Positions 1 through 32,132 of a DNA stretch of 32,132 bases are shown piece by piece. The stretch's first letter is position 1. Each line of letters begins with the position of its first letter. Origin of the DNA: an uncultured Monoglobus sp. (GTDB lineage Bacteria; Bacillota; Clostridia; Monoglobales; Monoglobaceae); assembly GCA_947585115.1 (NCBI GenBank), contig CANPWW010000023.1, positions 1 to 32,132 on the forward strand, in the 5' to 3' direction. The translations under genes were made by a program, and so were the position numbers. The notes below the pieces were generated by a model. That model ran no database searches, had not been told where the DNA came from, and was given only the letters and a program-made list of their open reading frames with translations.

Positions 1-2
1 CC

Positions 3-983
3 CCCGCGCCGACGCCTACTTCCACGCCAAAAATCACGCCCGAGCCATATGTGCAAAAGCCGATCGTCGTCGAGGCAGGAGAACTCGCGAGCGGCGGAAT
101 AACGCCTAACTCGGAAAAATATTCCTGGACGGGAGCCGAGACAAGCGAATACCGCGAAGCCTTCGGAGACCCGCTCGAGGAAAGATTCACCTCGAACTTT
201 ATCAATATGCAGAGCGCCAACAAAAGGATAGACTGGAACGTGTATATCCCCGCGAGCGGATGCTATAAGCTGCTGGTTCTCGGCAACGAGTACAGCGACA
301 GATATTATACCGCCGATATGGACGGTGTGGAAAACGCGGCTCCCCGGGAGATAAAGCCCGCCAAAATGGCGCTCAGGAGCGATGATCCGGGCAACAGCGA
401 GCATACCGCGTTGACGGTTACCGAATATTATTTTGAGAACGAGATACAGCCGGGAAATCACACCGTCGGCATAACCGCCCACAGCGACGGCAAGAGCAGA
501 AACATCTGCGCCGCGGCGCTTGTCAGATACGGCGGTACCGAGCCTCCAATCGTGGCGACACCCGAGCCGACCGAAACGCCGGAGCCGAGCGGCATGCCGA
601 ATCCTACAGACACGCCGAAGCCGACCGAAACGCCGGAGCCGAGCGGCATGCCGAATCCTACAGACACGCCGGAGCCAAGCGGTACACCGGAGCCCACGGA
701 CACGCCGCGTCCCGATGAGGGATATAAAATAGTATCGGCGGAGAGCGAGTCGGACGGCACAAATGTCACGGTTGTCGGCGGCTCAGAGAAAGCATCGCTT
801 ATCGCGGCGAAGTATGACGCGGCGGGAGTTTTAATTGATTTTAAGATTCTGGACATATCCGGGGCGGGAACATACAAGTATGACGGATTTGCGGTAAGCG
901 GAGACGAGAGCGCGAGATTCTTTATCTGGAAAACGCTCGGAACCATAAGCCCGCTGAGCGAGCCGTATGAAATTAAAAATTAA
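3..983 (+). CDS. Secreted carbohydrate-binding-type protein, C-terminal part (5' end outside window)
   Basis: The reading frame is open to the first base, so only the C-terminal part of a larger gene is present. GTG at 51 has no ribosome binding site and sits inside a Pro/Thr linker that continues from upstream, so it is not the true start. In order I see the end of one linker, a beta-rich module of about 150 residues opening with VVEAGELASGG and resembling CBM6/35-type carbohydrate-binding modules, a second Pro/Thr/Glu linker made of a near-exact 54-bp tandem repeat, and a final domain of about 85 residues (IAAKYDAAG, then FFIWKTL). That last domain recurs in the large protein at 6949-10674. 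The missing N-terminus probably carries a signal peptide and a catalytic domain such as a polysaccharide-degrading enzyme; this is inference. A clear terminator follows 10 bases after the stop. Confidence 0.8.
   Translation, partial: PAPTPTSTPKITPEPYVQKPIVVEAGELASGGITPNSEKYSWTGAETSEYREAFGDPLEERFTSNFINMQSANKRIDWNVYIPASGCYKLLVLGNEYSDRYYTADMDGVENAAPREIKPAKMALRSDDPGNSEHTALTVTEYYFENEIQPGNHTVGITAHSDGKSRNICAAALVRYGGTEPPIVATPEPTETPEPSGMPNPTDTPKPTETPEPSGMPNPTDTPEPSGTPEPTDTPRPDEGYKIVSAESESDGTNVTVVGGSEKASLIAAKYDAAGVLIDFKILDISGAGTYKYDGFAVSGDESARFFIWKTLGTISPLSEPYEIKN
567..674 (+). repeat. 54-bp tandem repeat encoding Pro/Thr linker
   Basis: Two consecutive 54-bp units (567-620 and 621-674) differ by one base in the last codon (aag versus gag). 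They encode PTETPEPSGMPNPTDTP followed by K or E. A third, diverged unit follows. The near-identity suggests recent duplication and a length-variable linker. Confidence 0.9.
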
Positions 984-992
984 TATTATACG

Positions 993-1015
993 AAAACCGC
1001 CTTCGGGCGGTTTTT
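993..1015 (+). terminator. Rho-independent terminator
   Basis: A 9-bp perfect stem (993-1001 with 1006-1014) closes on a TTCG tetraloop and its 3' arm runs into a T tract. It lies just after the stop at 983. Confidence 0.93.
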
Positions 1016-1078
1016 GGGTATATTTGCCCCGAGGTTTGACAATAATACCGTTAGATCCGTAACGCGAGGTGGAAATAT

Positions 1079-1369
1079 ATGGTATTAAAAGACAAACGGC
1101 GGGTGGTAATCATCAACGACATACGCTCCGACAAGATCGAGCAGGCGATCTTTATCCTGCGCGACAAAAACGAGGCCGAGCCGCGCGAGCCCGACAGCGC
1201 GCTGGTGATCGAGGCGCACAAAATAATCAACAGCTTTCTCTATCCCGGCACCTACCGCAGAAGGGCGAGGCACAAAAACATGCTGACAAAAGGGCTTATG
1301 TGGCTGCTGTCAGCCGCCGCGGTCGTTGTTTTTTCGGCGGTGTTCATCAAGGCGTCGGCGCCGTTTTAA
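1079..1369 (+). CDS. Small single-pass membrane protein, unknown function
   Basis: The gene encodes 96 residues. The ATG at 1079 is preceded by GAGGTGG at 1064-1070, which favours this frame over the overlapping one starting at 1069. The first 65 residues are charged and hydrophilic (VVIINDIRSDKIEQAIFILRDK). The last 25 form one hydrophobic helix (GLMWLLSAAAVVVFSAVFI) after a basic stretch RRRARHKN, so the soluble part is predicted to be cytoplasmic with a C-terminal anchor. I do not recognise the family. It stands between a terminator and the promoter of the next gene, so it is probably its own transcription unit. The conserved-looking N-terminus and good ribosome binding site support it as real. 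Confidence 0.72.
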   Translation: MVLKDKRRVVIINDIRSDKIEQAIFILRDKNEAEPREPDSALVIEAHKIINSFLYPGTYRRRARHKNMLTKGLMWLLSAAAVVVFSAVFIKASAPF

Positions 1370-1377
1370 CAAAACTC

Positions 1378-1406
1378 TTGTAATCGGCATTGATTTGTGA
1401 TATAAT
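1378..1406 (+). promoter_or_regulatory. Sigma-A-type promoter for the SLOG-family gene
   Basis: A -35 TTGTAA (1378-1383) is separated by 17 bp from a perfect -10 TATAAT (1401-1406). It overlaps the first codons of the longest open frame of the following gene, so translation must begin further downstream than the longest frame suggests. Confidence 0.72.
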
Positions 1407-1422
1407 TTCTGCGGTGATTTTT

Positions 1423-1908
1423 TTGAACGGCAACAATATAAGCGAGACATGCTGCTTTACCGGCCACAGAATAATTCAAAGCGGGGATATGACCGCGGTT
1501 CGGCGCAATCTGAGCCGCGTCATTTCCGCGCTTTTTGACGAGGGCTTCAGGCGGTTCATAACGGGCGGCGCCCTTGGCTTTGACACCGAGGCGGCGCTGG
1601 CGGTCCTGAAGGCTCGGGAGAACGCGCCCGAGATCAGCCTGACCGTGGCGGTGCCCTGCCGGGAACAGGACAGGCTCTGGAGCGATGAGCAGAAAAAGCT
1701 GTACCGTAAGATACTCGATGAGGCCGACGAGGTGGTATATGTCTCGGAGGAGTACAATCCGGGCTGCATGCACAAGCGCAACCGCTTTATGGTGGACGGC
1801 AGCGCGGCGGTGGTAGCGTATATAAACCAGCCGAAAGGCGGCACCGCCTACACCGTGTGCTACGCGATGGACGAGGGCCGCAGGATCATCAATATAATGG
1901 ATATTTAA
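1423..1908 (+). CDS. YpsA/SLOG-family (DUF1273-like) protein
   Basis: About 161 residues. The frame opens at TTG 1390, but a promoter -10 lies inside that stretch, so I place the start at TTG 1423, six bases after GGTGA; this choice is tentative. The core begins CCFTGHRI and continues with a Rossmann-like fold carrying GALGFDTEAAL and a late KGGTAYTVCYAMD, the pattern of YpsA-type members of the SLOG superfamily, which bind nucleotides or related ligands. The length fits a stand-alone domain. In Bacillus, YpsA has been linked to cell division and oxidative stress, and SLOG domains also occur in NAD- or nucleotide-sensing defence proteins. Which role applies here cannot be seen. Neighbours downstream are a DNA alkylation repair gene and a MATE pump on the same strand. 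Confidence 0.75.
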   Translation: MNGNNISETCCFTGHRIIQSGDMTAVRRNLSRVISALFDEGFRRFITGGALGFDTEAALAVLKARENAPEISLTVAVPCREQDRLWSDEQKKLYRKILDEADEVVYVSEEYNPGCMHKRNRFMVDGSAAVVAYINQPKGGTAYTVCYAMDEGRRIINIMDI

Positions 1909-1934
1909 TCAGTGCTTACAAAAGGAGCGGAAAT

Positions 1935-2660
1935 ATGGATCTGAAAAATATAAATTGGAACAAAGACGGATATAACAAATATTTGGAATATTTAAAATCA
2001 TTGGGCGACGGAGGATATAAAAAATTTACCGACGGACTGAATCCGGGCGCCGAGTGCGGGTCTCTGGGCGTGCGCCTGCCCGAGCTGCGCCGCATTGCAA
2101 AGGAGATCGCCAAGGGAGACGGCCGCGGCTTTCTGGATCATGTTACATACGAGCGCGGCGGCGGGATGAGCCGCGAGGAAATAATAGTCATGGGTCTGGT
2201 GACCGGCGCGCTCAAGCTGCCCTTCGGCGAGCTTTGCCAGAGAGTGCGGTATTTTGCGGCGCGCGTAAAAAGCTGGGACAGCTGCGACACGGCGGTGAAC
2301 TCGTTTAAAGAGATCAAAAACTATATCGAGGAATATAAAATAGAGATATTCGGATTTTTAAACAGCGGGAACAAATGGGAGCAGAGGGTCGGCATAATAA
2401 TCCTGCTCGACTTTTATCTGAGCAACGAGCAAAACGCCGCCTACGCGTTAAATTGCGTGAACGGCGTAAAGAACGACGAATATTATGTTAATATGGCGCA
2501 GGCGTGGCTTATCGCCGAGGCCTTTGTCAAGCACCGCGATCTGACGAAAAGCTTTCTTGAAAACGAATTCGCGCTCGGTGAAAAGGTGCGCAAAATGGCG
2601 GCGCAGAAAATACGCGACTCCCGCCGCGTCTCCGACGAGGACAAAAAATTATTTTCGTAA
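1935..2660 (+). CDS. DNA alkylation repair protein, AlkD family
   Basis: 241 residues from ATG 1935, which has the ribosome binding site AAAGGAG eight bases upstream; the frame extends further upstream but overlaps the preceding gene. AlkD-type proteins are HEAT-like-repeat DNA glycosylases that remove positively charged alkylated bases such as 3- and 7-methylpurines. Recognisable family features are LGVRLPELRRIAKEIAKG near residue 45, the helix pair around VKSWDSCDTAVNSF, the WEQRVGIIILLDFYL segment and the late YYVNMAQAWLIAEAFVK. Length matches the family (about 220-240). It starts 26 bases after the SLOG-family gene and is followed 27 bases later by the MATE gene, so the three may share a transcript. 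Confidence 0.88.
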   Translation: MDLKNINWNKDGYNKYLEYLKSLGDGGYKKFTDGLNPGAECGSLGVRLPELRRIAKEIAKGDGRGFLDHVTYERGGGMSREEIIVMGLVTGALKLPFGELCQRVRYFAARVKSWDSCDTAVNSFKEIKNYIEEYKIEIFGFLNSGNKWEQRVGIIILLDFYLSNEQNAAYALNCVNGVKNDEYYVNMAQAWLIAEAFVKHRDLTKSFLENEFALGEKVRKMAAQKIRDSRRVSDEDKKLFS

Positions 2661-2687
2661 CATCAGCGAAAAGAGAGACTTACATAG

Positions 2688-4058
2688 ATGGAGAATACCG
2701 AAAAAACCGAATTGTTTGAACATATGCCCATACCGAGAGCGGTGATGAAGCTGGCGGTGCCGACCGTTATCAGCTCTCTTGTTATGGTGCTTTATAATCT
2801 GGCCGACACGTATTTTGTGGGTATGCTCAATGACCCTATCGAAAACGCGGCCGTTACTCTGGCGGCCCCGGTGCTGCTGGCGTTTAACGCGGTCAACAAC
2901 CTGTTCGGCGTGGGCGCGTCCAGCATGATGAGCCGCGCGCTTGGAAAAAAGGATTTTGAGACGGTCTATCGCAGCTCGGCGCTGGGCTTTTTCTGCGCGC
3001 TGTTTTCCGCCGCGCTGTTCTCGCTGTGCTGCGCCGCTTTCAAAACTCCGCTGCTTAGCCTTCTCGGCGCCGACAGCGGAACGGCCGCGTCGACCGCCGC
3101 TTATATGAAATGGACCGTGTCGCTCGGCGCGGTGCCCTCGATCTTAAACGTGGTGCTGGCGTACCTTGTGCGCAGCGAGGGCTCGTCGCTCCACGCGAGC
3201 ATAGGCACCATGAGCGGCTGCCTTCTTAACATAATACTCGACCCTATTTTTATTTTGCCGGGCGGCCTCGGCATGGGCGCCGCCGGAGCGGGCTGCGCCA
3301 CGTTTATTTCAAACTGCGTCGCCTGCGGATATTTCTTTGTCCTGCTGTTTGTGACGCGCGAAAAAACCTACGTTTGCATAAGCCCCAAAAAGCTTAAATT
3401 CGATAAGAAGATAATAAAGGGCATCTGCGCGGTGGGCATCCCGGCCTCGATACAGAATCTGCTTAACGTGACAGGAATGACGGTGCTCAATAATTTCACG
3501 TCGGGCTTCGGCTCAGACGCGGTGGCCGCGATGGGTATAGCCCAAAAGGTCAACATGGTGCCGATGCAGATAGCGCTGGGATTCTCTCAGGGAATCATGC
3601 CCCTCGTCGGCTATAACTACGCCTCGGGCGACACGGGCCGAATGAAAAAGTCGATACTGTTCGCCGGCAGGATCATAGTGTTGTTTATGGCGGCCGTGGC
3701 GCTGATCTACTATATCGCCGCGGGCGGTATCTCGGAGCTGTTTATCAAGAATCCGGGCGTCGTGGCCTACAGCGCCGAGTTCCTGCGCGGGCTGTGCCTT
3801 TCGATGCCGTTTTTGTGCATGGATTTTCTGGGCGTCGGCGTGTTCCAGTCCTGCGGTCTGGGAGGCCGCGCGCTGCTGTTCGCGATACTGCGCAAGATTG
3901 TGCTTGAGATACCCGCGCTGTTCGCGCTGAACGCGCTGTTCCCGCTCTACGGTCTGGCCTACGCCCAGCCGCTGGCGGAATTCGTTCTGGCAATAGCCGC
4001 GGTAATTGTGCTCTGCCGCCTGATAAAAGGCCTCGAAAAAACCGCCGCGCGGCAATAA
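2688..4058 (+). CDS. MATE family multidrug/toxin efflux transporter
   Basis: 456 residues, typical MATE length, with about twelve hydrophobic segments arranged as two homologous halves. Family signatures include the N-terminal MPIPRAVMKLAVPTVISSLVMVLYNLADTYFVG split over the first two helices, GVGASSMMSRALGKKD, and in the second half MGIAQKVNMVPMQIALGFSQG and the G-YNYASG motif. MATE proteins export cationic drugs and metabolites using a sodium or proton gradient. The start at ATG 2688 follows an AGAGAG purine tract. Context (DNA repair gene just upstream) does not identify the substrate. Confidence 0.93.
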   Translation: MENTEKTELFEHMPIPRAVMKLAVPTVISSLVMVLYNLADTYFVGMLNDPIENAAVTLAAPVLLAFNAVNNLFGVGASSMMSRALGKKDFETVYRSSALGFFCALFSAALFSLCCAAFKTPLLSLLGADSGTAASTAAYMKWTVSLGAVPSILNVVLAYLVRSEGSSLHASIGTMSGCLLNIILDPIFILPGGLGMGAAGAGCATFISNCVACGYFFVLLFVTREKTYVCISPKKLKFDKKIIKGICAVGIPASIQNLLNVTGMTVLNNFTSGFGSDAVAAMGIAQKVNMVPMQIALGFSQGIMPLVGYNYASGDTGRMKKSILFAGRIIVLFMAAVALIYYIAAGGISELFIKNPGVVAYSAEFLRGLCLSMPFLCMDFLGVGVFQSCGLGGRALLFAILRKIVLEIPALFALNALFPLYGLAYAQPLAEFVLAIAAVIVLCRLIKGLEKTAARQ

Positions 4059-4111
4059 ATTAATCACGATTGAAAAACTTTTAAAATTATAGTGCATTAT
4101 TCGGATCGGTA

Positions 4112-4120
4112 TGATATAAT
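4112..4120 (+). promoter_or_regulatory. Extended -10 promoter for the TAXI-GltS unit
   Basis: TGATATAAT is a perfect extended -10. The expected -35 position (4092-4097, GTGCAT) is weak. Initiation here would give a leader of about 40 bases before the TTG start at 4165. Confidence 0.6.
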
Positions 4121-4164
4121 TTTTATATTGATTATTAATATGTTTCAAAAAGGGGGAGTTTCAT

Positions 4165-5109
4165 TTGAGGAGGAAAATACTGTCCGCTCTGCTGTGCGCG
4201 TTGGCGGCCGCGGTGCTTTTCTCGGGCTGCGGCACAGGCCGCGTGAGGTTCGGGACCTCGGGCTCGGGTGGCGCCTACGGCGAGATAGCGAACGCGATAG
4301 TCGAAAACTCGGAAGGCCTGCGCTTTAACATACGCGAAACGGCGGGCTCGGCGGCGAATGTGCGTCTGCTGTCCGAGGGGTATTTGGATCTCGCCATAGC
4401 TCAGGCGGATGTCGTCAGCGACGCCTACTGCGGCACGGGCACCTTTGCCGGAAGCAAGAGCTACCAAGGCTACGCCGCGGTTGCCGGGCTTTACACCGAG
4501 GCCTGCCAGATAATCACAAGCGCGGATTCGGACATAAAAGAGATCGACGATCTGGAGGGCAAGACCGTCAGCATTGGCGAGGCGGAATCCGGAACCGAGC
4601 AGAACGCGGTGCAGATACTCGGCGCGTACGGGCTCAACAAGAGCTTTTTGAGTGAGGTCAATCTGAATTACGAGGACGCGTCGGAGCAGCTCAAATCGGG
4701 GAAGATCGACGCGTTTTTCTGCACGCTTGCGCCCAATTCGCCGTTTCTTTGGGAGCTTGCCGAGGAGTACGACATACGACTGCTGAGCCTTTCCGAAAAT
4801 GCGGCGAGGCGGCTTGTTGACGCGTACGGTTTTTACACCGACTACACGATACCAAAGGGGACCTATCCGAACCAGACCGAGGACGTGCGCACGGTCGGAG
4901 TTAAGGCGCTGCTGCTTGCGAGCGAGAAAGCCGACCCCGGGACCGTCAGAGCCGTCGCCGAGTCGCTTTTTGAAAACAGCGAGGCGATAAACTCGGCGAC
5001 CTCGGCGGAGCTGGATCTTGATCCCGAGTCGGCCGCGGCCGGGGCGCCGATTCCGTTTCACCAAGGCGCCGCGGAATACTACAGGTCGCGCGGCATAGCG
5101 GCGGAATAG
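4165..5109 (+). CDS. TAXI family solute-binding lipoprotein
   Basis: 314 residues from TTG 4165, with the strong site GGGGGAG seven bases upstream. The N-terminus is a lipoprotein signal (RRKILSALLCALAAAVLFSGC, split as a basic head and hydrophobic core) with the acceptor cysteine near residue 22. The mature part begins with FGTSGSGGAYGEIANAI, and DLAIAQADVVSDAYCGTG follows; both are typical of TAXI proteins, the extracytoplasmic binding proteins of one branch of TRAP transporters. No TRAP membrane subunit follows. Instead a GltS-type symporter starts nine bases after this stop. The protein may therefore deliver glutamate or a related acid to that symporter or act as its sensor; this is inference from gene order. 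Confidence 0.87.
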   Translation: MRRKILSALLCALAAAVLFSGCGTGRVRFGTSGSGGAYGEIANAIVENSEGLRFNIRETAGSAANVRLLSEGYLDLAIAQADVVSDAYCGTGTFAGSKSYQGYAAVAGLYTEACQIITSADSDIKEIDDLEGKTVSIGEAESGTEQNAVQILGAYGLNKSFLSEVNLNYEDASEQLKSGKIDAFFCTLAPNSPFLWELAEEYDIRLLSLSENAARRLVDAYGFYTDYTIPKGTYPNQTEDVRTVGVKALLLASEKADPGTVRAVAESLFENSEAINSATSAELDLDPESAAAGAPIPFHQGAAEYYRSRGIAAE

Positions 5110-5118
5110 GAGGGGACC

Positions 5119-6306
5119 ATGGTTTTAAATTTAAATATGTACCAGACGCTCGCTGTGGCCGTCGTGGTTCTGATAATAGGAAAATTCCTCAAGAGCAAAA
5201 TATCGTTTCTTGAAAAATTCTGTATCCCGTCTCCTGTCGTGGGCGGACTGCTGTTCGCGATACTCAGCCTGATATGCTACGAAACCGGCATAGCGGAGCT
5301 GAATTTCGACGACACTCTGCGCGAGGTCTGCATGGTGTTCTTTTTCACATCGGTGGGATTTCAGGCGAATCTCAAGGTGCTGAAAAGCGGAGGCAAGGCG
5401 ATGATAGTGTTCCTGGCGCTCATAATAGTTCTGATTATCACCCAGAACCTGATCGCGGTCGGACTTTCGGGCGTTGTCGGAGTGACGCCGCTTGTGGGCA
5501 TGTGCACGGGCTCGATCCCTATGATTGGCGGACACGGCACAGCGGGCGCCTTCGGCCCGATCCTTGAGGATTTCGGCATCGAGGGAGCCACGACCCTCTG
5601 CACCGCTGCGGCCACCTTCGGACTGGTCGCGGGCTCGGTGATCGGCGGTCCTGTCGGAAACCGCCTGATAAAGAAAAAGAACCTGCTCGGGACCGTCAAG
5701 GATACGGACGACAGCTATCTTGTGGAGGAAGAGGAAAAGCATGTGCGGAGCTACTCAATGTACCCATCAGCGGTCAATCAGCTGATAATCGCCATAGGAG
5801 CGGGCACGCTCGTTTCCTATCTGCTGTCGCTCACGGGAATGACGTTCCCGATCTACATAGGCGCGATGATAGTCGCGGCGATAATACGCAACATAAGCGA
5901 GTATAGCGGAAAATTCACGGTGCACATGGGCGAGATCAACGATATCGGCGGCATATGCCTCTCGCTGTTTTTGGGCATAGCGATGATAACGCTGAAGCTC
6001 TGGCAGCTCGCGGCGCTGGCGCTGCCTCTAATGGCGCTGCTGGCGGGCCAGCTGATCTGGATGATAGTTTTCGCCTACTTCATCGTGTTCATAGTCATGG
6101 GCAGAGACTACGACGCGGCTGTGCTCTCGTCGGGCGTGTGCGGCTTCGGCATGGGAGCGACGCCCAACGCGATGGCGAACATGCAGGCTATATGCGACAA
6201 GTATGCCCCGTCGGTCAAGGCGTATATCCTGGTGCCTATCGTGGGCAGTCTGTTCGCCGATTTTCTGAACAGCCTGACTATAACGTTCTTTATCAACTTC
6301 TTGTAA
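5119..6306 (+). CDS. gltS: Sodium/glutamate symporter, GltS (ESS) family
   Basis: 395 residues, normal for GltS. It begins at ATG 5119 with AGGAGGGG overlapping the end of the TAXI gene, indicating coupled translation. Hydrophobic helices form two halves. Diagnostic stretches are the early KFCIPSPVVGGLL, the glycine-rich re-entrant loop GSIPMIGGHGTAGAFGP near residue 133, and the corresponding CGFGMGATPNAMANM in the second half near residue 345. GltS couples sodium entry to glutamate uptake through the cytoplasmic membrane. Glutamate as substrate rests on family knowledge; the unusual TAXI partner could alter specificity or direction. Confidence 0.9.
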   Translation: MVLNLNMYQTLAVAVVVLIIGKFLKSKISFLEKFCIPSPVVGGLLFAILSLICYETGIAELNFDDTLREVCMVFFFTSVGFQANLKVLKSGGKAMIVFLALIIVLIITQNLIAVGLSGVVGVTPLVGMCTGSIPMIGGHGTAGAFGPILEDFGIEGATTLCTAAATFGLVAGSVIGGPVGNRLIKKKNLLGTVKDTDDSYLVEEEEKHVRSYSMYPSAVNQLIIAIGAGTLVSYLLSLTGMTFPIYIGAMIVAAIIRNISEYSGKFTVHMGEINDIGGICLSLFLGIAMITLKLWQLAALALPLMALLAGQLIWMIVFAYFIVFIVMGRDYDAAVLSSGVCGFGMGATPNAMANMQAICDKYAPSVKAYILVPIVGSLFADFLNSLTITFFINFL

Positions 6307-6324
6307 AAGCGGAGGTGCTGACTT

Positions 6325-6513
6325 ATGAAAAATAGAAAATATAAAGTGAAATTTGAGAATCTGGCGCTGCCCGAGATATTCACCAAAAAACACAAGCAGC
6401 CCAAAGACGACGAGCGCAGCAAACTTAAAATAGCCTTTGAGCATCTGGCGCTGCCCGAGGTGCATATCAAAAAAATAAAATACGCCTCCAAAACCAAAAG
6501 CGGCAAAAAATGA
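6325..6513 (+). CDS. Small basic protein with two LALPE repeats, unknown
   Basis: 62 residues, very rich in lysine. ATG 6325 lies eight bases after GGAGGTG and 18 bases after the gltS stop, so it is the last gene of the TAXI-GltS unit. Two internal repeats are visible: KFENLALPEIFTKK near residues 9-22 and AFEHLALPEVHIKK near residues 37-50, joined by a charged linker KQPKDDERSK. There is no signal peptide or membrane helix, so it is probably cytosolic. It could be an accessory peptide binding the symporter or a nucleic-acid-binding peptide. I do not recognise a family. The good ribosome binding site and the protein-level repeat argue that it is translated. Confidence 0.7.
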   Translation: MKNRKYKVKFENLALPEIFTKKHKQPKDDERSKLKIAFEHLALPEVHIKKIKYASKTKSGKK

Positions 6514-6578
6514 GAATTTAATAATAAAGGACGGCAATCGGGCAGCCGTTAATAAAACGGTAAAGTTTTGATTTTCGG

Positions 6579-6610
6579 CAACGGCATAGTTTCGGCTATG
6601 CCGTTGTTTC
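6579..6610 (+). terminator. Stem-loop, probable terminator of the TAXI-gltS operon
   Basis: A perfect 11-bp stem (6579-6589 with 6596-6606) with a six-base loop is followed by TTTCGCATTTTT. The T tract is interrupted, so it may be a moderate terminator. Confidence 0.65.
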
Positions 6611-6742
6611 GCATTTTTGGAATAATGATAGCGTGAGATAACCTTAAAAGATTTCAAGTGGATAAAATCTAAAACTGCACAAAATATATTGTAAAAATCG
6701 GGAAGTCTCTTCCAAACCCTAATATTGTTTTTGAAAATTTCA

Positions 6743-6771
6743 TTGACCTTTTTGGTAGAATGTGATAAAAT
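6743..6771 (+). promoter_or_regulatory. Promoter of the large BspA-like gene
   Basis: TTGACC (6743-6748), 17 bp, then an extended -10 TGATAAAAT ending at 6771. It predicts a 5' leader of about 170 bases before the ATG at 6949. Confidence 0.75.
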
Positions 6772-6782
6772 GTATATATTGC

Positions 6783-6861
6783 AAAGTTAAAAATTCTTTC
6801 AACAGTTTATGTTGTTAAAAATGCGAGATTTACATTTATATCTGTTGTAAGAATTAACTTT
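6783..6861 (+). other. Long imperfect stem in the 5' leader of the BspA-like gene
   Basis: The arm at 6783-6805 is complementary to 6842-6861 (about 20 pairs with short bulges) within the untranslated leader. I could not match it to a known riboswitch family. It may control stability or translation of this long mRNA. The rest of 6514-6948, apart from this stem, the terminator and the promoter, shows no gene. Confidence 0.45.
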
Positions 6862-6948
6862 ATCGCAAAAGTAGTCATGGCTGCGCTTTTATTATTTGCT
6901 TGGTCGTTACTCCAAACCGCGCAATTTTTATAGGGAGGTAAAAATATT

Positions 6949-9900
6949 ATGAAAAGATTTTTAAGCTTAGCGTTGATAACAGCAATGATCGCGGCTTTGC
7001 TTCCGGCAAATTTTGTTAATGCTTACGATATGGGCAAGGTCGGCGAGTACCAAACAATTTCCGCGGGAGGCGAACATACAGCAGCGATAAAAACAGATAT
7101 ACCGGTTATTGCAAGTGCGGCAATTGTTGTCAGTGGCGAATGTGGCGCGCAAGGCAATAATGTTACATGGACATTAGATGATGCTGGTACACTTACGATA
7201 AGCGGTATGGGAGATATGGCAGATTATTCAGGAGGTCAACATGATGCTCCATGGAATAATTTTTATAAAGATATAAAAAAAGTTTCTATAACTAAAGGTG
7301 TGACAAGAATTGGAGATGAATCGTTTTCTAATAATTCCCAGAGAAATAGTGATACCCAAATAACAAGCGTAACCATTCCGGATAGTGTTACTTCTATTGG
7401 AAGTTGGGCGTTCTTTTGTTGCCGCAAATTAACCAATGTTAATATTCCTGATAGTGTCAAATCTATCGAAGCTTATGCGTTTCAGGGATGTAATAAATTA
7501 ACCAATATAAACATTCCCGAAGGTATTAATCATATTGAAAATGGCGTATTTATGGGCACTGGATTAAAAACTGTTCATATTCCGGACAGCATTACCGTTA
7601 TTGCTAGTCAAATGTTTCATGGCTGTGATGGATTAACCAGTATATACATTCCGGGCAGTGTTACTTCTATTAATTCTGATGCCTTTGGTAGCTGTTCTGG
7701 ATTAACGAATATATCTATATCAGACAATGTAACACGAATTGATGAGAATGCGTTTTACAATACAGCATACTATAATGACTCTACTAACTGGTTGGATGGA
7801 ATTCTATACATTGGACATCATCTCATTGAGTCCAAAGCACATGAAATAAACGGCGATATTATAATAAGAAATGGTACGAAATGTATTGCGGAAAGAGCGT
7901 TTTCAGATTGTGATAGATTGACAAGCGTAACGATACCCGACAGTGTTACAGCAATCAATTGGGCTGTGTTTTCCGGATGCAGCAGTTTAACAGACGTATA
8001 TTATTCCGGGACAGAACAACAATGGGAAAAAATAGAAATCAGTACCAACAATGATTATCTTAAAAAAGCTACTATTCATTATGTGAATGGCGGCACTTCT
8101 ACATTGCCCACGCCCACGCCGACTGACGTGCCTTCAAACAATGTAAAGATCGTCTCTCTGTCACCCGAAAATAATTCTGAATATGATGTATGGGATAAGC
8201 AAAAACTCACTTTGGAAATAGAGTTTGATCATGATATACAGGCTCTGGGCAGCGGAAAGATATATTTGCGCGACGGACTTTTTGACAATGTTGTGCGCGA
8301 GATCTCCGCCGAAAACGATAACAGTTTGGACGACAGATTCAGCTTTGATACAATTGGCAGAAGACGGCTTTATATTGATCTTTACACATATCCCGATCAA
8401 GCGGTGCTTTTCTGCGGCAATTCGTTTTACATAACAATGGACAGCGACGCGGTCATATTTAACGACGGTGTGGAGTTCTGCGGAATAAATGACAAAAACA
8501 CATGGAATTTTAAGATCGCGTTCGGGCTTACGCGCAATCATGATATGTTTTCGTTCACAAATACAGCGCAAAATTTCTTCCCTGATTCGGAATTAGAGTG
8601 GGACAGTAATCATAACGCGCATTTTAAAAACGGCAAGCAAAATCCTTTCCCGATAGCGAGCGAGGAAATAAAGAATAAAATCAAAGGAATAATAGGCGAT
8701 CACGAGTACGAAAAAATGACGTCAAAAAAGAAGGATTTCAGCGGCGCTTGTTTCGGTATGAGTATAGTAACATTATTAAGCAAAATGGAAATGATCGATA
8801 TTACTGATGTTAGCGTTAATGAACCTCCCGCTACAAATCTTCATAATATGGAGTTCCCGCGCGTTGGCACACAAGCCGGAGGCATAAGGGATATTATTAA
8901 TTATTATTATCTTTTGCAAAAAGTAGATAATTATGAAATGACGGGAATAGATGTATTAAAAGCAGATTACTTTGGCAACAAAGAAGAGTATAAAACCGTT
9001 TTGCGAGAAATAGTAGACAAAGGATTATCAATGCACGAAACAAAAATTCCGCTGTTGCTTAATTTTGGCTGGATGGATGATGCAATTCATACAAATTTAC
9101 ATACCGTGGTACTTCTGTCAGCCAAGGAATATGAAAACGGTAGTTGTGAATTATTGATTTATAATCCAAATAATACGATTTTAGAGACAATGTATATACC
9201 AAGTGATTTTTCAAATTTATTATATGATGAAAGTCATCTTGTAAGTTTAGTAAAGGCTGTGGACGTTACGGATATTGATCCCGATTGGCTTATCGGCGCA
9301 ACGGGAAAAACCTATCCGGCCGATACAGCGGCGGCTGCCGCGCCGACCGATCACGACACGCTTAGGGTCGTCGCTTACGGCGATTTTTCGATCACCAACG
9401 ACCGCAGCGAGACGCTTAACTACAACGGCGGATATATAACAGGAACGATGGAAATACTCGACGAGGATTTTGTTGACAGCGGCGACAATAATTATGTTGA
9501 GTTTGTGTATAAAGTGAACAAGAGCAACAAGTATACCTTCAGTTCAAAGGACACGCGCTCGGGCTGTACGGTCGACGGCGGAGACTCGTATATTTCTATA
9601 ACGGCTGACAATGCCGACAGCATTGTTATGGACAAAAAGGCCGGAATAACCGCGAGCGGAAACGGTCTTGACTACACGGCTTACGCCGCGACGCTCACGG
9701 GCGAAAATATGTTCTCGGTTTCGGGTGGAAACACCAACAACTTAAACATCGCATTGAGCGCCGACGGCTCGGCCGAGATCCAAGCCGACACTTTAAAAGA
9801 TGTTGAGTTTGAGTCGCTCTTTGAGGACAAATCGTTTGTGTTCGACAGTAACAGCGGAACCGCGGACGTTGTTGAGACCGAGGCCGGAGGACTGGCGATG

Positions 9901-10674
9901 CCCGATGTTGAGATCCACGACGAGACAACTTTTTCGAACATAATCAAAGAAAATAACGGCGGCGCGGAGGTGACATTCGCGAACAACACGGCGCAAAATC
10001 AAACGGGAACCGGGATCGTCGCCAAATACAACAATGACGGAGCTTTGATCGATATTGAGACGATCGGCCTGAATCTTTCGGACAACGAAAGCAAAACGGT
10101 TGTGTACGGCGAGGGTGATATAAAATACAAAGCCTTCGTTTGGGATAACATAGTTAACATGAAGCCGCTTAGTATCGCAGACTTTTTCCCCGATAATATA
10201 CAGGAAGTGTATAACGCCGAAGAATCGTCTGCTACGGAAAAGCCCAACGCCACAGAACAGCCGACTGTTACTCCCGTTCCGACGGCGACCGAGACGCCTT
10301 CTGATTTCGATCCGAAACCTACGGAAATACCAACTGAGGATTTTTCCATCGAAATCAGAGATTCGAATTTTAGTGCCGCTTACGATGAAATTATACCAAT
10401 TTATTTAAAGACCAAAACTCCGGGACAAACCATTGAGGGGTCACACCAATATATATTATGGGCGGCATACCTTGATAACGGGCAATGGAAACAAACAGTC
10501 GCAGAATACGCAGATGGCGGGACCGAATACTGGTTATATCAAACCAGTTTTGAAAAACTTGGAATTCCAAAAGGTCAAAAAAGTGTTACCCTTGCTTTTG
10601 CTCTGTTTCGGGCCGATAATTTTGTACAAGGTGCAGCATTGGCAGGTCAAACGGTTACTGTAAAGTTAAAATGA
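6949..10674 (+). CDS. Large secreted BspA-like LRR protein with putative cysteine peptidase domain
   Basis: 1241 residues, ATG 6949 behind AGGGAGGT. A Sec signal peptide covers residues 1-25 (cut near NFVNA). Next comes a lone RCC1-like fragment (ISAGGEHTAAIKT, about 38-50), then the BspA entry motif SGECGAQGNNVTWTLDD and TreP/BspA leucine-rich repeats to about residue 380. A linker PTPTPTD leads to an Ig-like domain (about 398-525). Residues about 540-790 look like a papain-fold peptidase: SGACFGMS with Cys601, LHTVV with His718 and YNPNN with Asn739. Beta-rich modules, a domain shared with the gene at 3-983 (about 990-1075), a Pro/Thr linker (about 1090-1130) and a C-terminal beta domain follow. 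It is probably a cell-surface or secreted adhesin/protease; no LPXTG anchor is visible. The first two thirds are AT-rich, the part after about residue 784 is GC-rich. Confidence 0.85.
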   Translation: MKRFLSLALITAMIAALLPANFVNAYDMGKVGEYQTISAGGEHTAAIKTDIPVIASAAIVVSGECGAQGNNVTWTLDDAGTLTISGMGDMADYSGGQHDAPWNNFYKDIKKVSITKGVTRIGDESFSNNSQRNSDTQITSVTIPDSVTSIGSWAFFCCRKLTNVNIPDSVKSIEAYAFQGCNKLTNINIPEGINHIENGVFMGTGLKTVHIPDSITVIASQMFHGCDGLTSIYIPGSVTSINSDAFGSCSGLTNISISDNVTRIDENAFYNTAYYNDSTNWLDGILYIGHHLIESKAHEINGDIIIRNGTKCIAERAFSDCDRLTSVTIPDSVTAINWAVFSGCSSLTDVYYSGTEQQWEKIEISTNNDYLKKATIHYVNGGTSTLPTPTPTDVPSNNVKIVSLSPENNSEYDVWDKQKLTLEIEFDHDIQALGSGKIYLRDGLFDNVVREISAENDNSLDDRFSFDTIGRRRLYIDLYTYPDQAVLFCGNSFYITMDSDAVIFNDGVEFCGINDKNTWNFKIAFGLTRNHDMFSFTNTAQNFFPDSELEWDSNHNAHFKNGKQNPFPIASEEIKNKIKGIIGDHEYEKMTSKKKDFSGACFGMSIVTLLSKMEMIDITDVSVNEPPATNLHNMEFPRVGTQAGGIRDIINYYYLLQKVDNYEMTGIDVLKADYFGNKEEYKTVLREIVDKGLSMHETKIPLLLNFGWMDDAIHTNLHTVVLLSAKEYENGSCELLIYNPNNTILETMYIPSDFSNLLYDESHLVSLVKAVDVTDIDPDWLIGATGKTYPADTAAAAAPTDHDTLRVVAYGDFSITNDRSETLNYNGGYITGTMEILDEDFVDSGDNNYVEFVYKVNKSNKYTFSSKDTRSGCTVDGGDSYISITADNADSIVMDKKAGITASGNGLDYTAYAATLTGENMFSVSGGNTNNLNIALSADGSAEIQADTLKDVEFESLFEDKSFVFDSNSGTADVVETEAGGLAMPDVEIHDETTFSNIIKENNGGAEVTFANNTAQNQTGTGIVAKYNNDGALIDIETIGLNLSDNESKTVVYGEGDIKYKAFVWDNIVNMKPLSIADFFPDNIQEVYNAEESSATEKPNATEQPTVTPVPTATETPSDFDPKPTEIPTEDFSIEIRDSNFSAAYDEIIPIYLKTKTPGQTIEGSHQYILWAAYLDNGQWKQTVAEYADGGTEYWLYQTSFEKLGIPKGQKSVTLAFALFRADNFVQGAALAGQTVTVKLK

Positions 10675-10787
10675 TGTATGCTAAACGAAGTTAGAATTTA
10701 TAGAATAATGTTTTATGCTTTTATTATTCCTGCATAAATAAACAATTTCACGCGGTTTGGTCTAAAATGTAGACATAAAACGCAGAT

Positions 10788-10821
10788 AAAACGGATAGAG
10801 CCTGATTTCTCTATCCGTTTT
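10788..10821. terminator. Bidirectional terminator between convergent units
   Basis: A perfect 13-bp stem (10788-10800 with 10809-10821), eight-base loop, with A-rich bases on the left and T-rich bases on the right. It can end both the BspA-like gene (plus) and the six-gene minus operon. Confidence 0.88.
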
Positions 10822-10880
10822 AAATTTCACCCTGTTTGGCGAACCTCGTGATTTATATTACTGTCTTATAGGAGACTGCC

Positions 10881-11438
10881 TCATCGCTGTCCTTTATCTT
10901 GCTGCTTTTCGAGATACTTGGCGGGCACGGCTTTTGTCAGCCAGATTTTGTTTTCAGAGAGATAGAACTTATATCCGTCGTTTGCCATTTTTCCGCTCAG
11001 GACCTTGTATATGACCGGTCTGCCGTGGCGCCTGCCAACCGATTCGGCGGTTTTGGTATCGCCAGACAGATGAACATACAGTCTGCCCTTTGGCAGCAAT
11101 CCATTTTTGTCGATCGAGCTCACGAATTTTTCGCCTGTTCCGTGCCACAAAAACTCGGGCGGCGCTGTTTCTTTAAGCTCAACGTCAACGTTTATCGAGT
11201 GGCCCTGGTTCGCGCGTATCAGCGTTTTGTCGTCATTGAACGAATAGCGCCCCTTGCTGTCTGTCCTCACGATCTCCTCGAGGATATCCATAGTCAGATT
11301 TATATGGCGCTTTTCCGAAACGCCGGCCAAAAGCTCGTCGACCTTCGCCCAGCCGTGTTCGTCAAGCTCGATCCCCGCCGCCTCGGGGTGGTGGCGCAGG
11401 ACCAGACTGATAAATTTACTTGTCTTTGTCAGGTTCAT
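10881..11438 (-). CDS. kptA: RNA 2'-phosphotransferase, KptA/Tpt1 family
   Basis: 185 residues from ATG 11438, six bases after GAGGTG; a GTG three codons earlier lies within that site and is unlikely to be the start. KptA/Tpt1 enzymes use NAD+ to remove an internal RNA 2'-phosphate, and family members have been shown to place ADP-ribose on 5'-phosphorylated nucleic-acid ends. The catalytic Arg-His-Arg-Arg set appears intact: Arg15-His16 in LVLRHHP, Arg64 in KGRYSF and Arg119 in GRLYVHLS. FLWHGT near residue 99 and RANQGHS near 75-81 also fit. Bacteria lack the tRNA-splicing pathway that supplies the yeast substrate, so its target here is unknown. It is the last gene of the operon, 24 bases after the Nudix-GNAT stop. 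Confidence 0.92.
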   Translation of the reverse strand: MNLTKTSKFISLVLRHHPEAAGIELDEHGWAKVDELLAGVSEKRHINLTMDILEEIVRTDSKGRYSFNDDKTLIRANQGHSINVDVELKETAPPEFLWHGTGEKFVSSIDKNGLLPKGRLYVHLSGDTKTAESVGRRHGRPVIYKVLSGKMANDGYKFYLSENKIWLTKAVPAKYLEKQQDKGQR

Positions 11439-11462
11439 ATATTTCACCTCATATTTTCGGAT

Positions 11463-12299
11463 TTATTTGTTTTCGCTGTTTGTCAAAAGTTTTTCCATAT
11501 ACACGCATTTAAAGGTGCCGCTGTGCGCCGTCTTGCTTTTGTTGTAGGAATATCCGAGCTTTTCGTAAAAGCCGACGGCCTCATCTCGGCTTGATATCTC
11601 GATCTTCTCAAAACCCGACTCGGCGATATGCTTTTCCGCCTCAAAGACCGCCAGCCGTCCAAGTCCCTTTCCGCGGTACTCGGGCAGCACCACGACTCTG
11701 CCGATCTCCGCGGTTTTGCCCGAGGTCTTAAACCATCTGCACGTGGCCGCGGGAAACTCGCCGTCGAGCAAAAGTATATAATTGCAGTCGGGGCCGTCAA
11801 TCTCGTCAAACTCCTCGCGCAGCGTGATCCCGTACTTCCTCGCCATCGCCTGTATCCGCACATAATAAGCTCCCGCCCGCTCAAATTCCTCCTTGACTCT
11901 GATAACTCGTATGTTATCGCGCAGCCGCTCGAGTATTTCTTTGTCCGCCGGGCAAAACGGATAATTTTCAATTTCAGATTTTAATACCCACTTTACATCG
12001 TTGTGGACTTTTTTGCGGATCGTGCCCGACGAAATGCGCGCCTTAAAAAACACGAATTTTATGTGCTTGTCGGGATATTGATAATCAAATTTTGTGAACT
12101 CTTTTAACACTTTAAGGTCTATCTCAAGCTCTTCGCGGCATTCGCGTATCACGCATTGTTCAAAGCTCTCGCCCGGCTCGCGTTTGCCGCCGGGGAACTC
12201 CCAAAGCCCGCCCAACGACGAGCCGGGAGCGCGTTTGCATATCAAAATTTCGCCGTTGTCATTTTCGATGATCGCGGCCGCGACTTCAATTTTTTTCAT
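11463..12299 (-). CDS. MutT-like Nudix hydrolase fused to GNAT acetyltransferase
   Basis: 278 residues. The N-terminal half (about 1-130) is a MutT-type Nudix domain, with LWEFPGGKREPGE and a nearly complete Nudix box (Gly38, Glu44, Arg52, Glu53, Glu56, Glu57); the usual Gly near the end of the box is Glu59. MutT-type enzymes hydrolyse nucleoside triphosphates such as 8-oxo-dGTP, and other Nudix enzymes cleave ADP-ribose or NAD derivatives. The C-terminal half (about 135-278) is a GNAT domain with the acetyl-CoA loop VVVLPEYRGKGLGRLAV and a typical ending AVGFYEKLGY. The start codon lies four bases after the helicase stop, with GGTGGG just upstream inside the end of the helicase gene. The acetylated substrate is unknown. 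The fusion, not a frameshift artefact, is supported by one uninterrupted frame. Confidence 0.87.
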   Translation of the reverse strand: MKKIEVAAAIIENDNGEILICKRAPGSSLGGLWEFPGGKREPGESFEQCVIRECREELEIDLKVLKEFTKFDYQYPDKHIKFVFFKARISSGTIRKKVHNDVKWVLKSEIENYPFCPADKEILERLRDNIRVIRVKEEFERAGAYYVRIQAMARKYGITLREEFDEIDGPDCNYILLLDGEFPAATCRWFKTSGKTAEIGRVVVLPEYRGKGLGRLAVFEAEKHIAESGFEKIEISSRDEAVGFYEKLGYSYNKSKTAHSGTFKCVYMEKLLTNSENK

Positions 12300-12303
12300 A
12301 GTG

Positions 12304-15300
12304 TTAACCCACCAATCTGTTTGTTTTTCTCAAGTATTTTGCCGGAATCGGCTTTTGGAGCCGCCAAACGATATTCATCGGCGCGCTGCCGCTGCTGCTC
12401 ACAAAATCCGCGAGACCCAAAAACGTGTAGCCGGGCGTCAGACCGAAAGAGTCGCGTTTTTTGTCGCGGACGAAAAGCATGATCTTGTTGTCGGTCTGCT
12501 TATGATTAATATAGCGGCGGCCGGTTTTGGATTCGGGCGTTGTTGTGCTTTGACTCTGCCAATGGAACAAAGTGTCGCTTATTGAGTAATCGTTATACAT
12601 CGTGCTGGGCGAATAATCCTTGTCGGATTTATTGAGGGTTATCATAAATATGTCAGTCTTTTTCTCCTCGATATATTTTACGCCCTCGCGCATCGCCGAC
12701 GGGTTCGCGACATCAAGCGCCAGAAGAAGCTGAGCCTTTGAGTACGTGCAGTACAGATCCAGCGGGCACTCGTAATCAAGTTTGACTTCGTCGTCAATAA
12801 AGTCTATATGATCATAGTTGTATCGCAGCAGTTCGATCAGCTCTTTGCGCATAACAACGGATTTTTTGATTTTCCTGATTCCGTCCGCCGCGCTCTCAAA
12901 TCCGATCTCGCTGTCGGTCTTATTCCACACGGTGTAATTAAACATTTTTAACATTCTGATCTCATTATCCGAAAAGTCGACAGGCTCGGGATTTTCAAGC
13001 GCGCCGAGCAAAAATGATATCCAGCGCCTTGAATCTATTGAGCATATGCGCGAGAACGCGCTTGTCATTATTTTTTCGAGCTCATCGTCAAAGTCGTCGA
13101 TCACGCCCGCCTCAGCGCAAAGTCTTGAGAACGAATTGTTTTTATATATCGTTCGTATATCAAGGTGGTGGTACGAAACGAAGTTTTCAAGATTCAGTTC
13201 AAGCCCGCTGTCGTCAGTGAAGTTCGCTATGCGCAAAACCAATCCCGCACGCTTGTTAAAGGAATTCTTTATGTTGCCGAGCACGTAGTCTTTCGCTTTT
13301 TTCTCAAGCTGAATATAGCAGCCCGAGGGTACCGACACAAAGCCCTCCCGAAGCTCGCGCTGCACGCTTTTCGCGGTGTTTGAAAGCAGGGCGGCGAATT
13401 TTTCCTCAAAGTTGTAGCGGCTGTTGGCTTGTCCGATAAAATCGAGCACGGTCAGGCAGTCCTTGCCTTCGGAAAGTCTCAGACCGCGGCCGAGCTGCTG
13501 CAAGAACACGGTCAAGCTTTCGGTCGGGCGCAGAAACAGAACGGTGTTGACTTCGGGAATATCAACGCCCTCGTTATAGATATCGACGACAAATATGAAT
13601 TTTATCTCTCCCGAGACCAATCTCGATTTGGCTGTTTTGCGCTCCTCGTCGCTCGATTGTCCCGTAAGATGGATTGACGGTATTTTGCAGGCTTTAAAGC
13701 ATTTGGACATATATTCTGCATGTTCAACAGACACGCAAAAGCCGAGGCCTTTAACCGCGTCAATATCGGTGACATATTTCTTTACGGAGCTGATAATCAA
13801 GTCGGCGCGCCTTTCGGCGGCGAATTCTTTCATCGTGTACACATTTGACAGTTCTTTTTTGTCGTATCCGCCGCGAGACCACTTCATTGCGCTCAAATCG
13901 ACTGTGTCGGTCACACCGAAGTATTGAAACGGGCAAAGCAGCTTGCGCTCGATCGCTTCCGGAAATCTTATTTGCGCGGCTATGCGGTTGTCAAAATATT
14001 TTAAAATATTTTTGCCGTCCATGCGTTCCGGCGTGGCGGTCAGACCCAAGAGAATCTTCGGCTTATAGTGGGAAAATAATCTCTTGTATGACGGGGCCGC
14101 CGCGTGATGGAACTCGTCAACTATTATGAAATCATAATAATTTTCATCCGTTTTTTCGTAAAACGCTTGACTGTTGAAGGTTTGGATCGACATGAACAGA
14201 TGCGAAATGTCATCGGGCTTGTAGTTTCCGACAAACAGGCTGCCAAAGTTCGCGTCTTTGAGCACGCCCCTGAACGTTTCTATGCTCTGCTCCAAAATTT
14301 CCTCTCGGTGAGCCAAAAACAAAAGCCTGTTTGGGCTGTTCGGGTTTTGCCTGCAAAAGTTTTTGTAGTCAAAGGCGGAGATCACGGTCTTGCCCGTGCC
14401 CGTCGCCGCAACGACAAGATTTTTGAACCTTCCGCGAACGCGGCGCTCGGCCTGCAGCTTGTCCAGGATCTGCTGCTGGTACGGATAAGGGATTATATCA
14501 AATATGTATCTTTGACTATTCTCGCCGGAATGTTTCTCGGAGCTCAGAGCAAGCTCGAGATGTGTTTTTTCCGATTCCGAATAGTTTTCAAATTCGATGG
14601 AATTCCAATAGCTTTCAAATGTCGCGCTTATCTTTTGAATAACGTCGGGCAGGTCCTTGGCCGTGACCTTGACGTTCCACTCAAGACCGACGGATATGGC
14701 GGCGTTTGAAAGGTTTGATGAACCCACATACGCCGTGGTGAATCCGGTGTCTCGATAAAACACGTAGGTTTTCGCGTGGAGCCTTGTGCGCTTTGTGTCA
14801 TATGAAATTTTGATTTCCGTATTTTTTAGCTTGCGCAGTTCCTCGATCGCCTTAACGTCGGTGGCGCCCATGTATGAGGTGGTGATTATCCGCAGTTTTC
14901 CGCCGTTTCGCGTAAAATCGCGGAGCTCGTCAATGATGAGCCTCAGTCCGCTCCATTTTATGAACGACACCAGCATGTCTATCTTGTTTGCCGAAAGTAT
15001 TTCTTTTTTGAGCTCGGTGAACATGCTCGGCTCAAAAGCCGCGCCTGTGAACAGCGAGCTGTGGGCGACGGACGTTTCCGGGCGGACGATATCAGGCTTT
15101 GAATTGAAGGCGTTTGCCGAGTTCCGAACATCAAACAACGCCATAAGCTGCTTTCCGTCATCGCTTACGCTCATATTTCTGTTGTCGCTCGAGAGCGTCG
15201 CTATTATGTCGTTGATTAATTCGATTTGGTCAATCAGCTTGCCTCCGTCGTCCTTGATCATGTTCAAGCGGTTTTCGATTACGGACGCGGCGTAGCGCGA

Positions 15301-15420
15301 CAAAACCATAGGCGCTTCCGCTGTGTCAATGTCTGCGGAGATCGCCTTCTGTTCTGTTTGATTTGCCAAATAGTTTTCGATATATCTGTTTATAACCTGT
15401 TCATAAAGTCCGGACTTCAA
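12304..15420 (-). CDS. PLD-nuclease / SF2 helicase / DUF3427 protein
   Basis: 1038 residues. TTG 15420 is the likely start, since AGGAG lies 11 bases upstream and no in-frame ATG is better placed. Domains: an N-terminal region; a phospholipase-D-type nuclease domain with one HxK motif (His215, Lys217) followed by GSSN (from Gly233); an SF2 helicase core with Walker A ATGTGKT (Lys344), a DEFH box (435-438), LTATPER, and motif VI QQLGRGLR (Arg645); and a C-terminal DUF3427 domain (about 700-1038) with TLFHWQSQS, TGRRYINH and LGLADFV. Such proteins are annotated as type III restriction-like or DEAD/DEAH helicases; several are suspected of DNA repair or phage defence but the class is poorly characterised. 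The single HxK motif would need dimerisation to form an active site. It starts seven bases after the esterase stop, inside the operon. Confidence 0.9.
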   Translation of the reverse strand: MKSGLYEQVINRYIENYLANQTEQKAISADIDTAEAPMVLSRYAASVIENRLNMIKDDGGKLIDQIELINDIIATLSSDNRNMSVSDDGKQLMALFDVRNSANAFNSKPDIVRPETSVAHSSLFTGAAFEPSMFTELKKEILSANKIDMLVSFIKWSGLRLIIDELRDFTRNGGKLRIITTSYMGATDVKAIEELRKLKNTEIKISYDTKRTRLHAKTYVFYRDTGFTTAYVGSSNLSNAAISVGLEWNVKVTAKDLPDVIQKISATFESYWNSIEFENYSESEKTHLELALSSEKHSGENSQRYIFDIIPYPYQQQILDKLQAERRVRGRFKNLVVAATGTGKTVISAFDYKNFCRQNPNSPNRLLFLAHREEILEQSIETFRGVLKDANFGSLFVGNYKPDDISHLFMSIQTFNSQAFYEKTDENYYDFIIVDEFHHAAAPSYKRLFSHYKPKILLGLTATPERMDGKNILKYFDNRIAAQIRFPEAIERKLLCPFQYFGVTDTVDLSAMKWSRGGYDKKELSNVYTMKEFAAERRADLIISSVKKYVTDIDAVKGLGFCVSVEHAEYMSKCFKACKIPSIHLTGQSSDEERKTAKSRLVSGEIKFIFVVDIYNEGVDIPEVNTVLFLRPTESLTVFLQQLGRGLRLSEGKDCLTVLDFIGQANSRYNFEEKFAALLSNTAKSVQRELREGFVSVPSGCYIQLEKKAKDYVLGNIKNSFNKRAGLVLRIANFTDDSGLELNLENFVSYHHLDIRTIYKNNSFSRLCAEAGVIDDFDDELEKIMTSAFSRICSIDSRRWISFLLGALENPEPVDFSDNEIRMLKMFNYTVWNKTDSEIGFESAADGIRKIKKSVVMRKELIELLRYNYDHIDFIDDEVKLDYECPLDLYCTYSKAQLLLALDVANPSAMREGVKYIEEKKTDIFMITLNKSDKDYSPSTMYNDYSISDTLFHWQSQSTTTPESKTGRRYINHKQTDNKIMLFVRDKKRDSFGLTPGYTFLGLADFVSSSGSAPMNIVWRLQKPIPAKYLRKTNRLVG

Positions 15421-15427
15421 TATATTT

Positions 15428-16111
15428 TCATCTCCTGTTCAATATCCACGTAAGGCCTTTGGCGAGGCGCAGGTCGGTGTTTTGGTAGTGGTTGCCTGGG
15501 TTTAGCTCGAATATGGTTTTTATGCCGTTTTGTTTATAGAATGAGCATAGCTCCTCGGTGTGGCGCTCGGTTTGGCTCAGGTATTCGTTTTTTGTCCGGC
15601 TTTCGGTGTCTCCGAGGGATAGGTAGACCGCGTCGGGCTTTTTGGCGAATTCGCGCGTTTTCGCGAAATCCGCGAATTTTGGGTACCAGAGCGAGCCCGA
15701 GGCGGACACCGCCGCCGAAAACGCGTCTGTAACATACGGCGAGTACAGCGCGAAAAGACCGCCCATCGAATATCCCGCGATCACGCGGCGGTTCGGTTTT
15801 CCGATCATTTCCTCAACCCGCGGAATTATCAGCCCGGTCAGGCGCCTCGCGTACTCGCCCGCCTCGCCCGTAAAATGGTCGTCCTTGGAAACGACGGGCC
15901 CGTGTGACCACGGTGACAGCTCCTCGTCCCATCTGAGCCCAGAGATCGAGACCAGATCAAACGGCGCGCAGCCGAGCTTTTCGCATTTGTCAAGTATAGC
16001 GTCTCCGACCTCCATGTACATATTCGCGTAAACCGCCGGGGCGTTTTCGGCGCCGCATTTATAGATGCAGATCTGCTTGTTGTCGATAGTTTGTTTGATA
16101 AGCTCGCTCAT
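15428..16111 (-). CDS. Alpha/beta-hydrolase esterase (PF00756-type)
   Basis: 227 residues from ATG 16111. This ATG overlaps the GNAT stop as ATGA, a classic translational-coupling junction; the frame is open further upstream but that part lies on the GNAT and adenylation genes. The serine nucleophile is Ser115 in AGYSMGG, the acid probably Asp168 in SLGDTE, and the histidine His208 in NPGNHYQ. The fold and motifs match the esterase-D/enterochelin-esterase group, which cleaves short esters or thioesters of small molecules. There is no signal peptide, so it is cytosolic. Coming after an adenylation enzyme and an acetyltransferase, it may act on an acyl or aminoacyl ester made by them; that is inference. 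Confidence 0.85.
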   Translation of the reverse strand: MSELIKQTIDNKQICIYKCGAENAPAVYANMYMEVGDAILDKCEKLGCAPFDLVSISGLRWDEELSPWSHGPVVSKDDHFTGEAGEYARRLTGLIIPRVEEMIGKPNRRVIAGYSMGGLFALYSPYVTDAFSAAVSASGSLWYPKFADFAKTREFAKKPDAVYLSLGDTESRTKNEYLSQTERHTEELCSFYKQNGIKTIFELNPGNHYQNTDLRLAKGLTWILNRR

Positions 16112-16587
16112 AGCTGTTCCTCCTTCTTGTCTTTGAGTATCATATAGTCCTTCATATCCCGAAAACCGAGGCTTTCGTACATCGGCCGCCCTTCGGCCGT
16201 GGCCTCGAGATATATCTTCGTGATGTTTCGCGCCTTCGCGCAGCTTATAAGATATTCCGCCACGGCTTTCCCGACGCCGTGTCCGCGGTAATTTTCTTTG
16301 GTGTATATATTCATCAGATAAGCGCAGCGGCCGCTCGGGTTGTCGGGCGAGGGCATCTCGCGGTAAAGGCACAGCCCGCCGCAGCCGACAGCATTGCCCG
16401 AAATTTCCGCGAACACGGCGATGTGCTCTCCGCTCGGTATTGCCTTTTGGTAATATTTGAGGTTTGCCTCGTATAAGCCGCTCATATCCCCGTCCTGCGG
16501 AATATCGAAAACATGGCGCAGAACTTCAACGCGCCATTTCATAAGCGCGCCGATCTCGCTTATATTGGCTTGTCTGATTTTCAGCAT
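16108..16587 (-). CDS. GNAT family N-acetyltransferase
   Basis: 159 residues from ATG 16587, which has AAGGA six bases upstream and overlaps the adenylation-gene stop as ATGCTGA. A longer open frame reaches 17055 but is antisense-frame shadow of the adenylation gene. GNAT features are LKIRQANISEIGALMKW at the start, the central AVGCGGLCLYRE strand, the acetyl-CoA loop IYTKENYRGHGVGKAVAEYL and the ending MYESLGFRDMKDYMIL. This subtype is usually annotated only as GNAT; substrates range from amino acids to antibiotics and proteins. Its coupling on both sides to other genes of the operon suggests a joint pathway. Confidence 0.88.
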   Translation of the reverse strand: MLKIRQANISEIGALMKWRVEVLRHVFDIPQDGDMSGLYEANLKYYQKAIPSGEHIAVFAEISGNAVGCGGLCLYREMPSPDNPSGRCAYLMNIYTKENYRGHGVGKAVAEYLISCAKARNITKIYLEATAEGRPMYESLGFRDMKDYMILKDKKEEQL

Positions 16588-18056
16588 ACGTATCCTTCTT
16601 TCATAATTATCGGCAGAGCGTCGGTGTCGACCTTGCCGTTGGCGTTCAGCGGCAGGTTGGTCATGCGCACGAAAAACTCGGGGATCATGTAGTTCGGCAG
16701 GAACCTCGCCATCTCTTTTTTCAGCGTTGACAGATGCGCCTTCGGCTGTTTCAGCACGATGTACGCCGTCATGTAGTGCAGGTTCTGCTCGTCGGTATAC
16801 GGCCTGACGACGGCCTTTTCGATTTCGGGGCATTGGCACAGCACATTCTCGACCTCGCCGATCTCGACCCGCTTGCCCAAAATCATGATCTGCGAGTCCT
16901 TGCGGTGCAGAAACGCGATGTTGCCGTCGGGCAAAAAATATCCCATATCCCCGCTGCGGTACAGCACTGAGCCGTCCGCCCGGGTCACAAAGGCCTCGTT
17001 TTCCTTTTCGCGGCCGCCGACATATCCCGCCGAAACGCCGCCGCCCAGAATACATATCTCGCCCGTCTCGCCCGAAGCTGTGGGGCGCATATTTTCATCC
17101 AGTATCTCGATCCGTGTTCCGAGGACGGGTTTCCCTATCGGATATGTTCCGTCGGGCAGCGCGTTGGTTCCGCTTATTCGGCAGTATGATGCGCACACCG
17201 TCGTCTCCGAGGGGCCGTAGGTGTTGTATATCTCCGCCTTGCCTATCAGGTTGGTAACATAGCTCTCGCGCAGCACGTCGCCGCCGCTTATCAGCAGCCG
17301 AAGGCATTTCGGTATTTTCGGCAGGTGGTTCATCTCAAGCAGCAGATAAGGAAAGCCGCTGATTTGAGTGACGTTGTTTCGCTCAACGAACCTCATCAGG
17401 GCGCTGATGTTTTTCTTGGTCTCCGCCGACGGAATCGCCAGCGCGGCGCCCGACAGCAGAGTGGTGAAAACCTCCTCCGCGAATATGTCGAACGAGCAGA
17501 CCGAGTATTGGAGCATTGTGTCGCTTTCGTTTGTTTTGAACTCGTTTTGAAATGCCCGCACATAGTGGCAGACATTCCTGTTGCGCACCGCCACACCCTT
17601 CGGCTCTCCGGTGGAGCCCGAGGTATAGAGTATGTAGGCCAGATCGTCCGGCTTTGCCGAGGATCTTATATCCGCGTTTTCCGCATTCATGCCCGGGTCG
17701 ACTATTATCGTCTCAAGGCCTTCGGCTTTGGCGGCGTGACGGCTGTTTGTGATGATAACGTCCGCCTCGGCGTCTCTCATCATAAAGCGTATCCGCTCCT
17801 TCGGGAAAAACGGCTCGGCGGGAACATACGCTTTCCCGACTTTAAGCGCGGCAAAGATCGCCGCCGTCATTTCAACGGTATGGTCCATTATGATGCCGAC
17901 CCTGCGCGCCGACTTGGGGATCCTCGCGGCGATCGCGTTTATCATGCAGTCAAGCTCCGCCCGCGTCAGCCCGCGGCTCTCATCAAACACCGCAATCGCG
18001 CCCGGCGCCTGCCCCACCTTTTCATAAAAAAGTTCATAGATCACATTATTATTCAT
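16581..18056 (-). CDS. Stand-alone amino-acid adenylation enzyme (NRPS A-domain/DltA-like)
   Basis: 491 residues, the size of a free adenylation domain with both core and lid. ATG 18056 follows AAGGAG. Core motifs: A3 LYTSGSTGEPKG (143-154), A4 with Asp190 in SFDIFAEE, A5 NTYGPSETT (278-286), A7 YRSGD (366-370), A8 around GKRVEIGEVE (394-403), and A10 NANGKVD with the catalytic Lys475. The A4 aspartate is the residue that normally pairs with the alpha-amino group, so an amino-acid substrate is likely. The enzyme would make an aminoacyl-AMP from ATP. No carrier protein, condensation or thioesterase domain is encoded nearby, so the acceptor is unknown. It is the first gene of the six-gene operon behind a near-consensus promoter. 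Confidence 0.88.
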   Translation of the reverse strand: MNNNVIYELFYEKVGQAPGAIAVFDESRGLTRAELDCMINAIAARIPKSARRVGIIMDHTVEMTAAIFAALKVGKAYVPAEPFFPKERIRFMMRDAEADVIITNSRHAAKAEGLETIIVDPGMNAENADIRSSAKPDDLAYILYTSGSTGEPKGVAVRNRNVCHYVRAFQNEFKTNESDTMLQYSVCSFDIFAEEVFTTLLSGAALAIPSAETKKNISALMRFVERNNVTQISGFPYLLLEMNHLPKIPKCLRLLISGGDVLRESYVTNLIGKAEIYNTYGPSETTVCASYCRISGTNALPDGTYPIGKPVLGTRIEILDENMRPTASGETGEICILGGGVSAGYVGGREKENEAFVTRADGSVLYRSGDMGYFLPDGNIAFLHRKDSQIMILGKRVEIGEVENVLCQCPEIEKAVVRPYTDEQNLHYMTAYIVLKQPKAHLSTLKKEMARFLPNYMIPEFFVRMTNLPLNANGKVDTDALPIIMKEGYVC

Positions 18057-18088
18057 GAAAAAGCTCCTTTGAATAATCGTTAGTATTT

Positions 18089-18117
18089 ATTATACTATGT
18101 TTTGGAAAAATATGCAA
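18089..18117 (-). promoter_or_regulatory. Promoter of the six-gene operon
   Basis: Read on the minus strand: -35 TTGCAT (18117-18112), 17-bp spacer, perfect -10 TATAAT (18094-18089). It lies 33 bases before the ATG at 18056. No other strong promoter was seen at the tight junctions inside the operon. Confidence 0.8.
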
Positions 18118-18288
18118 GCACACAAAAAGGGTGAAGCTATGTATAAATTGCTCCGCCTCAAGCTTTCTGCGTTGCGCGCTTGACAGCGAAGTTTTTAATT
18201 ATTATGCCGACACAGAATCGATCGGCTTATATTTCATGAGGTGAAATCACGGACTACAACGAGTGTTCTTTGCCTTCAGTGTATAATC

Positions 18289-18352
18289 TTAACACAATCT
18301 TAATGTTATTTGAAAAGCGTTAACACAATCTTTACTCTGCTTGTGATAAAAT
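18289..18352 (+). promoter_or_regulatory. ktrB promoter with two response-regulator-type direct-repeat boxes
   Basis: Two copies of TTAACACAATCTT (18289-18301 and 18320-18332) lie 31 bp, about three helical turns, apart. Each contains two TTAACA-like hexamers with 11-bp periodicity (TTAACA/TTAATG and TTAACA/TTTACT), the geometry used by OmpR/PhoB-family regulators. The second box occupies the -35 position of an extended -10, TGATAAAAT (18344-18352), so the promoter looks activator-dependent. The remainder of 18118-18288 holds no gene I can support. Confidence 0.65.
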
Positions 18353-18373
18353 AAAGCAAAAGGGGGCGCGAAT

Positions 18374-19705
18374 ATGATAAAGCTCTACAAATTCAGACTG
18401 TCTTCGGCAAGAATAATAATTTTCGGATTTGCCGCGGTCATACTTCTGGGCACGGTTATTTTGTCTTTGCCCATATCAGCCAAGTCGCGCGAGTTCACGC
18501 CGTTCGGCGATGCGCTTTTCACATCGGTCTCGGCAGTGTGCGTCACGGGGCTTGTTGTGCATGACACCGCAGCTTATTGGTCGGCTTTCGGGCAGGTTGT
18601 TATACTTGCGCTTATCCAGGTCGGTGGTCTGGGAGTGGTGACTGTGGCTGTCGCGGCATCGCTGGCGTCGGGGAAAAAGATAGGCTTTATTCAGCGAAGC
18701 GCCATGCAGGACGAAATTTCCGCGCCTCGTCTTGGCGGTATAGTGAGACTGACGTCTTTTATCTTAAAAATAACCGCCGCGGCTGAGCTGATCGGAGCGG
18801 CGCTGCTCGCGGTCGTGTTTTGCCGCGAGCACGGCCTTAAGGGGATATGGCTTTCGCTGTTTCACTCGGTGTCGGCATTCTGCAACGCGGGTTTTGACCT
18901 GATGGGAACCGATGCGGCTCCGTACGCCTCGCTCACGGCTTACTCGTCGTCGCCGCTTGTTAATATTGTGATAATGCTTTTGATAATCATGGGAGGCATC
19001 GGATTTTTGGTATGGAGCGACGTTTGCGTGAACCGTCATAGGCTGCGTCGTTACAGTATGCAGAGCAAGGTCGCGCTGTCGACTACCGCGTTTTTGATAG
19101 CCGCGCCCGCTGTCTATTTCTTTATTGCCGAGTTTGCCGATCTGCCGACGGGAGAGCGCGTTTTAAATTCGCTGTTTCAGTCTGTTACGCCGCGCACCGC
19201 GGGATTTAACACGGCTGATCTCAATGCCCTTGATATAAAGGGCAAAGTTATAACTATCATACTTATGCTTATCGGAGGCTCGCCGGGCTCGACCGCGGGA
19301 GGAATAAAGACAACGACTGTCGCGGTGCTGTTGTTTTCGTCGATATCGGTGTTTCGCCGCAAGGATGACACCGAGTGCTTCGGCAGGCGCGTGCCCGATG
19401 ACACGGTGAGAACCGCGGCGGCTGTGCTGCTGATGTACATAATGCTGTTTCTGGCGAGCGGGCTTATCATAAGCGCGGTCGAAAATCTGACTTTGACCGA
19501 ATGTTTTTTTGAATCCGCCTCCGCGCTCGGAACAGTCGGACTGTCGCTGGGGATCACCCCGTCGCTCGGAATTGTATCGCGCGCGATCCTGATGGTTCTT
19601 ATGTTTTTCGGCCGTGTCGGCGGACTGACGCTGATATTCGCTGTGCTGTCGGCACCGAATCAAAATTTGTCGAGAAAGCCGAAGGGCACAATAGTTGTTG
19701 GATAA
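18374..19705 (+). CDS. ktrB: TrkH/KtrB family potassium channel subunit
   Basis: 443 residues from ATG 18374, behind AGGGGG. KtrB proteins consist of four M1-P-M2 units, and all four pore loops are visible: SAVCVTGL (about residue 53), SAFCNAGF (about 170), TPRTAGFN (about 273) and SALGTVGLS (about 383). The conserved glycine of each filter is present. Length is normal. KtrB is the membrane pore, KtrA encoded 27 bases downstream is the regulatory ring. Together they take up potassium, usually coupled to sodium. The upstream boxes and the kdpD/kdpE-type genes that follow indicate control by potassium or osmotic state. Confidence 0.93.
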   Translation: MIKLYKFRLSSARIIIFGFAAVILLGTVILSLPISAKSREFTPFGDALFTSVSAVCVTGLVVHDTAAYWSAFGQVVILALIQVGGLGVVTVAVAASLASGKKIGFIQRSAMQDEISAPRLGGIVRLTSFILKITAAAELIGAALLAVVFCREHGLKGIWLSLFHSVSAFCNAGFDLMGTDAAPYASLTAYSSSPLVNIVIMLLIIMGGIGFLVWSDVCVNRHRLRRYSMQSKVALSTTAFLIAAPAVYFFIAEFADLPTGERVLNSLFQSVTPRTAGFNTADLNALDIKGKVITIILMLIGGSPGSTAGGIKTTTVAVLLFSSISVFRRKDDTECFGRRVPDDTVRTAAAVLLMYIMLFLASGLIISAVENLTLTECFFESASALGTVGLSLGITPSLGIVSRAILMVLMFFGRVGGLTLIFAVLSAPNQNLSRKPKGTIVVG

Positions 19706-19732
19706 ATGAAAAATTAAGAAGGAGATGATAAT

Positions 19733-20380
19733 ATGAAATCGGTATTGCTTATAGGATTGGGACGTTTTGGAAAGTATGTCGCCAGAAAATTGCGGGACTT
19801 AAACCATTATGTTATGGCGGTTGACCGTTCGGAGAAACGCGTGAATGAGATCCTGCCTTATGTCTCAAACGCGCAGATAGGCGACAGCACCAACGAGGAT
19901 TTTCTAAAGTCGCTGGGAGTCGGAGACTTTGACGTGTGCATTGTGGCGATAAGCGATGATTTTCAAAGCTCGCTCGAGACCACATCGCTGCTCAAAGAGC
20001 AGGGCGCGAAATTCGTTGTGTCTCGTGCGGAGCGCGACGTGCAAAAAAAATTCTTGCTCCGCAACGGAGCGGACGCGGTCGCGTATCCCGAGAAACAGGT
20101 GGCGATCTGGACCGCGATACGCTTCACGTCGGATCACATCCTCGATTATATGGAGCTTGACAGCAATTATGCGATATATGAGGTTAATATTCCTGAACAT
20201 TGGTACGGCAAAAGCATCGGAAAGATTGATATACGAAAAAAGCACGGCATAAACATTCTCGCCTTAAAGACCGACGGAAATATAGATCCCGCTATAACTC
20301 CCGATACTGTACTGAGCGGCGGTTCCACGCTGCTCGTTTTGGGAAAACACAAGGACGTGCAGAAATGTTTTCGCACTTGA
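19733..20380 (+). CDS. ktrA: KtrA/TrkA potassium uptake regulatory subunit
   Basis: 215 residues from ATG 19733 with AAGGAGATG upstream. The N-terminal RCK domain has the nucleotide-binding GLGRFGKYVARKL motif and the acidic end of the second strand (VDRSEKRV), then CIVAISDDF. The C-terminal RCK-C domain (about 135-215) carries IPEHWYGKSIGKIDIRKKHGINILAL. KtrA forms an octameric ring that gates KtrB in response to ATP/ADP, and in Firmicutes the C-terminal domain commonly binds cyclic di-AMP, which lowers uptake. Length is typical. It is co-oriented with ktrB and likely co-transcribed. Confidence 0.93.
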   Translation: MKSVLLIGLGRFGKYVARKLRDLNHYVMAVDRSEKRVNEILPYVSNAQIGDSTNEDFLKSLGVGDFDVCIVAISDDFQSSLETTSLLKEQGAKFVVSRAERDVQKKFLLRNGADAVAYPEKQVAIWTAIRFTSDHILDYMELDSNYAIYEVNIPEHWYGKSIGKIDIRKKHGINILALKTDGNIDPAITPDTVLSGGSTLLVLGKHKDVQKCFRT

Positions 20381-20411
20381 TCCGGCGAGCTGCGATAAGC
20401 GAATAAACCGC

Positions 20412-20440
20412 TTGTTATTATTCTCAAAGTGAGTTATAAT
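20412..20440 (+). promoter_or_regulatory. Promoter for the kdpD/kdpE-type pair
   Basis: TTGTTA (20412-20417), 17 bp, perfect TATAAT (20435-20440). GGAGGA follows at 20448-20453, consistent with a TTG start at 20464. Confidence 0.72.
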
Positions 20441-20463
20441 TATATTCGGAGGATGTGGGAATA

Positions 20464-22053
20464 TTGAATATTCGAAAGCGCAATAAAGACATTATTTCAA
20501 ACGGGACCGACGCGGCGGCGTATGATTTGAAAAAGCGCACCGACATTCCGAAGGGCTTGATAACTCTGCGAAATATTTTGATAAGCGCGGGTATACTGGT
20601 GCTCGCGACGTTGACCGGATATTTGTTTTCGTGGCTCGGCTTTAAGGACGCGAACATAATAACGGTGTATATTCTCGGCGTGCTGCTTATAGCGGTGCTC
20701 ACAACGCACCGCTGCTACAGTCTTGTCTCATCGGTACTGAGCGTGCTTATATTTAATTTTGTATTCACAGACCCACAGTATACGTTCAAGGCCTATGAGC
20801 GCGATTATCCCGCGACATTTTTGATTATGCTGGCCGCGGCCTTTATAACCAGCACTCTCGCGATCAAGCTTAAAAACAACGCGCGCCTGTCCGCCAGAGC
20901 CGCGTTCAGGACACAAGTGCTGCTTGACACAAATCAGGTGCTCCAAAAGGCGGACGGCAGAGACGAGATCATCAGCGCTGCCGCGCGGCAGCTGCACAAG
21001 CTGCTAAACAAACCGGTCGCGATATATATGTTTTCGGACGGAGAATTATCCGAGCCGTACACTTTTGGCGGCAATGAGCCGTTTGACGTCTCGCTTATCT
21101 CGGAGAATGAGAGAAAATGCGCATTGCGCGCGATCTCCGACAATTGCCGGCACGGCGCTGCGAAAAATAATTTCGATAGCATTAAATGTCTGTATTTGCC
21201 GATACGCGTGAACGACAGCAAATACGGCGTGGTGGGCATAGGAACCTACAGAGGGGAGCTCGACTCATTCGAGAAAAGCGTGATGCTGTCAATAATCGGC
21301 GAGTGCGCGCTTGCCCTGGAAAACGAGAAAAACGCTCGGGAAAAGGAGGAGGCTGCGATCCTGGCGAAGAACGAGCAGCTGAGGGCAAATCTGCTGCGCG
21401 CGATCTCGCACGATCTGCGCACGCCGCTAACCTCGATCTCGGGCAACGCTGATAATCTGCTGTCTAACTCCGCCGCGTTTGACGAGGACGCGAAAAACAG
21501 AATATATGAGGATATATATAACGACTCGATATGGCTTATTAATTTGGTCGAGAATCTTTTGTCTGTGACCCGAATAGAGGACGAGCAGATGCGCCTTAAC
21601 TTTTCGACCGAGCTTATCGACGATGTCATAGCCGAGGCGCTCAACCACGTGAGCCGCAAGCGTGATGAGCATAAGATCAGTGTGGATTGTGGTAACTCGT
21701 TTATATTTGTTACGGCGGACATAAGACTGTTGGTGCAGGTGATAATAAACCTTGTGGACAACGCGATAAAACATACCGCGTCAGGCACGAAAATAGAGAT
21801 AAAAGCGGAAAGCAAGGATAATAACGTTGTGTTGACTGTGAAAGATAACGGTTGCGGAATAAGCGGAGAGGCAAAAGAACATATTTTTGATATGTTTTAC
21901 AGCGGCGCGAACCGTATAGCCGACAGCCGCAGAAGTCTCGGCCTGGGTCTCGCGCTATGCAGGTCGGTGATAAACGCACACGGCGGCAGCATTTCCGTTT
22001 CGGACAACGAGCCTGCAGGCACGGTTTTTACTGTCGTTTTGCCGCAAAAATAA
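20464..22053 (+). CDS. kdpD: KdpD-type sensor histidine kinase, short form
   Basis: About 529 residues. The frame opens at GTG 20455, but that codon is one base after the Shine-Dalgarno GGAGGA, so TTG 20464 is preferred. Order: a cytosolic N-terminus of about 35 residues, a four-helix DUF4118 membrane domain (about 38-135), a GAF-like region (about 150-280), a short coiled coil, a DHp domain with the phospho-accepting histidine in AISHDLRTPLTSISGN (about His316), and an HATPase domain with NLVDNAIKHT, DNGCGIS and SLGLGLALC. Classical KdpD (about 900 residues) also has N-terminal KdpD and Usp domains; these are absent here. It probably senses potassium or turgor and phosphorylates the regulator encoded 26 bases downstream. 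Confidence 0.88.
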   Translation: MNIRKRNKDIISNGTDAAAYDLKKRTDIPKGLITLRNILISAGILVLATLTGYLFSWLGFKDANIITVYILGVLLIAVLTTHRCYSLVSSVLSVLIFNFVFTDPQYTFKAYERDYPATFLIMLAAAFITSTLAIKLKNNARLSARAAFRTQVLLDTNQVLQKADGRDEIISAAARQLHKLLNKPVAIYMFSDGELSEPYTFGGNEPFDVSLISENERKCALRAISDNCRHGAAKNNFDSIKCLYLPIRVNDSKYGVVGIGTYRGELDSFEKSVMLSIIGECALALENEKNAREKEEAAILAKNEQLRANLLRAISHDLRTPLTSISGNADNLLSNSAAFDEDAKNRIYEDIYNDSIWLINLVENLLSVTRIEDEQMRLNFSTELIDDVIAEALNHVSRKRDEHKISVDCGNSFIFVTADIRLLVQVIINLVDNAIKHTASGTKIEIKAESKDNNVVLTVKDNGCGISGEAKEHIFDMFYSGANRIADSRRSLGLGLALCRSVINAHGGSISVSDNEPAGTVFTVVLPQK

Positions 22054-22079
22054 TCATTGAACAAAAGGGTGAACATAAA

Positions 22080-22772
22080 ATGAACAAATTTACAATTCTG
22101 GTTGTCGAGGACGATAAGCCGGTAAGAAATCTTATAACCGCCACTTTGAAAACCAATAATTATAAATATTTGACCGCCGAAAATGGCGCCTCGGCGATAT
22201 CCGAGGCTGCCTCGCACAATCCGGATATTATTTTGCTCGATCTCGGACTTCCGGATATCGACGGCACCGAGGTTATCAAAACGGTTCGCGAATGGTCGGG
22301 CGCGCCGATAATTGTGATAAGCGCGAGAAGTGAGGACGCGGATAAAATAGACGCTCTCGACTGCGGAGCCGACGATTATCTTACCAAGCCTTTTTCGGTC
22401 GGCGAGCTTCTGGCGCGTCTTCGCGCGACCCAAAGAAGATTGGCGTTTATAAGCGGACCGCAGACCGAATCGGTTTTTGTGAACGGTAATCTGAAGATCG
22501 ACTACGCCGCGGGCTGCGCGTATCTTGGCGACATAGAGTTGAAACTCACACCGATAGAATATAAGCTGCTCTGCCTGCTCGCGAAAAATGTGGGCAAGGT
22601 GCTGACCCACAAGTTTATAACCGATGCGGTATGGGGAAACAGCTGGGACAATGATGTTGCCTCTCTCAGAGTGTTCATGGCGACACTTCGGAAAAAGCTC
22701 GAACAATCCTCCGACTCACCGCAGTATATCCAGACCCACATAGGTATAGGTTACCGCATGATAAAGCTGTGA
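22080..22772 (+). CDS. kdpE: KdpE-type response regulator, OmpR/PhoB family
   Basis: 230 residues from ATG 22080 with AAAGGGTG upstream; the frame extends upstream into the kinase gene. The receiver domain has the acidic pair in VVEDDKP, the phosphorylation site Asp54 in LLDLGLPD, and Lys103 in YLTKPF. The winged-helix DNA-binding domain occupies about 130-230 with LTPIEYKLLCLLAKN and the ending IQTHIGIGYRM. OmpR/PhoB regulators bind direct repeats as head-to-tail dimers, which fits the boxes upstream of ktrB. No kdpFABC genes are present in the window, so ktrBA is the plausible local target. Confidence 0.9.
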   Translation: MNKFTILVVEDDKPVRNLITATLKTNNYKYLTAENGASAISEAASHNPDIILLDLGLPDIDGTEVIKTVREWSGAPIIVISARSEDADKIDALDCGADDYLTKPFSVGELLARLRATQRRLAFISGPQTESVFVNGNLKIDYAAGCAYLGDIELKLTPIEYKLLCLLAKNVGKVLTHKFITDAVWGNSWDNDVASLRVFMATLRKKLEQSSDSPQYIQTHIGIGYRMIKL

Positions 22773-22818
22773 TTTCGTGCCGGGTTGGGACAGCTACGAC
22801 ACCGATGACAATTATGCG

Positions 22819-22872
22819 AAAGGCACCGACGACGCCCTAAACGAATCCCGTCAGGGCGCAGATGCCTTTTTT
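22819..22872 (+). terminator. Terminator after the kdpE-type gene
   Basis: A two-part stem: AAAGGCA (22819-22825) with TGCCTTT (22863-22869), and inside it CGCCCT with AGGGCG, followed by TTTTTTGGGTTTT. Confidence 0.75.
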
Positions 22873-22922
22873 GGGTTTTCGTGTGCTGTATTTATGAAAA
22901 TGCTCCTTTTGTTTTAGCGGTT

Positions 22923-24206
22923 TCAGAATCCGTCTTTGCCCTCGCTGGCGGCGGCGGAGGTTCTGTAGCCGTCCATGAGTTTCACGCAGCCCTCCGCGTC
23001 GGTCTCATTTCTGAAAAGCGCGTCCAGCGCGAGGGTCACGTCCTCGTCGCCGTAGCCCAGAATTTTGGATGCGGCGGTCGAGGCGCGCAGGTTTGCGGCG
23101 ACGGATTCGGCGGCGTCTGTTACCATGGGCGACTCTATATTCGTGGTTTGGTTCTTAAAGCAGTCCGCGGTGGATATGCCGTCAAAGGCCTTGTTGTAGT
23201 TTTCCTTATCGGCGCAGAAATCAAGAAAATCAAGGCAGTCGTCCACATGCTTGCCGTTTTTGTTTACCATCATCATGTTGAGGTTACCGCCCTCGTAGGT
23301 GCCGTTTGGCGTCGTGTTCAAAAACGCGGGCATAAGCGCGAAGTCGTCGATCTTGTATTTGCCGTCCTCGGGCAGGTCGGTATAGAACCACGTGTCCCAG
23401 ATAAACGTCATGACCGCCTGACCCGTGCTCATGACAGGGCCGATGTCGTCAATGCTCTGATTGAGGTAGTTCGGGCCGAACCAGCCGTTTTGCGCGGCGC
23501 CGCCTATCCACCGCGCCATGTCCGCTATCTCCGGTATGTCCGAGAAGGTTATCTCGTTTTTGTTGATCTTTTTGAGCAAATCGGGATCGTCCGCGAATAT
23601 CGGGTCGAGCGCGAACTGCACGGGCCAAGCGCTGCCGTCTGCCGCCCAGCATATCGGGGTATAGCCGGCGCTCTTTATCGCCTGGCACAGCACATCGAAC
23701 TCGCTTTGGGTCGCGGCGGGCCTCAGGCCGAGACTGTCGAGTATGGTCTTGTTGTAGTAGCAGCCCGATATAGAGCTTTCCCAGAACGGGAGCCCCATAA
23801 GGTTCCCGTCCTCGTCCAGGCAGTATTCCCGCGAGCTGTCGGTCAGCTCGTCCACCCAGTCCTCGTCGTTGAGATAAAGAAAGTTATTTTTAACGTCAAA
23901 GCGGTCGAGATCCGAATTGTGAAAATGCAGGAATATATCGGGAACATCTCCGTTTGCGAAGCTTCCCGCGGCCTGCGCCTCAAATTCCGCGTCCTCGATG
24001 GGCAGGGGCTTTATCCTGTTCCCCGTCGCTTTCTCGTATTGGTCGAAAATGCTAGTCATATAGCTCTTCGCCAGGTCGTTTTTCCTGCCCATAACGGTTA
24101 TGGTCACCGAGCCGCCGGCGTTTTCGGCCATGTCGGCGCAGCCCGTGAGAACAAGAGCCGACGCGAGACAGAGCGCGAGCAAAGCGTAACAAATTTTTTT
24201 CATCAT
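22923..24206 (-). CDS. Sugar-type ABC transporter solute-binding lipoprotein (family 1)
   Basis: About 427 residues. ATG 24206 follows GGGAGG by five bases; a second ATG comes directly after. The first in-frame codon lies further upstream but across the promoter. The N-terminus MMKKICYALLALCLASA leads to a lipobox VLTGC. The mature part starts VTITVMGRKNDLAKSYMTSIFDQYEKATG and contains GDVPDIFLHF, GLPFWESSISGCYYNKTILDSLG and GQAVMTFIWDTWF, all typical of extracellular family 1 binding proteins for oligosaccharides. No permease or ATPase gene is adjacent, so it is an orphan that may work with transporter genes elsewhere or as a sensor. A palindrome overlaps its promoter. Confidence 0.88.
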   Translation of the reverse strand: MMKKICYALLALCLASALVLTGCADMAENAGGSVTITVMGRKNDLAKSYMTSIFDQYEKATGNRIKPLPIEDAEFEAQAAGSFANGDVPDIFLHFHNSDLDRFDVKNNFLYLNDEDWVDELTDSSREYCLDEDGNLMGLPFWESSISGCYYNKTILDSLGLRPAATQSEFDVLCQAIKSAGYTPICWAADGSAWPVQFALDPIFADDPDLLKKINKNEITFSDIPEIADMARWIGGAAQNGWFGPNYLNQSIDDIGPVMSTGQAVMTFIWDTWFYTDLPEDGKYKIDDFALMPAFLNTTPNGTYEGGNLNMMMVNKNGKHVDDCLDFLDFCADKENYNKAFDGISTADCFKNQTTNIESPMVTDAAESVAANLRASTAASKILGYGDEDVTLALDALFRNETDAEGCVKLMDGYRTSAAASEGKDGF

Positions 24207-24230
24207 GAACGCCTCCCATATAGTCTTTGT

Positions 24231-24268
24231 CATGGTTTTATTATACTGTATTACCATGATTTTGTCCA
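24231..24268 (-). promoter_or_regulatory. Promoter with palindromic operator for the binding-protein gene
   Basis: On the minus strand: -35 TGGACA (24268-24263), 17 bp, -10 TATAAT (24245-24240). A dyad with arms CATGGT (24231-24236) and ACCATG (24253-24258) brackets the -10, the arrangement of a repressor operator such as those of LacI-type regulators. Confidence 0.65.
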
Positions 24269-24302
24269 TATGTTTTTATTATACCCAAAAATATTTTGCC
24301 GC

Positions 24303-24332
24303 AAAATAAAAAACCGCCGGCCGCGCCGACGG
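24303..24332 (-). terminator. Terminator of dpaB
   Basis: On the minus strand, an eight-pair GC-rich stem (24332-24325 with 24321-24314, one G-T pair) with a three-base loop is followed by TTTTTTATTTT. It lies just after the dpaB stop. Confidence 0.85.
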
Positions 24333-24340
24333 TGTTAATT

Positions 24341-24931
24341 TTATATCAAAAGCGGCTGGAGCTGGGCTCCTCTCAGGGCCGAGGTTATAGTCGGGGCGAT
24401 CAGGGCGAAGTCGGAGACCAGGGAGTTTTCCTTGCTCAAGCTGTCATCCTGGCCGAAGGGCACGATGTAGATGTTTTTCCGCGTCAGCAGCGCGCCGATG
24501 TTTTTGATGTTTCCGCTCAGTCCGTCGTTGGTCGACACCGCGACGACAACCGGGCGGTTGTTGCGAAGATGCGACTTGACCGCCAGCGTCACCGGCGTGT
24601 CGGATATGCCGCCGGCTATTTTGGCGATCGAGTTGCCCGTGCAGGGCGCCACCGCCATGACGTCGATAAGACCTTTGGGGCCTATGGGCTCCACCTCGGT
24701 TATCCCGGTCAGGGGCTTTTTGCCCGTTATTCCCTCCAGCATTCGTTTCAGGTCGGCGGCTTTGCCGAACCGGGTGTCGGTTTCGGCGGCGGTTTTGGAA
24801 AGTATCGGAAGTATGTCGGCGCCCCGGTCCGCAAGGTCCTCTATAACCGGCAGGACCTTTGAGATCGTGCAGAACGAGCCCGTGATGCCGAACCCGATCT
24901 TAAGGCCGCTCAATGTATTGTTTTCTGTCAA
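24341..24931 (-). CDS. dpaB: Dipicolinate synthase subunit B
   Basis: 196 residues from TTG 24931, six bases after GAGGTG; an upstream ATG in frame at 24979 overlaps the dpaA remnant and is rejected. DpaB is a flavoprotein-fold subunit that, with DpaA, converts dihydroxy-tetrahydrodipicolinate to dipicolinate in the mother cell of sporulating Firmicutes. Visible features are KIGFGITGSFCTISKVLPVIEDL at the N-terminus (split here as GFGITGSFCT and the following helix), PIGPKGLIDVMAVAPCTGNSIAKIAGGISDTPVTLA in the centre, and NRPVVVAVSTNDGLSGN. The expected partner dpaA precedes it only as a short 3' remnant, so in this arrangement DpaB has no local partner. Confidence 0.9.
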   Translation of the reverse strand: MTENNTLSGLKIGFGITGSFCTISKVLPVIEDLADRGADILPILSKTAAETDTRFGKAADLKRMLEGITGKKPLTGITEVEPIGPKGLIDVMAVAPCTGNSIAKIAGGISDTPVTLAVKSHLRNNRPVVVAVSTNDGLSGNIKNIGALLTRKNIYIVPFGQDDSLSKENSLVSDFALIAPTITSALRGAQLQPLLI

Positions 24932-24936
24932 GAGTT

Positions 24937-25020
24937 TCACCTCGCTTGCTCGTCTATGATGTTTTTGATCGTGTCGCAAATAATTTCCCCAGCCGTGAGC
25001 GGCGCCGTTTTCCCCGGAGG
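24937..25020 (-). pseudogene. dpaA: 3' remnant of dpaA (dipicolinate synthase subunit A)
   Basis: Directly upstream of dpaB (stop five bases before the dpaB TTG) the minus strand encodes PPGKTAPLTAGEIICDTIKNIIDEQAR, written here in two pieces as PPGKTAPLTAGEIICD and TIKNIIDEQAR. This resembles the C-terminal tail of DpaA, where a PGK-AP-TAG motif precedes the final helix. Upstream of about 25020 the sequence turns AT-rich and no DpaA-like sequence continues; the same frame runs to a stop at 25081-25083 without a plausible start. I infer that dpaA is cut here by the accessory island. The match to DpaA is from memory and needs an alignment. Confidence 0.6.
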
Positions 25021-25080
25021 AAATGTAACAAGTTGAAAAATTTTCAGGTTAAGATAACACGATATTTTCAGCCTGTAGTT

Positions 25081-25644
25081 TTAGTTAAATTTACTCTGTA
25101 TCAAGTTTAATAATTTATCTAATTTTTTAAAGCAAATATATTTTTTATATTCTATGCTATTTGGGGAAAGCGCAAATTCCTTGAGTATATCCATTAATGG
25201 CTCATATATTTTGTTATCAGAATAAAGTTTCGTTACAAACTTATTGTTTTCCGAAGATATGAGCTTGTAATATTTAATGAATTCGATTTCATTTATTCTA
25301 ACTTCAACTTCCTCATTATTGACAATTCCTTCATAAACTTCCTTGCAAATTTTGTCATATCCCATCACAATACCAACAGGAACTTCAAAAAAACGTGCTA
25401 ATTCTGTTATTTCACGCCAAGTAAATGATAACTTATTTTTAATTTTTTTACAAAAGGTTGATTTATCCATTCCGATTGCTTCTGCAACCTCTTTTTGCGT
25501 AATTCTCGGCACAGGTGTTGTATCACCATTCTGTTTTTTATTAATAGCTATACGATTTTCTTTAATTTCGCACAGCATATTAAAGGTATCTTTAAAATTT
25601 GCATTATCCACATAGTTGTAATTTGTATTATTATTGTTCATCAT
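25081..25644 (-). CDS. HTH (XRE-like) regulator with C-terminal unknown domain
   Basis: 187 residues from ATG 25644 with AAAGGAG upstream. After an Asn-rich start, residues about 48-95 form a Cro/CI-type helix-turn-helix (ITQKEVAEAIGMDKSTFCKKI, given as its two helices ITQKEVAEAIG and KSTFCKKI, then ITELARFFEVPVGIVMG). The C-terminal 90 residues are charged and helical, with no recognised domain. It starts 15 bases after the Rep stop, so the two form an operon. It likely regulates copy number, excision or expression of the island. The AT-rich codon use matches the island, not the core genes to the left. Confidence 0.78.
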   Translation of the reverse strand: MMNNNNTNYNYVDNANFKDTFNMLCEIKENRIAINKKQNGDTTPVPRITQKEVAEAIGMDKSTFCKKIKNKLSFTWREITELARFFEVPVGIVMGYDKICKEVYEGIVNNEEVEVRINEIEFIKYYKLISSENNKFVTKLYSDNKIYEPLMDILKEFALSPNSIEYKKYICFKKLDKLLNLIQSKFN

Positions 25645-25659
25645 TTTAGTTCTCCTTTC

Positions 25660-26448
25660 TTATTTCGCAATAAATTGCATATATCTGATTTTATTTATTT
25701 TTTTCATATCATCTGATGTGATATTAATTTGTTTTTTATAATTTACTTGTTTATCTTTAACAAGCGAATTAATATTTTTAAATTTTGTGTATTTTTTATC
25801 AATTTTCATATCTCGTGAATGTTCATAAATTCGCATATTTTTGGGGTAGTATTTAATTCTATGCTTTTTGTCTTTATGCGAAATATCAAAGTACCACGAT
25901 AGTTTATCAATATCATATATTGGCTTAACATTTACGATTTCACCCGCTTTCCACATTGAACGTACTTCTTCTTCGGTGATGTTAAAATCACCACCGCTTA
26001 ATTTCTTTATAATGCAATGAATATGCCATGAACCTTTTTCGTCGGGCTCTTTGATATATATATATCTGCATTTGCCATATTTTCGCATTATTTTTCTCAT
26101 AAAATACTTAAAATCATTAGATATTTTTTCAGGTTCAGCCATGTGACCGGAATAGGTTAGTGTAATAAATCGTTCTGTTTTATCACCGCTAAAATAACCC
26201 GAAATATATATCCTGAGTCTTTTACATTGTTTAGTTAGTGATTCTATTGATTTAACCTCCTTTTCTTTGAAATCCAAAACTTCACCGGTATCCGTATTAA
26301 CATATTCTTGCTTTGAAATACGTTTTACAGGCGGGCGTTTAGGTTTGTTGTCGTTTGCGACTATTTCTGTATATCTTGGTGTATTATACACAGACACATA
26401 GTCATCAGGATTAATTTCCTGAAAATTCTTTTGTAAATTTTTCGCCAT
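25660..26448 (-). CDS. Rolling-circle replication initiator-like (HUH) Rep protein
   Basis: 262 residues from ATG 26448, preceded by a full AAAGGAGGTG; codons further upstream in frame lie before this site. HUH-endonuclease features are the motif 1-like RFITLTYSG (about 93-101) and the metal-binding His pair in SWHIHCII (His142, His144), with an intervening KEPDEKG loop. A catalytic tyrosine must lie C-terminal, possibly Tyr186 in LSWYFDI or Tyr200/201 in IKYYPKN; I cannot decide. Such proteins nick a double-strand origin and start rolling-circle replication of small plasmids, phages or integrated elements. Here it sits at the island edge with an HTH gene downstream. Confidence 0.75.
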   Translation of the reverse strand: MAKNLQKNFQEINPDDYVSVYNTPRYTEIVANDNKPKRPPVKRISKQEYVNTDTGEVLDFKEKEVKSIESLTKQCKRLRIYISGYFSGDKTERFITLTYSGHMAEPEKISNDFKYFMRKIMRKYGKCRYIYIKEPDEKGSWHIHCIIKKLSGGDFNITEEEVRSMWKAGEIVNVKPIYDIDKLSWYFDISHKDKKHRIKYYPKNMRIYEHSRDMKIDKKYTKFKNINSLVKDKQVNYKKQINITSDDMKKINKIRYMQFIAK

Positions 26449-26775
26449 TTTTACACCTCCTTTTATTGGCAAAATTGTTGGCCGCAAACATGGATTCACA
26501 TAATAATAATGGTTGGGTGGTACCAAAATTATTTGAAACGGATTTTTTATTAAAATTTTTTAGCAAATTAAGGTTTTTACGGCAATATAACTAAAAATTT
26601 AATTATAAAATGACAGAATTAAATTCCTTTGTTGATTTAAATGCTAAAATCTTAATACTAACAGAATCGAATCTACATCAATTTCCTAAATATACAAGTC
26701 GATTTTTTCTTTGATATATTATTATATACATTTTTTGACAATTTTATTGCATTTTTGAGAATATTAGTATTTAAT

Positions 26776-26815
26776 TAAAAAAACCGCAGCAGTCAAATTT
26801 ATTGACTACTGCGGG
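26776..26815 (-). terminator. Terminator of the unknown/UDG-like cassette
   Basis: On the minus strand a 13-bp stem with one mismatch (26814-26802 with 26796-26784) precedes seven T residues (26783-26777). The rest of 26449-26775 is AT-rich, noncoding as far as I can see, and is the natural place for the Rep promoter and origin; I could not pinpoint either. Confidence 0.88.
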
Positions 26816-26856
26816 ATAAAATCGATATATAATGTGTTTTGCTATCTGTATTAAAG

Positions 26857-28008
26857 TTAGTATTTCAAATGTTTAATATATTCCGGAAGATCATACGGTG
26901 TGAGTATCGGCGGCAATTCAGCTTTGACGCCTAAACAATAATCACTGTCTTTAGCGTATTCGGTTATCAGTTTCCATATTTCATGAACTTTTTTACTGTT
27001 GTTAACAACCACTTGTTTTCCGTAAGTATTGATGGCCGGGTTAAAATTCCTATCATCTATACGGTTAATATTTTTCAAAATATCCGTTCCTGAACCTATC
27101 CTCAGTTTTGGTTTTGCCGTATCTTCAGACGGATTACAGAAAAAACAACTATACATACCGTTATATGGATTGTCGTAGGTTGCTCCGATTATAATATCAA
27201 ATTGATATTTCTCATTGTCTAATTTGGCAATACTTCCGTCATGCCGCACAAAAACATATTTAAGCACTGTGTTATAATATAATCTGTCCGAGGGGTTTTT
27301 GCTGTTTTTAAATCTTTCGATAGTCTGTTTAATAGTATTCTCGTCATAACTGATTATTTTTGAGATAACGAACATAGTATCGATCTCATAATACTGTCTT
27401 TTTTTATAACCGGTCCCGAACAGGATCACCGAGCCTTCTTTCAGCATTTTAGTTTGGTCTTGTTTACAGCATGTATAATAAAAATTATCGCCCCAAATAT
27501 AAGGGTCTGTATTTTGAAGATTGGAATTATTGAGGCGGTCATATATTTTTACCTTTTCATTAGTATATATGTGTATGTCCGGAACGCATAAATTATTATG
27601 GTCCGAATTTTTTACATCAATAATGCTCTGCACCTGTTTATTGTCTGACAAAGAATATTCTTTGTTTTCAACAAATACAGGATAGTTTATATATTTCGGC
27701 TCAGCCTCGGCAGGGTTTTTGTTTATGATTTTTGCAATGCTGTTCGGTTCCCATTCTCCCCAAAAATCAACATATCCTTCATGTAATTCGTCATTTTTTA
27801 AGTATTCGGCTTTGGACCTCAGATATTTTCTTAAGTGGTTGTTTGCCGCATAATAAAAATTCGGCTTGCCCTCATTGGCTCTTTTAAATCGGTAATTCCA
27901 CTCTTTAAAATAATAGTCTGTTCCCGCAATTTTATTAGCCGCCTTATGTTCACCGCCGGGATGAGTGAATTGAAAAAACCCCGTGTTTATTCTGTTTTTT
28001 CTATTCAT
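26857..28008 (-). CDS. Unknown protein of the two-gene cassette
   Basis: 383 residues from ATG 28008, with AAAGGTG upstream, 13 bases after the UDG-like stop. I do not recognise the family. Conspicuous stretches likely to be functional are FQFTHPGGEH near residues 13-22, YVDFWGEWEPNS near 79-90, DPYIWGDNFYYTCCKQ near 168-183 (two adjacent cysteines), ILFGTGYKKRQYYEIDTMFVI near 195-215 (split by eye into a hydrophobic strand and the acidic IDTMFV), and SCFFCNPSE near 285-293. There is no signal or membrane segment. Many aromatic, Gly and acidic residues suggest an enzyme or nucleic-acid-binding protein. Its partner gene suggests a DNA- or nucleotide-related role; that is only inference. Confidence 0.7.
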   Translation of the reverse strand: MNRKNRINTGFFQFTHPGGEHKAANKIAGTDYYFKEWNYRFKRANEGKPNFYYAANNHLRKYLRSKAEYLKNDELHEGYVDFWGEWEPNSIAKIINKNPAEAEPKYINYPVFVENKEYSLSDNKQVQSIIDVKNSDHNNLCVPDIHIYTNEKVKIYDRLNNSNLQNTDPYIWGDNFYYTCCKQDQTKMLKEGSVILFGTGYKKRQYYEIDTMFVISKIISYDENTIKQTIERFKNSKNPSDRLYYNTVLKYVFVRHDGSIAKLDNEKYQFDIIIGATYDNPYNGMYSCFFCNPSEDTAKPKLRIGSGTDILKNINRIDDRNFNPAINTYGKQVVVNNSKKVHEIWKLITEYAKDSDYCLGVKAELPPILTPYDLPEYIKHLKY

Positions 28009-28021
28009 AATTTAACACCTT

Positions 28022-28804
28022 TTATATAAATCTTTCGCAAATATCACTGAATGTTGTTTTAAGAAAATCTTCTTTAAGCTGCAGCGGATTACCTTGAACA
28101 TTACTTCCGAAAATCACTACTGTGTCGTCTGTTTTAAAGGGGATAATTCTGTAGGGGTATTTTGCGTTTTCGGGTGTATATGAATATTCTTTAAGAGGCT
28201 CGGAGCCTTGATTCAAGAAAGTATTTTTAAAAATGTTAAAATCACCCGAAAAAATAACAACATCCGGTTTGAGATACGCTAAGAGTTTTTTAAACAGATC
28301 AATGTTTGTTAAATCCTCTTTTGATTCGGCAGACAATCTTCCCCATGTGGGAGATGTGGCAACGGCAGTATATATGTCAATATGTATTGCACAGTTTTGG
28401 GCTTTTCCGTTATAGTAACTGACGGAGGGTTTCAAAAAACCGAGAGCACGTTCCAACCACTTAAACCAACTATTATACGGCTCTGTCTCAAAATAAGAAT
28501 TAAGCGCCTCACATAATATCTCTTTGTCATCATCATCGAGAGTGTCATTTTTGTATATTGTTTCGGCTTTTGGAAATCTGAATAATATTTTATGGCTTTT
28601 GTCATTTTTGTCCTCAGAGGGTGAAAATTCCCTATTCGACGGATTGAGAGCCACGGTCACAACCTTTAAATCTGATTTTTTGTACGTTTCAATGTCGCCG
28701 AACCATATAATCGGGATCGACGGCGAAACCACATATTCTTTGTTTTTATGCTTTTGAAAATCACTCCAATACATTTCAATTATTTCTTTAAGTATTTTGT
28801 CCAT
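28022..28804 (-). CDS. Possible uracil-DNA-glycosylase-fold protein
   Basis: 260 residues from ATG 28804, eight bases after AAAGGTG; a longer frame to 28861 crosses the promoter and is rejected. The pattern is reminiscent of the UDG superfamily: an early strand ending VVTVALNPSNREFSP (compare the G-x-N-P motif), a helical WFKWLERALGF segment, IDIYTAVATSPTWGRLS, LKPDVVIFSGD and a late VVIFGSNVQGNPLQ where family members have their second active-site motif. The match is structural guesswork and key residues differ from classical enzymes, so other alpha/beta folds are possible. It is the first gene of a two-gene cassette with a near-consensus promoter and dedicated terminator. Confidence 0.65.
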   Translation of the reverse strand: MDKILKEIIEMYWSDFQKHKNKEYVVSPSIPIIWFGDIETYKKSDLKVVTVALNPSNREFSPSEDKNDKSHKILFRFPKAETIYKNDTLDDDDKEILCEALNSYFETEPYNSWFKWLERALGFLKPSVSYYNGKAQNCAIHIDIYTAVATSPTWGRLSAESKEDLTNIDLFKKLLAYLKPDVVIFSGDFNIFKNTFLNQGSEPLKEYSYTPENAKYPYRIIPFKTDDTVVIFGSNVQGNPLQLKEDFLKTTFSDICERFI

Positions 28805-28843
28805 GATCAGCACACCTTTCTTGGAAATATTTTTATCACATTT

Positions 28844-28872
28844 ATTATACATAAATAGCACATAAAAGTCAA
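28844..28872 (-). promoter_or_regulatory. Promoter of the two-gene cassette
   Basis: On the minus strand: -35 TTGACT (28872-28867), 17 bp, perfect -10 TATAAT (28849-28844). This is one of the best promoters in the window. Confidence 0.82.
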
Positions 28873-28916
28873 CTATATATTTGCACTTTTATATATAGTG
28901 TCGGCTTTTATGTACT
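28857..28916. repeat. Nested 60-bp dyad over the cassette promoter
   Basis: Outer arms 28857-28870 and 28903-28916 match in 12 of 14 positions. Inner arms ACTATATAT (28872-28880) and ATATATAGT (28891-28899) match perfectly. The promoter -35 falls between outer and inner left arms, so a protein bound here would control the cassette. The rest of 28873-29080 shows only this dyad and a terminator. Confidence 0.7.
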
Positions 28917-28984
28917 ATAAAACATAATATTTAAAATTCTTTTGGAATGTACAGATATAAAAATAGTTCTATAGTTAAGTGAGC

Positions 28985-29025
28985 AAAAAAACACAACAGT
29001 CTATAAGTCAAAAACAACAGACTGT
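28985..29025 (-). terminator. Probable terminator of the paralogue pair
   Basis: On the minus strand ACAGTCT (29025-29019) pairs with AGACTGT (29002-28996), followed by TGTGTTTTTTTG. The stem is only seven pairs. Confidence 0.55.
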
Positions 29026-29080
29026 CGTATGTTCTGATATTAGATTTGAGCTAACCGTTTAACGATTTAAAATGTTATAG

Positions 29081-29578
29081 TTATTTAAAATATTCATTCG
29101 GTGATTTAATACACGAGGATTTAATGCCGTTCCGACATATCATATTATATGAATTTTCGTGTTCTTTTAAAATATCATACAGATGATTGATCTCATCATA
29201 CTTTCTAAGGTGCACGAAAATATAGACTATCCGCAAATCATATAATTTTTCGATAAATTCTAAATATCCTTCTTTGAAAACTATTTTCAAGGCGTTATAT
29301 AATTCATCAAAATTTTCTTTATAATCAAAATAAGATATGATCTCGCACTTATTCTTATAGTTTTTCCACAGCCGATCACCGATAACACATTCGGAATATC
29401 TTTTTTCGAGCTTTTGTGTTTCAATGTCCTGCATAAAAAGTTTTACAAATACAGCTTGAAGTATATTCACATCAAGTCTGACATCATTCGGGTATTTACC
29501 GATGAACTCGAAGGCTTCCACAAACGGCATTATTTCTATTTCTTTCAAATATTTTTGAATATTTTGAGTTTGTATCAT
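29081..29578 (-). CDS. Tandem paralogue B, unknown (immunity-like?)
   Basis: 165 residues from ATG 29578 with AGGAGATG upstream. It is clearly homologous to its upstream neighbour: both begin with IQKYLKEIEIM/IQKYLEEIKAM, continue with a YP-D--RLDVN-LQ-VF-KLFM segment, then a helical core ending LRIVYIFVHLRK / TRIVYIFVYLKK and a HLYDIL/NLYNIL helix. No signal peptide, membrane segment or catalytic motif is visible. Small acidic-helical proteins duplicated in tandem within accessory islands are often immunity proteins for polymorphic toxins, but no toxin gene is in view, so this remains a guess. Confidence 0.72.
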   Translation of the reverse strand: MIQTQNIQKYLKEIEIMPFVEAFEFIGKYPNDVRLDVNILQAVFVKLFMQDIETQKLEKRYSECVIGDRLWKNYKNKCEIISYFDYKENFDELYNALKIVFKEGYLEFIEKLYDLRIVYIFVHLRKYDEINHLYDILKEHENSYNMICRNGIKSSCIKSPNEYFK

Positions 29579-29589
29579 ATAAACATCTC

Positions 29590-30129
29590 CTATTTGATTA
29601 TTTCTCCGTTTTCGTCAAACAGATTTGTATTATATAATTCGTCTTCGGGCATATCCCAGCCTTGAGTAAAAAAAGACCATGGCTGTTCCGGGGAAAAATG
29701 AAACCCGTTACCCCAAAAATCATAAAATATCGGAGTGTATGATTCACAATGTTCTATCAGGATATTATATAAATTATTTATCTCTTTTTGTTTTTTTAAA
29801 TAAACAAAAATATACACTATTCTTGTATTATATAAATCTTCCGCGAATGAATAATATCCGTCTCTGAAAACGATTTTCAGATAATTATATAATATATCAA
29901 AATTATCTTTAAAGCATGATAAAATTTCGATTTTATTATCAAGAGTTTCCCAACAAATATTATCGGATTTTACCGTGCTCGGCATAAAAAGTTTCGCAAA
30001 TACCACCTGCAGCAAATTTACGTCAAGTCTTAGTTTATCGGGATAGTTGACGATCTTCTCAACCGTTTCGGTAAATGACATCGCTTTAATTTCTTCCAAA
30101 TACTTTTGGATATGTTTGGTTTCAAACAC
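29590..30129 (-). CDS. Tandem paralogue A, unknown (immunity-like?)
   Basis: 179 residues starting at GTG 30129, about 11 bases after AAAGGAGAT, which is a slightly long spacing. It shares its first about 140 residues with paralogue B (RLDVNLLQVVFAKLFM, FKDNFDILYNYLKIVFRDGYYSFAEDLY) but lacks part of the middle and has its own C-terminus rich in aromatic residues (FYDFWGNGFHFSPEQPWSFF). The following paralogue starts 11 bases after this stop, so they are co-transcribed. The divergent C-termini on a shared scaffold suggest two related but distinct binding partners. Confidence 0.74.
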   Translation of the reverse strand: MFETKHIQKYLEEIKAMSFTETVEKIVNYPDKLRLDVNLLQVVFAKLFMPSTVKSDNICWETLDNKIEILSCFKDNFDILYNYLKIVFRDGYYSFAEDLYNTRIVYIFVYLKKQKEINNLYNILIEHCESYTPIFYDFWGNGFHFSPEQPWSFFTQGWDMPEDELYNTNLFDENGEIIK

Positions 30130-30174
30130 TTCTGTAATATCTCCTTTTACTGCCGATTTTGTTTATTTTAAAAT

Positions 30175-30203
30175 TGCGGTACTGTATTTTCAACGGTACC
30201 GCA
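30175..30203. terminator. Stem-loop between the membrane protein gene and the paralogue pair
   Basis: An 8-bp stem TGCGGTAC (30175-30182) with GTACCGCA (30196-30203). Plus-strand T run follows on the right, and ATTTTAAAAT on the minus-strand exit. It probably ends the gene at 30701-30222. Confidence 0.6.
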
Positions 30204-30221
30204 CTCTTTTTTATCAATTCT

Positions 30222-30701
30222 TTAAAATATTTTTGATAAAAGATATAATATTGAAAAGAAAAATACAATAACAAAACCCCATGCTTTAAAAAAGCCAAAT
30301 ACCATCATATTAATAGTATCTATAAGCTCTAATTTACCCATTCCACCACGTTTATAAGCGTGATTACAACCAATTACCCAAAATGCTACCCAACTTCCTG
30401 CAGTTATCAATATACCCAGTATAGTATGACCATAAAGCCAACATACCGGAATTATAACCGGAATTCCAAAGACTGAAATAAGCATAAATGTTGAAGCTAT
30501 CCAGCCATAGGTGTCTATAAATCCATAGTTGAAACTATGATTATCTTCTTTGGACGTGATTTTCTGTTCATATCCGTCGCCGTAGATATTTTTTGAACCG
30601 GTGTTGGAAATGTAATATTCATGACCATTGCCCAGAGTTACCTTTTTTACGTTTCCGTCACCATAGATGTTTTTCGAGCCCGTGTTTTTGATCTTTGCCA
30701 T
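30222..30701 (-). CDS. Small membrane protein with N-terminal NTGSKNIYGDG repeat
   Basis: 159 residues from ATG 30701 behind AAAGGAGATG. The cytosolic or exposed N-terminus contains NTGSKNIYGDG twice (about residues 6-16 and 33-43), separated by a short VKKVTLGNGHEYYIS strand-like segment. Then come about three or four hydrophobic helices: WIASTFMLISVFGIPVIIPVCWLYG, ILGILITAGSWVAFWVIG and AWGFVIVFFFSILYLLS, each described here in part. No signal peptide. I do not recognise the family. The repeated GSKNIYGDG could be a beta-turn ligand or metal-binding motif. It is probably a single-gene unit. Confidence 0.72.
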   Translation of the reverse strand: MAKIKNTGSKNIYGDGNVKKVTLGNGHEYYISNTGSKNIYGDGYEQKITSKEDNHSFNYGFIDTYGWIASTFMLISVFGIPVIIPVCWLYGHTILGILITAGSWVAFWVIGCNHAYKRGGMGKLELIDTINMMVFGFFKAWGFVIVFFFSILYLLSKIF

Positions 30702-31028
30702 TTATCTCATCTCCTTTGATATTCTTACAGTAGTTTTATTATAAACCCTCTCATGCTCCAAAAATAGTACCGGTGGAAAATTGTTTTGTGATTTAAAGTT
30801 ATTTGTATGCCGTTTTTTCTAAACTATATTAATGTCTTGTAATATTACTTTGATAATTTCTTAAGTTCTGTGATATTATTATAACATATTTGCACGTATA
30901 TAACAAATGCAAAGTGCAATTTGTAACAATATTGTAACATTTCAACAAGTGTTTTTGCGGTTTAGTAATAATGAATCGGAACAACTAATGAACCAAATTC
31001 TAAAAATTAAAAAATAGTGTATTTTTAT

Positions 31029-31943
31029 TTATCGAGTTTTCTTTATAATTTCCTTACAGCCGAAAAACGCAAAATCGCCAATTTCTTCCACATTGCCAAG
31101 CATTGTTATTGTTAAAGCGCTGCACCCGAAAAAGGCCGCCCACCCAATACTTGATATGTGATCCGAAATTGTTATGTTTGTCAAGTTTTTACAGTTTGCA
31201 AATGCCAAGTCACCGATACAGGTTACGCTGTTTGGTATTCTAACACTTATCAAGTTGTCACAACCATAAAACGCCAAATTTCCGATTTTTGTTACGTTGT
31301 CGGGTATAGTAAATTCCGTGTCCCGCTTTCCGGCGGCATATTCTAATATTGTTTTTTTCTTTTTATCAAACAGATTTCCGTCAACAGAACAATAACACGG
31401 ATTTTCTTCATCTACGCTTATATTTATTAAGGCGCTGCAATTAGAAAACGGTTCCTCTCCGATGTTCTTCACACTGCGTGGTATTGTTATACTTGTCAAA
31501 CTGCGGCAGTCTTTAAATGCGTGGTGTCCAATATATATCACGCTGTTTGGAATAATTATGTTTTTCAATTTGCCGCAGCCACAAAAGGTGAAATTGTTGA
31601 TTATATTTACACTGTCCGGTATTGCTATGCTTGTTAGATTGTCGCAGCCGCAAAATGCAGAGCTGCTGATTTCTGTTACGCCATCGGGAATGATATATTC
31701 CGTATTTTGTTTTCCGCCGATGTATTGTTTGAGAGTTTTTCGGGTTTTATCAAACAGGTTTCCGTCAACAGAGCAATAGTGTTGATTATTTTCATCAACA
31801 TTTATACTTGTTAATTTTACGCAGCCGTCAAAAGCGCAAGAGCCGATGTTTTTTACATTGCTCGGTATCGTTACGTTTGTCAAGTTGTTACATGCACGAA
31901 ATGCTCCCTCACCTATGGTTATTACACTGTTTATGTTCCTCAC
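31029..31943 (-). CDS. BspA-type leucine-rich-repeat protein, probably 5'-truncated
   Basis: 304 residues made entirely of TreP/BspA LRR_5 repeats (IPDSVNIINNFTFCGCGKL-type units), with two insertions reading YCSVDGNLFDK that are characteristic of this family. There is no signal peptide. The first codon, GTG 31943, directly follows an in-frame TAA and has no ribosome binding site, and the protein begins in the middle of a repeat (INSVITIGEGAF). I therefore consider it a headless fragment of a larger surface protein or a pseudogene, although a cytosolic LRR protein with a poor start cannot be excluded. The upstream intergenic stretch 30702-31028 on the other side is AT-rich and shows only a short TTGCA-containing palindrome near 30905-30935. 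Confidence 0.65.
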   Translation of the reverse strand: MRNINSVITIGEGAFRACNNLTNVTIPSNVKNIGSCAFDGCVKLTSINVDENNQHYCSVDGNLFDKTRKTLKQYIGGKQNTEYIIPDGVTEISSSAFCGCDNLTSIAIPDSVNIINNFTFCGCGKLKNIIIPNSVIYIGHHAFKDCRSLTSITIPRSVKNIGEEPFSNCSALINISVDEENPCYCSVDGNLFDKKKKTILEYAAGKRDTEFTIPDNVTKIGNLAFYGCDNLISVRIPNSVTCIGDLAFANCKNLTNITISDHISSIGWAAFFGCSALTITMLGNVEEIGDFAFFGCKEIIKKTR

Positions 31944-31972
31944 TTAATTGATACAAAGCTATTTATTAAAAA

Positions 31973-32008
31973 TACCGCAAAGACTGTATAATAGCGTGCT
32001 TTGCGGTA
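31973..32008. terminator. Stem-loop terminator upstream of the LRR fragment
   Basis: A perfect 10-bp stem TACCGCAAAG (31973-31982) with CTTTGCGGTA (31999-32008), T-rich exit on both strands. On the minus strand it would end a gene lying beyond the window, which isolates the LRR fragment from upstream transcription. Confidence 0.75.
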
Positions 32009-32068
32009 CATTTTTGATGTAAGTAAAATCATATTATTACGTATAACGCCGAAACCATATATAGTGCA

Positions 32069-32117
32069 ATTTATGAAATGCACCCATTAAACAAAAATGC
32101 ACCCGCATTTCATAAAT
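32069..32117. repeat. 13-bp perfect inverted repeat flanking a doubled AATGCACCC
   Basis: ATTTATGAAATGC (32069-32081) and GCATTTCATAAAT (32105-32117) are perfect inverted repeats. AATGCACCC occurs twice as a direct repeat (32077-32085 and 32096-32104) inside. It could be an operator, a recombination site or an element end. Confidence 0.7.
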
Positions 32118-32132
32118 AATCAAATTGTGTTA

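Follow-up and report, generated by a model that had tools for sequence, protein, structure and literature searches.

A Monoglobus operon as a probable composite of a five-gene chromosomal unit and a captured SauUSI-like/Nudix cassette

Gene content and layout of the operon

The window, the whole 32,132-nucleotide stretch of contig CANPWW010000023.1 that was analysed here, comes from an uncultured Monoglobus sp., a gut bacterium, and contains a tightly packed operon of six genes (Table 1). All six are open on the minus strand, and profile searches confirmed the families named in an earlier note on this DNA: an adenylation enzyme, a GNAT acetyltransferase, an esterase, a PLD nuclease-helicase, a Nudix-GNAT protein and KptA (genes 1 to 6). 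In Pfam terms, gene 4 is composed of PLD, ResIII/Helicase_C and DUF3427 domains, and the open reading frame of gene 5 (11463-12299, minus strand) as a whole encodes a MutT-type Nudix domain joined to a GNAT domain. The junctions were borne out as a 7-base ATGCTGA overlap, a 4-base ATGA overlap and gaps of 7, 4 and 24 bases, as was the perfect bidirectional terminator.

The promoter had been described as near-consensus, which overstated the match: the TATAAT box is perfect and the spacer is 17 bp, but TTGCAT agrees with TTGACA at only 3/6 positions. Since the consensus scan required at least 4/6 positions of the -35 box, the operon promoter was not listed by it. Nor was there support for a single promoter, as the same scan listed 25 promoter-like sites in the region compared with 7.7 expected by shuffling. 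One of the sites found by the consensus scan (9/12, at 15448-15419) lies immediately ahead of gene 4, and read-through from the operon promoter is therefore uncertain. The operon is more than a chance arrangement, as indicated by homologous operons in relatives and by purifying selection on each of its seven parts (dN/dS 0.06-0.16, with one pair, G000 and G009, compared for all).

Table 1. Coordinates of the operon features and the evidence for each
Feature	Position	Strand	Evidence
Promoter-like site, host operon	18089..18117	-	TTGCAT 18117-18112, 17-bp spacer, TATAAT 18094-18089; boxes identical in 6/6 genomes compared
Host gene 1, free-standing NRPS-type adenylation domain, 491 aa	16581..18056	-	Pfam, TIGR01733, motifs
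Host gene 2, GNAT acetyltransferase	16111..16587	-	Pfam Acetyltransf_1 8.5e-15
Host gene 3, alpha/beta-hydrolase esterase, siderophore-hydrolase fold, 227 aa	15428..16111	-	Pfam Esterase, conserved residues, model, junctions
Inserted cassette, 3,522 bp	about 11916..15437	-	blastn break-points against L021 and L022; junction sequences
Cassette gene 1, SauUSI-like type IV restriction enzyme (gene 4)	12304..15420	-	PADLOC mREase_IV, PDB 7clg, motifs; TTG start after AGGAGATGA
Cassette gene 2, MutT/NudG-type Nudix (N-terminal 129 residues of gene 5)	11913..12299	-	TIGR00586, PDC-S07, Nudix box
Host gene 4, GNAT acetyltransferase (C-terminal part of gene 5)	11463..11912	-	Pfam Acetyltransf_1 4.2e-15
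Host gene 5, RNA 2'-phosphotransferase KptA/Tpt1 (gene 6)	10881..11438	-	Pfam PTS_2-RNA 2.1e-44
Bidirectional terminator	10787..10822	-	14-bp arms 10787-10800 / 10809-10822, 100% complementary

Occupied and unoccupied sites

Two genomes of the same genus, G002 and G011, carry the operon with neither gene 4 nor the Nudix part of gene 5, in the order adenylation domain, GNAT, esterase, free GNAT and KptA. Break-points from blastn comparison with loci L021 and L022 placed 3,522 bp of the window where G002 has a 39-bp gap between the esterase and the second GNAT (GNAT2); a shared AAC leaves the right edge ambiguous. A free open reading frame in G002 and G011 (152 aa in L021 and L022) corresponds to residues 129-277 of gene 5. 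As seen in the junction sequences, the last residues and stop codon of the esterase derive from the insert, and the Nudix stop codon was lost, so that the reading frame of the inserted Nudix continues into that of GNAT2. The seam had previously been drawn between genes 3 and 4, with KptA in the downstream module; both placements were wrong. Of gene 5, the insert contributed only the N-terminal half, together with the whole of gene 4; the GNAT at the C-terminus, like KptA, is part of the operon that lacks the insert.

Identical insertion junctions were found in two genomes, G000 and G009, which are sisters on the operon tree (bootstrap 92) nested inside G002 and G011; thus, a single insertion is enough to account for both. 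Between these two genomes, dS was similar for gene 4 and the adenylation gene (0.227 vs 0.200), which indicates that the insertion is older than their split. One suggestion of the earlier note, that two modules had recently joined, holds for the modules, but "recently" applies only in a relative sense.

We consider it probable, at roughly four chances in five, that the six-gene operon is a composite of a five-gene chromosomal operon and a captured two-gene defence cassette, with the functions proposed below included. The host would have been an operon of adenylation domain, GNAT, esterase, second GNAT and KptA with a conserved promoter box. A cassette of a SauUSI-like enzyme followed by a MutT/NudG-type Nudix would have entered it and replaced the short gap between the esterase and GNAT2, so that the esterase reading frame ends within the ribosome-binding site of the cassette, and Nudix and GNAT2 are translated as one fusion protein. 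The operon may also supply the cassette's transcript, as the spacing alone suggests.

A related cassette is present in the same operon of G003 and G010, where it follows a gene for a CDP-alcohol phosphatidyltransferase (Pfam 2.5e-35 in G003) and its Nudix is not fused to GNAT (the G003 homologue is free-standing, 129 aa). As G003 and G010 branch outermost in the operon tree, the cassette could instead be ancestral and have been cleanly lost in G002 and G011. This order of events is unlikely, however, as the gap in G002 and G011 is homologous between them and equips GNAT2 with its own ribosome-binding site and start codon, which are missing from the window, and the junctions differ. Further, synonymous divergence between G000 and G003 was far greater in the cassette (fourfold-site differences at 228/334 sites in gene 4 and 20/27 in the Nudix) than in the operon (57/196 in the adenylation gene and 32/84 in the esterase), and GC3 in G003 differed sharply between gene 4 (0.28) and the adenylation gene (0.70). 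Composition and synonymous divergence thus indicate that cassette and operon have separate histories, and suggest that the operon of G003 and G010 captured its cassette independently, in a second event.

The earlier note had also proposed a defence or repair system using a modified aminoacyl or nucleotide signal. In such a six-gene system, a signal made by genes 1-3 would control the nuclease and end-processing genes 4-6. The tight packing, the conserved promoter box and the occurrence of related cassettes within the same operon in two lineages are in line with such a single system, and capture in two lineages could reflect a functional tie of the kind that we otherwise discount. Even so, a single system is scarcely credible, given that genes 1-3 occur without an adjacent gene 4 in four genomes (G002, G011, G018 and G417), that none of the three was found within flanks of up to 5 kb at 79 of the 80 named gene 4 loci (the exception being G010), and that the cassette-free operon also includes KptA and GNAT2. 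The outcome that the earlier note had named as counting against its own reading was thus observed, in that the trio and gene 4 are not regular neighbours. Nor are the six families conserved together: in a search for gene 4 and the esterase across 60 genomes (the window's own and 59 relatives), the full set in order was found only in G000 and G009.

Capture of a defence cassette would represent a route to an apparently novel operon, in which a cassette settles between two genes, one stop codon is taken over and the next gene is fused, with the parts of the composite still under selection after insertion. Operon membership alone is thus a poor guide to function, and the Nudix-GNAT protein should not be taken for a designed fusion.

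The SauUSI-like nuclease and its Nudix partner

Gene 4 belongs to the SauUSI-like type IV restriction enzymes. It matched PADLOC mREase_IV at 1.8e-225 (model PDLC03659 at 748.9 bits, above PDLC03658 at 334 bits) and, with an 11-row profile, SauUSI itself (PDB 7clg) at 6.5e-135; 7clg was also the first Foldseek match to a poor structural model (pLDDT 64.1, pTM 0.40). The protein consists of an N-terminal extension, a PLD nuclease (RE_NgoFVII PLD domain in Pfam, 9e-09), an SF2 ATPase with Walker A (AATGTGKT, 338), DExH (DEFH, 435) and motif VI (QQLGRGLR, 641), and a DUF3427/SRA-type C-terminus (Pfam 9.1e-24). The PLD motif reads H215-A-K217 followed by GSSN, and neither H215 nor K217 varies among 11 aligned sequences. 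The full HxKx4E motif of SauUSI is absent from gene 4, in which Y222 aligns with SauUSI E126, and we therefore term it SauUSI-like rather than a SauUSI. By hand count, W954, also invariant in the 11 sequences, aligns with Trp868 of SauUSI, which is proposed to stack on a flipped base (PMC7913695).

Gene 4 thus resembles SauUSI (PDB 7clg; as described in PMC7913695 and PMC3874153) in its PLD HxK, SF2 ATPase, DUF3427/SRA-type domain and stacking Trp, but its N-terminus is longer by about 90 to 100 residues (query 146 corresponds to chain 53), and it further differs in the Tyr in place of E126, in its Nudix gene partner and in its location inside a metabolic operon. The NgoAVII and CglI restriction systems share the PLD nuclease and SF2 ATPase; as outlined in PMC7913695, they have two subunits and a B3 target domain, whereas gene 4 is one chain with DUF3427. 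Matches to RadD (NCBIfam 3.4e-27, and RadD entries in the PDB) raise the alternative of a DNA-repair helicase rather than a restriction enzyme. We find this very unlikely, since gene 4 reaches 95 bits with the RadD model, whose cut-off is 720, SauUSI is far nearer and is matched across nuclease, motor and C-terminus, and the PLD HxK counts against a RadD-like protein. By analogy with SauUSI, the gene 4 enzyme most likely cuts DNA containing 5-methyl- or 5-hydroxymethyl-cytosine: its C-terminal domain would bind the modified base in incoming DNA, the SF2 motor would run and a dimer of the PLD nuclease would cut.

The pairing with a Nudix gene recurs. With three Nudix queries and flanks of up to 5 kb, a Nudix was detected at 28 of the 80 named SauUSI-like loci, always on the same strand, within 500 bp at 22 of the 28 and never beyond 2.5 kb. 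The three queries found none at the other 52/80 loci, and the partner is therefore not obligatory. In the phylum set, 8/29 gene 4 loci had a Nudix (7/8 on the same strand). Several lineages of Nudix take part in the pairs: 10 label changes were counted, and well supported branches require at least 6 of them. As a neighbour control, no Nudix was found at 10 loci of type I enzymes, although this control is weak (fragments, 7 genomes). In the window, a Nudix matching PDC-S07 follows the type IV enzyme after a 4-base gap. Such co-localisation is already known under PADLOC labels from Streptococcus suis, where PDC-S07 and RM type IV were reported together in 23/23 cases in 2026 in a paper whose main text does not contain the word Nudix (PMC12813430). 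Like the pair described there, the window has a PDC-S07 match adjoining an mREase_IV gene; it differs in that the Nudix was fused to an unrelated GNAT by insertion.

The Nudix domain carries the Nudix box GX5EX7REXXEE, matched PDC-S07 at 2.9e-45 and passed the MutT model TIGR00586 (121.5 bits, cut-off 97.9), but fell below the NCBIfam cut-offs of both PRK10546 (NudG type; 92.8 vs 156 bits) and PRK10776 (MutT; 96.8 vs 148 bits). NudG, with Asp, is separated from E. coli MutT at the position of MutT Asn119. All 42 linked Nudix rows have Asp in this column, as do all 27 controls (rows without gene 4 within 1.5 kb), and the residue is thus not distinctive of linked Nudix proteins. The window domain resembles E. 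coli NudG/Orf135 and MutT in Nudix box, family and, for NudG, the Asp, whereas its scores lean to the MutT model.

E. coli NudG/Orf135 hydrolyses 5-methyl-dCTP (PMC10742078, PMC3744803). Less certain than the nuclease activity is a role of the Nudix in hydrolysing modified dCTPs (5-methyl-dCTP and 5-hydroxymethyl-dCTP), which would keep the cell's own DNA free of them and spare the host from the nuclease, or would starve a phage that makes them. We tentatively propose, at less than even odds, that SauUSI-like enzymes and linked Nudix proteins form a two-part restrict-and-sanitise system that polices 5-methyl- and 5-hydroxymethyl-cytosine in both nucleotide pool and polymer, and that the cassette spreads by entering operons that are already active. 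The pairing raises the question of whether a modification-dependent restriction enzyme needs a nucleotide-pool guard, which would stop salvaged or phage-made modified cytosine from marking the host for destruction.

The same pairing data count for, and fit equally well with, a Nudix directed at the phage as a second line of defence, whose role would be to destroy phage-made modified dNTPs such as 5-hydroxymethyl-dCTP and not to shield the host from its own enzyme. We regard this as doubtful, since SauUSI is described as requiring modified DNA (PMC7913695) and removal of the precursors would be expected to blunt the partner enzyme. Similarly doubtful is an ordinary MutT-like cleaner of 8-oxo-dGTP that travels with the nuclease and has no common task with it. 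TIGR00586 is the best curated match, and similar Nudix genes occur in 65/199 phylum genomes at E 1e-10; on the other side stand the enrichment right beside the nuclease, the several independent pairings, the S. suis association as reported (PMC12813430) and the Asp, shared though it is with unlinked controls.

The host genes

The adenylation-GNAT-esterase trio is probably a separate module of small-molecule metabolism. The adenylation gene matched Pfam AMP-binding (1.9e-69) and TIGR01733 (341.6 bits, cut-off 317.4) and contains the adenylation motifs; no carrier protein gene was found in the operon. Its specificity code, read by eye, we tentatively take to be D-I-E-S-I-G-T-V. So read, it agrees at 6/8 positions with the BacB-Lys code DAESIGSV, as given in PMC3207962. 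The esterase passed the Pfam Esterase cut-off (4e-05; 24 bits, cut-off 22), and among 12 aligned sequences S115 and H208 are invariant and D168 nearly so. Its model (pLDDT 94.7) gave siderophore hydrolases (6guo/6gud) and IroE-like 3gff as top Foldseek matches. It thus resembles the IroE-like, BES and EstB siderophore hydrolases in fold and in the Ser-Asp-His conservation pattern, at about 16-20% identity among the matches listed. The trio is possibly tied to a basic amino acid or a siderophore-like ester. KptA scored 152.1 bits in Pfam (cut-off 26) and has an ATG start, with a GTG start at 11447 also open; it is present in 4/12 genus genomes, always following the second GNAT.

The six-gene operon and the identity of its fourth gene

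The window represents one entire contig of a draft genome (2.34 Mb, 125 contigs, 90% complete). ORF, profile and repeat checks reproduced the earlier account of six minus-strand genes, with the same overlaps, gaps and a terminator with 14-bp arms. The operon promoter, previously described as near-consensus, was found to have a perfect -10 box but a weak -35 box (3/6 positions); both boxes were identical across the six genomes compared. The proposal that this one promoter serves all six genes did not hold up as a settled point, since a consensus scan detected a further promoter-like site (9/12) immediately before gene 4. Scanning the window for tRNAs and Rfam families gave no match.

Gene 4 was identified as a SauUSI-like type IV restriction enzyme. 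The protein contains the Pfam domains PLDc_2, ResIII, Helicase_C and DUF3427, as well as HxK, Walker A, DExH and motif VI sequences, and matched the PADLOC mREase_IV profile at 1.8e-225. The sole solved structure matching gene 4 at E 1e-60 was 7clg, SauUSI itself, which the available portions of two reports describe as cutting DNA bearing 5-methyl- or 5-hydroxymethyl-cytosine (PMC7913695, PMC3874153). As judged from the available portion of PMC7913695, the stacking Trp868 of SauUSI corresponds to W954 of gene 4, whereas SauUSI E126 corresponds to Y222. A RadD-like repair helicase was rejected by score and domain coverage. The predicted structure of gene 4 was poor (pLDDT 64.1) and added little to the sequence. 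Among PLSDB plasmids, 16 records carried a gene-4 relative at E 1e-80, of which 8 covered at least 80%.

Coordinates of features in the window
Feature	Position	Strand	Note
BspA-type leucine-rich-repeat protein	6949-10674		LRR_5
Nudix-GNAT fusion (gene 5)	11463-12299	minus	
Inserted cassette (gene 4 and Nudix)	11916-15437		
SauUSI-like enzyme (gene 4)	12304-15420	minus	
Further promoter-like site	15448-15419		
AT-rich block	25000-31000		GC ~0.28-0.35 vs ~0.5 over most of the window
Rolling-circle replication initiator	25660-26526		REP_ORF2-G2P 2.8e-13, phrog_3419 3.9e-16
ORF	26857-28008		no PHROG match
ORF	28022-28861		no PHROG match
BspA-type leucine-rich-repeat protein	31029-31943		LRR_5

Arrangement in relatives and junctions of the cassette

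Among 60 genomes (the window's own, which is counted in both figures, and 59 relatives), a gene-4 relative was detected in 8 at E 1e-50 and an esterase relative in 9 at E 1e-3. Placement of the window proteins on fetched loci revealed three arrangements within the genus. The window's genome (G000) and its relative G009 carry adenylation, GNAT, esterase, gene 4, Nudix-GNAT fusion and KptA genes. The operon of G002 and G011 consists of adenylation, GNAT, esterase, GNAT and KptA, with a fourth gene that corresponds to residues 129-277 of gene 5 only. In G003 and G010 the order is adenylation, GNAT, esterase, CDP-alcohol phosphatidyltransferase, gene 4 and Nudix alone, with neither a second GNAT nor KptA at that place; this stand-alone Nudix is 129 aa in G003, and the longest ORF in G010 reaches 152 aa via an upstream start. 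KptA was present in 4/12 genus genomes, exactly the four with the second GNAT in the operon. The suggestion in the earlier note of one six-part signalling or defence system was rejected, since each module also occurs apart from the other. The operon itself is real; its best explanation is a capture event rather than a new six-part system.

The boundaries of the captured DNA were located by blastn. Identity to G002 and G011 ends at window position 15438 and restarts at 11915, and 3,522 bp of the window stand where G002 has 39 bp. At the left junction, G002 reads ..ATATTGAAATAA (stop) and the window ..ATATTGAACAGGAGATGA; thus, the last esterase codons and stop fall within the ribosome-binding site of the cassette. 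At the right junction, the G003 Nudix reads ..GACAACTAA, the G002 GNAT2 start reads ATGAACATACGC and the window reads ..GATAACATACGA, so that Nudix and GNAT2 join at a common AAC, where neither the stop of the one nor the start of the other is retained. A search for terminal repeats of the insert found no long ones, only short, chance-like repeats. A functional Nudix-GNAT enzyme is not favoured, as the Nudix ORF spans 125-152 codons in 27/28 named linked loci, those with a Nudix near a gene-4 relative. The exception is L140:8150-9130 of Butyrivibrio sp. NC2002, where a 326-aa protein encoded next to the SauUSI-like gene, downstream of it, joins the Nudix to a methyltransferase domain.

In a DNA tree of the adenylation-GNAT-esterase trio, G000 and G009 were sisters (bootstrap 92) nested in G002/G011, with G003/G010 outermost; the GNAT2-KptA tree gave no resolution (bootstrap 47). 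Between G000 and G009, dS was similar for cassette and host genes (0.20-0.31) and dN/dS was 0.06-0.16 in all seven parts. By these values, the insertion is older than the split of G000 and G009, and no part looks decayed. Fourfold-site differences between G000 and G003 were 57/196 for the adenylation gene, 32/84 for the esterase, 228/334 for gene 4 and 20/27 for the Nudix, counts that may be inflated by the gap in codon usage: GC3 of gene 4 was 0.28 in G003 and 0.61 in G000, as compared with 0.70 and 0.73 for the adenylation gene. From these sequence comparisons, we read the same operon as having captured related cassettes twice, separately. Clean loss of the cassette in G002 and G011 is disfavoured by the gap common to both, by GC3 and by the fourfold sites.

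Recurrence of the SauUSI-Nudix pair

The most interesting remainder is the recurrent pairing of SauUSI-like and Nudix genes, whose shared logic is putative. Flanks of up to 5 kb were searched with three Nudix queries around 80 named loci with a SauUSI-like gene, those ranked best among at least 575 confirmed. A Nudix was found near 28 of these best 80, always on the same strand: 22 lay within 500 bp, 3 at 500-1000 bp, 2 at 1000-1500 bp and 1 at 2.3 kb, with none farther out in these flanks. Of the 66 among the best 80 that have 500 bp or more of flank on each side, 17 had a Nudix within 150 bp. In the phylum set (41 genomes with a match), 8/29 fetched loci (L065-L093) contained a Nudix, on the same strand as the gene-4 relative in seven and tail to tail in L093. 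The Nudix lies upstream of the gene-4 relative in some loci and downstream in others. At six loci (L096, L101, L108, L111, L116 and L171) it is 0.6-2.3 kb from the SauUSI-like gene on the same strand, and the intervening stretch may hold extra cassette genes. Neighbours of type I enzymes, a weak control of fragments from 7 genomes, included a Nudix at 0/10 loci.

On the Nudix tree, which has few columns and an unsettled bootstrap, and whose 42 linked rows include one locus twice under different ids, the linked label requires 10 changes, at least 6 of them on well supported branches. In the available part of a 2026 paper on S. suis, PDC-S07 was co-localised with RM type IV (within 20 genes) in 23/23 occurrences (PMC12813430). 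No stated mechanism for the SauUSI-Nudix pair was found in open-licence literature. E. coli Orf135/NudG hydrolyses 5-methyl-dCTP, with a kcat/Km reported as ~100-fold higher than that of MutT, according to the available portions of PMC10742078 and PMC3744803. Asp119 was no longer taken to prove that the linked Nudix is specific for cytosine, since the same residue occurs in 27/27 controls (27 of 29 loci from the best Nudix matches, called unlinked on 1.5-kb flanks only); the residue comparison fails to set linked Nudix apart from unlinked.

The host trio and the surroundings of the locus

The trio occurs in another order, esterase-adenylation-GNAT, in genomes G018 and G417. An esterase relative was detected at E 1e-30 in 8/398 phylum genomes, the window's included; the adenylation gene adjoins it in one of the seven others (G417) and is not within four ORFs of it in the remaining six, or in G059, one of the nine genomes with an esterase relative at E 1e-3. 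The esterase model (pLDDT 94.7) resembles an IroE-like and a BES protein as well as the siderophore hydrolases EstA/EstB. Reading the adenylation code by eye gave a Lys-type-like pocket, with 6/8 positions as in BacB (available part of PMC3207962), and by eye appears the same in G018. Our guess is that the trio has a small-molecule or siderophore-related role. In the window's own genome, seven PF00550 places were considered as a source of a carrier partner for the adenylation domain, and none was tied to the operon. By eye, one is a fatty-acid ACP located next to fab genes, another is a carrier that adjoins an AMP ligase of its own, and the other five fall within long ORFs of contigs C67 and C105. 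At L222:3889-7059 of this genome, three proteins that were named by eye, a condensation-like one, a free carrier (PF00550) and an AMP-ligase-like one, lie together in what is possibly a separate operon.

In G009, G002 and G011 (loci L018, L021 and L022), the contig with the operon also carries an upstream Csn2 gene, and in G002 and G009 a CRISPR-like array of repeats spaced 66 bp lies between Csn2 and the operon. Pfam also confirmed Cas9 in L022 and Cas2 in L021. Given the upstream Csn2 and CRISPR-like arrays, the locus is a defence neighbourhood in those relatives. The window has TrkH/TrkA upstream instead, and Csn2 had no match in its genome (90% complete). Farther along the window, the AT-rich block may be a small replicon that has integrated, or the remnant of a phage.
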